In this document: positions 1 through 64,000 of the stretch, piece after piece
Layout: the number at the start of each line of letters is the position of its first letter
Position numbering within the stretch: the stretch's first letter is position 1
From: Candidatus Hydrogenedens sp.
GTDB lineage: Bacteria; Hydrogenedentota; Hydrogenedentia; Hydrogenedentales; CAITNO01
Direction of reading: 5' to 3'
Length of the DNA: 64,000 bases
Assembly (NCBI GenBank): GCA_012522755.1
Contig: JAAYJV010000175.1
Coordinates: forward strand, 1 to 64,000
The notes under the pieces: model-generated
The model's input: the letters and a program-made list of their open reading frames with translations, nothing else
Told to the model about the DNA's origin: nothing
Databases searched by the model: none
Program-made: the position numbers and the translations under genes

Positions 1-33
1 ACAAAAAGCATGATACAATAGACGCGTGGACAT
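1..33 (-). CDS. Possible transposase start, truncated by the window edge
   Basis: Reading leftwards from an ATG at 33, eleven codons (MSTRLLYHAFC) run to the window edge without a stop. A GGAG ribosome-binding site lies about eight bases upstream, at 41-44 on the opposite strand. The opening resembles the MST-LLYH-F start that I recall for ISL3-like transposases, but eleven residues are too few to settle this. If correct, the repeat-rich region to its right borders an insertion sequence. It could also be an unrelated gene. Confidence 0.35.
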   Translation of the reverse strand, partial: MSTRLLYHAFC

Positions 34-89
34 GAATATTCTCCTTTTTTTGCTGATGAAACATTGCGGAGAATATACCATCATGTCCA
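27..89. repeat. Imperfect inverted repeat around divergent ATG/RBS pairs
   Basis: The sequence at 27-44 (TGGACATGAATATTCTCC) reappears inverted, with a four-base insertion, at 68-89. Each arm contains a GGAG followed by ATGTCCAC, so both strands present a similar start site facing outwards. The rightward copy opens only a 20-codon frame (83-145) that stops at TAA. It may be a decayed duplicate of the leftward gene's start, or the end of a mobile element. Confidence 0.5.
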
Positions 90-194
90 CAACCCTTAAT
101 TCAAGTACGCAAAAACCGGATGAGCCTCAAATTTTTCTGTTTTAACCAGGTCGCCAGATCAAAGAAATCGCTTCACAAAGATGTCTGATACTTA

Positions 195-389
195 CCTGGG
201 AACGCCAATTTCCACATTGGCGATAGCGTATGATGACTCGGGGAAGATATTGACTTGATTGCGGCATGACAGCTCTTTTCTGATTAGCTATTTCTTTATG
301 TAGCCAAGTCTTTACGTCGCGCCAAGGTTCTACAACAACTCTCTGTCTTTACCGCGATGTGTGCCAATGGGGACATTGGCGCTCCCACG
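195..389. repeat. Paired-arm dispersed element, copy I
   Basis: The left arm 195-221 starts CCTGGGAAC and contains the hairpin GCCAATTTCCACATTGGC. The right arm 363-389 is an inverted variant with core GCCAATGGGGACATTGGC followed by GCTCCCACG. The internal 141 bp closely match those of the copy at 63316-63510, in the same orientation. The element is non-coding and flanks the envelope gene block. Its mechanism of spread is not visible; no transposase is inside it. Confidence 0.8.
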
Positions 390-489
390 TCATCCAACTT
401 TAGGCCGGAAAGTACTTAAAGTTGAAGCATCACGCACAAAATACACAACATGCAATACTGTCTCTTGGGAAAATAAAAAGACTGAGAAA

Positions 490-522
490 GGGGCATGGCG
501 GTGGCACGACATGCCATGCCCC
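490..522. repeat. GGGGCATGGC hairpin
   Basis: GGGGCATGGC at 490-499 pairs with GCCATGCCCC at 513-522, a ten-base perfect stem. A run of T follows at 528-532, so it could end rightward transcription, but no gene reads into it from the left. A related palindrome lies at 35645-35666. Confidence 0.5.
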
Positions 523-716
523 TATGCGTTTTTGTACCACAATCCGTTCCAATCCCCCAACCCTCATCCATCTCGGATCCAAGTGATTCCCTACAGGAGC
601 CGGGCGAGACTGTGCTATCATTGGCGCATCATTCCGGGAGCGTATCATTGTTCCCGAAAACAAAAAATATCCAAGTCTTATATTCACGTTATTTCCAGCA
701 GTTTTGAGTTCTATAA

Positions 717-1502
717 ATGGATAAAGAGGCCTTCATAACCGGGCATTTCAAAGCCCTCAACGTGCAGAACAGCCAACTGCTCGTTTTGAAGAGTGAAGAG
801 GAGCGCGTATCCCGGGCTTTGCTTCATAATGAAGGCTGTATTCCCGCCGGGGTGTCCGGTAGGAGTGAGATCTGTTATTTTCCTCTGGATGACGGAGGCC
901 AGGGCGTTTTGCGTATCTGTCGCCGTGGTGGACTGATTCACGCTCTGCTGAAGGACCGATATCTTTTCGTGAATCGGCCCTTGCGGGAATTCGAAGTTCA
1001 TGCACAGGCGGAGGAAGAGAATCTGCCAGTGCCGCCCCTTCTGGGTGTGCTCTGGCGACGCAAGGGCCTCGCTTTTTCCGGAGCATTGGCCACCCGCCGA
1101 CTGGAGGGCCTGGATCTGGACAGCTGGCTGTCGCTTTCGGAGCGTGGAGAGGAAGAGCGGGCGACCCGTCTATTTGCCGCGGGAAGCCTGATCCGGGAAT
1201 GTCATGACCGGGGCTTGTTTCATGCTGATCTGAATGTCAAGAATATCTTTGTAGAAGCGGACAGGCTGCGGCTTCTCGATTTCGACCGGAGCCGTTTTTA
1301 TCCCCGGCTGGGAAGGATCAGACAGGCAAGAAATCTGCTTCGCCTGCGCCGTTCCTTCCATAAACGGGGGCATGGCGAAGAAGCTTTTCAAAGTCTGTTA
1401 TCAGGCTACGGAAACTTTTCTTTTCCCCTGTGGCTGATTGTGGTATTTTACTGTAAAAATCTGTTGTCGGATCTGTTTCAAAGAAAAAGGGATCATGCCT
1501 GA
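717..1502 (+). CDS. Lipopolysaccharide core (Kdo/WaaP-type) kinase
   Basis: A 261-residue protein of the small eukaryotic-like kinase group that phosphorylates the inner core of lipopolysaccharide at the cytoplasmic face of the inner membrane. The catalytic loop is visible as HADLNVKN at residues 169-176 (D171 catalytic, N176 metal-binding), and the DFG equivalent is DFD at 188-190. The N-terminal half carries the expected nucleotide-binding beta strands. KdkA is the closest family I recognise, by length and by the HADLN loop; WaaP is the alternative. The next gene begins three bases after its stop and is a second kinase, so the two are probably co-transcribed. No strong ribosome-binding site precedes the ATG, so the start is only moderately certain. 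Confidence 0.75.
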   Translation: MDKEAFITGHFKALNVQNSQLLVLKSEEERVSRALLHNEGCIPAGVSGRSEICYFPLDDGGQGVLRICRRGGLIHALLKDRYLFVNRPLREFEVHAQAEEENLPVPPLLGVLWRRKGLAFSGALATRRLEGLDLDSWLSLSERGEEERATRLFAAGSLIRECHDRGLFHADLNVKNIFVEADRLRLLDFDRSRFYPRLGRIRQARNLLRLRRSFHKRGHGEEAFQSLLSGYGNFSFPLWLIVVFYCKNLLSDLFQRKRDHA

Positions 1503-1505
1503 GCC

Positions 1506-2360
1506 ATGACTGATGTGTTGACCAAAGATGAAGAGGCCGCGTTGCTCTGTCCGGAAGGATTTCTTCGAAGCCGGATCAGAGGCGGGACCGCCTGGATGCG
1601 CGCCGATGTAAATGCTGAACAGTTGCAGCAGATGATGGGCCACGAGCAGGAAGTTCTGAAAGAAACGGATAAATCCAAAGTGAGCCGCTTGGGCCACTGG
1701 ATCATCAAACGGCGAAAGACTTCCGGCGGCCGCACAGCCCTGGCTTCTCTGGCCCGACGAAATATGCTGCGAATGCCCTGGTATGCCAACCATTACCTGC
1801 GTCAGCGGGGCGTACCTGTGCCTGAGCCTCTGGCTTATGTGGAATTCGGTTATGGCGGTGTGGTCACCAGTACGGCCAGTCTTTTTCAATACCTGAACCA
1901 GTGCAGAGATGTGGAGCACTATCTTTTTGAATTTATCCGGCAAGGTGCCGATGTGGAGGCCATTTCCAGTTTTTTGTTCAATCTGGCCCGGGCTTTCAAT
2001 ACGCTTGAGAAGAGCGGTGCCTGGCATGGTGACCTGTCCGGCAAGAATATTTATACGGGTGATGGCAAACGTTTTTATTTTATCGACCTGGAAGCGGTGG
2101 AACTGAAAGTGCCCTATACGGAAGAGCGGCGCATGAAGAATCATGTGCAACTCTACGATTCTTTCTGTGATGCCCTGACGGATACCCTGCTCTTTCCTTT
2201 CATAAAGGAGATGACGCCTGAATCCATCGACTTGCGGGTCTGGATGCCCGAAGTGCGGCGTATCCAAGAAGAGCGCCGGACAGCCGTGGAACAACGCTGG
2301 GAAAAATACGGTGCCCCGGAAAAAATCAATCCTCTCCGTGCCTTGCGTCGAAATCATTGA
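1506..2360 (+). CDS. Second lipopolysaccharide-type kinase (InaA/WaaP-like)
   Basis: A 284-residue kinase-fold protein. The catalytic loop HGDLSGKN is at residues 174-181 (D176, N181) and the metal-binding aspartate is D194 in the FIDLEAVEL stretch. It differs strongly from the kinase just upstream: the N-terminus is longer, and a basic region at 50-80 includes IIKRRKTSGGR. It is therefore a distinct family member and not a recent duplicate. It starts three bases after the upstream stop and probably shares its transcript. The likely role is phosphorylation of another site on the core oligosaccharide; the substrate cannot be told from sequence. Confidence 0.7.
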   Translation: MTDVLTKDEEAALLCPEGFLRSRIRGGTAWMRADVNAEQLQQMMGHEQEVLKETDKSKVSRLGHWIIKRRKTSGGRTALASLARRNMLRMPWYANHYLRQRGVPVPEPLAYVEFGYGGVVTSTASLFQYLNQCRDVEHYLFEFIRQGADVEAISSFLFNLARAFNTLEKSGAWHGDLSGKNIYTGDGKRFYFIDLEAVELKVPYTEERRMKNHVQLYDSFCDALTDTLLFPFIKEMTPESIDLRVWMPEVRRIQEERRTAVEQRWEKYGAPEKINPLRALRRNH

Positions 2361-2398
2361 ACAGGAAACTCTCGCCAGTCCCATAAAGGAAAGATATC

Positions 2399-3223
2399 AT
2401 GGCTCAACCCCTGACGGATTATCAGCGACTTTGCATTCACACCATGACAACAAAACCTCTGAGCCTCTCCGAGGCCATAGAAGAATATACCCGGGCCGGG
2501 GTTTCAGGCATAACGGTCTGGCGTCACCATTTCGAAGAGATGGGCGCGAAAGAGGCCGGTAAAATGCTGGACGACTCCGGGCTGGAGGTGGTGAGCTTGT
2601 GTCGGGGCGGTTTCTTTCCGGCCCGAAGCGCTCAGGGCCGGGAGGCTGCGCGCGACGAAAACAGAAGGATCATCGACGAGGCGGCCGCTATCGGAGCCCC
2701 TCTGATTGTTCTGGTCTGTGGCGCTGTTCCGGGGATCCCTCTGGATGAAGCGCGCCGACAGATCTCAGACGGTATCGCCGATGTCCTGCCCCATGCCGCA
2801 GCGGCGGAAGTGAAGCTGTCCATAGAGGCACTGCATCCCATGTATGCCGATGAACGGAGCGCTATCAATACGCTTGAACAGGCGAATAATGTGGTCAGCA
2901 CCCTGAGATCACCCTGGCTGGGCGTGACCGTTGATGTTTATCATTGCTGGTGGGATCCCATGTTGAAATCGGAGATTGCCCGGGCGGGGAACCGTATTTT
3001 CTCTTTCCATGTATGTGACTGGCGCACGCCCACCCGTGATATTCTCAATGATCGGGGCATGATGGGCGAGGGCTGCATTGATCTCCGGAGCATTCGCGGC
3101 TGGGTTGAAGATGCAGGCTTCCGAGGCCCCATTGAGGTGGAGATCTTCTCTGATGAATTCTGGCAATGGGATCAGCGCGCACTTATTGAACAGATCAAAC
3201 GGGCCTGGCTGGTCCATGTGTGA
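2399..3223 (+). CDS. Sugar phosphate isomerase/epimerase-family TIM barrel
   Basis: A 274-residue protein of the xylose-isomerase-like TIM-barrel family, which holds endonuclease IV relatives, hexulose epimerases and inosose dehydratases. Typical metal-site segments are visible: SIEALHPMYA (Glu and His) near 142-151, VDVYHCWWD near 179-187, FHVCDWR near 203-209, and EVEIFSDEFW near 246-255. The start is supported by an AAGGAAAG ribosome-binding site at 2387-2394. It follows the kinases by 38 bases. The substrate is unknown; no pathway partner for myo-inositol or hydroxypyruvate lies nearby. Confidence 0.75.
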   Translation: MAQPLTDYQRLCIHTMTTKPLSLSEAIEEYTRAGVSGITVWRHHFEEMGAKEAGKMLDDSGLEVVSLCRGGFFPARSAQGREAARDENRRIIDEAAAIGAPLIVLVCGAVPGIPLDEARRQISDGIADVLPHAAAAEVKLSIEALHPMYADERSAINTLEQANNVVSTLRSPWLGVTVDVYHCWWDPMLKSEIARAGNRIFSFHVCDWRTPTRDILNDRGMMGEGCIDLRSIRGWVEDAGFRGPIEVEIFSDEFWQWDQRALIEQIKRAWLVHV

Positions 3224-3369
3224 AGCAGCCAGAGGATGATGATGGCGGGGCATTTATGGTGAATCAGTGGGCCAAGTGGACGTGTGAAGCCTGTGGATCT
3301 TTTTCCTGGTGTCTGGATTTCTTCCTCTATGTTCCATTGGGCTCCTGTGATGAAAAAAGAAAAGAACAA

Positions 3370-3400
3370 TTGGTTGCGGCTATGCTGCACTGTGTATAAT
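3370..3400 (+). promoter_or_regulatory. Candidate promoter of valS
   Basis: A perfect TATAAT lies at 3395-3400, 92 bases before the chosen valS start. The -35 region falls in a TTGGTTGCGGC sequence that also occurs in other intergenic regions of the window. No good TTGACA match is present, so the call rests on the -10 box. Confidence 0.35.
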
Positions 3401-3492
3401 ACATATGATTTGTCTCGCTTCAGGTGCTTTTTCTGTTGATTGTGAACAGGGAAAGCTCTGTAAAACCCCCATATTCCCTCCCGGAGGACTCT

Positions 3493-6084
3493 ATGGAACT
3501 GCCCAAAAAATATCAATCACTGGATCAGGAAAACCGCTGGACACAGCATTGGGATGAAAAGCAATTGTATGCCTGGGATCCCGCATGCAGCCGTGAAGAA
3601 AGCTTTGTTGTCGATACACCGCCTCCGACGGTGAGCGGTTCCCTCCATGTGGGTCACCTCTTCAGTTATTCCCATCAGGATTTCATTGTGCGCTTTCAAC
3701 GCATGATGGGAAAAAACATTTTCTTCCCCATCGGCTGGGATGATAACGGGCTTCCCACAGAACGTCGTGTACAGAATATGTACAATGTGAAGTGCGAGCC
3801 TCATATTCATTATGATCCTGACTTGAAAGTGGAACGGGGCCGCAAAGGGGCGCCCATACCCATCAGCCGAAAAAATTTTATCGAACTCTGCGATGTGGTC
3901 ACCAAAGAAGACGAGGCCGCCTTTAAACATTTGTGGACCCGGCTGGGTTTGAGTTACGACTGGTCGCTGGAATATGCCACCATTGACGAGCATTGCCGCC
4001 GCACCTCTCAGGCGAGCTTCCTGGATATGCTGCAAAAAGACGAAGTGTACCAGGATAACCGTCCCGTGCTCTGGGACATTGATTTCCGGACAGCCATCGC
4101 CCAGGCGGAAGTGACGGATAAGGAAGTGTCCGGTGCCTATCATTTCCTCCGTTTCGGCGTGGAAGGCAAGGAAGACCACCTCGTTATCGCCACGACACGG
4201 CCTGAGCTCCTGCCCGCCTGTGTGGCCGTTATGGTGCATCCTGAAGACGAACGGTACAGCGCCTATGTGGGCGGCCAAGCCATTACCCCTCTCTTCGGTG
4301 CGCCCGTACCCCTTATCGCTGATCATCGTGCCGATCCTGAAAAGGGCACCGGTGTGGTCATGGTCTGTACCTTCGGTGACCAGACAGACGTGGAATGGTG
4401 GCAGGAATACAAACTTCCTCTGCGCCAGATTCTCGGACAGGATGGTCGTCTGCTTCCTCTTGAATTCAAAGCGGTCTCGGACGAGAAAGCGCGCTGGATC
4501 AGCGTCAATCCTGAACTGGCCAATGCCACCTATGCCCAGCTTGCAGGCCAGCCCACAAAAAAAGCGCAGCAGAAATTTGTTGAGATTGCCGAAGCCACTC
4601 CCGGCATCATTGACAGACCCTCTGAAGCCATTACCCATGCCGTCAAGTTTTTTGAAAAAGGGGACCGGCCCCTGGAGCTGATCCCGACACGCCAGTGGTA
4701 CGGCAAAATCATGGATAAGAAAGAGGCTCTTCTGGAACAGGGCCGGAAAATCCAGTGGCATCCTGAATTCATGGCGAAACGCTATGAACACTGGGTGGAA
4801 GGCTTGAATCAGGACTGGTGCCTGAGCCGCCAGCGTTTCTTCGGCGTGCCCATTCCCGTGTGGTATCCCATTGATGAGCAGGGCCGTTGCCGTTATGACG
4901 AGGTCATCGCGCCCGCCGCGGACACACTGCCCGTAGATCCTCTTGATGATGCGCCTCCGGGTTATGACAACAGTCAGCGTGATCAACCGGGCGGCTTCAC
5001 GGGAGATCCGGATGTTTTTGATACCTGGGCCACCAGTTCCCTCACGCCCCAGATTGCCAGCCGCTGGGTGGAAGATCAGGACAGGCATAATCGCCTTTTC
5101 CCCATGGATATCCGGCCGCAGAGCCATGAGATCATCAGGACCTGGGCTTTTTATACTATTGTCAAAGCCTATCTACACGAAAATACCATTCCCTGGAAAC
5201 ATGTGGTCATCAGCGGCTGGATTCTTGATCCGGACCGCAAGAAAATGTCCAAGAGTCAGGGCAATGTCATTACGCCGGAACCCCTCATAGACCAGTACGG
5301 TGCTGACAGTGTCCGCTATTGGGCTGCACGGGCACGTCTGGGCGTGGATACGGCTTATGACGAGCAGGTCTTCAAGGTGGGTCGGAAACTGTGTACCAAG
5401 CTCTTCAATGCGGCAAAATTCGCCATCGGCCGTTTCAGTGAGGTGGATCGGAGCCTCCTGACTCCTGAAGCCGTGACGGAGGAGCTGGATCGTGCCTTTC
5501 TGGCGCAGCTGCGCCCCTTGATCACACGGGCCACGCGCGCTTTTGAGGAATTTGATTATGCCCAGGCGCTGGGACTTGTTGAGGACTTTTTCTGGACAGC
5601 CTTCTGCGACAACTATCTGGAAATGGCGAAACCGCGCACCTATGAAGAAGAATTGAGCGCAAGCCGTCTTTCGGCCTGTGCAGCCTTGCGTATCAGCCTC
5701 AGTGCACTCGTTCGCATGTTCGCACCCTTTGTCCCTTATATCACGGAAGAGATCTGGAGCTGGGAGTTTTCGGAAGATGCTCTCTCCGTCCATTGTGCTC
5801 CCTGGCCCACAGCCGCCGAGCTGGAATCCGTTGCGCAGCCCGTCAATGGGAAGAGCTGGTCGAGTGCTCTCATGCTGACGGAGCAGATCCGCAAAGTGAA
5901 AGCCGATGCGAATCTCAGCATGGCCGCCCCGGTGCGGGAAGCGACAATCTCCTGTGCCCCCGACTGGTTCGAAGGTGTTCAGGCCATTGCTCCGGATATT
6001 ATCCGTATGCTTCGTGTGGAAAACTGGACGGTTCAAAAAGAGGAATCTGTTGAAAGTCTGTCCAGTGATGTTCATCTGGAATAG
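3493..6084 (+). CDS. valS: Valyl-tRNA synthetase
   Basis: Class I aminoacyl-tRNA synthetase that charges tRNA-Val in the cytoplasm. From the ATG at 3493 (MELPKKYQ) it is 863 residues. The HIGH-type motif is HVGH at about residues 52-55, after PPPTVSGSL, and the KMSKS loop is at about 584-588. The editing domain lies between roughly 190 and 340 (including TTRPELLPACVAVMVHP), and an anticodon-binding helical domain follows the KMSKS loop. The usual C-terminal coiled coil is missing, and the protein resembles the archaeal/Rickettsia type of ValRS. The longer frame from 3424 adds 23 residues with no synthetase similarity, so I prefer 3493. It is not obviously co-transcribed with the upstream barrel gene (269-bp gap). 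Confidence 0.95.
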   Translation: MELPKKYQSLDQENRWTQHWDEKQLYAWDPACSREESFVVDTPPPTVSGSLHVGHLFSYSHQDFIVRFQRMMGKNIFFPIGWDDNGLPTERRVQNMYNVKCEPHIHYDPDLKVERGRKGAPIPISRKNFIELCDVVTKEDEAAFKHLWTRLGLSYDWSLEYATIDEHCRRTSQASFLDMLQKDEVYQDNRPVLWDIDFRTAIAQAEVTDKEVSGAYHFLRFGVEGKEDHLVIATTRPELLPACVAVMVHPEDERYSAYVGGQAITPLFGAPVPLIADHRADPEKGTGVVMVCTFGDQTDVEWWQEYKLPLRQILGQDGRLLPLEFKAVSDEKARWISVNPELANATYAQLAGQPTKKAQQKFVEIAEATPGIIDRPSEAITHAVKFFEKGDRPLELIPTRQWYGKIMDKKEALLEQGRKIQWHPEFMAKRYEHWVEGLNQDWCLSRQRFFGVPIPVWYPIDEQGRCRYDEVIAPAADTLPVDPLDDAPPGYDNSQRDQPGGFTGDPDVFDTWATSSLTPQIASRWVEDQDRHNRLFPMDIRPQSHEIIRTWAFYTIVKAYLHENTIPWKHVVISGWILDPDRKKMSKSQGNVITPEPLIDQYGADSVRYWAARARLGVDTAYDEQVFKVGRKLCTKLFNAAKFAIGRFSEVDRSLLTPEAVTEELDRAFLAQLRPLITRATRAFEEFDYAQALGLVEDFFWTAFCDNYLEMAKPRTYEEELSASRLSACAALRISLSALVRMFAPFVPYITEEIWSWEFSEDALSVHCAPWPTAAELESVAQPVNGKSWSSALMLTEQIRKVKADANLSMAAPVREATISCAPDWFEGVQAIAPDIIRMLRVENWTVQKEESVESLSSDVHLE

Positions 6085-6226
6085 TTTTTTCTCCAGAAGA
6101 ACAGTGCCGGGGTTGATTATGAAGAAGAATCAAGAGTAAAATGGATTCAGAGGGCATGCCGTGAATTGTGGCATGGCATAATGGCCTGTATGACAACCAC
6201 TGAGACCCCAGAAGGTAAGTGTCAGC

Positions 6227-6703
6227 ATGGATAATCGATTACTCATTGCTTTTTTTATTTTCCTGGGCGCCTTTCTTGTGCTGCCTATTGCCATGCAGAA
6301 ATATCAACAATCACAGATGCCGGAAGGAGCAGCCGCCGGCGTGGCTGGTCAGGCTGGCGCACCGGCTGGAAGTGCTGCTCCAGCCAGAAACCCCATATTG
6401 GACCAGCCCCCTCTTCTCAACGAATCGAATCTCATCGGCACCGAGTGGCAGATGAATCTTGATCAATATAAAATCAAAGTCACTTTGTCCGTAGGCGGTA
6501 TCTTTTATGCTACACATCCTCTGGCAAAGGCCATAACCGGCATGGATTATCTGGAAGGACGCTGGCGGGTGGAAGGCAATAAACTATTTGTGAATACCGA
6601 TATCAGTGGCAAGGATAAGTCTATTGAACTGGTCATAGCCGGTACTGAACTTTATCATGTCAGCAGCAGAGGCAATGTGGAGAAGATAGAACGTTTCAGA
6701 TAG
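6227..6703 (+). CDS. Membrane-anchored small protein of unknown function
   Basis: A 158-residue protein. One hydrophobic helix (residues 5-24, LLIAFFIFLGAFLVLPIA) acts as an uncleaved anchor or signal. An Ala/Gly/Pro-rich linker follows (30-55), then a compact domain of about 95 residues. That domain has a lipocalin-like feel (GTEWQMNLDQYKIKVTLSVGG, then LEGRWRVEGNKLFV), as in small domains describing how much something deviates from a default, but I do not recognise a named family. It is probably exported to the periplasmic side. It lies between valS and the glycosyltransferase, 66 bases before the latter. Confidence 0.7.
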   Translation: MDNRLLIAFFIFLGAFLVLPIAMQKYQQSQMPEGAAAGVAGQAGAPAGSAAPARNPILDQPPLLNESNLIGTEWQMNLDQYKIKVTLSVGGIFYATHPLAKAITGMDYLEGRWRVEGNKLFVNTDISGKDKSIELVIAGTELYHVSSRGNVEKIERFR

Positions 6704-6769
6704 ATTGCATAATTTGCGACAGGAAGCAGGGACCGGGGGTACAGCATCCATACTGGCGGTAGTACCATA

Positions 6770-7720
6770 ATGAACACGACTCCCAAATATTCTTTTGTTT
6801 TGCCCGCTTTCAATGAAGACGAAAATGTGGCAATCATGACAGAGCGGCTTCTGACCATTGCGGAGAAACTGGACGGTGCTGTGGAGATCCTGTGGGTCAA
6901 TGACGGCAGTACCGATGGAACAGCCACACAGCTGGACAGGCTGACGCAAGATCATGATGCTGTGAGGGCACTGCATTTTTCCCGCAATTTCGGGCATATG
7001 GCTGCGCTCTGTGCCGGACTGGAAGGGGCCCGGGCAAGCCACGCGGTCATCACCCTCGATGCGGACGGACAGCACCCTCCCGAAATGATTCCCGAGATGA
7101 TCCGGCACTGGAAGGATGGAGCCGACATTGTTCAATGTATCCGCCAGCAGGCTTCCGAAAGATCTCTGATCAAGAAGGCGACTTCCGGCGGTTTTTACAA
7201 GATCTTCAATCTTCTCGCCGACACGGATATTCCTGAAGGGGCGGCCGATTTCAGGCTCATGAGCCGGGAAGTGGTGGATGCCCTGAATACGCTGCCAGAA
7301 CGGGTGCGCTTTGTCCGGGGACTGGTTCATTGGGTGGGATTCCATCAGCTTCTCATGCCCTATGAGGAAGAGAAACGCCTGACCGGAACCACAAAATACT
7401 CGATGAGGCATATGCTCTCTTTTGCGCTCAACGGGATCACCAGCTTTTCCATACGCCCTCTGCGTCTGTCCTTCGTCCTTTCCCTGCTGGTCATAGGGCT
7501 CATCGCCTTATATAGTGCTTATGTGCTTGTGGCAATGGTGTCGGGCAAATATATTTCCCCGGGCTGGACGAGCCTGGTCTTTGTGGTGCTTTTTCTCGGG
7601 GCCGCTCAATTGCTTGTCATCGGCATTGCCAGTGAATATCTCGCACGCCTGTATGTCGAGCAAAAACGCAGGCCCGTATACATTTTACGCAAACCCATTT
7701 CACGGCGGGAAGAGCAGTAA
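6770..7720 (+). CDS. Family 2 glycosyltransferase, DPM1/GtrB/ArnC-like
   Basis: A 316-residue enzyme that transfers a sugar from a nucleotide donor to a lipid carrier, probably undecaprenyl phosphate, at the inner membrane. The GT-A fold starts at FVLPAFNEDENV (residues 7-18), with VNDGSTDGT near 44-52 and the metal-binding LDADGQHPPEM near 97-107. Two C-terminal hydrophobic helices (about 225-250 and 262-287) anchor it, as in GtrB. It starts an envelope-glycan run with the methyltransferase and the YfhO-like protein. Confidence 0.85.
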   Translation: MNTTPKYSFVLPAFNEDENVAIMTERLLTIAEKLDGAVEILWVNDGSTDGTATQLDRLTQDHDAVRALHFSRNFGHMAALCAGLEGARASHAVITLDADGQHPPEMIPEMIRHWKDGADIVQCIRQQASERSLIKKATSGGFYKIFNLLADTDIPEGAADFRLMSREVVDALNTLPERVRFVRGLVHWVGFHQLLMPYEEEKRLTGTTKYSMRHMLSFALNGITSFSIRPLRLSFVLSLLVIGLIALYSAYVLVAMVSGKYISPGWTSLVFVVLFLGAAQLLVIGIASEYLARLYVEQKRRPVYILRKPISRREEQ

Positions 7721-7749
7721 GTGCCCCGTCTGTTCAGATAAGGTGACTC

Positions 7750-8622
7750 ATGACTGATCCGGCACAAAGCTCCCGGCCCCGGGATTCACAGTCCGCGGCT
7801 CCCTGCATATGCTGTCAGGAAACATCGCACAGGTCTGCCCATGACGGGCTGGAATCCTGCGAAGGCTGCGGGCATATCCGTGCTGATCTGGACTGGACTC
7901 CGGAGATGTTCCATGCCTTGTATACAACGGGCTATTTCAAAGGGGGAGAATACGAGGATTATGAAGAGGAGGCCGATGCGCTTCGTTATAATTTCCGGAA
8001 ACGCCTGGCTGATCTGAAAAAACGCCATCCTGAAGGCGGCGATCTCTGGGAGATTGGCTGCGCCTACGGTTTCTTTCTGGAAGCGGCCCAGGAGTTTTTC
8101 AATGCAGCCGGTTGTGATATTGCCGAAGATGCCGTGGCCAGTGCCGTGGCCCATCGCGGTGTAAAAGCTCAATGCTGTGATTATCTGCAAAAAGCGGAAG
8201 AGGGCCTCTACGATGTGGTCTGCCTCTGGGATACGGTGGAACATCTGGCCCGTCCTGATCTGTATCTGGAAAAGGTCCATTGCGAGTTGAAGCCCGGGGG
8301 AAGTCTCGCACTCAGCACGGGGGATATCGCTTCCTCCTGGGCAAGAATCCGGGGACGGCACTGGCGGCTTATTCATCCGCCTACGCACGTCCATTACTTC
8401 ACAAAAAACTCCATGGAAACTCTCCTGACCCGGCTGGGATACAAGCAGATTGAATTTCACTATCCTCCTTTCTGGCGCAACATAAACAACACAGTGATCA
8501 AGCTCGCCCGGAAAAACAGGATCTTCTCACTCCTGCGGCCTGTCACGGCATATACACCTCTGGGCCGGATCAATTTCCCTCTGAATCTCTTCGATTTGAT
8601 GACGGTATATGCGAAAAAATAA
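7750..8622 (+). CDS. SAM-dependent methyltransferase with N-terminal zinc motif
   Basis: A 290-residue class I methyltransferase. The N-terminus has two CxxC pairs (CICC near 17-20, CEGC near 37-40), probably a zinc ribbon as in methyltransferases of nucleotide-sugar and exopolysaccharide clusters. The SAM-binding region follows: LWEIGCAYGFFLEAA near 98-112, the acidic GCDIAEDAV near 119-127, and the motif IV-like VVCLWDTVEHL near 156-166. It begins 29 bases after the glycosyltransferase, and the two are probably one transcript. The substrate, likely a sugar or glycan, is inferred only from context. Confidence 0.8.
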   Translation: MTDPAQSSRPRDSQSAAPCICCQETSHRSAHDGLESCEGCGHIRADLDWTPEMFHALYTTGYFKGGEYEDYEEEADALRYNFRKRLADLKKRHPEGGDLWEIGCAYGFFLEAAQEFFNAAGCDIAEDAVASAVAHRGVKAQCCDYLQKAEEGLYDVVCLWDTVEHLARPDLYLEKVHCELKPGGSLALSTGDIASSWARIRGRHWRLIHPPTHVHYFTKNSMETLLTRLGYKQIEFHYPPFWRNINNTVIKLARKNRIFSLLRPVTAYTPLGRINFPLNLFDLMTVYAKK

Positions 8623-8717
8623 GATGAGGCTCTTTTCACGGGCTCATACACAATAAAAGAAGGAAAGCTTGTATTCCTCTTCTTATCGGGTTCCAACACA
8701 GGATCAAAGATTTCACC

Positions 8718-11444
8718 ATGTCAGACCGGAATTATAAAAAAACAATCGCCATCACCATGCTGGTCCTTTGTGTGCTGGTTGTAACAACACTCATTACCTT
8801 CCAGTTTGTTGTGTTCAATACTGTGGATAAGCTGGGGGGGATGTACGATATTTACCGCTACTACAGTCCCCTCACATTCTTTGTGGACAGCTGTATCCAT
8901 AATGGCGAATTTCCCACCTGGAACCCGCTCACCTATTGCGGCCTGCCCAATGTGGGTAATCCCCAGAGTTTTCTGTTTTACCCGCCCCATCTGCTTCGCT
9001 CACTGCTGACAACGGATCCCACGCCGGAGCGCTCCAATATCAGCCTGGCCATTATGATAGGTCTCCATTTTCTTTTCATGGGCTTTTGCACCTGGCTGCT
9101 GGGCCGAGCCCACAAAATGACTGTTCTCGGCGCGCTTACAGCGGCTCTGACCTTTCTTTTCAGCGCACTCATGGTCCGGCGCATGTGCGAATATCATTTC
9201 ATTACCACCATGGCTTGGCTGCCTCTCTTGCTGCTCCTGATCAAGAAGATGATTGATGCCCGGGATTTTTCCGGGAAAATGATCTTTGCCATCCTGGGCG
9301 GGCTGATTCTGGGCATGAGCATTCTCGGCGGATTCCTGCAGGTCATCAATCTCATGGGGCTTGTATCGGCTGTCTATGGGCTCTTTTACTTCCTCCTCAA
9401 CCACGACTGGAAAAAAGAGGAGGGGAAAGGTCTTTTTGCTTTCATACGGCCCTTCCTGTGGAACGGTACAGGGATGATCGTCATCTTTGTGCTCGCCTCC
9501 GGTGTTGCCGCCGTGTCTCTGATTCCCTCCTGGGAACTGGGTTCCTTCACCCTGCGAACAAGCGGCGAAGCGACTCCCATGTATTCCAATCTGTGGAAAT
9601 GGAGTCCTCTGGATTTTTATCAGAAAATGGTGCTTTATACAGGCATCAAGTATGAAGCGGAAACCTTGCGCAATTCCGGCATCATTGCCCTCCTTCTGGC
9701 TGCAGCGGGCCTGACCTGGAAAAAACGGCGTGACACTTTCCTTTTTCTCGGGCTTTTCCTCCTTCTCGTGGAATGCAGTTTCGGGCCGCCCTTGCCCATA
9801 GGAGCCTTCCTCGAAAAGATGACGCCTTTCTCCATGTCCGCCTATACGCGTGCCTATGACTTTGCCTTGCTGCCGCTGGCCCTCCTGGCCGGATTCGGAC
9901 TGGACGCCATGAGCCGCCCTCTGGAAGACAGAGGGAAATCCTGGGCCCGTGCCCTGGTCATTCTCCTTTTCGCCTTTGTGCTTATTGCGCCTGTATCGAC
10001 CTGGCTGCCGGAGATCAGTTATGTGAAGGTCAACAAAGCGGTCATTCTTTTTCCTGTTCTGGCTCTGGTGCTCATGCTCGCAGCAGGTACAGTGCCCTTC
10101 AACAAACGGATACGTTTTGCCCTTTCACTTCTTCTGATGATGGCTCTTTTCGCGGAGACTTTCAGCTGGAACCAGAGTTTTGTACCCTATATGGCCCGGG
10201 TCAAAGTGAGAGATTATATCGCTGATGCGCCGGAGCCCCGCGAGATTCCCTCAAGCAATACACGGAGAACGGACCCTGTCTGCAACAGACTGCTCTACCG
10301 TCTGGAATTTGCCATGAATGGTGTGGATCCTCTGCATATCAGTGCCGTCCGTGATCTGCTCAGTGGCCCTCCCCGTGACAAAGGACCCTACAGAGGTGTC
10401 AAAGAATGGGAAGTTACCCGGGAAAACCTCCGGGGGCACCTCCTGTTCAAACGTTCCTTCTGGCTGGCAAAGCAGTATGTCGTTGGCCCTTTACCCGGCA
10501 AACGGCAATATTTCCCCAGCGCCAGCACCGTATTTCTGGAAGCGCCCATTGATGCTCCCTTGCCTGAAGTGAAGCGGGAGAGTCTGCGTAATTCGGGTAT
10601 CTCGGAAAATAATGTGGAAAAAGAAATCAGCCAGCCTCAGGATCTCTTTGCTCCCATTCCACCTGGTGGCAAAAAGAATTTCACGGTCAGACTCAGCCCT
10701 GAACGTGCGGCTGAAGGCCGTCCCGCAGGCTCCGCCGGTACGCTGCACAGTTCATTGATGATGTGGTACCACGCCAGCTCCGGTGTCATTATCGAAACGA
10801 AACTCACAGGCCAGCAGGCCGGTCAGTCCGAGTTGGGAATCAAACATACAACCCGGTCCAATCCAGCCCGTGAAACCGGGACAGAGGTGCCTCTTCCTGA
10901 TTTTGCGCAGATGACAGCCCGGATCAGCGTGGAGAATAAGAGTAAAGAGCCTTTCAGCTTTTCCCGGATGGTTCTCCGTTCAGATCTGGAAGATGAAGAT
11001 GGCCTCATAGAGATTCTCAGCCGCACAGCCAATACAGCTCATCTGAAGATCGGTCCCCTCCATGATTACCGTATCCTCACTTTCCTGGACTCCTGGTATC
11101 CCGGGTGGTCTGTAACGGTTGATGGCGAGCCGGCGGAAATGCTTAAAACCAACGAATGCTTCAAAGGCCTTGTCGTGCCGCCCGGTACTCATGAAATCAC
11201 TTTTACTTTCAACCCTCTCCTGACCTGGCGTTCCCTCGTTTTTTCGCTCTTTGTTTTCGGCCTGAGTCTGGTCGCCCTGCTTGTTTTCGCCGTGCTGCAG
11301 ATTCTGGTCTGTCGCCGGAGAAAGGCTGTCAGTGTCGCCAGCCCGGCTCCGGCGGAAGAAACAGCACCGACACCGCCTCAGGAGCCGGATGTTGAAGAGG
11401 CTGAGGAAGCAGAAGAAGCTGAAGAGGAACGGAACCTGACATAG
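8718..11444 (+). CDS. YfhO-family multi-pass membrane protein
   Basis: A 908-residue inner-membrane protein. It has about ten or more hydrophobic helices between residues 10 and 480, an extracytoplasmic region from about 490 to 830, and a last helix near 838-862. The DIYRYYSPL and WNPLTYCGLPNVGNPQ stretches near residues 40-85 match the YfhO/GT-C-like fold, in which polyprenyl-linked sugars are used to glycosylate envelope polymers. The C-terminal tail is an acidic repeat (EEAEEAEEAEEE) coded by repeats of about nine bases. This tail overlaps the end of the opposite-strand YidC-like gene by 67 bases. With the GT2 and methyltransferase upstream it probably works in cell-surface glycan modification. 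Confidence 0.75.
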   Translation: MSDRNYKKTIAITMLVLCVLVVTTLITFQFVVFNTVDKLGGMYDIYRYYSPLTFFVDSCIHNGEFPTWNPLTYCGLPNVGNPQSFLFYPPHLLRSLLTTDPTPERSNISLAIMIGLHFLFMGFCTWLLGRAHKMTVLGALTAALTFLFSALMVRRMCEYHFITTMAWLPLLLLLIKKMIDARDFSGKMIFAILGGLILGMSILGGFLQVINLMGLVSAVYGLFYFLLNHDWKKEEGKGLFAFIRPFLWNGTGMIVIFVLASGVAAVSLIPSWELGSFTLRTSGEATPMYSNLWKWSPLDFYQKMVLYTGIKYEAETLRNSGIIALLLAAAGLTWKKRRDTFLFLGLFLLLVECSFGPPLPIGAFLEKMTPFSMSAYTRAYDFALLPLALLAGFGLDAMSRPLEDRGKSWARALVILLFAFVLIAPVSTWLPEISYVKVNKAVILFPVLALVLMLAAGTVPFNKRIRFALSLLLMMALFAETFSWNQSFVPYMARVKVRDYIADAPEPREIPSSNTRRTDPVCNRLLYRLEFAMNGVDPLHISAVRDLLSGPPRDKGPYRGVKEWEVTRENLRGHLLFKRSFWLAKQYVVGPLPGKRQYFPSASTVFLEAPIDAPLPEVKRESLRNSGISENNVEKEISQPQDLFAPIPPGGKKNFTVRLSPERAAEGRPAGSAGTLHSSLMMWYHASSGVIIETKLTGQQAGQSELGIKHTTRSNPARETGTEVPLPDFAQMTARISVENKSKEPFSFSRMVLRSDLEDEDGLIEILSRTANTAHLKIGPLHDYRILTFLDSWYPGWSVTVDGEPAEMLKTNECFKGLVVPPGTHEITFTFNPLLTWRSLVFSLFVFGLSLVALLVFAVLQILVCRRRKAVSVASPAPAEETAPTPPQEPDVEEAEEAEEAEEERNLT

Positions 11445-12076
11445 TACCAGCGCTCCGGAACATGGACGACATTCAGGGTGATCCAGAAAATCATGCAGGA
11501 CGAGGGAAAGGGATAAAAAAGAAAGAGAAATATGACGGGCAGCGAAAAAGATTTGATGCTCGTTGTTTCATCCCGGAAAAAAATCACCTCCGAGGCATTG
11601 ACAAAAAAGAGAGTGAAGGGAAGCAGGTTCAGGCTGTCTCCCAGCCAGGGGAGGCTGAAACCCAGAGACATGATTCTGTCCACTTCACGCAGATTGTTGA
11701 TCCATAAGAAGGACTGTTCCGCCAGAATCTCCCAACCGATCATGGTTTTGTAAAAAGCAACGAGAAGGGGTAATTGAATCAGCAGAGGCAGCAGTGCTTT
11801 ACATTGGTTCGTAAAGTTGATGCCATGGTTCTGATAGATGTTCAGGATTTCATCGTCACGCTTCGCCGCATCACTGGTTTCCAGATTGGCGATCTGATCT
11901 TTGGCTGTCTGAAAGGAAGCCTGGAACTTTTCCTGCCATTTCATCCCGTAAAGCGTCAGAGGGAGAAGCAGCAGTTTCAACAATACGGCAAAGAGAATGA
12001 TGGCTATGCCGTAAGAGCCCGTGACCTGCACAAAGAGCAAAAGCGTTGCAATGATGATGGTCGATAAAAAGTGCAT
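11378..12076 (-). CDS. Minimal YidC/Oxa1-family membrane insertase
   Basis: A 232-residue protein holding just the Oxa1-type insertase core: helices near 3-40, 94-112, 140-165 and 178-205, joined by a cytoplasmic basic hairpin (about 45-85). The large periplasmic domain usual in Gram-negative YidC is missing, so this is probably a paralogue of the housekeeping copy or a specialised insertase. The groove arginine of the family is replaced by lysine in AVLLKLLLLPLT. The last residues are a Ser/Ala repeat that is the antisense image of the acidic tail of the YfhO-like gene. I start at the ATG at 12076; a TTG at 12079 is possible. It follows the LamG gene by about 54 bases. Confidence 0.75.
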   Translation of the reverse strand: MHFLSTIIIATLLLFVQVTGSYGIAIILFAVLLKLLLLPLTLYGMKWQEKFQASFQTAKDQIANLETSDAAKRDDEILNIYQNHGINFTNQCKALLPLLIQLPLLVAFYKTMIGWEILAEQSFLWINNLREVDRIMSLGFSLPWLGDSLNLLPFTLFFVNASEVIFFRDETTSIKSFSLPVIFLFLFYPFPSSCMIFWITLNVVHVPERWYYVRFRSSSASSASSASSTSGS

Positions 12077-12130
12077 CAATGGATTATCCTGTCATATTTT
12101 TGAAATGCATTCTTCAACAAAAGCAGCAGA

Positions 12131-15100
12131 TCATTTTTCCAGTCGGAAGAAATGAAAGCCCTTGCCATTGGAGGCAAGCTCTCGCACTTCCACAGTCCAC
12201 ATGCCCGGCCTGTCGTTGGAGGCCAGGTCCAGATTCAGATCCAGAGTACCGGAAGCCGCTCCGTAATAGCCCGAGCCTTCGGCCAGTCTTCCGTCCGGAT
12301 CCAGGATACGCACTTCGAGAGGAATGAGCGCATCCAGAGGCTCTCCATCCCCGTCCACTACTGCTATGCGTACAGGGAGGCTTGTCCCGCAGGTGACGGT
12401 ATCGGCTCCGGAAAGCTCTACCTGAGCAATGGCTTTTTCACTCACCATATAGAGTCGCCCGCCGCCCGGCTCCAGAGTAACAGGGAAATGGATGCTTTCA
12501 CCGTCTTTTTCAATGGCCACCGGACGGCTCTGAAGCAGATCATAAACGAAGGCATCGCTGCGATCCAAGGTGAATGTCGTTGAAGCGGGCTGCCCATTTT
12601 CCATGACCAGACCATGCTGACCCACATAGGAACCGAATTCTCTCTTGTCGTTGATGGCAAATACATAATCCGTTGAGGCGAAGGAGCGTTTGCAGGACAG
12701 CACTTCCGGATCAGAGGAAAAGAGGTCGGGACTGTACACAGGAGCCAGTTTTTCCCTCAATACAGCTGCTTCAGCGACCAGAGCCGCCTTGTCCTCATCA
12801 GCCTTCCCGGAGCGCGTATCAACATCAATGAGTACGTCGGCGGTGATGGCCGGGCAAAGACGATCATCGCCCACAACAATGCCGCCCTGTTCCTGAAACT
12901 GTTGAATGAGCTCCACAACAGGCCGTGTGAGAACATCGCAATCAGCCAGAACCAGAACACGGATACCCTCCAGCCCCTGGCTCTGTAAAGTCTCTTCATA
13001 GACCACCCGGGGTTGCAGTTGCGCATAAAGGAGGATGTGATATACATCGGCGGCCCGGGAACCGCCCCAGCCGTAAGTGCCACGCCCTGCAAAGATGGAG
13101 GAGCTGAAACTTTCCAGGAAGGCAAGATCTGTTTCTGCGACCGGCAGCTGGCTGAGCGTGGGGCCCAGGGGCGTGATGACCGTATCAATAAGCTCTTTCA
13201 AGGCATGCCGGCTTTCGGGATGGGTATAACGATAGGCGGACTTGCCTTCTGTTTCCACCAGCGATTGCCAGCCGTGGTACATGATTCCTTTCACAGGCCT
13301 GGATATTTTCAGCCAGAAGGCCTCGCGCAAATGGGCCGGTGCAATGGTGATATAGTCCGCATCAGGATCGTAATCTTCCCAGGCGGAGCGGGAACCCTGA
13401 GGCCCGCCTTCCACCCTGGGCGCCGTCTGAGAGCGGTACCAGATGATCTGCGTCATTTTCATGACCTGCTGACCGGCGGGACCGCCTTCGGCCATGGCGA
13501 AGAGCTCATCCGCCGCCAGACCCATGCGAAGGGGATCAGGATAGGAATAAGTCCAATGGGAGAGAAAATCCACATCACCACCACTGCCCCACAAAGGCGG
13601 CACCCGGACAGCAGGATCGAAATAAGTCCAGAAATCCGGGCGATCCATTTCTTTCAACCCTTTGCAGACAGCGGAGTGAAAATTATTCCAGCCGTCCCCT
13701 TCTTTCCAGAACCAGCGATAGAAGCGGAGCAGTTCATTGTCTTCTTCCACAACTCTGTTTTCGGGGAAGTCCGGAAGATTGCCATAAGAGACACCGTTTT
13801 TCCGGATGGCTTCCTCAGGAAATTCCAAGCCTGTCGCTTCTCTGTAAAGATTGCGGTCGTGGTCATGGAAACAAAGCTGTGTGCCGTCCCGTACTTCCGT
13901 GTCGATCATGGCCGCCGTAAAGGCGGGGAAAGAACGGAAGGTTTTGGCGACGGATGCGCCCACACGCTTGGCAAAAGCAGGTGCTGAGGGGAAGTTGCAA
14001 CAGACATTGCGCCGATCATAGGTGTTGCCGTCCTTATCCAGACGTTCCTCCTCTTCCCGGGTGCTCATCCAGTGGCCGGGGCTCAGGCCGATCACAATGC
14101 CCAGATCATTGGCCAGAGCCAGATCCAGCATGGCGCAACTGTCGGCATATTCTTTTTCCTTGACGGAGATGATGGGTTCTTCCGCTTCCCAGATTCTGGC
14201 GAAGTCACAGCGCAGCCCCAGACAATGGGTGAAGCCGATTTCTTTAAGTCTGGGCAGGGCTTTTTCCACCTCTTTGACGCCGCCCACACCCCACATGACC
14301 ACGGGCATCCTGGCCGGGAGCGGCCGGGCGACGATGGTCACGGGGAAATATACTTCGTTACTGTATTGCTCTTCGCCATCGCCAATCTCATAGCCCAGTG
14401 TGAAAGTATAGTCATCAGGTCGGAGACTGGTGTCGAAAGGAAATTCCAGGCGATGTGATTCGCCGGGAGCCAGATTCAATGCTTCCGAGAGCACAGGCTC
14501 CTGATCACGCAGGCCGCCCCGGACTGTGATTCCGGAAAGAGCGGTGTTGCGTATGTTGGCAAGTTCAAAGACCAGCACAGGGGGTGACTCAAAACGCACA
14601 TAGACACTCCGTTCATGGAGGGCGGTGACACGGCAGGGCTGAAATTCACGGATACCCCGGCTCAGACGCACTTCATCCATACGACCCGCAAAGCCATGAT
14701 AATAACTGCCTACCCGATCAGCCAGCATAAGATCATGGCTTCCGGCGTGAATGGCGCCCCGTCCTGCTTTCACGGATCCGCCGAGTGAACAGCCGTCCTT
14801 GTGAAAGGTGACTTTGCCCGCCCCATCATAAGTGAAAGCCACATGGGCCCAGACGCCTGTGGGGAAAGAGGCCTCGGAAGACCACCAGGTCTCTGAATCC
14901 TCACCGAATCCCAGAATCAGGCGCATCCGTTGCAGGCCATTTCCGTCAGGCGCTTCGAGAATCCATTGGTAGTCACTGTGACTCACATATTTCTTGTCCA
15001 CCAGAAAGTGCTGGCCATATTCCTCAGGATAAGGATCAGGACAGATCCACAGTTCAATGGTGAAGGCGCCTCCGGGAGAGAGGGAAGGCTTGTTTGGGAT

Positions 15101-15394
15101 GACAGCGCTGTGACGCTTATCACTCACGGGCCATCCGGCAAAAGACTGCAAGGCACCGCCGAATTTCCCGGACTCATGGAACTCAGCTCCGGACAGCTTC
15201 CCATGATGCCCTTTGCCGGAACTGTCGAGCACTTCGCCTGTGGGATCGTCAAAGCGCCAGAAACCAAGCACATGATCGCCGCTCACATCGTCACCTTCAT
15301 AGGGTGTCTGCCAGGATTCAGCCTCTTGAGCAGCCGGAGAGAGCATAAGGCTGAGTGCGAGAACAACGAGCAGAGAAAATCGGAAAGTGTCCAT
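12131..15394 (-). CDS. Secreted LamG-domain protein with glycosidase-like barrel
   Basis: A 1087-residue exported protein. A signal peptide occupies residues 1-22 (MDTFRFSLLVVLALSLML). A LamG/concanavalin-like domain spans roughly 30-235 (LGFWRFDDPTGEVLDSSGKG opens it). A beta-sandwich follows, then a TIM-barrel-like region from about 350 to 690 with segments such as LGIVIGLSPGHWMS and AAMIDTEVRDG. Next comes a GATase-like region with VLVLADCDVLTRPVVELI, as in the trimerisation domain of GH42-type beta-galactosidases, and C-terminal beta domains. It probably cleaves or binds a polysaccharide outside the cell; a named GH family is not clear. The start at 15394 has a GAGGAA ribosome-binding site; the longer TTG frame from 15427 is less likely. 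Confidence 0.65.
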   Translation of the reverse strand: MDTFRFSLLVVLALSLMLSPAAQEAESWQTPYEGDDVSGDHVLGFWRFDDPTGEVLDSSGKGHHGKLSGAEFHESGKFGGALQSFAGWPVSDKRHSAVIPNKPSLSPGGAFTIELWICPDPYPEEYGQHFLVDKKYVSHSDYQWILEAPDGNGLQRMRLILGFGEDSETWWSSEASFPTGVWAHVAFTYDGAGKVTFHKDGCSLGGSVKAGRGAIHAGSHDLMLADRVGSYYHGFAGRMDEVRLSRGIREFQPCRVTALHERSVYVRFESPPVLVFELANIRNTALSGITVRGGLRDQEPVLSEALNLAPGESHRLEFPFDTSLRPDDYTFTLGYEIGDGEEQYSNEVYFPVTIVARPLPARMPVVMWGVGGVKEVEKALPRLKEIGFTHCLGLRCDFARIWEAEEPIISVKEKEYADSCAMLDLALANDLGIVIGLSPGHWMSTREEEERLDKDGNTYDRRNVCCNFPSAPAFAKRVGASVAKTFRSFPAFTAAMIDTEVRDGTQLCFHDHDRNLYREATGLEFPEEAIRKNGVSYGNLPDFPENRVVEEDNELLRFYRWFWKEGDGWNNFHSAVCKGLKEMDRPDFWTYFDPAVRVPPLWGSGGDVDFLSHWTYSYPDPLRMGLAADELFAMAEGGPAGQQVMKMTQIIWYRSQTAPRVEGGPQGSRSAWEDYDPDADYITIAPAHLREAFWLKISRPVKGIMYHGWQSLVETEGKSAYRYTHPESRHALKELIDTVITPLGPTLSQLPVAETDLAFLESFSSSIFAGRGTYGWGGSRAADVYHILLYAQLQPRVVYEETLQSQGLEGIRVLVLADCDVLTRPVVELIQQFQEQGGIVVGDDRLCPAITADVLIDVDTRSGKADEDKAALVAEAAVLREKLAPVYSPDLFSSDPEVLSCKRSFASTDYVFAINDKREFGSYVGQHGLVMENGQPASTTFTLDRSDAFVYDLLQSRPVAIEKDGESIHFPVTLEPGGGRLYMVSEKAIAQVELSGADTVTCGTSLPVRIAVVDGDGEPLDALIPLEVRILDPDGRLAEGSGYYGAASGTLDLNLDLASNDRPGMWTVEVRELASNGKGFHFFRLEK

Positions 15395-15437
15395 GGGAAT
15401 TCCTCGGTAGCCTGAAAAATAACACAATTAATGGGAG

Positions 15438-15462
15438 CCCCTTTAGTGAATCATAAAAGGGG
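15438..15462. promoter_or_regulatory. Inverted repeat upstream of the LamG gene
   Basis: CCCCTTT (15438-15444) and AAAGGGG (15456-15462) form an inverted repeat about 45 bases upstream of the minus-strand start. The right half, GTGAATCATAAAAGGGG, resembles sequences at 23801-23818 and 34666-34686 that also lie between divergent genes. It could be an operator or a leader hairpin. Confidence 0.35.
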
Positions 15463-15692
15463 TATGCCTTGCAAGAGAGGGAGAGAGAACTCATAGCACT
15501 GCATAGCCGACAAGCAAATTATCTTTTCACAATAATGGGCACAGTGAGCACAGAAGACCACTGCGCAGCATGGCTGCAACCAAATTGACCTTTCTCTTTT
15601 CACAACGAGGTCACGAAGGACGCGAAGGTTCACAGGGCACCCAGCCGCAACCAGATGATGCTTTTTTTCTGACCACGAAGTCAGGTAGGACA

Positions 15693-15798
15693 GGTCGGTT
15701 CACGAAGAAAGAAGAGGGGAAGGGCTGATGTCTTCCCAATTCCCATCTGTACCTCAAGAGAACACTCTCGCCTGCGTCATTCCTGCGAAAGCAGGAAT
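15693..15798. repeat. 106-bp direct duplication, copy 1
   Basis: These 106 bases appear identical by eye to 16158-16263. They end in the hairpin with a GAAA loop. The two copies lie 359 bases apart around a pair of element arms, and their identity implies a recent duplication. Confidence 0.85.
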
Positions 15799-15802
15799 GA
15801 CG
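15775..15802. repeat. GAAA-tetraloop hairpin (CGTCATTCCTGC stem)
   Basis: CGTCATTCCTGC at 15775-15786 and its reverse complement at 15791-15802 form a perfect twelve-base stem around GAAA. This kind of CGTCATTCC hairpin is a common dispersed repeat in many bacteria. A second copy at 16244-16263 keeps only the inner eight-base stem. Confidence 0.8.
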
Positions 15803-15917
15803 TGGGCGCTGGCGAGTCGGACGGATAGATCGGATCGGTAGGATCACTCGGATCTGCGAGGGGCGTTTTATAGGTGATAGGTGATAGGTGATAGGGTTGA
15901 CGGCTTTGAGTCGCGCA

Positions 15918-16083
15918 CCTGGGAACGCCAATTTCCACATTGGCACACAGCGCATCATGACCCGGGAAAGATATTGATTTGGTTGCGGCATAATGTCTCT
16001 TTTTTCTCAAAACAGATCCATGACTCAGAAAACTTTCCGGAAGAGAGTGAACATATCGTGGGAGCGCCAATGTCCCCATTGGC
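15918..16083. repeat. Element arms in direct orientation, copy II
   Basis: Arm 15918-15944 is identical to the left arms of copies I, III and IV. A second, variant arm at 16057-16083 (CGTGGGAGC followed by GCCAATGTCCCCATTGGC) lies in the same orientation. This is unlike the other four loci, where the arms are inverted. Each arm is followed by ACACAGCG, the typical inner sequence, so this locus looks like one element plus the broken start of another. The outer flank before the first arm (TCGCGCA) is the inverse of the outer right flank of copies III and IV. Confidence 0.75.
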
Positions 16084-16157
16084 ACACAGCGGAGGTATGT
16101 CTTGAGGCAAACAAGAGACTTGAAGGGATCAGATCTTTCAGGGGAGTCGGACGTCTC

Positions 16158-16263
16158 GGTCGGTTCACGAAGAAAGAAGAGGGGAAGGGCTGATGTCTTC
16201 CCAATTCCCATCTGTACCTCAAGAGAACACTCTCGCCTGCGTCATTCCTGCGAAAGCAGGAAT
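16158..16263. repeat. 106-bp direct duplication, copy 2
   Basis: Identical by eye to 15693-15798. The sequences diverge at once beyond the GCAGGAAT of the hairpin, which fits a duplication boundary there. Confidence 0.85.
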
Positions 16264-16324
16264 CTTAATGCGACATGAGGACTTGAATATACGCTTGATC
16301 CTTTCGAGGTAGGGTTGAATCCAT

Positions 16325-16357
16325 AAAAAACGGACGGATGCACATGACATCCGTCCG
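16325..16357 (-). terminator. Rho-independent terminator of the DUF1080 gene
   Basis: Read on the minus strand, a ten-base perfect stem (CGGACGGATG paired with CATCCGTCCG, seven-base loop) is followed by six T. It lies 25 bases after the stop of the DUF1080 gene. Confidence 0.9.
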
Positions 16358-16381
16358 CGAAAAGAGACAGGGGAAAAGGAA

Positions 16382-17494
16382 TTATTTGTCGAAAGACTGA
16401 ATATTGATATTCTTGAAGGAGAGATCCGTTGTCGGATCATGGCCCTGAAGGTTGATGGTTCCGGCCGCACTCACATAGCCGTTTTTGCCATTGGAATTTT
16501 CATCCAGGGGACGGGTATCCGTGAAGTCCGCAGTCTGGTAGCCATCGACCCAGACGGCATAATGGTTGTCGCAGCAGGCAATGGTCATGGTGAACCATTC
16601 ACGGTCCGTGCTGACCACCTTACGGGCTGCTTTCAGTCCGTAGAGACCGCCCGTTCCGTAGTCCACAGGTTTTGTACGGTCATCACGGAGCCATTGGTTT
16701 CTGATCTGCGCTTCGTAGCCGACCCAGAAGACATTGGGCGGAGTGCGGAAAAATACGCCGCTGTTCAGGTGGTCACCGTTGGAATAGATGTCAAGCTGCA
16801 ACACGAAATCACGGAATACGCCTTCAGTTTCGATCTGGCCGTTACCGTCCTTGATGTTGAGGGCGCCGTCAATGACGGAGAAAACAGATTTGCGTTCAGG
16901 AATGATGTTCCAGCCATCCAAGGTTTCGCCATCGAAAAGGGAGGTCATGGCCAGAGGACGGAGTTTCACTTCCTTGATTTCCACTTTCGGGCCTTTTTTG
17001 AAGCGGTCATAGCGGTGGAACTGAAGGGCGATATGGCCTTTGGCGTTGGAAGCCGAAACAGACACATCAATGTCGTTGACCGTTGCGCTGACTTCATTGC
17101 CCAGTGCACGGATATTGACTGTGGAAAAAGCGACATTGTCTTCGCCAGCTGTGAGGTTGACAGTGGCGCCGCCCTGTTCCTGAGGATAGCCGGACAGTGG
17201 CGCACGGAAGGCGATTCCCGCTGTACCCATACCGGTAACGCGCATGGTCACGGACAGATCAAAATCAGCGAACAGGGCCAGCGTAGCCAGTTGACCGCTT
17301 GTGCCCTGATCGACGCTGATCACGCCATCCTGAACTTCCCAGTTGCCATCGCCCATGGGTGTCCAGCCGTAGAGGCTTTCCCCGTCAAAAAGATTGATCC
17401 ATTGCCCTTCGGCAACGTCCTGGGCCTGAACGGTTCCGCAAAGTGCAAAAAGGCACAGGCCAGCCAACATAAGACTGAAAAAATTAAACTTCAT
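16382..17494 (-). CDS. Secreted tandem DUF1080 (3-keto-disaccharide hydrolase-like) protein
   Basis: A 370-residue exported protein. A signal peptide (about residues 1-24, ending near CGTVQAQ) precedes two repeats of the concanavalin-like DUF1080 fold, roughly 25-180 and 185-370. The family signatures are INLFDGESLYGW and SLFDGETLDGWN, with GVFFRTPP and EAQIRN in the second copy. The family is linked to hydrolysis of 3-keto-glycosides and often sits beside Gfo/Idh/MocA oxidoreductases; here such a gene is the next one upstream. Start: the second of two ATGs (17494) is better spaced from GAGGAG than the first at 17497. It has its own terminator downstream. Confidence 0.8.
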   Translation of the reverse strand: MKFNFFSLMLAGLCLFALCGTVQAQDVAEGQWINLFDGESLYGWTPMGDGNWEVQDGVISVDQGTSGQLATLALFADFDLSVTMRVTGMGTAGIAFRAPLSGYPQEQGGATVNLTAGEDNVAFSTVNIRALGNEVSATVNDIDVSVSASNAKGHIALQFHRYDRFKKGPKVEIKEVKLRPLAMTSLFDGETLDGWNIIPERKSVFSVIDGALNIKDGNGQIETEGVFRDFVLQLDIYSNGDHLNSGVFFRTPPNVFWVGYEAQIRNQWLRDDRTKPVDYGTGGLYGLKAARKVVSTDREWFTMTIACCDNHYAVWVDGYQTADFTDTRPLDENSNGKNGYVSAAGTINLQGHDPTTDLSFKNINIQSFDK

Positions 17495-17844
17495 CATTTT
17501 CTCCTCGTATCGGTTAAAGGGGGGTAAACACAACAAACCCCTTTACTTTACATGAATTTAACATGAGATACAAACTGTTGAAATATGCATCGTACTCTCT
17601 ACGCGCAGAAACGACGGATCTGACCGATCGGCCTATGATGCGACCACAGATTCGGCAACACAAAGCACTGAAGAGAGCGGTTATTCTCCTCAAAGTCTTC
17701 TCAATCTTGATGACCGTCTATTTTCGCGTTGTTGTGGCTGAATACTTTGACAGGCGGGTCGGGTCAAAAAAAACGGAATGACGGCGGGGATATGTCGTGA
17801 GGCACATAAGATACTCGAAGGCGTCAATAGTCTCCGGAGATTCG

Positions 17845-17871
17845 GTCGGATCAGTCGGATCAGACGGATGT
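17845..17871. repeat. Nine-base tandem repeat (GTCGGATCN), three units
   Basis: Two GTCGGATCA units are followed by GACGGATGT. The same unit recurs near other copies of the dispersed element, notably at 63685-63720. Confidence 0.8.
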
Positions 17872-17923
17872 GGGAGGGGCGCAGGCATGTCTTGAGGAAT
17901 CCTGAAAGACGTTGAGATTCACT

Positions 17924-18126
17924 CCTGGGAACGCCAATTTCCACATTGGCAGGACACCCGGGAAAAGACCATGACTTGTGTATGCATTGGACGGGAGAAC
18001 AAAATCCAGGAGTACACAGCTTTTATTTTATTCGTGGTTAGCAAAAGACCTGTTACCGCATCACTGTTTAAAAAATCTCAATGTCATAACACGCTGTCTG
18101 CCAATGTGGAAATTGGCGTTCCCAGG
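17924..18126. repeat. Paired-arm element with perfect 27-bp inverted ends, copy III
   Basis: Arms 17924-17950 and 18100-18126 are perfect inverted copies of each other over 27 bases, each containing a GCCAAT/ATTGGC hairpin. The 149 bases between them match the interior of copy IV (36002-36153) only when reverse complemented, while the outer flanks of both loci match in the same direction. The interior of this copy is therefore inverted relative to copy IV. Confidence 0.9.
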
Positions 18127-18225
18127 CTGCGCGAACCAAGGTCTTTAATTTATCAGTGGGTCTCTGTGTCCTCTGTGGTGAAAAAAAAGAAATGACACTT
18201 TGGTTGCGGCTGTGCTGTGCTTCGT

Positions 18226-19587
18226 TTAAAGTTCCGGAACAGGGAGGGACGGACGTGTGCGCCAGGCGCCTCGGGTAAAATCGGGTATCTCCACAGAGGC
18301 ACTGCGCGAAGCGACGCTCTTCTCGCTGAGCGGCGCAATACAACTCCAGGCGGCGCCGTCATACACATCCAGATCGGGGGCGATCCCTTCTCTCAGGCAT
18401 TTGATGAGACGATAATCTTCCATATAGTCCATGCCGCCATGACCGAAGCCGGTGAGGTTTCTGCCCAGTTCCCGCCAGAGCGTCGGTTCATACTGTTCCC
18501 AATACTGGTCCATATCTTCCCATTCATGGACGGGGCTGACTCCCTCAATATGAACCCTGTCGGGATAGCCTTCCACCAGCCCTTTGACACCCTGCACAAG
18601 ATTGATGCGCGTGTAGGGCCTGGGGTTGTGCGCATTATAAACGAGGGCGATACTTCGACCGGCGTGAGTCCTGATGAGTGTCGTGTTCACGTCTCCGGCG
18701 GCAAACTCCAGACTGCGCCGGGGATCGTCTTCCGGTACTTTGTTTCGGGCATAATCTTCCAGCCCGAGAGAGGGGCTGCTCATGGAGACGAGATAGTCGA
18801 ACTGGTCGCCCCGGTTGATATTCATGCACTGTGCCACGGGCCCCAATCCATGGGTGGTATATAAGCTGCCGTTTCGTGTGAGAGCATGTTTCTGGAACCA
18901 CTCTCTTCCCGGTGCGATCTGCAAAAAGATATCCCGTATATCATGGAGATAGCCGCATTCGCCATGAATGATTTCACCGAGCACTCCCTGACGCACCATA
19001 TTCAAGACAGTCATTTCCGTGCGGCCATAGCAGCAGTTTTCCATCATGATGCAATACTTGCCGTATTTTTCAGAAGTTTCCACCAGTCGCCAGCAATCTT
19101 CCAGGGTGACCGCCAGAGGCACTTCCGTGACAGCGTGCTTTCCGGAGGTCATGGCCGCCAGACAGATTTGCGCATGCCATTCCCAGGGGGTGGCTGTATA
19201 GACCAGGGTCAAGTCCTCTTCCGCACAGAGGCGCATGAAGTCCAGCTCACCCCGTGTGTAAGCGACGGGCCGTGGCTGTCCGGCTGCTTCGACCATATCC
19301 TGAGCCCGGGTGACCTTCTCTTCCACAATGTCACAGACGGCGACAATATCGACTCCTTCCAGATGAAGCAGATTTCTGAGGTGGTTCGTGCCCATGCCGC
19401 CCACGCCGACAAAGCCGACACGTACCTTTTCGACTGCTGCAGCCACGGGTGCTTCTTTTGCGGTTGCGGCGTGATCGGGATTGTTACCACTGGCGGCCTC
19501 ATGCAGCAGTGCGCCGGCACCGAGAGCCGCACCCAGTTTCATGAACTCTCTTCGTTCCAGATTGGACAGGTCTTTTTTCGCGGTCAT
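18226..19587 (-). CDS. Tat-exported Gfo/Idh/MocA-family oxidoreductase
   Basis: A 453-residue NAD(P)-dependent oxidoreductase. A twin-arginine export signal is visible at the start (RREFMK at residues 12-17, then the Ala/Gly-rich helix to about 30). The Rossmann fold opens with GFVGVGGMG at 58-66, and the EKP-type motif appears as VTEVPLAV near 149-156. The C-terminal domain binds the sugar substrate. Such Tat-exported members work in the periplasm, often with a tightly bound cofactor, and pair with DUF1080 proteins in sugar-oxidising clusters; the DUF1080 gene lies just downstream. The catalytic Lys of EKP is replaced by Val here, so the activity may differ. Confidence 0.85.
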   Translation of the reverse strand: MTAKKDLSNLERREFMKLGAALGAGALLHEAASGNNPDHAATAKEAPVAAAVEKVRVGFVGVGGMGTNHLRNLLHLEGVDIVAVCDIVEEKVTRAQDMVEAAGQPRPVAYTRGELDFMRLCAEEDLTLVYTATPWEWHAQICLAAMTSGKHAVTEVPLAVTLEDCWRLVETSEKYGKYCIMMENCCYGRTEMTVLNMVRQGVLGEIIHGECGYLHDIRDIFLQIAPGREWFQKHALTRNGSLYTTHGLGPVAQCMNINRGDQFDYLVSMSSPSLGLEDYARNKVPEDDPRRSLEFAAGDVNTTLIRTHAGRSIALVYNAHNPRPYTRINLVQGVKGLVEGYPDRVHIEGVSPVHEWEDMDQYWEQYEPTLWRELGRNLTGFGHGGMDYMEDYRLIKCLREGIAPDLDVYDGAAWSCIAPLSEKSVASRSASVEIPDFTRGAWRTRPSLPVPEL

Positions 19588-19614
19588 GACAGTTCCTCAT
19601 AAACAAGCAACAAT

Positions 19615-19647
19615 AAAAAGGCGGCAGATGCTTTTGCGTCTGCCGCC
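19615..19647 (-). terminator. Rho-independent terminator after the PKD/PqaA-like gene
   Basis: On the minus strand a twelve-pair stem (with one T-G pair) around an AAAA loop, GGCGGCAGACGC paired with GCATCTGCCGCC, is followed by five T. It lies 48 bases after the upstream stop and separates that gene from the Gfo/Idh/MocA gene. Confidence 0.9.
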
Positions 19648-19694
19648 GGGTAAAAAGTCCGGGTCATCAATTCAGAGAAAGGCCGTCACAGCTT

Positions 19695-22600
19695 TCATTC
19701 CTCAGCGGAGATAATGTGGATCGGCGTTGTAAAGGTGAATTCAGTCTGATCTTCAGGTCCGTCAAAGACCAGCTGGGTCATGAAACCGGTCCATCCCTGT
19801 GGAGGAGCTGTGACTTCGGCAACACATCTCCAGTTGGTGCTGCCCGGTCCTTCTTCTGTATCCACCTGTTCTATTACTTCCAGAGGCTGGCGCTGCCAGA
19901 TGGCACCCTGGGTACGAAGCCGGAAATCCCGATGCTCCTCCACCGTGGCGGTCCACTGGAAGGCGGCTATGGGCTCGACTGAGGCATGGGTGACAATCTG
20001 TTCTTTGTTGCCCGACTTTCCGAATTCCCATTCGTAGTGAGGCACTTCCACATTGTCAGACGGAATCTTGTTGTTATTCCTGGCCTGAGCGATGAAGAAG
20101 GCCAGCATGGTCTGTGATGTGGCATTGTCCAGAGCCAGATCATTGCCCAGCGAGTGATCGGTATTGGGGATATAGGAGAGGTAATTCAGTCCTTCCAATT
20201 GATCAAAATAGAAATGCGATCCATCGGGAAGGAAGAACTGATCTCCCGTAGAGTTCAGGATCAGCTTGGGCATGGTCAGCGCTTCCTTGTAATACAAGGG
20301 ATCGATGATGCTGAGCAGCGATTGGCCTGCAGCCGTATTGAAGCGATTGAAGATGGAGAATTCCACATAATCTTTCAGCGAGGTCGAATATCCGCCCTGC
20401 ATATAGAAGTTAACGCTGTCAGAGGGGTAGGTCGAGTACATGGCGTGATGATGCTCGATCTGCTGCTGCATGTTCAGGATATCAATGACCATGGGGATGA
20501 TGGCGGTTACACGCGGATCCATGGCGGCCGTAAGCCAGGTGGTCCATCCGCGTTTGGATGCGCCACCAACGACAAAGTTATCAATGATGCGTTTGTTGCC
20601 CGGCTTGCTCGCCATGAAATCCTGAGCGGTATCCATGGCCCGCACAGCAGCCCGGGTCATGGGGAGCAGCGCCGGCCAGGTGCTGTCGGGAGCACCGGCC
20701 TGATGACTCTGGATGTATTTGTCGAAGCTGTAGGCAATGATGGAATCTTCCGTCCGCAGAATTTCACCATCATCATAAAAGCCTATGGGCTGATAAGGAG
20801 TCTGTTTGAGCAGTATAATCACGGAACGGCTGATGGTGGCATACTCAGCCATGATACCCAGTTCCTGCTCGGAGATTCGCGATGCTGAGGATCCTCCGGC
20901 AATGAGCAGCATGGCCGTATTTTCGCTGAGATTCTTGGGTTCCACAATGGCCAGTTTGTGATGCCAGACGGTATCTTCCAATTCAAATTGACCGCGCCAG
21001 CTGCCTGAGGTCATTTCCAGTTGATAGGCTGTGTGGTCTTTTTTGGGGAAAATCCCTGCAAGCTCATAGCCATAGGCGGGATCGGGTGTATAGACATATC
21101 TGTGGAGGATCGAACTTTCCGGGGTGATCACGTCCGCATGGCTCTTGAGGCTGAATTCCAGAGAATTGGCCAGAGTCGGATTCAGATTGGAAACCAGAAT
21201 AGTCACTTTTTCCAGCAGATGATCCTGATCGGCTGTGAAGTCGGACAAACGCACCATATCCGATTGTCCATCCTCGTCAATATCAATCAGTGTGTAGATG
21301 TCATACTCACCAGGTGCATCAGACAGATTGATGCCGGGATGCCCTTCCACATAAATGGCGATACCCATTCCGTTGTCGCGCTTGTCTTTATTCCATTTGT
21401 TGTTACTGAAATCCAGGTACAAGTCTGTTGTCAGGCCGCTGATGTTCAAAACCACCACCCGGCTGCTCATGGGCGCAATGAATTCCAGAGCAGGATAGTC
21501 TTCGGGGTGAATATCATACTGTTCCACCGGCCCGCCGGGCGTAATTTCCACGAGGCTGGTCTCATCCACCTTATCAAGATTCAAGGACCAGGCTTGTCTG
21601 TGTTGATCGCTGGGGCGAAGAATGGCCGATGACGTATTTTCAAAGAGAATGTCCTGGATATAAGCCCAGTAACATTCCGGCAATCCGAATTCTTCAGTCT
21701 CTTCTCCATTCTCGTCTTCTTCGTTTTCGTCTTCTCCGTTCTCGTCTTCTCCGTTCTCGTCTTCCCCGTCTTCGTTCCAGGCGAGAATCGCTTCGTCAAA
21801 AGCCAGTGCCAGTGCCACTTGAGACTCATTGAATGTAAGGGGACGGGCGAAATAGTCGGAGAGTTCTTTCGTGATGACGACCAAACCAGCCAGTACATCG
21901 GGGAGCAGTTCCATGGGATCCTCGATGACACCGCTGTTTTTCAACCAGGCCAGGAACTCTTGACCCGAGGGGCTGTATCCCTCAACATCGCTGCTGTAGG
22001 GGAAGAAGAGCGGTTGGGCATAAGAGGGACGCTCATTATCGCCGAAGGCACGGGCCGGCCAGGGATGAATGGACTGGCCGAAATAGAGTGCATAGCTGTC
22101 CAGAACCCCTTCATTGAAGTTGATGGCTTCAGGCGCAGCCTGTGCTTTTTCCTCAAGCTCAACAGGCTGGTTCTCTGTGACCACAGCGGTCGGCTTGATG
22201 ACCGGGAAAGGATAAATGTCATATATGGACTGGAGCAAGGCTTCGCCGAAAGCGGAATCAGGGCTGAAACTCTGCGCGAAATCACAGCCATACCAGTCGG
22301 CCACTTCCTCTTCTGTCAGGGGATATTCCACATACTCTGAAGGGTCGCAGCTGTAAAGGCGGGCATTGCGCCGGCTAAGATCAATGATCAGTCCCGGATC
22401 CAGAACCAGATGGCCGAAGAAATTGTTATAGAAAGGCAACTGGTTCGCACGGGTCAATTCTTCCTCATAGGGAGGAAGCATATCGAAAAGAATGAGATCA
22501 TAAGCATCTGATTTGCTGAGAAGCAGCGGAGGAAGCAGATCCAGGGCCGACAAGTCATCGAAGAGACTTTGCACTGCAGTAGTGAAATCTTCGTGTGCTT

Positions 22601-23576
22601 TCAGCACTGTATCCGCAGAAAAGGAACGTTTGAGGAAGGAGGCTTCATCCTGTGTGGTGCCATGATAGAGGGCGGCCAGCGATTGGCCCGTGCCGGTGCT
22701 GCTGTGAATGTTCCAGGAGTTACCCCATCCATTTTTGGCGACTTTATTCGTTGCAACCTGCAGAGAATCAAAAATTTCCGCATCGTTCCGCTTCACGACA
22801 ACATACTGTGCCCGGGCGGGAAGGCGCAGAACAACGCTTGAAAACAGTCCTTTCTTGAGCGAACCCGGTATGGGGATAATGCGGCCATCTTCCAGAAAAG
22901 CCAGCAGATACAGATCGGATCCGTCGCCCGCGGAGACAGGGGGATTGCTCATGATCGGAATAGAGAGCATTGCGGCTTCAGGCATGCTGACATTGTCAAG
23001 ATCGTCAATGTCATCGATGTCCAGAACGAAGAAGTCCGGACTCGGCATATTGTGCATGAGTGTGAAAAGGTCGGAGAGAGCCGTCATGCCTTCAGGCAAA
23101 GACAGTCCGGGCAGACCTGTGACACGTTCCACACCGAAGGTGGCTTTGGCACGGAAGGTTTCGGGAATTTGAACAGCAAGACCCGAAGCGGAATACAGAC
23201 CGTTCTTGGGATCTGCTTTGCCGAAGCTGCCCGGAACCAGTACATTTACCGCAGCACGTTTCGTGGCCGAAAAGTTGCCTTCGATGCAGGTAACAGTCAA
23301 GGTCACATCATACGGACCGGCTTTGGCATAAGTGTGGTGCACGTTTGGACCGGTTCCAGTAGTGCCGTCACCAAAATCCCAATGCCAGGCATGAATCTTT
23401 GAGTTGCCCGGATGGCTGGCATCTTGAAAGCGAACAATCAGAGGTGCCCAGCCCTCCTGAGGCGTAACTTCAAAGTCTGGAGAGGGTGACATGTCAGTAA
23501 GATTCTGACAGGCACTGAAAAGAAGCAGTGTGCTGAAGAGTACACCCAACGCCGTGAGTCTAAATACTGTCGGCAT
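19695..23576 (-). CDS. Large lipoprotein with PKD domain and PhoPQ-activated (PqaA) domain
   Basis: A 1293-residue exported lipoprotein. The lipobox is LFSAC at 19-23. A PKD domain (about 34-115, with [11 protein letters not shown]) follows. A long region of unknown type comes next, interrupted near residues 600-628 by an acidic repeat built on DENGE. The C-terminal third (about 830-1293) matches the PqaA alpha/beta-hydrolase-like family: [11 protein letters not shown] near 1000-1010 holds the expected nucleophile serine, and [11 protein letters not shown] follows. Such proteins are thought to act on cell-surface or secreted substrates; the PKD domain suggests binding to polysaccharide or protein. 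A sharp promoter lies upstream and a strong terminator downstream, so it is probably monocistronic. Confidence 0.8.
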
Positions 23577-23659
23577 GACGATAAACCTTTCCTGTGCAAA
23601 AGTTGCGCAAGCAGACCCGTATGGTTTTTCGGATACACGATCCGCATTTTAATACCAAA

Positions 23660-23688
23660 ATAATACTTGGTTTCGCATCTTTTGTCAA
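23660..23688 (-). promoter_or_regulatory. Promoter of the PKD/PqaA-like gene
   Basis: On the minus strand a perfect TTGACA (23688-23683), a 17-base spacer and TATTAT (23665-23660) form a near-consensus housekeeping promoter. The leader to the ATG at 23576 is about 77 bases. Confidence 0.85.
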
Positions 23689-23945
23689 GTATTTACCCCG
23701 CTGAGAATGAGCAGGCTCAATTATATAGTCCTTCAAAGCAGCGGAAGCTTCTTCCTTCATCTTTGAAAAAGGATAAAATACCACTTCCAAGATTTCTTAT
23801 TCTACCATGAAAAAGGGGTAAGATCCTATGAAAAACGAGGTGATTCACAACGCAACAGGATTGCAAGTAAATTCTCCTTTCTTTTTCAACACAGAAGGGC
23901 GAGGGAAAGACGGCGGGTAATAATATCAGGTTCTTGTGACAATAG

Positions 23946-23974
23946 TTGTGATGCAGCCGGACTCCGTCTATAAT
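23946..23974 (+). promoter_or_regulatory. Promoter of the SLBB/ComEA-like gene
   Basis: TTGTGA (23946-23951), a 17-base spacer and a perfect TATAAT (23969-23974) lie about 50 bases before the ATG at 24028. Confidence 0.75.
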
Positions 23975-24027
23975 GAAGTGCGAACCCCTCTTTATTTCGT
24001 GGAAATTTGTTTTCGTGGAAATGTCGT

Positions 24028-24924
24028 ATGTTTGTACCCAATCGTTTTCTGACGGTGAAGGAGCAGATTCTCCTCTTGTCAACCATGGCTGTTGTCCTTC
24101 TGGGAATAGGAATGCTTTATTTCTATCAGGATAAGGATGCGGCTGAGTCTCTTTCCAGCGATCTGTCTCCAGGAGGATATCGCCGTATCGTTCCCGGAAC
24201 TTCTTTACCTTCCGGTCTCCCCCGTGGAAAGCCGCAGTCTTCCCGAGTCAGCAGGCCGGAGCCGCTGCCTGCACCAGCTCCCCGGAAAAAGGAAAGTGAC
24301 ATTCCCCTTCTTGAGGAGCCAAAAGAAGACCTGGCGATTGCTCCGGCTTTTTCTGTGGAGCCCAAACAAGTCGGTGTCGCCGTCATGGGCGCTGTGGCCC
24401 GTCCCGGTTTTTATCGTATTGATGCACACAGCCGTCTGTCCGATCTGATCGCCCGGGCGGGGAATGCCCTCGACACAGCCGATCTTTCCGAGCTGCTCGT
24501 GACCGCTCAGGTTGTGGACGGTACCACATTGACAGTGCCCTATCACAGCTATCTGGAGACGGACGCCGAAGGTCTTGCTTTGCGACGTCCCGAAACTGAT
24601 TATCGCCTGAACCCGGATTTGTACCTGCGCCGTCCTCCCCGAAGAACTGCTTTCACCACAGAGAGGCGAGCCGATGGTTCCGGTAACAGAGCCTCTGAGC
24701 AAAGCCCGGCTTCCGGCACTTCTTCGGCCCAGGGAAAGCTTCATCTCAATACGGCAACGGCTCAGGAACTGCAAACGCTGCCGGGTATAGGCTCTGTTCT
24801 CTCTGCGGCCATAGTAGTTGAACGGGAGAAGGGTGATTTCTCTTCTCCTGATGACCTCCTCCGTGTGCCGGGTATAGGCGCGAAAAGGCTCGATGCCATC
24901 CGTGAACTCATCACGGCACCTTGA
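24028..24924 (+). CDS. ComEA-like protein with SLBB and helix-hairpin-helix domains
   Basis: A 298-residue membrane-anchored protein. One helix near residues 14-30 (LLLSTMAVVLLGIGMLYF) precedes a Pro/Ser-rich linker, an SLBB-type beta domain (about 112-175, VMGAVARPGFYRID), another linker, and two C-terminal helix-hairpin-helix motifs (LPGIGSVLSAAIV and VPGIGAKRLDAI). This is the ComEA architecture, where the HhH pair binds incoming double-stranded DNA outside the inner membrane. The ATG at 24028 fits the promoter; the TTG at 24007 would add seven residues. No other competence gene is nearby, so a role in DNA uptake is inference. Confidence 0.85.
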   Translation: MFVPNRFLTVKEQILLLSTMAVVLLGIGMLYFYQDKDAAESLSSDLSPGGYRRIVPGTSLPSGLPRGKPQSSRVSRPEPLPAPAPRKKESDIPLLEEPKEDLAIAPAFSVEPKQVGVAVMGAVARPGFYRIDAHSRLSDLIARAGNALDTADLSELLVTAQVVDGTTLTVPYHSYLETDAEGLALRRPETDYRLNPDLYLRRPPRRTAFTTERRADGSGNRASEQSPASGTSSAQGKLHLNTATAQELQTLPGIGSVLSAAIVVEREKGDFSSPDDLLRVPGIGAKRLDAIRELITAP

Positions 24925-24996
24925 AGAAATTTTCAAACTGTAAACAAAGGGGCGTGGTGAGGCATAATTCATGACAGGACTTGCAAAGGAATCGCT

Positions 24997-25449
24997 ATGG
25001 ACCCTGCATTTTTAAAATTACTGGATAAAGAACCCGCCACTACGGGCGAATGGTTTGAAGCCCTCATCACCTTGATCCGCTTTCTGCGATCGCCGGAGGG
25101 ATGCCCGTGGGACCGTGAACAGACGGCTTTGGATTACGCGCGTTTTTGTGTGGAAGAAGGGGAGGAACTGCAAGAAGCTCTTCTTTCCGGCGACAATGAA
25201 CACGGAGCTGAGGAGTGCGGCGATTGCATGTTCACCTTTCTTGCCTGTGCCGTCGCCTCGGAAGAGGAGGGACGTTTTTCGATTCAGGAGGCACTCAAAG
25301 GTGTCTGTGCGAAAATGGTGCGCCGCCATGCTCATGTCTTCGGAAAAGAGCGGGCCACCACAAGCGAGGAAGTATTGGTGTCCTGGCAGAAAATCAAAGA
25401 ACAGGAAAAGGCTGAGAAAGAAAAACAGCGTGAGGAGACAGAAGAATGA
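24997..25449 (+). CDS. MazG-family nucleoside triphosphate pyrophosphohydrolase
   Basis: A 150-residue cytoplasmic all-alpha protein with one MazG domain. GCPWDREQT near 32-40 opens it, and the metal-binding acidic motif is visible as EEGEELQEAL near 51-60 with ECGDCMFTFL near 70-79. Such enzymes hydrolyse NTPs to NMP and pyrophosphate, removing damaged nucleotides. Full-length MazG has two such domains; this has one. The C-terminus is a charged Lys/Glu-rich tail. The galactokinase start overlaps its stop by four bases (ATGA), so the two are translationally coupled. Confidence 0.85.
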   Translation: MDPAFLKLLDKEPATTGEWFEALITLIRFLRSPEGCPWDREQTALDYARFCVEEGEELQEALLSGDNEHGAEECGDCMFTFLACAVASEEEGRFSIQEALKGVCAKMVRRHAHVFGKERATTSEEVLVSWQKIKEQEKAEKEKQREETEE

Positions 25450-26615
25450 GTATTCGTCTGGAAGATGCACTGACAGCCTACGGGCGTTTTTTCAGCAGCA
25501 CGCCGACCATTGCAGCCCGGGCACCCGGTCGGGTGAATATTATCGGTGAGCACACGGACTATAACGATGGCTTTGTGTTGCCCATGGCCATAGAACACGA
25601 TACACTCGTTCTGGGCGTGCCCCGGGAGGATGGAAAACTTTTCCTCCGTGCCGAGACGCTGGGCCGCTCCGCTGAAGCACATATAGACAAGACTGTGCGG
25701 AGTCAGGAAGAGCCCTGGACAGATTATATCCTGGGGGTAGCCGACGAATTGAAGAAACTCGGTCAGCCTCTCTGCGGTGCCGATTTGCTGATCCTCGGTG
25801 ATGTGCCCGTGGGCTGCGGCTTGAGCAGCTCGGCTGCACTGGAAATGGCGACCCTGGCTTTTTTCGAGAAGGCCGGTGCTTTTCAGCTTGAAGGTTCTGA
25901 AGCCGCAAGACTGGGACAGCGGGTGGAAAATGATTTTCTGGGGTTGAGCACCGGGATCATGGATCAATTCATCTCCCGCTGTGGCCGGGCCGGTCACGCC
26001 CTTTTTCTTGATTGCCGCAGTTATGAATTTGAACTGGTACCAGTCGCCTTTGAGCACGCACTCTTTGTCATAGCCAATACGGCCTGTCCCCGTGGTCTGA
26101 CCGCCTCCAAGTATAACGAACGTGTGGCGGAATGTACCGGTGCTGTGGACAGCCTCCGCGCTGCAGGAGGTGCTGGCCACAAGCTGCGCGATTACACTCT
26201 GGACGATCTCATGAAGATTCAGGGGTCTCTGGACGAAGTGAACTTCCGTCGGGCCCGCCATGTCATTACAGAGAATGAACGCACTGTTCAGGCCAAAGAA
26301 GCCATGGAAAGCGGTGCTCTGGAAAGGCTCGGCGAACTGATGAACGCTTCAGACAGGAGCTTGCAGGAAGACTATGAAGTCACCAGCCCGGAACTGGATG
26401 TATTGACCGCTCTCGCCCGAGATCTTCCCGGCTGCCATGGAGCGCGCATGACCGGCGCCGGATTCGGAGGCTGCACCATCAATCTGGTTGCCCGCAATCA
26501 GGTGGATGTCTTTTGTGAAGCCTTGCTGGCGGCATATAAAAAAGAAACGGGAAGACAGGGTGAAGTGTATGTGTCCGCTCCCGCAGAAGGGGCTGGCGCC
26601 TCCTTTCTTTCCTGA
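25446..26615 (+). CDS. galK: Galactokinase
   Basis: A 389-residue GHMP-family kinase that phosphorylates galactose at C1 in the Leloir pathway. The galactokinase signature GRVNIIGEHTDYNDG is at 28-42, the GHMP ATP-binding loop PVGCGLSSSAAL at 121-132, the catalytic Asp in GIMDQF near 175-180, and the third GHMP motif MTGAGFGGC near 336-344. All three diagnostic motifs are intact. galT and galE are not in the window, so the pathway must be completed elsewhere. It overlaps the MazG gene by four bases. Confidence 0.95.
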   Translation: MSIRLEDALTAYGRFFSSTPTIAARAPGRVNIIGEHTDYNDGFVLPMAIEHDTLVLGVPREDGKLFLRAETLGRSAEAHIDKTVRSQEEPWTDYILGVADELKKLGQPLCGADLLILGDVPVGCGLSSSAALEMATLAFFEKAGAFQLEGSEAARLGQRVENDFLGLSTGIMDQFISRCGRAGHALFLDCRSYEFELVPVAFEHALFVIANTACPRGLTASKYNERVAECTGAVDSLRAAGGAGHKLRDYTLDDLMKIQGSLDEVNFRRARHVITENERTVQAKEAMESGALERLGELMNASDRSLQEDYEVTSPELDVLTALARDLPGCHGARMTGAGFGGCTINLVARNQVDVFCEALLAAYKKETGRQGEVYVSAPAEGAGASFLS

Positions 26616-26764
26616 TTTCCAGAGACTTTCACCCTGCTGAAGCGATATTTCCACGACAGAGAATTGCCCCATGCGCCTGAGATGGGGTATCCTGTAGATG
26701 AGATCGTTTCTCCTGTTTTCTGATACGGTCTTGAAAAATTTTCAATGAATACAGGAAAATTACC

Positions 26765-27484
26765 ATGAACAGAGCTGTTATCCGGCTGCTTGTACTCCAA
26801 GCCTGTTTTTTTATCCTTCTCAGTGCTGCGGCTCAGGCGGAAGCGCCCTGGAACTTTAAAGTGCTGACAGTCAACAGTGGCGGCACTTCTCAGGGAAAAG
26901 CGCTCTCTGTCTCCACGACAGACAAGGGGCATGTGGCCTATCATCAATGCCGCCCGGAGGCACCGGCGCTGTGGCTTGAAATTCAGACTGAAGCGGGAAA
27001 AAGCATTCCGCTGCAACTGGGTGTGCCCAGGCTGGACCGCTACCGTCATGCGCGACCGGCTGTCGCCATCCTTTCCCCTGATCTGCCGCCCTGCACCGAA
27101 AAACTTCCTTTTACAGTTCCTGAAGGGATGGGCGTTCAACTCTTGTCCACCCATGATCTGAAAAGTGCCCAGTATCGTGATGACTATACGGGAATCGTCA
27201 GCTGGCGCTTTGAAAAAATGCACTTTACCCCACTCACAACGGGGAGCTGTTATGCCGTTGTCTTTTCGCCCTCTGTGGCTGAGGGGAGTGTTCCTGAAAC
27301 CAAAGTCTGGTTGACAGTGGGCCAGGGAAGTTCCTTCCGTTTGAGTGATTTGCTGGCGGTATACGGCAATAACCTGAGCATACGCTCGTTTTTTGAGGAA
27401 GCCGTCTATATCAGCCAGGTCTTTTCAAGCAGTATCATCATGGTGATCCTGACGCTGATCGGTGTGATCGTGGCCATTGTATAG
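26765..27484 (+). CDS. Exported protein with C-terminal membrane anchor, unknown function
   Basis: A 239-residue protein with a cleavable signal peptide (residues 1-26, ending SAAAQA), a beta-rich domain of about 180 residues and a C-terminal hydrophobic helix at about 218-239 (SSSIIMVILTLIGVIVAIV). It would sit in the periplasm, held by its C-terminal helix. I recognise no family. It lies between galactokinase and a phosphodiesterase. An AT-rich palindrome (TTGAAAAATTTTCAA) lies shortly upstream. Confidence 0.7.
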   Translation: MNRAVIRLLVLQACFFILLSAAAQAEAPWNFKVLTVNSGGTSQGKALSVSTTDKGHVAYHQCRPEAPALWLEIQTEAGKSIPLQLGVPRLDRYRHARPAVAILSPDLPPCTEKLPFTVPEGMGVQLLSTHDLKSAQYRDDYTGIVSWRFEKMHFTPLTTGSCYAVVFSPSVAEGSVPETKVWLTVGQGSSFRLSDLLAVYGNNLSIRSFFEEAVYISQVFSSSIIMVILTLIGVIVAIV

Positions 27485-27581
27485 CCGGCGTGCCCTTTGT
27501 GTTTATGTACAGTATCTGGACGGTTCAGCCTGATGGCGAATCCTGCAGGACATGTCTTAAAAGAAGAAAGGGGAGAGTAGC

Positions 27582-29186
27582 GTGACCGCCCGGCCTCGCG
27601 TATTGCTCATCGGTCTGGATGGATTTTCTCCGGACCTGGCGGAACAATGGATCGCCGAGGGGCGCCTGCCTCATCTGGCCGCCCTGCAGGCCCGGGGATA
27701 TCTGGGAGCTCTTGCGGGGGTCGTGCCGCCTGTCACCTATCCCGCCTGGACCACCTGTGTCACAGGTGTAAATCCAGGCCGTCACGGTATTCCCGACTTT
27801 ACGGTTCCTCTTTCCCACCGTCCCGGGATACGCTTTCTCAACAGCAGTGACAGACAGGCACCGGCCTTGTGGAATATTCTCTCCGAACTGGAGCGACGGG
27901 TATGTATTCTGGGTGTTCCAGCATCTTATCCTCCGGAGGCCGTCAATGGCATCATGATTTCCGGATTCGATTCGCCCGTAGCCGATCGCATTGACCCTTC
28001 CTTTGTCTATCCTCCTGAACTCTACAAAAGCGTTTCTGACTGGCCCTTCTCTCTTTTTCAGGAGCACCGCATTTCTGAGGTGTGGTATGAAGAGGCCTTC
28101 ACACTCCTGGAAAAAAAGATCGCCATTCATGAAGAGATTGCCTGTCGTCTCTTAAGTCAGGAAGCCTGGGATTTGTTCATGGTCGTGCTCACAGAAGCGG
28201 ACACGGCTTCCCATCATTTCTGGCCTCTGGAAGATGAACATTCGCCACGCCATAATCCGGACATTACGGCGCCGCATAATCCCATTCGTCGAATCTATGA
28301 GCGTCTGGATGAAGCGGTAGGCCGCTTGTGCGATCTCTTCGGAGAGGCCGGTCTCGTGCTGGTTGTCTCGGATCATGGCTTTGGCGGTGCAGGTACGACA
28401 AGCCTTCACCTCAATAATTTTCTGGCGGAACAGGGCTGGCTTTCTTATGAAGGGAATTTGCCTGCAGGACTGAAACAGGCGCTTCTCCGCTGGGTGCCCC
28501 AACGTTTCCGAGGAGCCTTGTTCCGGCGTTTCCAGCGTCTGGCGGAAAACGTGGAAAGCCGCGCCCGCTTTCAGGGCATTCAATGGACGAAGACACGCGC
28601 CTGGTCCGATGAACTCGACTATTGTCCGGCTGTCCGTCTCAATGTGATGGGCCGGGAACCCCGGGGTGTGATCCCACCGGAAGCTTATTCAGAAAGCGTC
28701 GCCGAGTTATGCGCACTTCTGGAAACACTTCCCGAGGTGAAAAAAGCCATTGCCCGCAACGATATTTATCACGGGGAACATGTGGACCGTGCAGCTGATA
28801 TTTTTCTTGAACTGGACTGGTCAACAGGCTACAGGGCCTCGGTAGTGCGTAAACGTGGGGGAGAGGTTGCGGAAGCTTTGCCGGTCAGCGCCTGGAAAGG
28901 CGGAAAAGAACAGGGCTGTGCCGGTGTTCACAAGAACCCCGCCTTCCTGGCTTCCAATCTCCCCTTGTGTCGTGAAGATCCCGGCCTCATCGATGTGGCT
29001 CCCACCGTTCTGAGCTGGCTCGGCGTGGATTCAGGGGACATGGAAGGACGCCCCTTCACAGCCTCTGCAGGTGTCGCTGAAGAAATGAGAGGGGAGAGCT
29101 GGATCAAAGGGGCGGAAACCAAGTACACTGAAGAGGAAGAAGCGCTTTTGGAACAACGGATGAAAGCACTGGGATACTTCGAATGA
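27582..29186 (+). CDS. Alkaline-phosphatase-superfamily phosphodiesterase/nucleotide pyrophosphatase
   Basis: A 534-residue enzyme of the type I phosphodiesterase group. Metal-binding D13 lies in LLIGLDGF. The nucleophile is probably T52 in PPVTYPAWTT, followed by TGVNPGRHGIPDF. Further metal ligands appear in TEADTASHHFW near 200-210 and VVSDHGFGG near 263-271. There is no signal peptide, so it is likely cytoplasmic. It starts at GTG with AGGGGAGA ahead of it. The glycosyltransferase that follows overlaps its stop by four bases. Members act on nucleotide sugars, phospholipid head groups or phosphoglycerate; the substrate here is unknown, but the coupling to a glycosyltransferase points to glycan or lipid metabolism. 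Confidence 0.8.
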   Translation: MTARPRVLLIGLDGFSPDLAEQWIAEGRLPHLAALQARGYLGALAGVVPPVTYPAWTTCVTGVNPGRHGIPDFTVPLSHRPGIRFLNSSDRQAPALWNILSELERRVCILGVPASYPPEAVNGIMISGFDSPVADRIDPSFVYPPELYKSVSDWPFSLFQEHRISEVWYEEAFTLLEKKIAIHEEIACRLLSQEAWDLFMVVLTEADTASHHFWPLEDEHSPRHNPDITAPHNPIRRIYERLDEAVGRLCDLFGEAGLVLVVSDHGFGGAGTTSLHLNNFLAEQGWLSYEGNLPAGLKQALLRWVPQRFRGALFRRFQRLAENVESRARFQGIQWTKTRAWSDELDYCPAVRLNVMGREPRGVIPPEAYSESVAELCALLETLPEVKKAIARNDIYHGEHVDRAADIFLELDWSTGYRASVVRKRGGEVAEALPVSAWKGGKEQGCAGVHKNPAFLASNLPLCREDPGLIDVAPTVLSWLGVDSGDMEGRPFTASAGVAEEMRGESWIKGAETKYTEEEEALLEQRMKALGYFE

Positions 29187-30307
29187 AACTGCGTATAGCC
29201 ATGGTGGGTGCATGCCCCTTTCCCGCGCCACAGGGCAGCCAGGTTTTTATGAACTATACGGCGGAATGTCTGCGCCTTCAGGGCCACGAAGTGCATCTGG
29301 TTGTTTATGGCTATGGTCTGGGTGAAGATCCGCCGGGCGCACAAATTCACCGGGCCATGCGTATTCCCTTTGCCACAAAGACCGAAGCGGGTCCTTCTCT
29401 GGCAAAACCCTTTCAGGATATGACCTTGGCCATGAAACTGCGCCGGGTGATCCGCAAACATCGTATCCAGGTTGTCTGTGCCCATAATTATGAGGCTCTT
29501 CTGGCGGCGCTCATGGTTCGGAAACGGCCCATCCTTTATTTTGCGCATAATGCCATGTATGATGAGTTGCCCTACTTCCTTTCACATGGTGATATCACCC
29601 GGGAAATCGGCCATTGTCTGGATCGGACTTTTCCGCGGCTGGCCGATGCGGTCATTGCACCGCACAAGCGGCTGGCGGGTTATCTGGTAGCCCGGGGCTG
29701 CGATCAGGAGCGTGTCTTTGCAGTGCCCCCTCCCATAGACGCTTCTCCCTTTGAACCTCTTCCGGCGGAATCTTCTTTGCCGCCCGTCCTCTATGCGGGT
29801 AATCTCGACAAATATCAGAATCTGTCTCTTCTCTTCAAATCCATGAAACTCGTGAGAAAGAAATATCCCGAGGCCCGGCTCATGGTGGCCACGGCGTCTT
29901 CGGCGGCCCATCTGGAAGCCGAAGTTGTTCATGCGACCTCCCTGAAGGAGCTCAGTCCTTTTCTTTCCCAGGATGGCGTTTTTGCCGCGCCACGCGTGTC
30001 CTGGTCCGGCTATCCCATCAAAATGCTCAACGCCATGGCGGCGGGAAAAGCTGTTGTGGCCTGTGAGAGCGCAGCCTATCCACTGGCTCACGAAGAAACG
30101 GGATTAATCGTCCCGGACAATGATGTTACTTCCTATGCAGCCGCGTTGATTCGTTTGCTGGAAAACAGTTCATTGCGTACGGAGTTGGGTGGGCTTGCCC
30201 GCGAGCAGATTGAAAAAGAGCATCTCCCTCTGGAAACAGGAGCACGCTTGTCAGAAATTGCCCTGGCTGTCTGGGAAGGCCGCCAGAAAAAGCCCGCCTC
30301 TTCTTGA
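29183..30307 (+). CDS. Family 4 glycosyltransferase
   Basis: A 374-residue GT-B-fold glycosyltransferase. The N-terminal acceptor domain starts IAMVGACPFPAPQGSQV (residues 4-20). The C-terminal donor-binding domain has YAGNLDKYQNL near 204-214, and SGYPIKMLNAMAAGKAVVA near 274-292 corresponds to the E-x7-E region of GT4 enzymes. It is translationally coupled to the phosphodiesterase. Two further GT4/GT2 genes elsewhere in the window suggest rich surface glycosylation. Donor and acceptor are unknown. Confidence 0.8.
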   Translation: MKLRIAMVGACPFPAPQGSQVFMNYTAECLRLQGHEVHLVVYGYGLGEDPPGAQIHRAMRIPFATKTEAGPSLAKPFQDMTLAMKLRRVIRKHRIQVVCAHNYEALLAALMVRKRPILYFAHNAMYDELPYFLSHGDITREIGHCLDRTFPRLADAVIAPHKRLAGYLVARGCDQERVFAVPPPIDASPFEPLPAESSLPPVLYAGNLDKYQNLSLLFKSMKLVRKKYPEARLMVATASSAAHLEAEVVHATSLKELSPFLSQDGVFAAPRVSWSGYPIKMLNAMAAGKAVVACESAAYPLAHEETGLIVPDNDVTSYAAALIRLLENSSLRTELGGLAREQIEKEHLPLETGARLSEIALAVWEGRQKKPASS

Positions 30308-30311
30308 TCTC

Positions 30312-30327
30312 CTCTGTCTTGACAGAG
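30312..30327. promoter_or_regulatory. CTCTGTC/GACAGAG inverted repeat
   Basis: A perfect seven-base inverted repeat with a TT centre lies five bases after the GT4 stop and is followed by ATATAATATATACT. No T-run follows, so a terminator is unlikely; an operator for the ceramidase-like gene 140 bases downstream is possible. The embedded TTGACA is badly spaced from the TATACT, so I do not call a promoter. Confidence 0.35.
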
Positions 30328-30468
30328 ATATAATATATACTGAAAGTATTCATGCGCTGATTGATCATGGGTCAGCGATTTTCAATAGTCAACCTTCACG
30401 GGACCCCGATGTCCTTCATTGCGGGCATGTCTTTTTCTGCGCCCGCCCATACAACAGGAGATTCAAAG

Positions 30469-32154
30469 ATGTTGAAATTTATGGCTCGTCATAAAATACT
30501 GTCCGGTATTGCCATTGTGATTCTGGTGCTCTTTCTCACGGCCTTCGCTTATGTGCGCTATAAGATGCAGGGCTCGCATAGAGAATATGCCATTGACTTT
30601 GTGCTCCCCGATGCCGGAGGCTGGGATTCGGTAGAAAATCTGGAAGTGGGGGTGGCCGTCCGTGATGTGACCCCCTCTTTTGAGGACAAGGACACCTGGG
30701 TCGATGTGGATGGCGATGGCAAATTTACAAAAGGAGTGGACGAATGGCATGACCTGAACGGAAACGGCAAAATGGATTTTGTCTGGATAGCCGGTTTCGA
30801 CATGTCCCGGCCAGCCATGGGCGTGAACGATCCTCTCTGGTCACGAGCCATGGCTTTCCGCAACAACGGCGTGACCATCGTCATGGTGAGCATCGACAGT
30901 ATCGGCATCACCTATGACCGTTATATCACCATTCGAAAAATGATCCATGAGGCCAACCCGGATATTGATCATGTTGTCTTTGCGGTCACACACTCTCACG
31001 AAGCGCCGGACACCATGGGTATCTGGAGCTACAGTCTGCTGTGGCGTTCCCTCTTTGACGAAGACTATATGACCATGCTCAAGGAAAAGACCCGTGATGC
31101 CGTTCTGGAAGCGGTGGAAAACCTTCAACCTGCTGATACGGTCATCGCCACGGGTTACGTCCCTGAAGAAAATTTTATCCGTGACAGCCGTGAACCCTTC
31201 GTCATGGACCACCAGTTGCCTCTGGCCTGGTTCAAAGAAAAAGGCACGGACAATACCATCGCCATCCTCACCTCCTGGGGCATGCATCCGGAAGCAGCCG
31301 GCAGCAAAAACCTCATGATCAGTTCAGACTTTGTCCATTATTTCCGTGATGCTCTGGAAAACGGACTGGAAGGTCCCGGTGCTTTTGAAGGCTTCGGCGG
31401 AAAATGCGTTTTCTTCGCAGGACCTCTGGGCGGCTTAATGAACCAGCTGCGTATTGAAATCACCGATCGTTTCGGTACGCCATTTAAAGAGGAGAGTCTG
31501 GGAAAAGCACAGGCCCAGGGAGAGAATCTGGCTATCATTGCCGCCAATGCCCTGCGTAGTGCTGAAGCCCGACCCATGACAGAGCATCAGGTGGCTGTAA
31601 GTGCCCAGACCTTTTTCCTGACCATGGGATGGCCTTTCAAAGCGGCTCTCTATCTGGGTATTGTTCACCCGGGTATTTATAACGGTCAGGCGAAGAGCGA
31701 GATCAACGCCCTGCGTATCGGTGAGATTGAGATTGTCACCACTCCCGGCGAGATTTTTCCCGAAATCGTCTTCGGTGGCATTGAGAATCCCGAAGGAGCC
31801 GATTTCAAGATTGATCCTGTGGAAGTGCCGCCCTTCTTTGAAGTCATGAAGGGAGCCCTTAAAATGAACTTCAACCTGGCCAACGATGAAATAGGGTACA
31901 TCGTCCCCAAATCACAGTGGGATCAGAAAGCGCCCTATACTTATGGCCGGGACAAAGCACCCTATGGCGAAATGTATACCGGCAATCCCGAAGTGGCGCC
32001 GGGTATTCATCGGATAACCATGGACGTCCTTGGACGGCTCCATGCGAGTCTGGATGAAATGCCCGCTGTTGAGGCTGTCGAAGCCGTTGACACTGTCGAG
32101 GCTGTAGAATCTGTAGAAGCCGCTGAGACAGGGGAGAATGTAGAGGCTGTCTGA
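30469..32154 (+). CDS. Neutral/alkaline ceramidase-like enzyme with EF-hand-type loops
   Basis: A 561-residue protein with an N-terminal membrane helix (about residues 11-30). It resembles the N-terminal zinc domain of neutral ceramidases: VGVAVRDVTPSF near 61-72, SRPAMGVNDPLWSRAMAF near 109-126, and FAVTHSHEAPDT near 172-183, where the two His would bind zinc. An insertion near 80-105 has Ca-binding loops of EF-hand/dockerin type (DVDGDGKFTKG, then DLNGNGKMD), not part of the usual family. The C-terminal 30 residues are a repeat built on VEAV. The start at 30469 has AGGAG; the frame from 30361 is longer but unsupported. Its stop abuts that of rmuC. Confidence 0.65.
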   Translation: MLKFMARHKILSGIAIVILVLFLTAFAYVRYKMQGSHREYAIDFVLPDAGGWDSVENLEVGVAVRDVTPSFEDKDTWVDVDGDGKFTKGVDEWHDLNGNGKMDFVWIAGFDMSRPAMGVNDPLWSRAMAFRNNGVTIVMVSIDSIGITYDRYITIRKMIHEANPDIDHVVFAVTHSHEAPDTMGIWSYSLLWRSLFDEDYMTMLKEKTRDAVLEAVENLQPADTVIATGYVPEENFIRDSREPFVMDHQLPLAWFKEKGTDNTIAILTSWGMHPEAAGSKNLMISSDFVHYFRDALENGLEGPGAFEGFGGKCVFFAGPLGGLMNQLRIEITDRFGTPFKEESLGKAQAQGENLAIIAANALRSAEARPMTEHQVAVSAQTFFLTMGWPFKAALYLGIVHPGIYNGQAKSEINALRIGEIEIVTTPGEIFPEIVFGGIENPEGADFKIDPVEVPPFFEVMKGALKMNFNLANDEIGYIVPKSQWDQKAPYTYGRDKAPYGEMYTGNPEVAPGIHRITMDVLGRLHASLDEMPAVEAVEAVDTVEAVESVEAAETGENVEAV

Positions 32155-33750
32155 TCAGGGTTGAATTGTGTCATCTTCTCCGGATGTCGATGAAAGCTCG
32201 GCATCCGGAGTTTCTTTTTCTTCTTCCGAAATGTCAGTAACACCAATCAGTTCCTGAGCCTGTATGCTGCGCAGCTCCGGATCGAGGGTGTCGGTGAGAG
32301 GGATCTCATCAGCCGTGGTGGACTTCAATTCTTTGAAACGTCTGGCGGTAACCAGTACCCGTGATTCCAGGGTTCCTACAGCAGCGTTATACGCTTCAGA
32401 AGCTGCTTTCAAGCCTTTCTGCAAACGGCCGAAATGTTCCGTCAATACACGAATGCGATCGTAGAGTTCGTTGCCAAGATCGCTGATCTTCCGGGCATTT
32501 TTAGCCAGATGGTCCTGCCGCCAGCCATAAGCAACAGCTTTCAGAAGGGCGATGAGCGTTGTCGGCGTGGCGATGATGACCTGCTGTTTGATCCCGTCAT
32601 CGAGCAGCAGATGATCCTGTTCCAGAGCAGCACTGAAAAAGGATTCTGCAGGGAGAAAGAGAACTACAAATTCAGGGGTGCGCTCAAATTGCCGCCAATA
32701 TTCTTTGGCACTCAGATCATTGATGTGCTTGCGTATTTGCCGGGCATGGGCCATCATGAACTGTTTTTTCTGATCTTCGTCCTGTGTTTCCAGGGCACTG
32801 AGATAGCCTTCCAGTGAAACCTTTGAATCGACAATAATATCTTTGTCGTTGGGAAGGTGAATCACCATGTCCGGGCGCAGACGGCCTTCTTCAGAAGTGA
32901 CGGAAAGCTGCGGCGTAAAATCACAATGCTCCTGCATACCCGCCATTTCAACAACGCGTTGCAATTGTATTTCGCCCCAGCGGCCCCGGGTGGCGGGACG
33001 GCGCAGGGCTGTCACCAGCTTGTTCGTTTCCGACTGGAGTTGTCCATGGGTTTGTGTCAGGGATTTGACCTGCTCCGTCAGAGAGACATAGGCTTCTGTA
33101 CGGGTCTTTTCCACTTCGCTGATCTGTTTGTTCACGGCCGCCAGCGAGTCCTGCAGAGGCTTCACCAGACTGTCAATGGCTTTCTGCCTCAGTTCCAGAT
33201 CCCCTTTGGCCGTCGTCTGAAACCGCTCCAGATTTTCTTTTGCCAGTTGAAGAAAGGAGGCATTGTTGCTCTTCAAGGCTTCAGCGGAGAGGGACTTGAA
33301 GGCATGAGACAACTTTTCCTGGGCCTCATTGAGGAGCGCCAGTTTTTCATCAGCTGCTTTCCGTTCCCCTTCCCTGGCCGTCTGCAATTCAGCCATTTCT
33401 GTTTCGAGTCGATTCTTTTCGTTTCGGAGAGTCTCGAATTTTTCCTCACCAAGCCGAAGTTTTTCTTCAAGAGAAGGGATGAGCGTATTTTTGGCTTCCG
33501 CAGCGGCACAACGGGCATTGAGCTCTCCAGTCTTGTTCCGCAACTGTTCCACAACTTCCCCTTGTTCTTGCAGTTCTCCCTTCAATCGTTCTTCATTTTC
33601 CCGGGAGGCGCGCAGCTGCTCTCTGGCTGTAATGAGTTCTTCCGTGCCTGATTCTGAAGGGGTGGAGGTCTTTTGAAAAAGACGCTGGGCAAGAAGGGCG
33701 AAAAGAGCGACAATCAAACAGAAAATCAATACACCGTGAAAAGGATCCAT
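32155..33750 (-). CDS. rmuC: DNA recombination protein RmuC
   Basis: A 531-residue protein. An N-terminal helix (about 4-21) is followed by a long coiled coil (about 30-210) and then the RmuC nuclease-like domain (TRGRWGEIQLQRVVEMAGM near 255-273, PDMVIHLPNDKDIIVDSK near 300-317). RmuC limits inversion and rearrangement of short inverted repeats in E. coli, which is of note in a genome with many such repeats, although the link here is only suggestive. I start at 33750 (MDPFHG), since the 22 residues before it are unlike the family. The stop codons of rmuC and the convergent ceramidase-like gene abut as TGATCA, leaving no space for a terminator. Confidence 0.9.
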   Translation of the reverse strand: MDPFHGVLIFCLIVALFALLAQRLFQKTSTPSESGTEELITAREQLRASRENEERLKGELQEQGEVVEQLRNKTGELNARCAAAEAKNTLIPSLEEKLRLGEEKFETLRNEKNRLETEMAELQTAREGERKAADEKLALLNEAQEKLSHAFKSLSAEALKSNNASFLQLAKENLERFQTTAKGDLELRQKAIDSLVKPLQDSLAAVNKQISEVEKTRTEAYVSLTEQVKSLTQTHGQLQSETNKLVTALRRPATRGRWGEIQLQRVVEMAGMQEHCDFTPQLSVTSEEGRLRPDMVIHLPNDKDIIVDSKVSLEGYLSALETQDEDQKKQFMMAHARQIRKHINDLSAKEYWRQFERTPEFVVLFLPAESFFSAALEQDHLLLDDGIKQQVIIATPTTLIALLKAVAYGWRQDHLAKNARKISDLGNELYDRIRVLTEHFGRLQKGLKAASEAYNAAVGTLESRVLVTARRFKELKSTTADEIPLTDTLDPELRSIQAQELIGVTDISEEEKETPDAELSSTSGEDDTIQP

Positions 33751-33790
33751 GGACAGTTCCCCCATATGTTGAAAAAAGTACAGACTCCTG

Positions 33791-34528
33791 TCAGGACTGA
33801 GGTTTCCAGAACTCATGCTTTCCCGGAACAGGAATATTCAGATTCTCAAAATCGACCGCTTTGGTCCTGGCCTTGCGTGAATTGACCATATAGGCTGCAC
33901 GCAGTTGTTCGCCATAATGCTTTCGCACTGATTTCCACAGGTAACGGACCAGATCGGAATAGGCGGATTTCGGCAGTTTTTTGAAAAGGAGAACGACCTC
34001 ATACAGTTCCTGCCCGAAAGGATTCCGGCCCATCGGTTTGGTTGAGGCGCGTTGCACCGTGGCTTCCACGATATGTTCCTGTTCATCAGGGATGGGCAGC
34101 CGTATTTCCACCGTCGCATCCATGGGAAAAGAAACCTCCGAAACAAGCCGGGCGCCCAGAACACTCAGATCGCAAAACTGGGCTCCCAGGAAATGAGGCG
34201 TTTTCTGAGTGCGGATACCTGTCTGCAGCGAAAAGGGAACGCGCCAGGCCTGCCGTTTCATATTCTGATTGTTCACAGGTTGCCGGTGAAGTTGAATGGA
34301 GGGTTGGTTGGCCGGCAGAAAGGAAAGAAGGCGCATGTAATACAACAGGCTGAAACCCTCTTTGGCAAGTTCCATGATAACCGGGGTACCGGCTTGCAAT
34401 GCCGTGGGATTGCTGAAGCTCAGAAGTACGGTTCCATCCTGCCCAACTTCCTTGATCCGGGCGTTTCTTCTCGGATATTTTCCAATAGTAAGAAATACCC
34501 GCTCGCCTGTGCCCAGATATGAACGCAT
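33791..34528 (-). CDS. PilZ-domain protein, putative c-di-GMP receptor
   Basis: A 245-residue protein with a YcgR-like N-terminal domain (about 1-85) and a PilZ domain (about 90-205). The two c-di-GMP-binding motifs are visible: a basic motif at K91-R96 (KRQAWR) and DLSVLG at 120-125. The basic motif is KRxxxR where RxxxR is typical. Its role is probably motility, exopolysaccharide or adhesion control through c-di-GMP; no target gene is beside it. It lies just upstream of rmuC and may share a transcript with it. Confidence 0.75.
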   Translation of the reverse strand: MRSYLGTGERVFLTIGKYPRRNARIKEVGQDGTVLLSFSNPTALQAGTPVIMELAKEGFSLLYYMRLLSFLPANQPSIQLHRQPVNNQNMKRQAWRVPFSLQTGIRTQKTPHFLGAQFCDLSVLGARLVSEVSFPMDATVEIRLPIPDEQEHIVEATVQRASTKPMGRNPFGQELYEVVLLFKKLPKSAYSDLVRYLWKSVRKHYGEQLRAAYMVNSRKARTKAVDFENLNIPVPGKHEFWKPQS

Positions 34529-34822
34529 GAGTGCTTGCTCTCCGTTGATGTGACTCTTCTCTATGCCTCAGTCGGTACCGACCACTGTCGCCTGATTATA
34601 ACAAATAATAGCCCAAGCATGTTCCATACAGCAAGAGCGATACCGGACTTGCCGGAATTTATGTGAATCATACCATGAAAAGGGGCGGGGAGGGTGATTT
34701 TTTTTCTGGTTCTGCGAGAAAATGAGAATTACAGCCCACAGTTTCATTTCAAAGCTGAATGTGCTATTCTCAAGCGGTCAATATTCAACTGCACACTTGG
34801 GCCTGCTATCAGGAGAATACGA

Positions 34823-35608
34823 ATGAGACCTCTCGCTGTTGTTACCGGCGCAAGCCGTGGTATAGGAAAAGGCATTGCACTGGCTTTGGCATCGGCCGGC
34901 TATGATCTGGCTGGACTGGCCACTCGCCCCGATCCCGATAAACAGTCGGAAGGGCTCTATGCCGTCAAAGCTGAAGCGGAAAAACGGGGCGCTTCCTTCC
35001 AGGTGCTGGCCGGCAATATTGCCGCGCTGGATGAACATCAGGCTTGGATCGATACACTTCTGGAGCGCTTCGGTCGTATTGATCTGCTGGTGAACAATGC
35101 CGGAGTGGCGCCCCTGGAACGCAAAGAACTTCTGGACATGTCGCCGGAGAGTTTCGACCGGGTTCTGGGCATCAACCTTCGGGGCCCCTTCTTCTTCAGC
35201 CAGCGTGTGGCCGTAACCATGAAAAAGCTTCTGGAAGAGGGGCGGGAGATAGAGCCCAAAATCATTTTCATTTCCAGTATTTCCTCCCGCATTGTCAGTA
35301 CAAACAGGGCCGAGTACTGTGTCAGCAAAGCAGGGTTGAGCATGGCCGCCCAGTGCTTCGCCATGGGATTGGCTTCCAGTGGTATACCCGTCTTTGATTT
35401 GCAGCCCGGCCTCATAGGCACGGATATGACCTCGGCTGTAAAAGAAAAATACGATGCACTCATTGCGGAAGGCCTGGTGCCAGCCCAACGGTGGGGCACG
35501 CCTGAAGATGTGGGCCGTGCCGTCGTGGCACTGGCGCAAGGCGGCTTTGATTACAGTACGGGCGCGGTCATTGAAATAGGCGGCGGCATGGGGGTACAGC
35601 GTTTGTAA
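34823..35608 (+). CDS. Short-chain dehydrogenase/reductase
   Basis: A 261-residue classical SDR using NAD(P)H. The cofactor motif TGASRGIG is at 8-15, NNAG at 91-94, and the catalytic triad is a Ser near 152-155 with Y165 and K169. The chain ends GGGMGVQRL, typical of ketoacyl-ACP-reductase/glucose-dehydrogenase-like SDRs. Arginine R35 follows the second strand, which suggests a preference for NADP, as inference. The ATG at 34823 has an AGGAG at 34811-34815; the ORF from 34694 is longer but unsupported. It stands alone before a long repeat-rich gap. Confidence 0.85.
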   Translation: MRPLAVVTGASRGIGKGIALALASAGYDLAGLATRPDPDKQSEGLYAVKAEAEKRGASFQVLAGNIAALDEHQAWIDTLLERFGRIDLLVNNAGVAPLERKELLDMSPESFDRVLGINLRGPFFFSQRVAVTMKKLLEEGREIEPKIIFISSISSRIVSTNRAEYCVSKAGLSMAAQCFAMGLASSGIPVFDLQPGLIGTDMTSAVKEKYDALIAEGLVPAQRWGTPEDVGRAVVALAQGGFDYSTGAVIEIGGGMGVQRL

Positions 35609-35644
35609 TGAGGGACGAGGGTCGAGGGAGTGAGGGGATAGGTA

Positions 35645-35666
35645 GGGGAACGGCATGCCGTGCCCC
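35645..35666. repeat. Near-perfect palindrome GGGG-ACGGCATGCCGT-CCCC
   Basis: Twenty-two bases read almost the same on both strands (one mismatch pair at 35649/35662). It lies 37 bases after the SDR stop and might terminate it, but no T-run follows. A related GGGGCATGGC hairpin is at 490-522. Confidence 0.6.
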
Positions 35667-35974
35667 GTTAGTCCTCTCTGTCCACTGGTTTCAGATAATG
35701 CTCCGTCCCTAATCAAAGTTCCTCGCAGATCGGACGGATGTGGAAGGGGCGTAGACATGTCTTGGGATACAAAAGAGACTTCGGCGAGACACATAAGCCT
35801 CTTCCTCTTCTGTCTTCGTGTTGCTACCCGTCAACTTCCATTGTTTTTTTCGAAGAAGTTTGTGTTGGTATCGACCTAACTCCTTTGACTACAACATGTA
35901 GTGCGACTACAGATTCGACAGCCTGTCTTCCGACAAAATGTCTTTGGAAACCCTGAAAGACGTTGAGAGTCACT

Positions 35975-36180
35975 CCTGGGAACGCCAATTTCCACATTGG
36001 CACACAGCGTATGATGACATTGACATTTTGTAAACAGTGATGCGGCAACAGGTCTTTTGCTAAGCAAGAATAAAATAAAAGCCTTTGTAAACTCTGAGTC
36101 TTTGTTCTCCCGTCAAATGCATACATAAGTCATGGTCTTTTTCCGGGTGTCCTGCCAATGTGGAAATTGGCGTTCCCAGG
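35975..36180. repeat. Paired-arm element with perfect 27-bp inverted ends, copy IV
   Basis: Arms 35975-36001 and 36154-36180 are perfect inverted copies. Outside, CCTGAAAGACGTTGAGAG precedes the left arm and CTGCGCGA follows the right arm, as at copy III. Inside, the sequence starts ACACAGCGTATGATGAC and ends TTCCGGGTGTCCT; copy III carries the same interior reversed. Confidence 0.9.
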
Positions 36181-36408
36181 CTGCGCGACCCAAGGTCTTT
36201 AATTTATCAGTGTTAACCAGTGTTCATCTGTGGTTCTAAGGAAGGTCGTGTCAGCGTCATTTCTCGGTGGTCCTCTGTGCTCGCCGTGCCCATTGTGGTG
36301 AAAAAAGAAAGACTCATTTGGTTACGGCTGTGCTGCGCTATGTGTTCCGTGATTGACCTGGTTTAAATTGAAAGACTCATTTGGTTACAGCTCTTCTTTT
36401 CTGCACTA

Positions 36409-36438
36409 TTGCCTGTCTTTCCTGGCATGGAGTATACT
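36409..36438 (+). promoter_or_regulatory. Candidate promoter of the redox cluster
   Basis: TTGCCT (36409-36414), an 18-base spacer and TATACT (36433-36438). The leader to the first propeller gene would be about 140 bases. It is a moderate match to a housekeeping promoter. Confidence 0.5.
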
Positions 36439-36584
36439 TATTCACAAAGAAGGCTAATCAAGTCCGGGGTATGAGGGGTATGGCGGACTTTGCCTGCAGC
36501 AATCAGCAACACAGGAGATGATCCCTGAATCCCGATCAGGCTTTTGGAGTCTCATGGTTCAACCCGTATACAAAAGGAGAAATC

Positions 36585-37874
36585 ATGACCCGTCAATTAT
36601 TTCTTTTCATTTATATTGTCGTCTTTGTCTTTATGGGAATGCCCGCAGTTTTTGCGGCTGACTGGCCCTGGTATATGGGCCCTGAGAGCGACGGCGTATC
36701 GGCGGAAGATAATCTGATCAGCATTTTTCCCGCTGAAGGCCCGGCGGAATCATGGACTGTGGCTGTGGGCGTCGGATATGGAGGCCCGGCGGTACGGGAT
36801 GGTGAAGTTTATCTTCTTGACAGAGAAGAAGAAGCTCGTGATGTTCTCCGTTGCCTCGATCTGGATACGGGCAAAGAAAAATGGCGGTACAGTTACGATG
36901 CGCCGGGGAGTACGGGACACAGCGGATCACGGACGACCCCGACTGTTGATGAAAAACAAGTCTACAGCGTGGGCCTCCTGGGTGATCTGCTTTGTGTTGA
37001 TCGCAGCAGCCAGGAGGTGGTCTGGCAACGCAATCTGCTCAAAGAATATGATGTGGCACTTCCCGACTGGGGCGTGTCTCAGGCTCCTTTCCTCTATGAA
37101 GACCGGATCATTGTAGCCCCTCAATCACCGAAAGCCTTTGTAGCGGCCTACGACAAAAACACCGGCGAGGTGATCTGGGAAACGCCCGGCGAAGGTGGTC
37201 TGGGCTATTCCTCACCCCGTGTGGTCTCTCTGTGTGGCCAGGATCAGGTCGTGATGATCAGTGCATCGGAAAACAAGGATAAGGGTCGCGTAGAGGGCTT
37301 CTCCGTGGAAGACGGTTCTCTGTTATGGTCCTGGGCTGGCTGGCAGTGCCAGATTCCCATTCCCTGGGTAACACCCTTGCCCGACAACCGCCTTTTCATC
37401 ACAGGAGGCTACAAAGCCGGTTCTGTCATGATACAGCTTGAGAAGGAGGGGGACAAGTATGCTGTCAAAGAACTCTGGAGGCTGGACATGAACAGCTGCG
37501 GAAGCCAGATCCACCCGCCACTGGTCTACAGGGATCATCTGTATGTGGCCAGCAATTCCAATGAAAAAGAGCTGGGCCTCATGTGCGTGGATTACGACGG
37601 TAAGGTATTGTGGAAAACGCGCGATGACCGGAGTCAGCCGAGATTTGAGCGGGGCGGCTTTATTCTGGCCGGAAAAATGATGATTGCTCTCGACGGCAAA
37701 AAAGGAAGTCTGCATCTGGTCGATCCCCTGCCCTTCGGCTATAAAGAACGTTCTCAAGCTCAAGTGCTGGACGGAAACAGGATGTGGGCACCTCTGGCTC
37801 TCTCCGATGGTCGTCTTCTCCTGCGTACCCAGGATATCATGAAATGTCTTGACCTGAGACCAGCGTCTGAGTGA
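36585..37874 (+). CDS. Exported PQQ-like beta-propeller protein 1
   Basis: A 429-residue periplasmic protein. A signal peptide (about 1-24, ending VFAAD) precedes a seven- or eight-bladed propeller of PQQ/BamB type. The blade motif is plain in repeats such as CLDLDTGKEKWRY, AYDKNTGEVIWETP and VDYDGKVLWKT. A clear AAGGAG ribosome-binding site precedes the ATG. There is no CxxCH haem motif, and a quinoprotein active site is not recognisable, so it is probably a scaffold or an uncharacterised binding partner. It opens a run of nine or more genes with short gaps; the next starts 42 bases on. Confidence 0.8.
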   Translation: MTRQLFLFIYIVVFVFMGMPAVFAADWPWYMGPESDGVSAEDNLISIFPAEGPAESWTVAVGVGYGGPAVRDGEVYLLDREEEARDVLRCLDLDTGKEKWRYSYDAPGSTGHSGSRTTPTVDEKQVYSVGLLGDLLCVDRSSQEVVWQRNLLKEYDVALPDWGVSQAPFLYEDRIIVAPQSPKAFVAAYDKNTGEVIWETPGEGGLGYSSPRVVSLCGQDQVVMISASENKDKGRVEGFSVEDGSLLWSWAGWQCQIPIPWVTPLPDNRLFITGGYKAGSVMIQLEKEGDKYAVKELWRLDMNSCGSQIHPPLVYRDHLYVASNSNEKELGLMCVDYDGKVLWKTRDDRSQPRFERGGFILAGKMMIALDGKKGSLHLVDPLPFGYKERSQAQVLDGNRMWAPLALSDGRLLLRTQDIMKCLDLRPASE

Positions 37875-37916
37875 GCTTCTCTTCTTTCAGCAGTCTTTTT
37901 CAGAAAGTAAAACGGA

Positions 37917-39368
37917 GTGATTCGTAACCTCTTCCAACAAGCCGCCAGAATTCTTCTGGTGGCTGTGAGCCTGTCCATATCCGGCTGTTTTCTCTATGGC
38001 TGGATGATGCAGGATTCTTCGCTGGAGATCGCTGTGAGCCTTCCCGGAGGTGACGGACGTCCCGAAAGCGCTGATGAGCTCGAAAAAGAGACGGATCTGG
38101 AAGGCGTATTCACCTGGTTCGCAGATCTGGAGAAGGAGCAGCCCGGTCTGTGGCCCCGTTTCAGAGGGAAAAACTTCGATAACATCTGTCAGGACGGCCC
38201 GCCATTGGCGTCGAAGTGGTCGGAAGACGGCCCCGCGGAATTGTGGTCTGTCGCCCTGGGCGAAGGCTATGCGGCGCCTGTAGTGCAAAACGGACGTGTT
38301 TATCTGCTGGATTATGACGAAGAACTCCATGGTGACGTGGTTCGCTGTTTTTCTCTCGACAACGGCCGGGAACTGTGGCGGCGATTTTATGAAATTTCAG
38401 TGAAACGCAACCACGGCATGTCCCGGACTGTTCCCGCTGTAACGGAATCACTGCTGGTCACGGTAGGTCCCCGTTGTCATGTGCTCTGCCTGGATCCTGA
38501 GAACGGAGACTTCCGCTGGGGTATGGATCTGCAGCGGGAATATGGTGTTACAGAACCGCTCTGGTATACGGGGCAATGCCCGCTCATTGACGATGGTGCC
38601 GTGATTCTGGCTGCAGGCGGACCTGATGCTCTTCTCGTGGCTGTAGATGGCATGACAGGCGATATCCTGTGGAAAACACCCAATCCCCGTGAATGGGCCA
38701 TGTCTCATTCTTCCATCATACCCTTGCATCTGGCCGGTGTGAAAACTTACGTATACTGCACGCTGGGCGCTGTCATCGGCGTGGCTGCTGAGGGGTCTCG
38801 TCGTGGCGAAGTCCTGTGGGAAGTACCCTGGAAAGCCCGGGTCATCGCTCCCTCGGCCGTGCAGGTGGATGAAAAACGGTTTCTCGTGACGGCGGGTTAT
38901 GGCGAAGGCAGTCTCATGATCGCTGTCGTTCAGAATGCCGGAGACTTTGAAGCGGAAGTGCTCTATGCCGTCAGTCCCAAGGAAGGTATTGCCTGCGAAC
39001 AGCAGACTCCCATTTTTTCTCAAGGCCTTCTCTATACGGTCATGCCCAAGGATGCGGCGGCTCTGCGCGAACAATTCGCCTGCTATCATCCTGATGGTCA
39101 GCTGATCTGGTCGAGCGGCCCCGACAATCGTTTCGGGCTGGGACCCTATATGCTCGCCGATAACAAGTTTTTTGTCTTGAGTGATGACGGCGTACTCACC
39201 ATGATGGCCCGGAGTACGGAAAAATTTGAAGCGCTGGATTCCCGACGCGTCCTTACGGGGAATGAAGCCTGGGGACCGCTGGCATTGGCCGGAACACGAA
39301 TGCTCCTTCGAGATTCACAACGACTCATCTGTCTGGAGATGGGCGCTGAGTCCGGGGAGGAGGGATAG
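37917..39368 (+). CDS. PQQ-like beta-propeller lipoprotein 2
   Basis: A 483-residue protein starting at GTG. The signal ends in the lipobox LSISGC (cysteine at about 24), so it is membrane-tethered on the periplasmic side. A short acidic region is followed by the propeller from about 75, with blades such as CFSLDNGRELWRRF, CLDPENGDFRWGM and AVDGMTGDILWKTP. It is a paralogue of the preceding gene. The NHL gene begins three bases after its stop. No haem motif is present. Confidence 0.8.
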   Translation: MIRNLFQQAARILLVAVSLSISGCFLYGWMMQDSSLEIAVSLPGGDGRPESADELEKETDLEGVFTWFADLEKEQPGLWPRFRGKNFDNICQDGPPLASKWSEDGPAELWSVALGEGYAAPVVQNGRVYLLDYDEELHGDVVRCFSLDNGRELWRRFYEISVKRNHGMSRTVPAVTESLLVTVGPRCHVLCLDPENGDFRWGMDLQREYGVTEPLWYTGQCPLIDDGAVILAAGGPDALLVAVDGMTGDILWKTPNPREWAMSHSSIIPLHLAGVKTYVYCTLGAVIGVAAEGSRRGEVLWEVPWKARVIAPSAVQVDEKRFLVTAGYGEGSLMIAVVQNAGDFEAEVLYAVSPKEGIACEQQTPIFSQGLLYTVMPKDAAALREQFACYHPDGQLIWSSGPDNRFGLGPYMLADNKFFVLSDDGVLTMMARSTEKFEALDSRRVLTGNEAWGPLALAGTRMLLRDSQRLICLEMGAESGEEG

Positions 39369-39371
39369 ACC

Positions 39372-40385
39372 ATGGAAGAAAAAGAACATAACAGCCTGTT
39401 GCCCTGGATATCCGGTTTTGCCACTCTTGTATTGGGCGTGGTTGTGGTGGCGCTTTTCATCTCTGACCGCCGACCGGAACCCGGCCGTGCCTATCGTTTT
39501 GATGTCAGTGAATTTCAGGAGAGGTCCCGGGCCGGAGGGGACTACCAAGAAGTTCAGACCATAGCTCTTCCGGCAGAGAAACCCACAGCCGTGGCTTTGG
39601 GTCCGGAAGGAGAGTATTTCGTCGCATCTGAAGGCCGGATCGATCTTCTGAACAATGATGGCCTTCCGGTAAAGACAGTCGCCGTGGAAGGCATGCCCCG
39701 CTGTCTCTTTCGCGATGGAGAAAAGCTCTATGCCTGTGTGGACGATCATATAGAAATCCGCGATCTGGAAGGTGAAATCCTGAGCATCTGGCCGCCTTTT
39801 TCCCGTCACTCCTGGCTCACCTCACTGACACTTCAGGAAGATAATCTCTATGCGGCTGATGCGGCCTTGCGCGCCATACTTCACTATGATCACGAGGGGA
39901 ATTTCCTGAAACGTATCGGTGAAAGGGATCCCGACGATGCAATCCCGGGGATTGTGGTCTCCACGCCTTATCTGGATGTGGCTGTCGATCCCATGGGCCT
40001 CTTCTGGACGACCAATCCCGGGCGACATGGCCTGGAATCCTACCGGAGCAACGGCGAGCCGATCACTTCCTGGTACCGTCCCTCCATGGATATTGATGGC
40101 TTTTGCGGATGCAGCAATCCGGCTCACATCGCTTTTATGGAAAACGGCAACCTCGTCACAGCGGAGCATGGACTCTCCCGTGTCAAAATATACAGCCCTG
40201 ATCATCAGCTGATTGCTCTCGTGGCGGGGCCGGAGAGCTTCGGCGAGAGCCCTGATAAAATGCTCGGGCCCGATCAGAACGGTGCCATCAGTGATCTTGC
40301 TGTGGATGCATCAGGCCGTATCATTGTGCTGGACGGCCGAAAGAGCGAGCTTCGCATTTTTCAAAAGAAGAAAGAAATGTCATGA
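39372..40385 (+). CDS. Membrane-anchored NHL/six-bladed propeller protein
   Basis: A 337-residue protein with one membrane helix near residues 12-32 and an NHL-type propeller outside the membrane (about 55-335). Blades are visible in TAVALGPEGEYFVASEG, LDVAVDPMGLFWTTNPG and SDLAVDASGRIIVLD. A Cys pair (GFCGCS) lies near 241-246. It ends in ATG overlap with the small Cys-rich gene. Function is unknown; the placement suggests a periplasmic partner of the Fe-S proteins encoded next. Confidence 0.75.
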   Translation: MEEKEHNSLLPWISGFATLVLGVVVVALFISDRRPEPGRAYRFDVSEFQERSRAGGDYQEVQTIALPAEKPTAVALGPEGEYFVASEGRIDLLNNDGLPVKTVAVEGMPRCLFRDGEKLYACVDDHIEIRDLEGEILSIWPPFSRHSWLTSLTLQEDNLYAADAALRAILHYDHEGNFLKRIGERDPDDAIPGIVVSTPYLDVAVDPMGLFWTTNPGRHGLESYRSNGEPITSWYRPSMDIDGFCGCSNPAHIAFMENGNLVTAEHGLSRVKIYSPDHQLIALVAGPESFGESPDKMLGPDQNGAISDLAVDASGRIIVLDGRKSELRIFQKKKEMS

Positions 40386-40579
40386 AAAACAAAGGGCTGA
40401 CCCGGCTGGAATTCATCACCACCTCTGTCCGCTGGACTCTGGGTGCCGCTTTGGCTACCCTCGTTTTCTGGCTCTGGCATGATGAACGGCTCACAGCGGC
40501 CTGCGAACAGCCCTGTTCCACCTGTGCCGTGGAAAGACTGTGTGTTTATAAGCGTGAGCAAGAGGAGGAAAGAAGATGA
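40382..40579 (+). CDS. Small membrane protein with Cys4 motif
   Basis: A 65-residue protein: one membrane helix (about 14-32), then C41, C45, C48 and C54 (spacing x3, x2, x5), then a charged tail. The four Cys could bind an Fe-S cluster or zinc on the periplasmic side. Its start overlaps the upstream stop by four bases and its stop overlaps the ferredoxin start by four, so it is surely translated with them. I know of no named family. Confidence 0.8.
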   Translation: MKNKGLTRLEFITTSVRWTLGAALATLVFWLWHDERLTAACEQPCSTCAVERLCVYKREQEEERR

Positions 40580-41127
40580 GCCAGGTGAATCGTCGTGATT
40601 TTCTCCGGGTGGCCGCCGTGGCCGTCGGTTCGGGTGTGGCTCTCAAAGCGAGTCAACCGGGAGCGGAAGCCACAGTATGGCAGATTGACCCGGCCCTTTG
40701 TGTGCAGTGCGGCCGGTGTGCCACCAATTGCGTGATCAATCCTTCTGCGGTGAAATGCGTTCATTCCTATCCCATTTGCGGTTATTGTGACTTGTGCGGC
40801 GCCTACCTGCAACCGGCTGCGAAGACCCGGGATACCGGCGCGGAAAGCCAGCTCTGTCCCATGGCCGCCATCCAGCGCACCCATATCGAAGGGGTCTATT
40901 ATCAATACACCATTGATGAAGAGCTCTGTGTGGGCTGCGGCAAATGCGTGAAGGGCTGTGCCATGTTCGGCAATGGATCCCTCTACCTGCAGGTGAAACG
41001 GGATCTGTGTGTGAACTGCAATGATTGCGCCATTGCCCGGGAATGTCCCTCCGGAGCCATGCACCGGGTCCCCTTGTCTGAATCCTACCTGCTCAAGACC
41101 GATCCGCCCCCGGAGGCGCAGGGATGA
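40576..41127 (+). CDS. Tat-exported four-cluster ferredoxin (NapG-like)
   Basis: A 183-residue Fe-S protein. A twin-arginine signal (RRDFLR at 6-11) marks export to the periplasm in folded form. Cysteines at 42/45/48/52, 61/68/71/74/94, 118/121/124/128 and 145/148/151/157 could ligate four [4Fe-4S] clusters, as in NapG and related electron-transfer proteins. It would carry electrons between a membrane quinol/ferredoxin-type partner and a periplasmic one. The NapH-like gene overlaps its stop by four bases. No napA or other molybdoenzyme is in the window. Confidence 0.9.
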   Translation: MSQVNRRDFLRVAAVAVGSGVALKASQPGAEATVWQIDPALCVQCGRCATNCVINPSAVKCVHSYPICGYCDLCGAYLQPAAKTRDTGAESQLCPMAAIQRTHIEGVYYQYTIDEELCVGCGKCVKGCAMFGNGSLYLQVKRDLCVNCNDCAIARECPSGAMHRVPLSESYLLKTDPPPEAQG

Positions 41128-42407
41128 GAAGATATTACTCCACTCTCCTGGTAAGCCTCCTCGTCCTGATCCCTGCTGTTCACGCTCAGGACGGGGCTTT
41201 CCGCTTTCCCATGCCTGAGTTTGAAAGCGGCTATCATCATCCGGAACAGGTATTCCCCGGAGCGGATCTGACCAATCCCCGGGTGGATGTGCTGGTGCTT
41301 GCAGTGGTTCTGGCTCTCAGCGCCTGGTTTGTACTGCGCCGCCGCAACCGTCGCGAACTTTTGGCTCTCACTGTCTTTTCGCTGGTCTATTTCGGTTTCT
41401 GGCGACAAGGCTGTGTCTGTTCCGTGGGCTCGCTGCAGAATATAGCGGCCTCTCTGGTGGATCCGACCTTTCCCGTACCCTGGGTGGTCCTTCTTTTCTT
41501 TCTGCTTCCCCTTATTGCAGCTCTTTTTTTTGGCCGTGTCTTTTGTGCAGCAGCCTGTCCCCTGGGCGCCATACAGGAACTGTTCACGCTCTGGCCCCTC
41601 CAATTGCCCCGGCCTCTGGATCGGGTGCTCCGCCTTTTTCCCTATTTATATCTGGGTCTTGCTCTCCTATCTGTTTTTCTCGACTCGGGCTTTCTCATCT
41701 GCGCCTACGATCCCTTCATAGGTTTTTTCAGACAGGGTGGCAGTTTCAACATGCTGTTGGCAGGAGCACTTCTGCTCACGGCCGGTATATTTATCGGACG
41801 TCCTTATTGCCGTTATCTCTGTCCCTACGGTGTGCTCCTGAGCTGGATGTCCACCTTCTCCAAATGGCATCTGCGCATTCCCGAGAAGGCCTGTATTCAA
41901 TGCAAGCTCTGCGAAGAAGCCTGCCCCTATGGTGCCATAGATTTTCCGGTTACGGAAGCGGCGCCTCTGACCCGACATGCGGGAGCGCGGCAACTGATGC
42001 TTTTTACGGTACTGACGCCTCTGGTGATTCTTCTCTGTGCCTGGATCGGCATGATGAGTCATGTCTATCTCGCCCGTATCCATTCCGATATACGCCTCAC
42101 GGAACGTATTCTTGCGGAAGAGCGGGGAGAAGTGGAAGGGATGACCATAGAAAGCGAGGCTTTCCGCAGCGGCAATACCACCATTCCCGCCTTGTTGGAA
42201 TCGGCTGGAAAGATTCAGGAGCAGTACAAGCGGGGATCCGCCTGGCTGGGTGCATTCATGGGACTGGTGATCATGGTCATGATCATCCGTCTGTCCCTGG
42301 TTCGACATCGTGTGGACTATGAAGCGAATAAAACACATTGCGTCAGTTGTGCCCGTTGTTTTGCCTATTGTCCTGTAGAAGAGGAGGCTGGCTGTGTTAC
42401 GCAATAA
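41124..42407 (+). CDS. NapH/NosR-like membrane ferredoxin
   Basis: A 427-residue inner-membrane protein with a signal-like start, about five or six helices and Fe-S ligands. The two CxxxCP motifs typical of NapH/NosR/RdxA are present (FCAAACPLGA near 137-146 and YCRYLCPYGV near 230-239). A [4Fe-4S] site CIQCKLCEEACP lies near 257-268, and a second, CVSCARCFAYCP, near the C-terminus. Such proteins accept electrons from quinol or pass them across the membrane to a NapG-type partner. It overlaps the ferredoxin upstream and the anchored propeller downstream (14 bases). Confidence 0.9.
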   Translation: MRRYYSTLLVSLLVLIPAVHAQDGAFRFPMPEFESGYHHPEQVFPGADLTNPRVDVLVLAVVLALSAWFVLRRRNRRELLALTVFSLVYFGFWRQGCVCSVGSLQNIAASLVDPTFPVPWVVLLFFLLPLIAALFFGRVFCAAACPLGAIQELFTLWPLQLPRPLDRVLRLFPYLYLGLALLSVFLDSGFLICAYDPFIGFFRQGGSFNMLLAGALLLTAGIFIGRPYCRYLCPYGVLLSWMSTFSKWHLRIPEKACIQCKLCEEACPYGAIDFPVTEAAPLTRHAGARQLMLFTVLTPLVILLCAWIGMMSHVYLARIHSDIRLTERILAEERGEVEGMTIESEAFRSGNTTIPALLESAGKIQEQYKRGSAWLGAFMGLVIMVMIIRLSLVRHRVDYEANKTHCVSCARCFAYCPVEEEAGCVTQ

Positions 42408-44163
42408 ATCCCATCATTTCATCAAGAAGCCTTTTCTTTTTCAGTTGAGTGCCATTGCAGCGGTGGTGTCGGCTCTCTTTATTCTCATTGTCTCCACACT
42501 CATGATAGCCAACTACATTCAGATCCTGGCACTCGATCCCGTGGACCAACCCGAGTTGCTGGCCCTGCGCGAAGAATATGCGCACAGCTCTGAGATGGAT
42601 CCGGAAATGATCGCCCGTATACGTGCCCTCGACTTCCTCTCGAGAAAGGCCTATTTCACCAGCCAGACCCATCTGATCACAGGCGGGAAACTGCTGTTGG
42701 GTGCCGCCATCGTCTTTCTTGTGTCCATGCGTCTTGCGGGCCGGTGGAATCCCCAGGCTCCCGGACCGCCCCAGGTATCCTTGAGCAAAGGCCATTGGAG
42801 TCGGCAAAGCCTGCTCCGTGAGCTGGTGATTCTCGCAGGGCTGGTGCTCATGATTGTTGCGGCACTGGCTGCTCTCTTCACGCCCTTGAATCTCCCTACA
42901 GCGGAAGAACTCGCTGCAGAGCTGGCCGAAGATGGGGGAGAAGCGGGGGAGACAGTCGCCACCTCTGAGGAAGACATTGTTTTTCCGGACTGGGAAGCTT
43001 TACAGAAGCAATGGCCTTCCTTTCGCGGGCCCGGTGGCTATGGCCGGGCAAGAACAGAGAAGGCGCCTCTGCAATGGGACGGTGAAACAGGAAAAAACAT
43101 CCGCTGGAAAACAGCTCTGGAAGCGCCGGGCTTCAACTCTCCCGTGGTCTGGGGCGACTCTCTCTTTTTCAGCAGTGCCACCGACACGGAACGGAAGATT
43201 CACTGTTACGACACGGAAGAGGGCGAGTTGAAATGGGAGCTGCAACTCCCCGCTTTTCCCGGTACCCCTGATACGCCGCCCAGAGTGAGCGATGACACGG
43301 GCCATGCAGCGCCCACCATGGTTGTTCATTATCCCTTTGTCTATGCCATCTTCGCCAATGGCGATCTTGTGTGCTGCGATTTTTCAGGAGAAGTCGTCTG
43401 GGGTAAAAATCTGGGTGTGCCGGAAAATCACTATGGCCATTCCTCTTCCCTCATTGCCTGGGAAGAGCTGCTCTATATTCAGTTTGATGACAAGAAAAAC
43501 CCGCGGCTCACAGCGCTGAATGCTCAGACGGGGAATGTTGTCTGGGAAACGAAGCGGAAAACAATCTCCTGGGCATCGCCTTCCATCATTCTTCATGAGA
43601 ACCGCCCCCAGCTGATTCTCGCTTCGGAAAAAGACGTGGATTCCTATAACCTCAGTAACGGCGCTCTCTATTGGAGTGTGGAATGTCTTGATGGCGAAGT
43701 GGCGCCCTCGCCCGCCTGGACGAAAGCACATGTCTTTGTCGGTCAGGATTATTCCATTGCCACAGCCATCAAACTGAGCGAAGAAGGAGGAACTCCAGCC
43801 GGAGAGGCCGTGTGGGAATGGGATGACAGCCTCACGGATATTGCCAGTCCTGTCGGTGCTCAGGATTATTTCATCATGGCCACTTCCCGGGGCGAGATTG
43901 TCTGTCTTGATGCCCTCACGGGGGAAGACCACTGGCTGGAAGATTATGATGACGGTTTTCATGCCTCACCCATTTCCGTGGGCGATCTCGTTTACGCTCT
44001 GGAGACCAATGGCGACATGCATATCTTCAAAGCCTCCTCCGATTATGAATTGGTGGCCAGGAACGCTCTGGGTGATAAAGCCTCGGCAACTCCTGCTTTC
44101 GTGAACAACCGCATCTACCTGCGCACCCATGCTTATCTCTGGTGTGTGGAAGAAGGATCATGA
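42394..44163 (+). CDS. Membrane-anchored PQQ-like beta-propeller protein 3
   Basis: A 589-residue protein starting at GTG inside the NapH-like gene. The first 160 residues hold three hydrophobic helices (about 19-45, 95-112, 137-158). The rest is a propeller exposed to the periplasm, with blades such as CYDTEEGELKWEL, ALNAQTGNVVWETK and CLDALTGEDHWLE. The fusion of a membrane domain with a propeller is unusual. The NuoF-like fusion gene overlaps its stop by four bases. No haem motif is seen. Confidence 0.8.
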   Translation: MLRNKSHHFIKKPFLFQLSAIAAVVSALFILIVSTLMIANYIQILALDPVDQPELLALREEYAHSSEMDPEMIARIRALDFLSRKAYFTSQTHLITGGKLLLGAAIVFLVSMRLAGRWNPQAPGPPQVSLSKGHWSRQSLLRELVILAGLVLMIVAALAALFTPLNLPTAEELAAELAEDGGEAGETVATSEEDIVFPDWEALQKQWPSFRGPGGYGRARTEKAPLQWDGETGKNIRWKTALEAPGFNSPVVWGDSLFFSSATDTERKIHCYDTEEGELKWELQLPAFPGTPDTPPRVSDDTGHAAPTMVVHYPFVYAIFANGDLVCCDFSGEVVWGKNLGVPENHYGHSSSLIAWEELLYIQFDDKKNPRLTALNAQTGNVVWETKRKTISWASPSIILHENRPQLILASEKDVDSYNLSNGALYWSVECLDGEVAPSPAWTKAHVFVGQDYSIATAIKLSEEGGTPAGEAVWEWDDSLTDIASPVGAQDYFIMATSRGEIVCLDALTGEDHWLEDYDDGFHASPISVGDLVYALETNGDMHIFKASSDYELVARNALGDKASATPAFVNNRIYLRTHAYLWCVEEGS

Positions 44164-46538
44164 CCATGTCTTTTGATCCTGCAAAAGTGGAAGCCATTCT
44201 GGAGCGGACCGGCCGCCGTGCCGATGCCCTCATTGCCGTGCTCCATGCCCTGCAGGAAGAATATCAGTATTTGCCTGAGGAGGCGCTGCAATATCTCTGT
44301 GCCCACTCGGAAATGACCCCGGCCGCTGTGGAAAGCGTGGTCTCCTTTTTCCCGGGCTTCCGCCGGAAACCTACAGGGGAACACACCATCAGTGTTTGTG
44401 ATGGCACAGCCTGTCATGTCAAAGGCGCGGCTGCAATTTATGATGCCGTGGCTGAAAGTCTGGCTCTCCCGCCAGGCGAGGATACTGATGCGGAAGGACG
44501 TTTCACTCTGCGGAAAGTAGCCTGTCTCGGCTGCTGCACCCTGGCTCCGGCTGTGCAGATTGACGAGGTCACCTATGGCCATGTCCAGTCTGACGGTATT
44601 GACGCCATGCTCCAGGACTTTTTGAAGAATGCAGCCAATCCTCAGCAGCGTGAGACAGCACCGCCTTCTGAATCTGATGGCACTTCCGGAGAAATCCGCA
44701 TCGGTCTCGGCTCCTGTTGTGTTGCCGGGGGCAGCGAGAAGGTGCGGGCCGCCCTGCAGAAGACTTTGCATGACCTCGGTTCCACCATCCCGGTCAAAAA
44801 TGTGAGCTGTGTCGGGGTCTGTCACCAGACGCCTCTTCTGGAAATCATTCTGCCGGGCAAAGCTCCGGCCCTCTACGCCAAAGTGCAGGCTGAAGATGTG
44901 GAGGCCATTGTGGCCAGGCACATCCCCGCACAAAAAAAACTCTTCGCCTGGAAACGAAAAACAGCCCGCTGGTTTGAAGGACTCTATGCCTCCGACAGTG
45001 TCAGAAAACCTCAGGACTATGCCCTGGATGTGGAAGGGGAGTCCATGGCTGCTTTTCTCAAAGGGCAATGCCGTCTGGCTACGGAATATTGCGGCGAAAT
45101 CAATCCTCTCGATCTGGACGAATATATCAGACTGGGCGGCTTCAGCGCTTTTGAGAGCTGTCTCAATGCTCTGAAGAGTGATTCTGATGGAAACGGGACT
45201 GTGCATGAAAAGATCATAAAGGAGATCGAGGCCAGCGGCTTGCGTGGCCGCGGGGGAGCCGGTTTCCCTGTAGCGAAAAAATGGCGGGTTGTCCGTGCGG
45301 CCCGGAGCGAGAGAAAATATGTCATCTGCAACGGTGACGAAGGAGACCCCGGTGCGTTCATGGATCGTATGATCCTGGAGTCTTATCCTTTCCGGGTCAT
45401 AGAAGGCATGCTCATCGCCGCACTGGCCACAGATGGGCTGGAAGGTATTTTCTATATCCGTGCCGAGTACCCGCTGGCTGTGGAACGGGTCACAGAGGCC
45501 CTGAAGCGTTGCCGTGAAGCCGGGTATCTGGGCGACAGCATCTGCGACTCTTCTTTTTCATTTCAGATCCGCGTTGTTCAGGGCGCCGGTGCCTTTATCT
45601 GCGGTGAGGAGACGGCGCTCATCGCCTCCGTGGAAGGCCGACGGGGTACCCCTTCCTTGCGCCCGCCCTACCCGGCGCAAAAGGGAGTCTATGGCAGCCC
45701 GACCCTGGTGAACAATACGGAAACGCTGGCTCTCGTTCCCTGGATCATGCGCCACGGTGCCGAGGCCTTTTCAAAGCTGGGCACGGAGAAAAGCGCCGGA
45801 ACCAAAGTCTTTTCTCTGGCCGGAAAGATTGTTCGCGGCGGATTGATAGAAGTGCCCATGGGCATGAGTGTGGGTGCCATTGTGGAAGATATCGGCGGCG
45901 GCGTGGCTGATGGCCGCAAACTGAAGGCCGTGCAGATCGGAGGCCCCTCGGGTGGCTGTATCCCCGCATCGCTGGCCCATACTCCTGTGGATTATGAAGC
46001 GCTGACGGAAGCGGGCGCCATGATGGGTTCCGGCGGCTTTGTCGTTCTCGATGAAAGCGACTGCATGGTCGAAATGACCCAATACTTTCTCTCCTTCACC
46101 CAGTTGGAAAGCTGTGGTAAATGCACGCCCTGCCGGGTAGGCTCCAAACGGATGCTGGAAATCCTGGATCGTCTTTGTGCCGGTGAAGGAAAAGCAGGCG
46201 ATATTGAACAGCTCCTGGAACTGGCCGACATCATGAAAAGCATGAGCCTCTGCGGTCTGGGCAAAACAGCGCCCAATCCCGTCTTGACGGCACTGCGCTA
46301 TTTCAGAGAGGAATTCGAAGCCCATATCAACGGAAAGTGTCCGGCCGGAAAGTGCAAGGCTCTCATCCATTATTACATTACCGATGATTGTATAGGCTGT
46401 ACAAAATGCGCTCAGGTATGCCCTTCCGGCGCCATCGCAATGAAGCCCTATGAAGTGCATCACATCGATGACGACTTGTGTGTGCGCTGCGGCGAATGCT
46501 ATCAGATCTGTCCTGTTGATTCAGTGAAGGTGGAATAA
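44160..46538 (+). CDS. NuoE-Trx-NuoF-ferredoxin fusion flavoprotein
   Basis: A 792-residue cytoplasmic protein holding the NAD(P)H-oxidising unit of complex I/[FeFe]-hydrogenase type. Order: NuoE-like [2Fe-2S] domain (1-160; C80, C85, C122, C125), a second thioredoxin-like [2Fe-2S] domain (about 178-255; C186/187, C217, C221), NuoF (about 340-720; FMN site GLRGRGGAGFP at 361-371, NGDEGDPGAFMDR at 391-403, [4Fe-4S] Cys 652/655/658/698), and a 2x[4Fe-4S] ferredoxin tail (C744-754 and C774-784). This equals Thermotoga-type HydC plus HydB in one chain. It is the NADH module of the electron-bifurcating family. The start at 44160 overlaps the propeller stop. The C-terminal H-cluster enzyme is not encoded nearby. 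Confidence 0.92.
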   Translation: MTMSFDPAKVEAILERTGRRADALIAVLHALQEEYQYLPEEALQYLCAHSEMTPAAVESVVSFFPGFRRKPTGEHTISVCDGTACHVKGAAAIYDAVAESLALPPGEDTDAEGRFTLRKVACLGCCTLAPAVQIDEVTYGHVQSDGIDAMLQDFLKNAANPQQRETAPPSESDGTSGEIRIGLGSCCVAGGSEKVRAALQKTLHDLGSTIPVKNVSCVGVCHQTPLLEIILPGKAPALYAKVQAEDVEAIVARHIPAQKKLFAWKRKTARWFEGLYASDSVRKPQDYALDVEGESMAAFLKGQCRLATEYCGEINPLDLDEYIRLGGFSAFESCLNALKSDSDGNGTVHEKIIKEIEASGLRGRGGAGFPVAKKWRVVRAARSERKYVICNGDEGDPGAFMDRMILESYPFRVIEGMLIAALATDGLEGIFYIRAEYPLAVERVTEALKRCREAGYLGDSICDSSFSFQIRVVQGAGAFICGEETALIASVEGRRGTPSLRPPYPAQKGVYGSPTLVNNTETLALVPWIMRHGAEAFSKLGTEKSAGTKVFSLAGKIVRGGLIEVPMGMSVGAIVEDIGGGVADGRKLKAVQIGGPSGGCIPASLAHTPVDYEALTEAGAMMGSGGFVVLDESDCMVEMTQYFLSFTQLESCGKCTPCRVGSKRMLEILDRLCAGEGKAGDIEQLLELADIMKSMSLCGLGKTAPNPVLTALRYFREEFEAHINGKCPAGKCKALIHYYITDDCIGCTKCAQVCPSGAIAMKPYEVHHIDDDLCVRCGECYQICPVDSVKVE

Positions 46539-46542
46539 GTTT

Positions 46543-48012
46543 ATGATTCACATGCAAATAAACGGACAATCGGTGGAAGTGCCTGAAGGCACGACCCTGC
46601 TTCAGGCGGCGCAAAAGACCGGTGCCCATATTCCCACCCTCTGCCATGCCCCCGGGCTGCCTGCACAGACTTCCTGCATGGTCTGTGTAGTGGAAGAACG
46701 CAGGACAGGCCGACTTGTGCCCTCCTGTTCCGTGCTGGCTGAAGAGGGCCAGGATATCTGGACCCACACAAAAGAAGTGCATGAAGCCCGGCGGCGTATT
46801 CTCGAACTGCTCTTGAGCGAGCATGCCGGTGATTGTGAGGCCCCTTGCCGTCGTCTCTGTCCGGCCGGGTTGAATATTCCTCTCATGCTCCGCTGTATCG
46901 CCCGGGGCGAAGATGCGGAAGCGGCCCGGATCGCTGCAGCGGATCTGACGCTTCCCCTCGTCCTGGGCTGGGTATGTCACCATCCCTGCGAGGCGGGGTG
47001 CAGGCGCAAGGTTCATGACAGCTCTGTAGCCATACGGGAGATGCATCGTCAGGCGGCGGATCATTTTCTGCAGAAAGAAGAAAGCTATTTTTCTGTCACT
47101 GCTTCCCAATTTCCCGGAGTCGCTGTTGTCGGTTCCGGACCGGCTGGACTGGCCGCAGCCTGGACCTTGAATCAATGGGGTTTTGACGTGCATGTCTTTG
47201 AAAAAGAAGCCCGTCCCGGCGGCATGCTCCGTGCCTACAGTGAAGAAGAATTACCCGGCCATGTTCTGGATCGGGAACTGGCGGCTTATACCCGGGCCGG
47301 AATACACTTTCACTGTAATACCCATGTGGACCATGACCGGCTCCAGGCCTTGCGCCGGGACTATAAAGCTCTTGTTGTCGCCTGCAGAGAACTCGGGGAA
47401 GGACGCAACGATCTGCTGTGCGCTTTCGATGAGAAATATCCTGTCCGCTCTGTACGTTCCGGAAAAGAGGCCGCCTTCCAGGTGCTCAAAGACTTCAACC
47501 GGGATGAGATCCCCGGCGACTCGGCCTATGATTCACGGCTGGGACGGATCACAAAAGAGGACATTGAGCACTACATGGAAAACAGGGTGTCCCCTGAAGT
47601 GATGGAACGGGGACGAACTCCCGATGATGCGAAAGCCGAAGCGGAACGTTGTCTTCATTGCGATTGTCATGCGCCCCTGTCCTGCAAGCTCCGGCATTAT
47701 GCCACGGAGTATGAAGCCCGTCCCCAGGCCTGGCGGGGTACAGCACGACCGCCTGTGCCCGGGCTTGCCAAAGACGGCACCCTTTTATTTGATGCCGGTA
47801 AATGCATAAAATGTGGGTTGTGTATAGAAGTCGCGAAAAGTCACGGCGATTTGCCCGGATTGTCCTTTACAGGCCGGGGCTTTGATACCAGGGTTACAGT
47901 GCCTTTCGATGCGCCCCTGTTGAAAGCACTTTCCCGTTCAGCATCGGAATGCGTATCTGTCTGTCCCACGGGCGCCCTGGCTTTTTCGGATCAGGAGGAG
48001 ATGTTGTCATGA
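46543..48012 (+). CDS. 2Fe-2S/GltD-like flavoprotein lacking a pyridine-nucleotide domain
   Basis: A 489-residue flavoprotein. A plant-type [2Fe-2S] domain (1-80; C34, C45, C48, C62) is fused to a GltD/DPD-type helical Fe-S domain (C98, C102, C106; C145, C149, C153) and an FAD-binding fold (VVGSGPAGLAAA at 195-206, FEKEARPGGMLR at 219-230). The NADPH-binding Rossmann domain expected after it is missing: only about 80 residues separate it from a Cys-rich tail (CLHCDC-x5-CK near 370-381, then CIKCGLC near 421-427 and CVSVCP near 470-474). It therefore probably receives electrons from the NuoF-like partner and not from NAD(P)H itself. It starts four bases after that gene. Confidence 0.88.
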   Translation: MIHMQINGQSVEVPEGTTLLQAAQKTGAHIPTLCHAPGLPAQTSCMVCVVEERRTGRLVPSCSVLAEEGQDIWTHTKEVHEARRRILELLLSEHAGDCEAPCRRLCPAGLNIPLMLRCIARGEDAEAARIAAADLTLPLVLGWVCHHPCEAGCRRKVHDSSVAIREMHRQAADHFLQKEESYFSVTASQFPGVAVVGSGPAGLAAAWTLNQWGFDVHVFEKEARPGGMLRAYSEEELPGHVLDRELAAYTRAGIHFHCNTHVDHDRLQALRRDYKALVVACRELGEGRNDLLCAFDEKYPVRSVRSGKEAAFQVLKDFNRDEIPGDSAYDSRLGRITKEDIEHYMENRVSPEVMERGRTPDDAKAEAERCLHCDCHAPLSCKLRHYATEYEARPQAWRGTARPPVPGLAKDGTLLFDAGKCIKCGLCIEVAKSHGDLPGLSFTGRGFDTRVTVPFDAPLLKALSRSASECVSVCPTGALAFSDQEEMLS

Positions 48013-49310
48013 AAATAGTTCATATTGTCCCCGGCAGTGGCGGAACGTTTTATTGCCAGAACTGCCTGCGTGATACAGCCATTGTCCGGGCGTTGCGCGA
48101 AGAAGGACATGATGTGCTGCTCACACCCATGTACCTGCCTCTCTTTGCCGATGATGCAACTCTGGCTGAGGAAGTGCCTGTTTTCTTCGGAGGTATCAAC
48201 GTCTATCTTCAGCAGCGTTTCCCCATTTTCCGGAAGACACCCGCCTGGCTCGACCGGCTTTTTGATGCCTCCTGGTTGCTCCGTATGGCGGCGAAACAGG
48301 AAAGCTCTACCAGCGCCCGGGATCTGGGACCCATGACCCTGTCCATGTTGCAGGGCGATGCCGGCAACCAGTCCAAGGAAGTGGCCCGGCTCATTCATTG
48401 GCTCAAAGAGCAGGAAAAGCCCGACGCTGTTCATTTGTCCAATGCCCTCTTGCTGGGCCTGGCGCCACAGTTGAAGGCTGGTCTGGACTGTCCTGTTTTC
48501 TGTACGCTGCAGGATGAAGACACCTGGGTTGACGTCATGCCGGCCGATGAGGGCGAAGCCTGTTGGCAAGCCATGGCCCGGGCCGGTGAATCGGTGGATG
48601 CTTTCGTCGCCGTCAGTCAGTGGTATGCCGATAAAGTCCGGGAAAAGATGGCCATCCCTCCTGAAAAACTGAAGATGATTTATCTCGGCGTGGACAATGA
48701 CACATCACAAGCGGCGGAACTCCCCTTTGATCCCCCTGTGATCGGCTATCTCTCCAGGCTCGCACCGGGTCAGGGACTGGATCTGCTGATTGATGCTTTT
48801 ATCGCCCTGAAAAAAAAGCCCGAATTCGCAACGCTCCGACTCCGTGCGACAGGGGGTATTACATCGGCTTATCGCAAGTTCATTGAAGATATGAAAAAGA
48901 AACTCCGCCGCGAAAATATGCTGGACGATGTGGACTTTCTCGAAGACTTCGGCAAAGAGGAGCGGCGGAAGTTTCTGCGTTCACTCACCTTGCTCTCTGT
49001 TCCCGCTCCTGAGGGTGAGGCTTTCGGTGCTTTCATTCTCGAAGCACTGGCCAACGGCGTACCTGTAGTGCAACCGGCTGCCGGTGCTTTCCCCGAAGTG
49101 GTGCAGGAGACAGGAGGTGGTATTATCTACGATCCTCAGCAACCCGGTGCTTATGAAGAGGCGCTGGCGTCACTCTTGTCAGATCCTGAAAAAGCCATCG
49201 CTCTGGGCGAGACGGGACGGAATGCCGTTGAAAGCCGTTTTAATATACAGACCATGGCTCGCAGCCTGGCCAGCCTCTATGAGGAATGTCTGGACAGAGC
49301 CGCTGACTGA
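48009..49310 (+). CDS. Family 4 glycosyltransferase
   Basis: A 433-residue GT-B glycosyltransferase. The first domain starts KIVHIVPGSGGTFYCQNC (residues 2-19). The donor domain has IGYLSRLAPGQGLDLLIDAF near 243-262, and SVPAPEGEAFGAFILEALANG near 326-346 carries the E-x7-E motif, as separated glutamates. Its start overlaps the flavoprotein stop by four bases, so it is part of the same operon; why a glycosyltransferase sits in a redox operon is unclear. It could glycosylate one of the exported proteins or a surface polymer. Confidence 0.8.
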   Translation: MKIVHIVPGSGGTFYCQNCLRDTAIVRALREEGHDVLLTPMYLPLFADDATLAEEVPVFFGGINVYLQQRFPIFRKTPAWLDRLFDASWLLRMAAKQESSTSARDLGPMTLSMLQGDAGNQSKEVARLIHWLKEQEKPDAVHLSNALLLGLAPQLKAGLDCPVFCTLQDEDTWVDVMPADEGEACWQAMARAGESVDAFVAVSQWYADKVREKMAIPPEKLKMIYLGVDNDTSQAAELPFDPPVIGYLSRLAPGQGLDLLIDAFIALKKKPEFATLRLRATGGITSAYRKFIEDMKKKLRRENMLDDVDFLEDFGKEERRKFLRSLTLLSVPAPEGEAFGAFILEALANGVPVVQPAAGAFPEVVQETGGGIIYDPQQPGAYEEALASLLSDPEKAIALGETGRNAVESRFNIQTMARSLASLYEECLDRAAD

Positions 49311-49374
49311 TCGAGCCGGGAACTGCTCTGAAGGAGTACACAACTCTTCCGGCTGAAAACAGATGGAGGAATCC

Positions 49375-50742
49375 ATGAAAAAAACAATCTCCTCATTTTC
49401 CTTTGTAATCTTTCTGATCGCCCTGACGCTGCTCTTTCTCATGATCAAGAAAAAAGAACTGGAACAGCAGCCTCCGACGCCAGAACCCGTACAGGCGAGC
49501 GAGGCCGCCCCGGAATGGATCCCCGAGGAGGAAGACAATACCTCCGCTCTGGCTCCCGCACCGACGCATCTCAGCGCATTTCCCGATCTTCATATCCCCG
49601 GGCCGGAAGATTATGTCTGGGAAGACAACTTCTGGAACAGTTATCACGGGCCCTCTGAACTCACAGGTCACGCCGATTTCCTGCTGCCCGCCAGTCTTTC
49701 GCCGCTCTGGCAGATCCAGGCGGAAGCGGCCGTCTATGGAACGCCTGTATATGCGGAAGGCCTTCTTTTCTTTGCGAATATCCAGGGTGGTGTATTTGCC
49801 GTGACCCGGGAGGGAGACATTCTTTGGAATGTCCGTGTCATCAGCGGCGAACGAAGTGACGGAACGACACGCTATGCTTCCTTTGAAGCGCCCATGCTTT
49901 ATCTGGAGGATCGCATCTTCGCCTGCGATGACAGCGGGCTTGTGGTGGCATTCATCGCTGAAACAGGCGAAGAGATCTGGCGCCGCTTTCTGGATATTTC
50001 CGTGCTGGGCTCGCCCAACTATCAGATCAGGACGGGGGAAGACGGTTCCTCCGAAATATTCATCTATATCATTGATCAGGCTTCGGGTGCCTTGCACTGT
50101 CTGAAGGGCGAGACGGGCGAAGTGGCCTGGGTATCTTCCACAGAAGTGGGCCGTTGCGATGCCACCCCCGGCGTGAGCGGCGACTTTGTCGTCTTCGGAA
50201 GCTGTGCCTCGGCACTCCATGTTTTTTCCAGTCGCACAGGCGAGCTCTTGCATGATCTGGAGCTGGGCAATGATTCGCAGGTGGCCTCCGGCGTGGCGCT
50301 CGTTGACGGTAAAGGTCTTTCCGGAAGCAGAGACGGCAGTCTGGTTCTCATGGATCTCAATGAGGGGAAACGCGTCTGGACAACGGAACTGTCCCGGGAC
50401 GAAATCTTTTCCACACCGGCCGTCTCCGGAAACTGGGTTGTCGTCGGTGACGAAGACGGCAATCTCTTCGCCGTGCATCTGGTCACGGGCGAGATCATCT
50501 GGAAGACTCAGCTGGATGGGCCCATACAATCACCTGTTATTCTTCGGGACAAGGTGGCTGTTTCCGTGGACGGGCTGCTCTATCTGCTGCGACTGGATAC
50601 CGGTGAAACCTTGTGGTCTTATGAACTGAGCGATGAAATCACTTCGCCCTGTGTGGCTGGCAAGGCCATCGTGGTGGGCAGCAGTGATGCAACGGTTACA
50701 GCCTTTGCCGGAAATGATGAAGGGGATTCCTTTCATGACTGA
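49375..50742 (+). CDS. Membrane-anchored PQQ-like beta-propeller protein 4
   Basis: A 455-residue protein. An N-terminal helix (about 3-22, SSFSFVIFLIALTLLFLMI) anchors it; an acidic Pro-rich linker and then a propeller follow on the periplasmic side. Blades include AFIAETGEEIWRRF, CLKGETGEVAWVSS, LMDLNEGKRVWTTE and RLDTGETLWSYE. The start at 49375 is preceded by GGAGG; the ATG at 49363 overlaps that site. The ABC ATPase gene overlaps its 3' end by eight bases, so the propeller and the exporter are coupled. Confidence 0.85.
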   Translation: MKKTISSFSFVIFLIALTLLFLMIKKKELEQQPPTPEPVQASEAAPEWIPEEEDNTSALAPAPTHLSAFPDLHIPGPEDYVWEDNFWNSYHGPSELTGHADFLLPASLSPLWQIQAEAAVYGTPVYAEGLLFFANIQGGVFAVTREGDILWNVRVISGERSDGTTRYASFEAPMLYLEDRIFACDDSGLVVAFIAETGEEIWRRFLDISVLGSPNYQIRTGEDGSSEIFIYIIDQASGALHCLKGETGEVAWVSSTEVGRCDATPGVSGDFVVFGSCASALHVFSSRTGELLHDLELGNDSQVASGVALVDGKGLSGSRDGSLVLMDLNEGKRVWTTELSRDEIFSTPAVSGNWVVVGDEDGNLFAVHLVTGEIIWKTQLDGPIQSPVILRDKVAVSVDGLLYLLRLDTGETLWSYELSDEITSPCVAGKAIVVGSSDATVTAFAGNDEGDSFHD

Positions 50743-51427
50743 ACAGCATCCGCCTTTTCTCATGGAATTGAAGAGCCTGACCCGTTCCTATGCGGGTACA
50801 GCGGGGGATATTGACGTGCTCAAAGGCGTGGATTTGAAGATCCAGGCGGGTGAAAGTATTGCCATCGTCGGGCCCTCGGGATGCGGGAAGAGCACACTCC
50901 TCAATTGCATGGGCGGGCTGGACAGGCCCGATTCCGGAGAGATCCTTTTCAAAGGTCAATCCCTTTCCGGATACAGCGCAAAAGAACTGGCTCGCTTCAG
51001 AAATAAAGAAGTCGCCTTTGTCCTTCAGCAGCATCATTTATTGCCGCAATGCACCGTACTGGAAAATGTGCTCATCCCGACGCTGGTCGCCCGGGAGCGG
51101 GGGGGAGCTTACGAGCGGGCTCTTGCACTTCTGGAAGAGGTGGGACTGGGCGAGCGGCTTCATCACCGGCCCCAGGAACTCTCCGGCGGCGAATGTCAGC
51201 GTGTCGCCGTGGTGCGCGCTTTGATCAACAGGCCCGGACTGCTTCTTGCCGATGAGCCCACGGGATCGTTGAACGAAGAGAACGCTTTCATGCTCGTCGA
51301 TCTTCTGCTCCACTTGAATCGTGAACAGGGCATGGCGCTGGTTATGGTCACCCATTCACTGGCCCTGGCCGAGCGTCTCAGTCGGCTCTGTCGCCTCCAT
51401 GACGGGAAGCTGGAAGAGCAGCCATGA
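50735..51427 (+). CDS. LolD/MacB-type ABC transporter ATPase
   Basis: A 230-residue nucleotide-binding subunit. Walker A is GPSGCGKST (near 46-54), the signature ELSGGECQRVAVVRAL lies near 148-163, and Walker B LLLADEPTGSL near 170-180. It powers a MacB/LolCDE-like mechanotransmission exporter at the inner membrane together with the FtsX-type protein encoded next. The start (MTEQHPPF) is chosen for its AAGGGG site and its overlap with the upstream propeller; the longer frame from 50633 lies wholly inside that gene. Confidence 0.9.
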   Translation: MTEQHPPFLMELKSLTRSYAGTAGDIDVLKGVDLKIQAGESIAIVGPSGCGKSTLLNCMGGLDRPDSGEILFKGQSLSGYSAKELARFRNKEVAFVLQQHHLLPQCTVLENVLIPTLVARERGGAYERALALLEEVGLGERLHHRPQELSGGECQRVAVVRALINRPGLLLADEPTGSLNEENAFMLVDLLLHLNREQGMALVMVTHSLALAERLSRLCRLHDGKLEEQP

Positions 51428-54400
51428 GAAAGCTCTCTATACCGTGGGTAGCCTGGCGGGGCCTCTGCTATCACTGGCGTATTCACAGCGGTGTTTTTCT
51501 GGGTATTCTTCTCTCCACAGCCATTGTGACGGGCGCCCTGATCCTCGGCGATTCAGCCCGGCATACCCTGCATTCCATCGCCCTGAGCCGTCTTGCCGGC
51601 GCTTCTTATGCATGCTATTATCCCAATCGCTATCTGAAGGATGGGCTGGCGGAAAAACTGGGCCATGAGCTCCACAGCACTCCGGCCGCCGTCCTGCGTC
51701 TTCAGGCCATGGCGCTTCCTTCGGGCGGGGACTCAGCCACACAGACCAGGGTGAACCGGGTGCAGGTGCTGGGTGTGGACGAATCATTCTGGCTGATCAC
51801 GGGAATGGAGCCGCCCCGATGGAAGCCTCAGGAAGCACTGATCAATGAGCGGCTCGCCCGTGCCTTGTCTTTGAAGGAAGGGGACAGGCTTGCCCTGCGC
51901 ATTGTGAAACCCAGTCTCATGGCCTTGGACGCCCCGTTGTCACCGGGCAGCGATGAGACCGCCACCCGTGTGCAACTGAAGGTCAGGGGAATCATTGCCG
52001 ATGAAGAGGGAGGCCGCTTCAATCTGAGTAATGAGCAACGCTCTCCGTACAATATCTTTGTTCCCCGTCACTGGCTTCAGGATCTTGTTGATCTCGAAGA
52101 GAAATCCAATCTTTTTCTGGCGGGGGAAGACTGGGATGAAGCGCTCTTGCGGCGAAGGATGGCGGAGCAATGGCGCCTTCAGGATGTGGGACTGACCCTG
52201 CGTCCCATAACCGGCCGGGGCTTTCAACTGGAATCAGACCGGATTTTTCTGGAAGAGGAAGTCGTGACCGCAGCCCTGTCGGTGGATGGTGCCCGCGCGA
52301 GTCTGGCCTATCTGGTCAATTCCATTTCCACGGAAGAATATTCAACTCCTTATTCTTTCGCTCTCGCCAATGATGTACAGGCCGATCTCAAAGACGATGA
52401 AGCGGTCGTCAATGAATGGCTTGCGGAAAAACTGCATATCCAGATCGGGGATTCCATTACAGTACGCTGGTTTGTCGTAACACCGGCCAATGAATTTGTG
52501 GAGCATTCCCGACTCTTTCAAGTGAAAACAATCCGGCCCATGGCGGAGCTCGAAAAGGAGCGTGACGCCATGCCCCTTTTTCCGGGGCTCAGCGATGTGG
52601 AAAGTTGTACAGACTGGGATGTGGGCATGCCCATGGACGAAGAAGCCCTGAAAGACAAGGACAATGAAGCCTATTGGGATGAATGGCGGCAGACACCCAA
52701 ACTGTGGGTCACTCTCCCAGCCGGTCTGGAAATGTGGGGAAGCCGTTTCGGTTCTTATACAACAGTGCGTTTCCCCCCGGAGTATGAAGATGAACAAGTG
52801 CTGGAGGAAGAGATCCGTTCGAAGATTTTTCCCGAGGCACTGGGATTGCGCTTCATGCCTGTTCGTGAAGAGGCGCTCCAGTCCGTGGCCGAAGCGCTGG
52901 ACCTCGGTTATCTCTTTCTGGGTATGAGCTTCTTTCTTATTATCTCTGCACTGCTCCTTTCCGTCCTGCTCTTCAAATTCAGTCTGCAACAGCGTGCCGG
53001 TGAAATGGGTACGCTTCTGGCCCTGGGTTTTCCCGGGAGCCGCCTGCTGGGACTTTTTGCTTTGGAAGCACTCATACTGGCGCTGGCTGGAGGGGGAGCG
53101 GGAATGCTTGCAGGCACAGGCTATGCCCGGCTGCTTCTGTTGGGACTGAGCCGGGCCTGGGCCGGAGCCGTGGCCGGGACGGAGATCCTCTTTTACCTCA
53201 AGCCCCTCACACTGTTCACAGGATGGCTTGCGGGCACAGGACTGCCCCTGCTGGCTGTCTTCCGGATACTTCAGAGACAATGCAGCCTCCAGGCCGGCGA
53301 ACTGCTTCACAGGGATTTCTCTCAGGAAAGATCCCTTCCCGCAGCTCCTGTGAAAAGCCAAAAAGGCTGGATTCTCGCACTCATCGGTCTTCTGACCGGT
53401 CTGACTGTCATGGGCACCGTCTTTATTCTGGAGCCGCCCTCCATGGCTCCCTGGTTTTTCATCACAGGCACCTGGCTGCTCACAGTGGGCATCTTCAGCT
53501 GGCGGCATTTCCTGAAGCACTATGGACTTGCTGATAAAACAGCCTCTTTTTCTCTCAAGCATCTTGCCCTGCTTCAGCTTACGCGACGTCCCGGTCGCAA
53601 TGCAGCCGCCGTCGCTCTGCTTGCCTGTGGCATCTTTCTCGCCCTTTCCGTCATCTCCATGCAGGAAGACTTGCAGAAGCATGCGGCGGAGCGCTGGTCG
53701 GGCACAGGCGGCTTTGAACTCTTCGGCGAAAGCACTGCGGCTCTCTCTGAAGCTCCCCTTTATGCGGGAATCACAGCCCAGCCCCTGCGCTACCGTCAGG
53801 GCGATGACGCCGGGTGCCTCAATCTCAACCGTGCCGCATCGCCCCACATCTATGGAGTGGATCCGGAACTCATGAAAAAGGCCGGAGCCTTTGACTCAAA
53901 GAGGGGAGAGGAAAATATCTGGACGTTGCTGCAACAGCCTCTGGCGGATGGAGCCATTCCCGCTCTGGTGGGAGATCGGGACACGGTCCTCTGGGGTTTG
54001 AACGCCCGTGCCCATCCTGTCAAAGGCGATACGCTCCTTTACAATGATGAATCGGGCAATGAAATCATGCTCCGTCTTGTGGGCGCTCTGCCCATGCGTC
54101 TCTCCGTATTTCAGGGAAGCCTTCTTCTTTCTCTGGAAAACTTCACAAGCCTTTTTCCCTCAGAAAGCGGTTTCCGTGCCTTCCTTTTCGATCTCGACGG
54201 CATCGAAAGCGAAGAAGCCATTCGGCTTTTGCAGCAAAAAGAAGGCAAAGCGGGCATGCACGTGGAAACTTCTCTGCAACGCCTCGAAGCTTTTTATACC
54301 GTGGAAAGAGCCTATCTCCATATGTTCCTGCTTCTGGGCGCTCTGGGCGTGACACTCGGTGCCCTGGGGCTGGGTGTCATAACAGCCCGAAGCCGTATTG

Positions 54401-54690
54401 AGCGGCGCGGAGAATGGGCCATGCTTCAGGCTCTCGGCTTCAGACAGCGTGATCTGGCACTGCTTCTGACGGTGGAATTGGTCATGATCCTGCTCGTGGC
54501 CGGACTTCTCGGAGGAGGAGCCTCTCTCATTGCCCTCCTGCCTTCTTTGCTGCTTTCCTCCACACTCCCTCCGGTGTCACAGCAGTTTCTGGGCTTTTTG
54601 CTCATGCTGTGCAGTGGCGCATTGAGCAGTGTGGCCGCTCTGGCCCTCACAAGATCCCGCTCTGTGCTGGATGATTTGCGCCGTGAATAA
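51424..54690 (+). CDS. FtsX-family ABC exporter permease, large
   Basis: A 1088-residue permease, much longer than MacB or LolC/E (about 400-650). It appears to have two FtsX units, each with a periplasmic domain: an N-terminal helix (about 20-40), a domain to about 490, helices near 495-690, a middle helix pair, a second domain (about 750-970) and terminal helices near 975-1070. This matches the ten-helix YbbP-type layout. It overlaps the ATPase by four bases. The usual substrates are lipoproteins, lipids or envelope-active proteins; the linked propeller may be a periplasmic partner or cargo. Substrate unknown. Confidence 0.85.
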   Translation: MRKLSIPWVAWRGLCYHWRIHSGVFLGILLSTAIVTGALILGDSARHTLHSIALSRLAGASYACYYPNRYLKDGLAEKLGHELHSTPAAVLRLQAMALPSGGDSATQTRVNRVQVLGVDESFWLITGMEPPRWKPQEALINERLARALSLKEGDRLALRIVKPSLMALDAPLSPGSDETATRVQLKVRGIIADEEGGRFNLSNEQRSPYNIFVPRHWLQDLVDLEEKSNLFLAGEDWDEALLRRRMAEQWRLQDVGLTLRPITGRGFQLESDRIFLEEEVVTAALSVDGARASLAYLVNSISTEEYSTPYSFALANDVQADLKDDEAVVNEWLAEKLHIQIGDSITVRWFVVTPANEFVEHSRLFQVKTIRPMAELEKERDAMPLFPGLSDVESCTDWDVGMPMDEEALKDKDNEAYWDEWRQTPKLWVTLPAGLEMWGSRFGSYTTVRFPPEYEDEQVLEEEIRSKIFPEALGLRFMPVREEALQSVAEALDLGYLFLGMSFFLIISALLLSVLLFKFSLQQRAGEMGTLLALGFPGSRLLGLFALEALILALAGGGAGMLAGTGYARLLLLGLSRAWAGAVAGTEILFYLKPLTLFTGWLAGTGLPLLAVFRILQRQCSLQAGELLHRDFSQERSLPAAPVKSQKGWILALIGLLTGLTVMGTVFILEPPSMAPWFFITGTWLLTVGIFSWRHFLKHYGLADKTASFSLKHLALLQLTRRPGRNAAAVALLACGIFLALSVISMQEDLQKHAAERWSGTGGFELFGESTAALSEAPLYAGITAQPLRYRQGDDAGCLNLNRAASPHIYGVDPELMKKAGAFDSKRGEENIWTLLQQPLADGAIPALVGDRDTVLWGLNARAHPVKGDTLLYNDESGNEIMLRLVGALPMRLSVFQGSLLLSLENFTSLFPSESGFRAFLFDLDGIESEEAIRLLQQKEGKAGMHVETSLQRLEAFYTVERAYLHMFLLLGALGVTLGALGLGVITARSRIERRGEWAMLQALGFRQRDLALLLTVELVMILLVAGLLGGGASLIALLPSLLLSSTLPPVSQQFLGFLLMLCSGALSSVAALALTRSRSVLDDLRRE

Positions 54691-54698
54691 TAAGCATG

Positions 54699-54785
54699 AA
54701 AGTTGACACTGAAAAGGCTTTTTGAGAGTCACAATAGTATGAATTTTGAAGATCATTACTTTTGTCGCCTTTTAAAGTTGGCACT
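54699..54785 (+). promoter_or_regulatory. Promoter region of the RND operon with repeated 12-mer
   Basis: AAAGTTGACACT at 54699-54710 recurs with one change at 54774-54785, where it overlaps the TTGGCA (54778-54783) of a promoter with an 18-base spacer and TAAAAT (54802-54807). The 12-mer could be an operator. The leader to the adaptor ATG is about 175 bases. Confidence 0.5.
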
Positions 54786-54981
54786 TTCGGTGAAAATGTA
54801 GTAAAATAGTGATGGCAGGCGAAGTATGCCTCATGGCCGGACTTTTTAACAGGATGTCTGTGTTTTCTTTCCTGATTATGTAATATTCTTGCAACGTTTT
54901 CTGATCGTGGGTTGTACTGTACCATAGTGAACAACTGAATCCTGTTTAATTTATCTTTAACATGTTGTGAATGATACACTT

Positions 54982-56229
54982 ATGAAAAACTCTCTATATC
55001 TCATAGTTTTTCTTTGCGCTGTGCCTTTCCTTTTTTCAACGGGATGTACAGTTCCCGCTGAGGGTACAGTCAATCTTACGGTTGCCTCTGCAGCTCCGCC
55101 CATCATCGCCACGCCCGTTCAGGTAGTGCCTCCTCATCGGGGCAGTGTTTCCTCCTGGTTTGAAACCACTTCCCGCGTGGAAGCGGAAGTCCGTGTGGAT
55201 CTGCTGTCCAAGGGGACGGGTCAGTGTGAGAAGGTCACAGTCAATGTGGGCGACCAGGTGGAACAGGGGCAGGTTCTCGCCGAACTTGAACGTCGCGAGC
55301 TTGATGCCCAGTCCCGCCAGACACGGGTAGGTGTACAGCAGGCGAAAACAGCCTTTGAGATCGCTGACCGCAGTTTCAACGAAGGCATCGGCGCCAGTGC
55401 GGAAAGAGACAATGCCCGTTTCAGTTATGAGCAGTCCAAAGCCGCTCTTGAACTGATAGACATCCAGATTGCCAACCAGACCTTGCGCGCTCCTATCAAT
55501 GGCATTGTCACCCGTAAAATGGTTCAGGAAGGCATGGTCGTCACAGCGGGTATGCCCGTTGTCTCCATTGTCGATCCTTCCTCCTATGTGCTTCCCATTG
55601 AAGTGCCGGAAAAAGAACTGGGTCGGCTGAAGGAAGGCCAGGAAGCGCAGGTCAGCATTGATGCTTTTCCCGACCGCATTTTTTCAGCCCGGGTGATCCG
55701 CATTGATCCCAGTATCAACCCTCTGAGCGGTACTGTTCGCATGCTCCTGAGTTTTGCTGATGCCGACAAGCCGCTGCTCCGTGAATCCGCTTTTGCCCGG
55801 GTCAAGCTCGCCATGGAAACCAAAGGCGATGTGCTTCTGGTCCCCCGCGATGCCGTTCTGGAGGAAGAAGGCCGCAAATATCTTTTCCGTCTGGAAAAAG
55901 AAGATGAGAGTCAGTACGAGCCTGACCAGCTCGAAGGACTCCGGGGAAGCGAACTGTTCGTAGTCAAACGTGTGGATATCACCATCGGTCTGGAGCAAAG
56001 TGACGCCATTGAAGTGCTCGAAGGGGTTGAAGCCGATCATCTGATTGTGATCATGGGTCATCATTCGCTGAAAGACGGCGCCTTTGTCATTCTCACGGAC
56101 ATGGAGAAGGAGCTTGCTTATCGCGCTACGCTGACTCTGGAAGAAGCCCTTATCGCCGCCAAAAAGGCCAAAGATCTGACAGTGGGTTCCGGTCAGGACG
56201 GTCGCAGCAGTGTGTCCACAGCCATCTGA
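54982..56229 (+). CDS. RND efflux periplasmic adaptor lipoprotein
   Basis: A 415-residue membrane-fusion protein of the AcrA/MexA group, linking an RND permease to an outer-membrane channel. A lipobox (LFSTGC, cysteine at about 22) tethers it to the inner membrane. The lipoyl/barrel-sandwich halves are visible (VNVGDQVEQGQVLAELERREL near 86-106 and LRAPINGIVTRKMVQEGMVV near 169-188), with a short alpha hairpin between them. The two RND permeases follow after 188 bases. No TolC-like channel is in the window. The start at 54982 is chosen over the GTG at 54967 because it gives a standard lipoprotein signal. Confidence 0.9.
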   Translation: MKNSLYLIVFLCAVPFLFSTGCTVPAEGTVNLTVASAAPPIIATPVQVVPPHRGSVSSWFETTSRVEAEVRVDLLSKGTGQCEKVTVNVGDQVEQGQVLAELERRELDAQSRQTRVGVQQAKTAFEIADRSFNEGIGASAERDNARFSYEQSKAALELIDIQIANQTLRAPINGIVTRKMVQEGMVVTAGMPVVSIVDPSSYVLPIEVPEKELGRLKEGQEAQVSIDAFPDRIFSARVIRIDPSINPLSGTVRMLLSFADADKPLLRESAFARVKLAMETKGDVLLVPRDAVLEEEGRKYLFRLEKEDESQYEPDQLEGLRGSELFVVKRVDITIGLEQSDAIEVLEGVEADHLIVIMGHHSLKDGAFVILTDMEKELAYRATLTLEEALIAAKKAKDLTVGSGQDGRSSVSTAI

Positions 56230-56417
56230 TTGCCTGACGACGGCTCCCTCAGGCCTTCTTTGCGCATTTCTTTTGTCCTCCCCGGGCTTTCCGTGTAAAG
56301 TAGAGGAGTGTACCCCTATACGGGCTTTTCCCGGTCACAGCGCCAATTGCAGGCATATCAGGGTCTATTCACTGTAATCGACATCCAGTCATATCAGAAT
56401 CAGAGAAACAGCTATTC

Positions 56418-59400
56418 ATGACAGATACAACCCAGGGCTCCACAACCAATTATCGCTTTGCCATCCGTCGCCCCGTTTCGACAGCCATGCTTTTCCTGAC
56501 GCTGCTTGTTTTCGGATGGCGCTCTTATCAGCAGCTGCCTGTCAATCTCATGCCGGACATCTCCTATCCCAGCCTCACGGTACGCACGGAATATGAAGGT
56601 GCGGCACCTGAAGACGTGGAAATGCTTGTGACCCGTCCTCTGGAGGAACTGCTCAGTATTGTGAGCAGTATGGTGGAGATCAGCAGTATCTCTTCTCCCG
56701 GTTTGTCCGAAATCACCTTGGAATTTGACTGGTCCGCTGATATCAGCACGGCTCAGCAGGAGGTGCGCGATCGGCTTGATCTTTTCACGCCACCCCGGGA
56801 ACTGACCCAGAAGCCCGTGATCCTGCGTTATGATCCTTCGCTGGACCCTGTCATGCGCGTGGCCATTATTTCTGAAGATGAATCCCATGCGCCCGGCTCC
56901 AAAGAAGAGCGGCTGGCCCTGACCACCATCCGCGAATCATCGGAACGCCGTTTGAAAAGTGATCTGGAAGCCGAGGACGGTATTGCCCAGGCCCGGGTGA
57001 AAGGGGGACAGCAGGAGGAAATTCAGGTTCAGCTGGACGTGGAAAGTCTCAAGTCTCTGGGACTGTCGTCGGACTATGTCATTGCAGCTCTGGCCCAGCA
57101 GAATATCAATCTTTCCGGAGGGCGCCTCAGGGAAGGGGAAGCGGAATATCTGGTCCGTACACTCAATGAATTCATGACCATTGACGACGTGGCCAACAGC
57201 ATTATTGTGACCCCCGGCGGTGCCCAGCTGAAACTCTTCGAAATTGCCGAAGTCTTCCTGGGTACAAAAGAGCGGGAAACCATTGTGCACATCAATGGCC
57301 GTGAAGCCGTTGCCATCGATATTTTCAAAGAAGGCGATGCCAACACAGTTGAGGTCTGCAACAAAGTACGCGACCTTCTGGGCTTCGAAAGGGAATTCTC
57401 GCTGCAGGAACGTCTGGCCGCCGTCATGAAGGAGGCCGCTCAAAGGCGTCAGGCACAACAGGCTGGTACTGTCGATATGTCGCCAGCTGATATTTCGGAA
57501 GTCTTGGCAGCCAGTACGGGCGCATTTCTCGACAGATTGCCCACCTATGCCAAACCGGCCATCATCAGTGACCAATCCCGTTTCATTCGCGGAGCCATCA
57601 AGGAAGTGCAGCAATCAGCCCTCATAGGCGGTCTTCTCGCACTGATTGTCCTCTTTGTCTTCCTTCAGGAAATGCGCTCCACAGTGATTATCGGGATTTC
57701 CATTCCCATCTCCGTCATTACAGCCTTTGTTCCCATGTTCTTTCAGAATATTTCTCTGAACATCATGTCTCTGGGTGGTCTGGCTCTCGGTGTGGGGATG
57801 CTGGTGGACAATTCCATCGTGGTCCTCGAAAGTGTTTTCCGTTGCCGTGAAGAAGGGGACAGTATCATCGATGCGGCGGAACGGGGTACCAAAGAGGTGG
57901 CCGGTGCCGTCACTTCTTCCACACTCACAACTATTTGCGTTTTTCTTCCCGTCGCCTTTGTGGAAGGAATCGCAGGCCAGCTTTTTGGAAATCTGTCGCT
58001 CACTGTAACCTATTCGCTTCTGGCCTCTTTGCTGACAGCACTCTTCCTCATTCCTCTTATTGTTTCCCGGCAGGGCCGAAAACTGCAGGCCGACCGCTAT
58101 GTCATCTGGATGGTTCGCGCCTACCATGAAGGCCGAAGTGACCGGGGTGAAGGGAAATCCCGGGCTTTCTTTTCCATTCTTCCCCGCGGCCTCCGGTACG
58201 GAAAGAATTATGTGCATACTGTCTGGAAAGACAGTTTCGAAGTGGCCTTCCAGGTTCTGGCCCGTACCTTCAAGGCACCGTTATGGAGAAGCCTGCCCCA
58301 CACCCTGTTTTATCTGGTGCTCATGCCCTTTCTGATCGTTCTTTTCATACTCCGACTGTGTTCCGGTTTTGTTGTGAGCCTGCTGGTTTCAGGGTTGTAC
58401 GTGATTTTCGCCCTGACATATGCGATTTTCGCCTTCTCCAGAAAACTGCTCATGGTCGTCTTTTATATCCCCTTGAAAAGTTTCTCTCTGGGCTTTGAGG
58501 CCTTCAGAAAAGCCTATGGGTTTACCTTGCGCATGATATTGCCCTTCAGTCCGATCTTCCTGGTTGGCGTGATCCTCCTCAGTATTCATGCCGGTTATCT
58601 GGCTCTGGAACTGGGACGCGAACTGATGCCTCCCATGAGACAGGGCGAGTTCGGGCTTCAGGTGGAAGTGCAGACCGGTACACGACTGGAAGAAACGGAA
58701 GCACGGATGCGCCAGTTTGAAGACATCCTGCGCGCAACGCCTGAGGTCGCTTCCGTTACGCTGGAAGTCGGCTCAGAAAGAGATACGGCCTCCTCCGACA
58801 AAGGCGACAACATCGCTGTTTTCACGGTGCTGCTGAAAGATGTTTCTGAAATTGCCCATGATCAGGACGAAGTGATTGAGCGACTCCGGGAAGAAATTTT
58901 TGCAAAAACCACCACTGAAAGTATCACCTTCACCCTGCCCACAATGTTCAGCTTCCGTAATGCCATTGAAACCCAGCTCTTTGGCGATGTGCTCAAAGAG
59001 CTGCGCGAATATGGAGATCGTGCCGTTGAAATTGTAAAGACCATCCCCGGTGTGAAAGACGCTGAACAGAGTATCAAGCCAGGATATCCCGAACTCATCA
59101 TCGAGATGGATCGGCAGGCTCTGGCATCCCGGGGACTCTCACCCGGTCAGGTGGCCCAGCGGCTCCGTACAGAGATCCAGGGCGAAGTGGCCACACGATT
59201 CAGCCGGGGTTCAGACAAACTGGATATCCGTGTCCGCGCAAACCAGAAAAAACTGGGCAGTGTCGAAGATCTGCGCTATCTCTCCGTGACAGATGGCCCA
59301 GCGCCTATACCCCTCATCAATGTGGCCAAACTGCGTATAGAAGAAGGCCCCAGTGAGATACGTCGTGTAAACCAGAAGCGGACTGTTGTGCTCTCCGCCA

Positions 59401-60023
59401 ATGTGGAAGGCCGCGATCTGGGCGCAGTCTCAACGGAAATTGACGAGAAACTGGCCACCATGGCCCTGCCCACGAACATGTATTTTCTCCAGGGAGGGCA
59501 GAGCCGTGAACTCGATGCCGCCTTCAAGAGCTTGCGATTTGTTCTGCTTCTGGCCGCCTTCCTCGTCTATGTCGTCATGGCCTGTCAGTTTGAATCCATC
59601 ATTCAGCCCGCACTGGTCATGTTCAGTGTGCCACTGGCTTTTATAGGCGTTATCTATACCCTGTACCTGACGGAAACCAACCTCAATGTCATGGTATTTC
59701 TCGGAGGAATCGTACTCATCGGAATCGTGGTGAACAATGCCATTATTCTGGTGGACTATACCAACCAGCTGCAGTTGCGCGGAATGAAATTGGCCGATGC
59801 CATTGTCGGGGCCGGTACAGCACGACTGCGTCCTATTTTCATGACCACCATCACAACCGTTCTCGGTCTTACCCCCATGTTCATCGCTTCCGGAGAAGGC
59901 GCTGAAATGCGGAGACCCATGGCTCTCACGCTCATTGCGGGTCTGTCCTTTTCCACCGTGCTGACTCTCTTTATCATCCCCATGGCCTACCATATCTTCG
60001 GACGGAAGCGCAGCAGCCTATGA
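56418..60023 (+). CDS. RND efflux permease 1, with extra membrane insertion
   Basis: A 1201-residue HAE1-type proton-driven exporter; the usual length is 1030-1050. The start RRPVSTAMLFLTLLVFG is TM1, and GGLALGVGMLVDNSIVVLE near 453-471 carries the TM4 Asp pair. The extra 140 residues or so lie between TM6 and TM7 (about 565-720) and are hydrophobic: LFYLVLMPFLIVLFILRL and VVSLLVSGLYVIFALTYAIF read as two or three additional helices. A smaller insertion is near 340-390. The second permease overlaps its end by four bases, so the two probably form a heteromeric pump as in MdtBC. Confidence 0.92.
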   Translation: MTDTTQGSTTNYRFAIRRPVSTAMLFLTLLVFGWRSYQQLPVNLMPDISYPSLTVRTEYEGAAPEDVEMLVTRPLEELLSIVSSMVEISSISSPGLSEITLEFDWSADISTAQQEVRDRLDLFTPPRELTQKPVILRYDPSLDPVMRVAIISEDESHAPGSKEERLALTTIRESSERRLKSDLEAEDGIAQARVKGGQQEEIQVQLDVESLKSLGLSSDYVIAALAQQNINLSGGRLREGEAEYLVRTLNEFMTIDDVANSIIVTPGGAQLKLFEIAEVFLGTKERETIVHINGREAVAIDIFKEGDANTVEVCNKVRDLLGFEREFSLQERLAAVMKEAAQRRQAQQAGTVDMSPADISEVLAASTGAFLDRLPTYAKPAIISDQSRFIRGAIKEVQQSALIGGLLALIVLFVFLQEMRSTVIIGISIPISVITAFVPMFFQNISLNIMSLGGLALGVGMLVDNSIVVLESVFRCREEGDSIIDAAERGTKEVAGAVTSSTLTTICVFLPVAFVEGIAGQLFGNLSLTVTYSLLASLLTALFLIPLIVSRQGRKLQADRYVIWMVRAYHEGRSDRGEGKSRAFFSILPRGLRYGKNYVHTVWKDSFEVAFQVLARTFKAPLWRSLPHTLFYLVLMPFLIVLFILRLCSGFVVSLLVSGLYVIFALTYAIFAFSRKLLMVVFYIPLKSFSLGFEAFRKAYGFTLRMILPFSPIFLVGVILLSIHAGYLALELGRELMPPMRQGEFGLQVEVQTGTRLEETEARMRQFEDILRATPEVASVTLEVGSERDTASSDKGDNIAVFTVLLKDVSEIAHDQDEVIERLREEIFAKTTTESITFTLPTMFSFRNAIETQLFGDVLKELREYGDRAVEIVKTIPGVKDAEQSIKPGYPELIIEMDRQALASRGLSPGQVAQRLRTEIQGEVATRFSRGSDKLDIRVRANQKKLGSVEDLRYLSVTDGPAPIPLINVAKLRIEEGPSEIRRVNQKRTVVLSANVEGRDLGAVSTEIDEKLATMALPTNMYFLQGGQSRELDAAFKSLRFVLLLAAFLVYVVMACQFESIIQPALVMFSVPLAFIGVIYTLYLTETNLNVMVFLGGIVLIGIVVNNAIILVDYTNQLQLRGMKLADAIVGAGTARLRPIFMTTITTVLGLTPMFIASGEGAEMRRPMALTLIAGLSFSTVLTLFIIPMAYHIFGRKRSSL

Positions 60024-63000
60024 AATCTTCTCTGGCCGCATTCGCACTGAAACGACCCATCACGGTGACCATGCTTGCCGTCACTATGCTGGGGCTGGGT
60101 GTTATTTCCTGGTACCGGCTGCCCCTGAATTTTCTGCCCCGTGCCGAAAGCCCGTTCATGGTCTGTGTGTTCCCCTATCCCGGCGCAGCACCCGTCCAGG
60201 TGGAACAGCAGGTGGCCATTCCCGTGGAAGGAGAATTCCGTACCATTTCAGGGGTGACACGGCTGCGCACGAATTCCGTTGACAGTGCCTGTTATGTGGA
60301 AATGAACTTCAGCCTGGAAACAGATCTCAATCAGGTCTCAGCCGAGATACGTGACCGCATTGAACGGCTGAAACTTGTGCTGCCCAAAGAAGTGGAGAAA
60401 GTGCAGCTGCGCCGCTTCAATGTTGATGCCGTACCCGTCATGGCTGTAGGCATGTTCAGCCGTGGTGATCGCGAAGAATTCGCCCACAGAGTGCGAACCA
60501 TCGCGGAACCACGTCTGCGCCGCCTCGATGGCGTCGCCAGCATACAGGTCCACTCTCCCACCCAGCCCCGGGAAGTGCTCATCGAGTTTGAGCAGGATAC
60601 CCTCAGCAGCCTCAACCTGTCCATGCCCGAGATTATTCAGTATCTGCAAGGTGGTGCCATGACCATCTCTCTGGGTGAACTGACGGACGACAATATGCGT
60701 TATATTGTCCGTTATGAGGGAGAGTACAGAACTCTCGACGCCATTGCCAGCCTCCCCATAGGCAAACAGGGACTCCTTCTCCGCGATGTGGCCAACGTTC
60801 GCTTCAGTGCCCGAGATCACGCCCGGCGAGCAACCATGGACGGCGACGATGGTCTGGTTATTTTCATTACAAAAGAATCACAGGCCAATACCGTGGAAGC
60901 ATGCAAGGCCGTCCGTGAGGAGTTGGACAAACTGCTCATGACGCCCGCCTTCGCAGACGCCCGCGTCCTTTCCCTTTTCGACCAGTCAGAATTCATTGTA
61001 AAAGCACTGGACAACCTTTTCCTTCAGGGTCTCTACGGAAGTCTCATGGCCGTGGGGGTCCTCTTTATTTTCATGCATCGGCTCTTGCCTACAGCGCTTG
61101 TCGCCTTTGCCATTCCCTCATCACTGGTCTTTTCGCTGGTCTACATGTTTTTCAGGGGCATGTCCCTCAATATCATCACCATGGTCTCCATGATTGTTGC
61201 CGTGGGCATGCTGGTGGACAATGCCATTGTTGTCGTTGAAAATATTCTGCGTCACCGCAGCCTGGGACTGTCCATGCGCGAGGCCGCCGTCAAAGGTCCT
61301 CAGGAGGTGAGTCTGGCCATTGTTGCCTCCACTGTAACCACTTGGGTTGTATTTCTTCCCATGTTTTACATGCAGGCCGGTCAGATGTCCGTGTTCATGG
61401 AACAACTGGGCGAACCTCTCGTAGCCGCTCTGAGCGGCAGTCTTCTGGGCGCACTGACCCTCATACCCCTCCTTATGGTTGGTGTCGACTATATTGAAAA
61501 CAAGTTGAAACGAAAAAAAGCAGGTGCCCATCCCGCAGTCTGGTCGCAATGGCCCGCCAGGATCGTAGACAGTCTCGTCGATATATACGGTGTCTTGCTC
61601 CGCCATTCCCTTCGACAACGCTTCATTGTCATTCTCATCGTCGTTCTGGTCGTGCTCTTCACAGCCATGTTCCCCATGAAATCTGTCGGAATGCGCACCC
61701 TGCCCAAACTGGATATGCGCGAAGTGAACGTGGATATATCGCTTGCACGAAATTACGGCATGGAAAAAGCCGTGGAACTTTTCAAGCAATTCGAGGCGGA
61801 AATAGACACGCTCCGAGAAGATCTGGGCGTGAAATATGTTCTCTCCTACCATGGCGCTACTGGCGGAGCCATCAATGTATATCTTTATACTGAAGATGAT
61901 GGACCTCTGGGAGAAAATCCGCCCTTCACCACACAGGAAGTACTTGATATTCTCTCAGCCAAGCTTCCCAATAAATTGCCCGGCGCTCGGATAAACGTTC
62001 ACAGTTCCAACCTCGAAGATCCCAACTCGGAAAGCGGTGTGAGAATCCTGCTGCGTGGTGATGACAGCACTGTCCTGGCCCAGTATGCCCGGACCATTGG
62101 TGATGCCATGACCTCCATTGAATCTCTGCGCAATATTTCCGTGAATGTGGACACAGGTCAACAGGAAGTGCAGGTGTTGATTGATGCGCCCAGAGCCCGC
62201 ACAGCCGGTGTGACGCCTATGATCATCGCCCAGACAGTGGATGCAGCGCTGCGAGGTGTTCGCATGCCCTACCTCAAACAGGAAGGCCGGGAAATTCCGG
62301 TATGGGCGCAGTTCCGCGAAGAAGACCGTCGTTCACAGGCCAATCTGGAAAACATAGCTCTTCAGGGTTTTAATGACCAGCTCACCCCTCTGAGCCATCT
62401 CACCAACTTTGCCAAGGCGCCCGCTCCCCGTTCCATACGCCGCCTGGATGGTAAAAATGTACTCAATGTATCAGCAAAAACAGACAGTGATAATCTCATG
62501 ACTGTGAAGGCTGAACTCAAAGCCATGCTCGATAATATCGATTTGCCGCCCATGTATACCTATGCTTTCGGAGATGAATTCAACGAGCTTGAAGATAATC
62601 TTCTCAACTTTTCCCTGTCCATGACCATGGCTGTCATCCTCGTCTATCTCGTCATGTGCGCGCTCTTCGAATCGCTCATACTGCCTTTCACAATCATGAC
62701 AACTGTTCCGCTGGCCATGGTGGGTGCCATATGGCTGCTTTTCCTTACCAATACCCCCTTCGACTCAATATCGCTCATCGGATGTATACTCATGGCCGGT
62801 GTGATCGTCAACAATGGTATCGTCATTGTCGATCACATGCGCAATACCTGCAAAGAATTCGCCAACCGCGATGACGGCATTGTCAAAGCCGGAAAAGACC
62901 GGTTCAAACCTGTGCTCATGACAGCCATCACAACCATACTCGGCCTGGTTCCCGTGGCCATCGCAACCACCGGCGGCGCCTCCACCTTCGCAGGACTCGG

Positions 63001-63172
63001 GCGCACCCTGATCGGCGGTCTGTCCGTGGGTACCGTGCTCACTCTGGTGATTGTCCCCATTTTCTATGGTCTCCTGGACGATCTCAGTATCTGGTTCCGC
63101 AACTTCCTCGCAAGCGTCAAAATGGCGCCGCTCACCGGAGAAGCCGAACACGAAGATCAGCCACCTGCATAG
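60020..63172 (+). CDS. RND efflux permease 2
   Basis: A 1050-residue HAE1-type permease of normal length. TM1 is near 12-32, SMIVAVGMLVDNAIVVVENIL near 390-410 carries the key TM4 acids, and the C-terminal half begins after about 530. It is coupled to permease 1 by a four-base ATGA overlap. Sequence differences from permease 1 are large, so the pair is an old duplication. Substrates cannot be predicted; export of hydrophobic compounds or lipids is typical of the family. Confidence 0.93.
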   Translation: MKSSLAAFALKRPITVTMLAVTMLGLGVISWYRLPLNFLPRAESPFMVCVFPYPGAAPVQVEQQVAIPVEGEFRTISGVTRLRTNSVDSACYVEMNFSLETDLNQVSAEIRDRIERLKLVLPKEVEKVQLRRFNVDAVPVMAVGMFSRGDREEFAHRVRTIAEPRLRRLDGVASIQVHSPTQPREVLIEFEQDTLSSLNLSMPEIIQYLQGGAMTISLGELTDDNMRYIVRYEGEYRTLDAIASLPIGKQGLLLRDVANVRFSARDHARRATMDGDDGLVIFITKESQANTVEACKAVREELDKLLMTPAFADARVLSLFDQSEFIVKALDNLFLQGLYGSLMAVGVLFIFMHRLLPTALVAFAIPSSLVFSLVYMFFRGMSLNIITMVSMIVAVGMLVDNAIVVVENILRHRSLGLSMREAAVKGPQEVSLAIVASTVTTWVVFLPMFYMQAGQMSVFMEQLGEPLVAALSGSLLGALTLIPLLMVGVDYIENKLKRKKAGAHPAVWSQWPARIVDSLVDIYGVLLRHSLRQRFIVILIVVLVVLFTAMFPMKSVGMRTLPKLDMREVNVDISLARNYGMEKAVELFKQFEAEIDTLREDLGVKYVLSYHGATGGAINVYLYTEDDGPLGENPPFTTQEVLDILSAKLPNKLPGARINVHSSNLEDPNSESGVRILLRGDDSTVLAQYARTIGDAMTSIESLRNISVNVDTGQQEVQVLIDAPRARTAGVTPMIIAQTVDAALRGVRMPYLKQEGREIPVWAQFREEDRRSQANLENIALQGFNDQLTPLSHLTNFAKAPAPRSIRRLDGKNVLNVSAKTDSDNLMTVKAELKAMLDNIDLPPMYTYAFGDEFNELEDNLLNFSLSMTMAVILVYLVMCALFESLILPFTIMTTVPLAMVGAIWLLFLTNTPFDSISLIGCILMAGVIVNNGIVIVDHMRNTCKEFANRDDGIVKAGKDRFKPVLMTAITTILGLVPVAIATTGGASTFAGLGRTLIGGLSVGTVLTLVIVPIFYGLLDDLSIWFRNFLASVKMAPLTGEAEHEDQPPA

Positions 63173-63315
63173 GGGAACAGGATGGGGCGGGGTCATCGTG
63201 TTCATTGAGTCCACTACCCGCAAGATATTGTGAGATCCTCGATTCGAGAAGCTGTCTTCAGATAATCACGAAGCAATAATGCCTTGGGAAATCCTGAAAG
63301 ACCTTGAGAGTCACT

Positions 63316-63510
63316 CCTGGGAACGCTAATTTCCACATTGGCAGATAGCGGATTATGACCCGGGGAACATATTGACTTGGTTGCGGCATGACATCTCGTT
63401 TTTGAGCAGATATTTTTTATGTACCCAAGTCTTTACGTCGCGCCAAAGTTCTACAACAACTGACCGTCTTTGCCGCGATGTGTGCCAATGGGGACATTGG
63501 CGCTCCCACG
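63316..63510. repeat. Paired-arm dispersed element, copy V
   Basis: Left arm 63316-63342 differs at one base (GCTAAT for GCCAAT) from the other left arms. The right arm 63484-63510 is the inverted variant also found at 363-389. The interior 141 bp match copy I closely and in the same direction. The left outer flank CCTGAAAGACCTTGAGAG is that of copies III and IV. Confidence 0.85.
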
Positions 63511-63684
63511 TCATACAACTTTACGCCGGAAAGTACTCAAGATCAAAGCATCACCCACAGAATACACAACAGACAATTCTGTTTCTTGGGAAAACAGCAA
63601 CGCAAAAAGCGGCATGACGGCCGCAGGGGTGGTCTCTTGAGGCATATAAGAGACTCAAAGGCATCAGTTATCTCAGGGGAATCG

Positions 63685-63720
63685 GTCGGATCAGTCGGAT
63701 CGGTCGGATCTGTCGGATGT
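63685..63720. repeat. Nine-base tandem repeat (GTCGGATCN), four units
   Basis: GTCGGATCA, GTCGGATCG, GTCGGATCT and GTCGGATGT stand head to tail. The variable last base gives a phase-locked tract like that at 17845-17871. Confidence 0.9.
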
Positions 63721-63900
63721 GCGAGGGGCTCAGCTTGGTTCCGGGTATTGATTCAGGATCGGTGGACAGAGTGGAAGTGTTAAGACCATAGATCTTTTTT
63801 ATGCCGCATTGTACTTTTTCCGTGTGTTCAGTGAATGACCTGGTTCAATTCGAAAAGTATCATTTGGTTGTGGCTACGCATTGAAAACTTTCCCTTTGAT

Positions 63901-63930
63901 TTGACATGTGCCGGGTCAAAACCTTACAAT
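63901..63930 (+). promoter_or_regulatory. Promoter ahead of the FMN riboswitch
   Basis: A perfect TTGACA (63901-63906), an 18-base spacer and TACAAT (63925-63930). Transcription would start about 63937, just before the riboswitch. Confidence 0.85.
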
Positions 63931-63945
63931 AACCATCAGTAATGT

Positions 63946-64000
63946 CAGCCTTCGGGGCAGGGTGCAATTCCCGACCGGCGGTGAAAGCCCGCGAGCGTGT
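63946..64000 (+). ncRNA. FMN riboswitch (RFN element), truncated by window end
   Basis: The strongly conserved RFN core is visible: CTTCGGGGCAGGGTG, then ATTCCC, GACCGGCGGTGA, and AGCCCGCGAGC. It binds flavin mononucleotide and turns down the gene(s) that follow, normally ribB/ribD-type riboflavin synthesis genes or a riboflavin transporter. The 3' part and the controlled gene lie beyond 64000. Confidence 0.93.

Follow-up and report, generated by a model that had tools for sequence, protein, structure and literature searches.

A run of genes in the genome of a Candidatus Hydrogenedens species joins NADH-type flavoproteins to NapGH-like iron-sulfur proteins and β-propellers, which raises the question of whether these parts form a single electron transfer system and, if so, between which partners. 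The window, that is, the whole stretch of 64,000 nucleotides analysed here, lies on contig 149 of the source genome (4.0 Mb, 95% complete). Thirteen genes are found on its plus strand at 36585-54690, in the order P1, P2, NHL, C4, G, H, P3, BfuCB, BfuA, GT, P4, ABCa and ABCp. A sequence-only reading of this DNA had counted thirteen genes in 36585-50742; that interval holds 11, the number 13 being reached with the pair of ABC transporter genes downstream (50633/50735-54690), which, to judge from sequence, does belong to the unit. Four-base overlaps, previously ascribed to most junctions, are found at NHL/C4, C4/G, G/H and ABCa/ABCp, and, with GT begun at 48009 as in its relatives, also at BfuA/GT; with this start, and with ABCa starting at 50735, the remaining junctions are gaps of 3-52 nt or overlaps of 8-22 nt. 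Promoter- and terminator-like matches are at most slightly above those in shuffled sequence, and no transcript ends are claimed. The parts named in the same reading (a NuoE-Trx-NuoF-Fd fusion, a 2Fe-2S/GltD-like protein, a Tat ferredoxin, a NapH-like protein and a 65-residue Cys4 protein) are all present as described, and 36585-54690 indeed encodes no hydrogenase, molybdoenzyme, complex I membrane arm or haem-binding CxxCH. In place of the four propellers reported there are five, the PQQ/BamB-type proteins P1, P2, P3 and P4 and one of NHL type; the reading also missed that a glycosyltransferase and an ABC exporter are part of the system.

The window alone shows a single strain, and in one metagenome-assembled genome unrelated operons might have come to lie side by side by chance. 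This explanation is refuted by the observation of much the same gene order in about ten phyla and in independent assemblies, including those of cultured Draconibacterium, Perlabentimonas and Rhodopirellula, and it retains next to no probability; the arrangement is not strain-specific. The nearest named relative is Candidatus Hydrogenedentes bacterium ADurb.Bin170, with an H protein 78-79% identical, and H is found in 42 of 68 genomes of the class. With each species represented by one genome, a scan gave at least 546 confirmed H-like loci, a number that may include more distant NapH-like loci, and the best 80 of these are from Bacteroidota, Chlorobiota, Kiritimatiellota, Planctomycetota, Hydrogenedentota, KSB1, Aminicenantes, Marinimicrobia, Spirochaetales, Verrucomicrobia and others. 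In loci outside Hydrogenedentota with enough flanking DNA, the genes of the redox part are nearly always present (NHL 55/56, P3 52/53, BfuCB 45/47, P2 47/51, BfuA 38/42), with GT at 21/35 and ABCa at 18/36. The order varies in some Planctomycetota (L103, L127, L130), where P4-GT-ABC lie ahead of P2, and in Bacteroidota, where P4 lies ahead of GT. Among 297 Bacteroidota, sampled by an even draw, a P2 profile matched Draconibacterium only, so that occurrence in this phylum is patchy, and the viral contigs and plasmids searched held no relatives. A search across the loci for an additional recurring gene or terminal enzyme returned C4 alone; no known terminal enzyme that might have been lost here is encoded in the homologous loci. 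Furthermore, no co-occurrence with [FeFe] hydrogenase, haem-copper oxidase-type genes or Rnf was found in the 68 genomes (Fisher p = 0.6, 0.5 and 0.8, respectively). One contig labelled Nitrospiraceae bacterium OTbin.67 (JAACEL010000126.1, L073) matches a contig from the Hydrogenedentota class (G045:C213) in length and gene order, and its label looks wrong.

The cytoplasmic part of the cluster is centered on BfuCB (44142..46538, likely start ATG 44160), a fusion of a NuoE-type protein (BfuC), a Trx-like domain and a NuoF-type protein with two [4Fe-4S] clusters (BfuB), in which PF01512 (51K/FMN), PF10589 (NADH_4Fe-4S), a C-terminal Fer4 domain and PF01257 (NuoE-type) all score above the cut-off. 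The solved structures nearest to it are those of bifurcating enzymes (9bov, 9n5u, Stn 8oh5 and HydB 7q4v), and what had been termed NADH-type flavoproteins is more specifically an electron-bifurcating Bfu core. The NuoE cluster residues C86, C91, C128 and C132 are invariant in 15 relatives (the BfuC part lies outside the alignment with 9bov and 9n5u), as are C658/661/664/704, H728/C733/C738, C750-760 and C780-790, and the ligand cysteines of the BfuB part align with both 9bov and 9n5u. From knowledge of HydABC, we take these residues to belong to C1, B1, B2 and B3/B4. In the Trx-like domain, where a B5 [2Fe-2S] cluster would be expected, C192, C193, C223 and C227 are also invariant, but their spacing differs from that in the solved homologues. 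The core domains and cluster ligands found in BfuCB are those by which the Bfu family is defined (PMC9304861), and the flavoprotein half is thus placed by sequence in the electron-bifurcating Bfu (HydABC/Stn) family, as a clade of its own with a predicted bifurcating activity. In fact, BfuC is fused to BfuB in all 83 operon loci with a readable BfuB, compared with none of six other BfuB from Hydrogenedentota, and in a phylogenetic tree the operon BfuCB sequences form a clade with 100/100 support, outside which fall the genome's four other BfuB. This clade is largely grouped by phylum, as expected of an old unit that has mostly been kept vertically. The genome's own [FeFe] hydrogenase copies are encoded elsewhere, outside the cluster; the BfuB of such [FeFe]-hydrogenase clusters (L151, L154 and L155, comprising C41 of this genome and relatives) is about 1030 aa long with a GltD/DPD-like C-terminal extension, and resembles the published sub-type I (PMC11406978).

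Compared with the Stn/Nfn-Bfu enzymes (StnABC of Sporomusa ovata, 8oh5; 9bov; 9n5u), with which the cluster shares the BfuBC-type core, BfuA (46543..48012) is reduced. It retains an N-terminal [2Fe-2S] domain, a DPD/GltD-type FeS domain and a truncated FAD-type fold, but matches 9bov_A only at 4-285 and 551-671, the two ends of the GltD-like region; the NADPH-binding domain is missing in all 17 aligned sequences. The FdhF-like C-terminus is likewise absent, and no H-cluster, molybdopterin or other catalytic domain follows the FAD-type fold. The C-terminal ferredoxin motif holds a single [4Fe-4S] cluster instead of two: C421, C424, C427 and C474 are kept in 17/17 aligned sequences, and the ligands of the second cluster are not. 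In Stn, Lys170 is a cluster ligand that is important for activity (PMC10482914); the corresponding residue of BfuA is His168, invariant in the same 17 sequences. Because the H-cluster, NADPH and Mo domains are all lacking, the third substrate must be a partner protein, and because the same reduced layout is found across 17 relatives, the sequences portray BfuA as a conserved electron adaptor without a substrate site of its own, rather than as a decayed gene.

H (41124..42407) is a NapH-like membrane polyferredoxin and the candidate for that partner. It aligns with E. coli NapH across the membrane module, at 25% identity and with every one of the 12 NapH cysteines in place, the Fer4_5 profile PF12801 matches at 1e-14, and both the CX3CP motifs and the C-terminal [4Fe-4S] ligands are present. 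Its score against the NCBIfam NapH subfamily (TIGR02163) is 44 bits, compared with a cut-off of 213 bits. It is longer than NapH by a signal peptide and two transmembrane helices, and contains three cysteines (C97, C99 and C193) that are absent from the NapH set and invariant in 41 relatives. Lysine and arginine make up 42% of the first inner loop, and in the likely topology the Fer4 clusters would be cytoplasmic and C97, C99 and C193 periplasmic. The model of H is moderately confident (pLDDT 80), and a fold search with it against the PDB gave no structural match. The chemistry of the CX3CP motifs in NapH, NosR and PceC is unsettled, and the motifs may act as redox thiols instead of holding clusters (PMC5928378); NapH is held to hand electrons to periplasmic NapG (PMC5928378, PMC8238504). 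The counterpart of the latter is G (40576..41127), a Tat-exported, NapG-like ferredoxin with a twin-arginine signal and 17 invariant cysteines, enough for about four [4Fe-4S] clusters. Immediately upstream, C4 (40382..40579) encodes a small protein of 65 aa with a Tat-like, RRxF-like signal or transmembrane segment and the pattern CX3-6CX2CX5-7C; it had no match in a family-profile search, and stands at the same place in 72/99 loci. The resemblance to the NapGH systems of E. coli and Wolinella thus extends to the Tat-exported multi-cluster partner of H, whereas the cluster differs in the cytoplasmic NAD/ferredoxin partner and in the absence of NapA, NapB and NapC from both the cluster and its recurring neighbours.

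On the periplasmic side, the membrane-anchored BamB-like protein P2 (37917..39368) is the best conserved of the propellers, with 40-58% identity across phyla. Its model is confident (pLDDT 91), and its fold matches BamB or tetrathionate hydrolase and is shared with PQQ dehydrogenases, from all of which P2 differs in having about 11-16% identity and invariant funnel residues of its own. There are 38 polar loop positions kept at 85% or more, 31 of which are on one face (that of the blade-joining loops, the face being assigned by the usual layout of the fold), and the funnel carries the invariant motifs KRNHGxSRT, WYTGQCP, MxHSS, EQQTP and RFGxGP. This one-faced polar conservation suggests that a ligand or an active site lies there, and P2 looks like the carrier of such a site rather than only a scaffold, whereas the sequence-only reading had offered the propellers as terminal or scaffold. 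P2 contains no recognisable redox cofactor. PqqC is absent from this genome, from the six other genomes searched and from all but 2/68 class genomes (G023 and G024 serving as positive controls), which makes a PQQ enzyme unlikely; PQQ dehydrogenases were accordingly rejected as the default reading of P1-P4, although the cell might take up PQQ from outside. The TM-anchored NHL-type propeller (39372..40385; NHL, 2e-8) contains a GCCNP motif that is nearly invariant in an alignment of 63 sequences and reads GCSNP in the window (GFCGCSNP, residues 243-250). P3 (42394..44163; PQQ_2, 5e-22) combines about three TM helices, predicted from sequence, with a C-terminal PQQ-type propeller, and P1 (36585..37874; PQQ_2, 6e-21) and P4 (49363..50742; PQQ_2, 4e-35) are a secreted PQQ/BamB-type propeller of 429 aa and a TM-anchored BamB-like propeller, respectively; all three are assigned to the cluster by synteny.

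GT (48009..49310), whose ORF opens at 47949 and whose start is set by homology, is a GT4-type glycosyltransferase; near the N-terminus it has a conserved CxxC (FYCxNCxRD, ORF residues 34-42), which to our knowledge is unusual for this type. ABCa (50735..51427, in an ORF from 50633) is an ATPase of the LolD/YbbA/MacB class that scores 254.8 bits for LolD, compared with an equivalog cut-off of 307.75 bits, and ABCp (51424..54690) is a permease of 1088 aa assigned by its FtsX/MacB domains and synteny. GT orthologues are found in 42/68 class genomes, in 39 of which H is also present; 23 genomes have neither, and each gene occurs alone in three (Fisher p = 7e-12, uncorrected for phylogeny). In one of the three genomes with GT and no H, a BfuA fragment adjoins GT at a contig end (L164). 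Where the cluster is split, P1 goes with GT, P4 and the transporter: P1-GT-P4-ABCa-ABCp (G046, G047) or P1-GT-P4 (G041) lie on another large contig, with the redox genes still in the genome. This co-occurrence even where the genes are unlinked is the strongest sign that GT and the exporter belong to the system and serve the same function as the redox genes, although they may have a function of their own and be tied to the redox genes by common regulation only.

Taken together, we give somewhat better than an even chance to the reading in which the 13 genes constitute one conserved system, a Bfu-type core wired across the inner membrane to an assembly of P2, NHL and P3. The soluble core (FMN and Fe-S, with sites for NAD(H) and ferredoxin) would dock via the stripped-down BfuA onto H; NADH and reduced ferredoxin would feed BfuCB, or receive electrons from it, and BfuA would relay electrons to the clusters of H on the cytoplasmic side. 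From there they would cross the membrane via the CX3CP region of H to its periplasmic cysteine site and pass on to G and C4, which would serve the NHL/P3/P2 assembly, the final reaction being most likely in the P2 funnel. An envelope module (P1, P4, the cytoplasmic GT and the LolD/MacB-class exporter) would make or place something that the redox module needs. The electron flow between NAD(P)H/ferredoxin and the periplasm suggested earlier thus survives as the best reading, with NAD(H) in place of NAD(P)H. NADH and reduced ferredoxin would be used together (confurcation), pushing electrons outward. Flow out of NADH and ferredoxin is more likely than flow inward, given the outward direction of NapGH and the lack of any visible hydride acceptor in the periplasm.

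The possible inward flow would begin with the oxidation, at P2, of a low-potential periplasmic donor such as an aldehyde or a sugar, whose electrons would then be bifurcated between NAD+ and ferredoxin. Consistent with this, Bfu enzymes are reversible and most of their third substrates are near -400 mV (PMC9304861), flavinylated NapH-like proteins also accompany extracytosolic alcohol oxidases (PMC8238504), and the cationic invariant pocket of P2 could take an anionic substrate or cofactor; however, P2 has no evident cofactor to accept a hydride and PQQ synthesis is absent, and such a route is judged distinctly improbable. A different end point is implied if H reduces quinone, so that the complex is a non-pumping or weakly coupled NADH and ferredoxin:menaquinone oxidoreductase with structural propellers. 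NapH is a menaquinol dehydrogenase (PMC5928378) and a quinone-linked form, Nuo-Bfu, has been proposed within the Bfu family (PMC9304861), but this explanation, which we regard as unlikely, leaves the periplasmic G and C4, the three extra cysteines of H and the invariant funnel of P2 without a role.

A similarly low probability is assigned to an envelope-biogenesis machine, in which a glycosylated envelope component is assembled or positioned by the exporter, BamB-like propellers and GT, with the redox arm as the source of reductant for a single step (insertion of a cluster, thiol or cofactor). In agreement with this, the propeller folds are nearest to BamB, the ATPase is LolD-like, GT co-occurs with H, P1-GT-P4-ABC can form an operon of their own and none of the loci contains a terminal oxidoreductase. 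An electron-bifurcating core would, however, be a costly source of reductant for a maturation step, and the most conserved propeller is P2 rather than the BamB-like P4. It is a long shot that GT and the exporter make an undescribed redox cofactor or carrier, glycosylated and anionic, and bring it to the cationic P2 funnel, which would make the system a new class of cofactor-loaded propeller oxidoreductase, driven across the membrane by an electron-bifurcating core.

The building blocks of the cluster (Bfu, NapGH and BamB-like propellers) are known, and the combination, which the sequence-only reading did not recognise as a described complex, appears to be undescribed. Known Bfu cores either work with soluble third substrates or belong to pumping complexes that have been proposed (Nuo-Bfu and Mbh-Bfu). 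In comparison with these, the cluster lacks the H-cluster or NiFe subunit of the [FeFe]- and [NiFe]-hydrogenase BfuABC and the NuoA-D and H-N membrane and Q modules of Nuo-Bfu and complex I, and differs from Stn/Nfn-Bfu in the fusion of BfuC to BfuB and in its membrane and periplasmic partners. It shares the BfuBC domains, the cluster ligands and access to a third substrate via BfuA with Bfu Types 1-4, none of which is described as coupled to a NapGH-like wire or to propellers, and 17 BfuB clades have been left without function (PMC9304861). NosR and PceC resemble H in the membrane module with two CX3CP motifs and, as proposed for H, in delivering electrons to extracytosolic enzymes (PMC8238504), but the FMN-binding domain and ApbE are absent from H and the cluster. 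An analogy with the Nos system (propeller, NapGH and ABC transporter) was dropped because no NosZ-, NosD- or NosL-type gene is present and the ABC class is different. Rnf and Nqr are functional analogues only, as ferredoxin/NADH-linked transmembrane redox chains; the cluster contains none of their subunits, and RnfC is encoded elsewhere in the genome. In the literature, including two surveys (PMC9304861 and PMC11406978, supplements aside), of which the latter deals with BfuABC of the [FeFe] hydrogenases in Hydrogenedentota, no description was found of the combination of Bfu, NapGH and propellers, nor of a clade with BfuC fused to BfuB, of BfuA as an adaptor, of the additional cysteines in H or of the close partnership with GT and the exporter. 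If the proposed arrangement is true, a Bfu core placed on a periplasmic, haem-free chain would extend electron bifurcation to the cell envelope and give roles to PQQ-like propeller proteins of no known function. The spread over mostly uncultured lineages together with cultured genera makes this unexplained respiratory-type system directly testable in isolates.

Two further features of the window lie outside the cluster. Directly adjoining ABCp on the downstream side, 54967-63172 encodes an RND efflux adaptor and two RND permeases; an RND adaptor adjoins ABCp also in one other genome (G013, L161), and this was not seen in other phyla. Upstream, on the minus strand at 19698-23576, a protein of 1293 aa combines PKD domains with a PhoPQ-related domain (PF10142).
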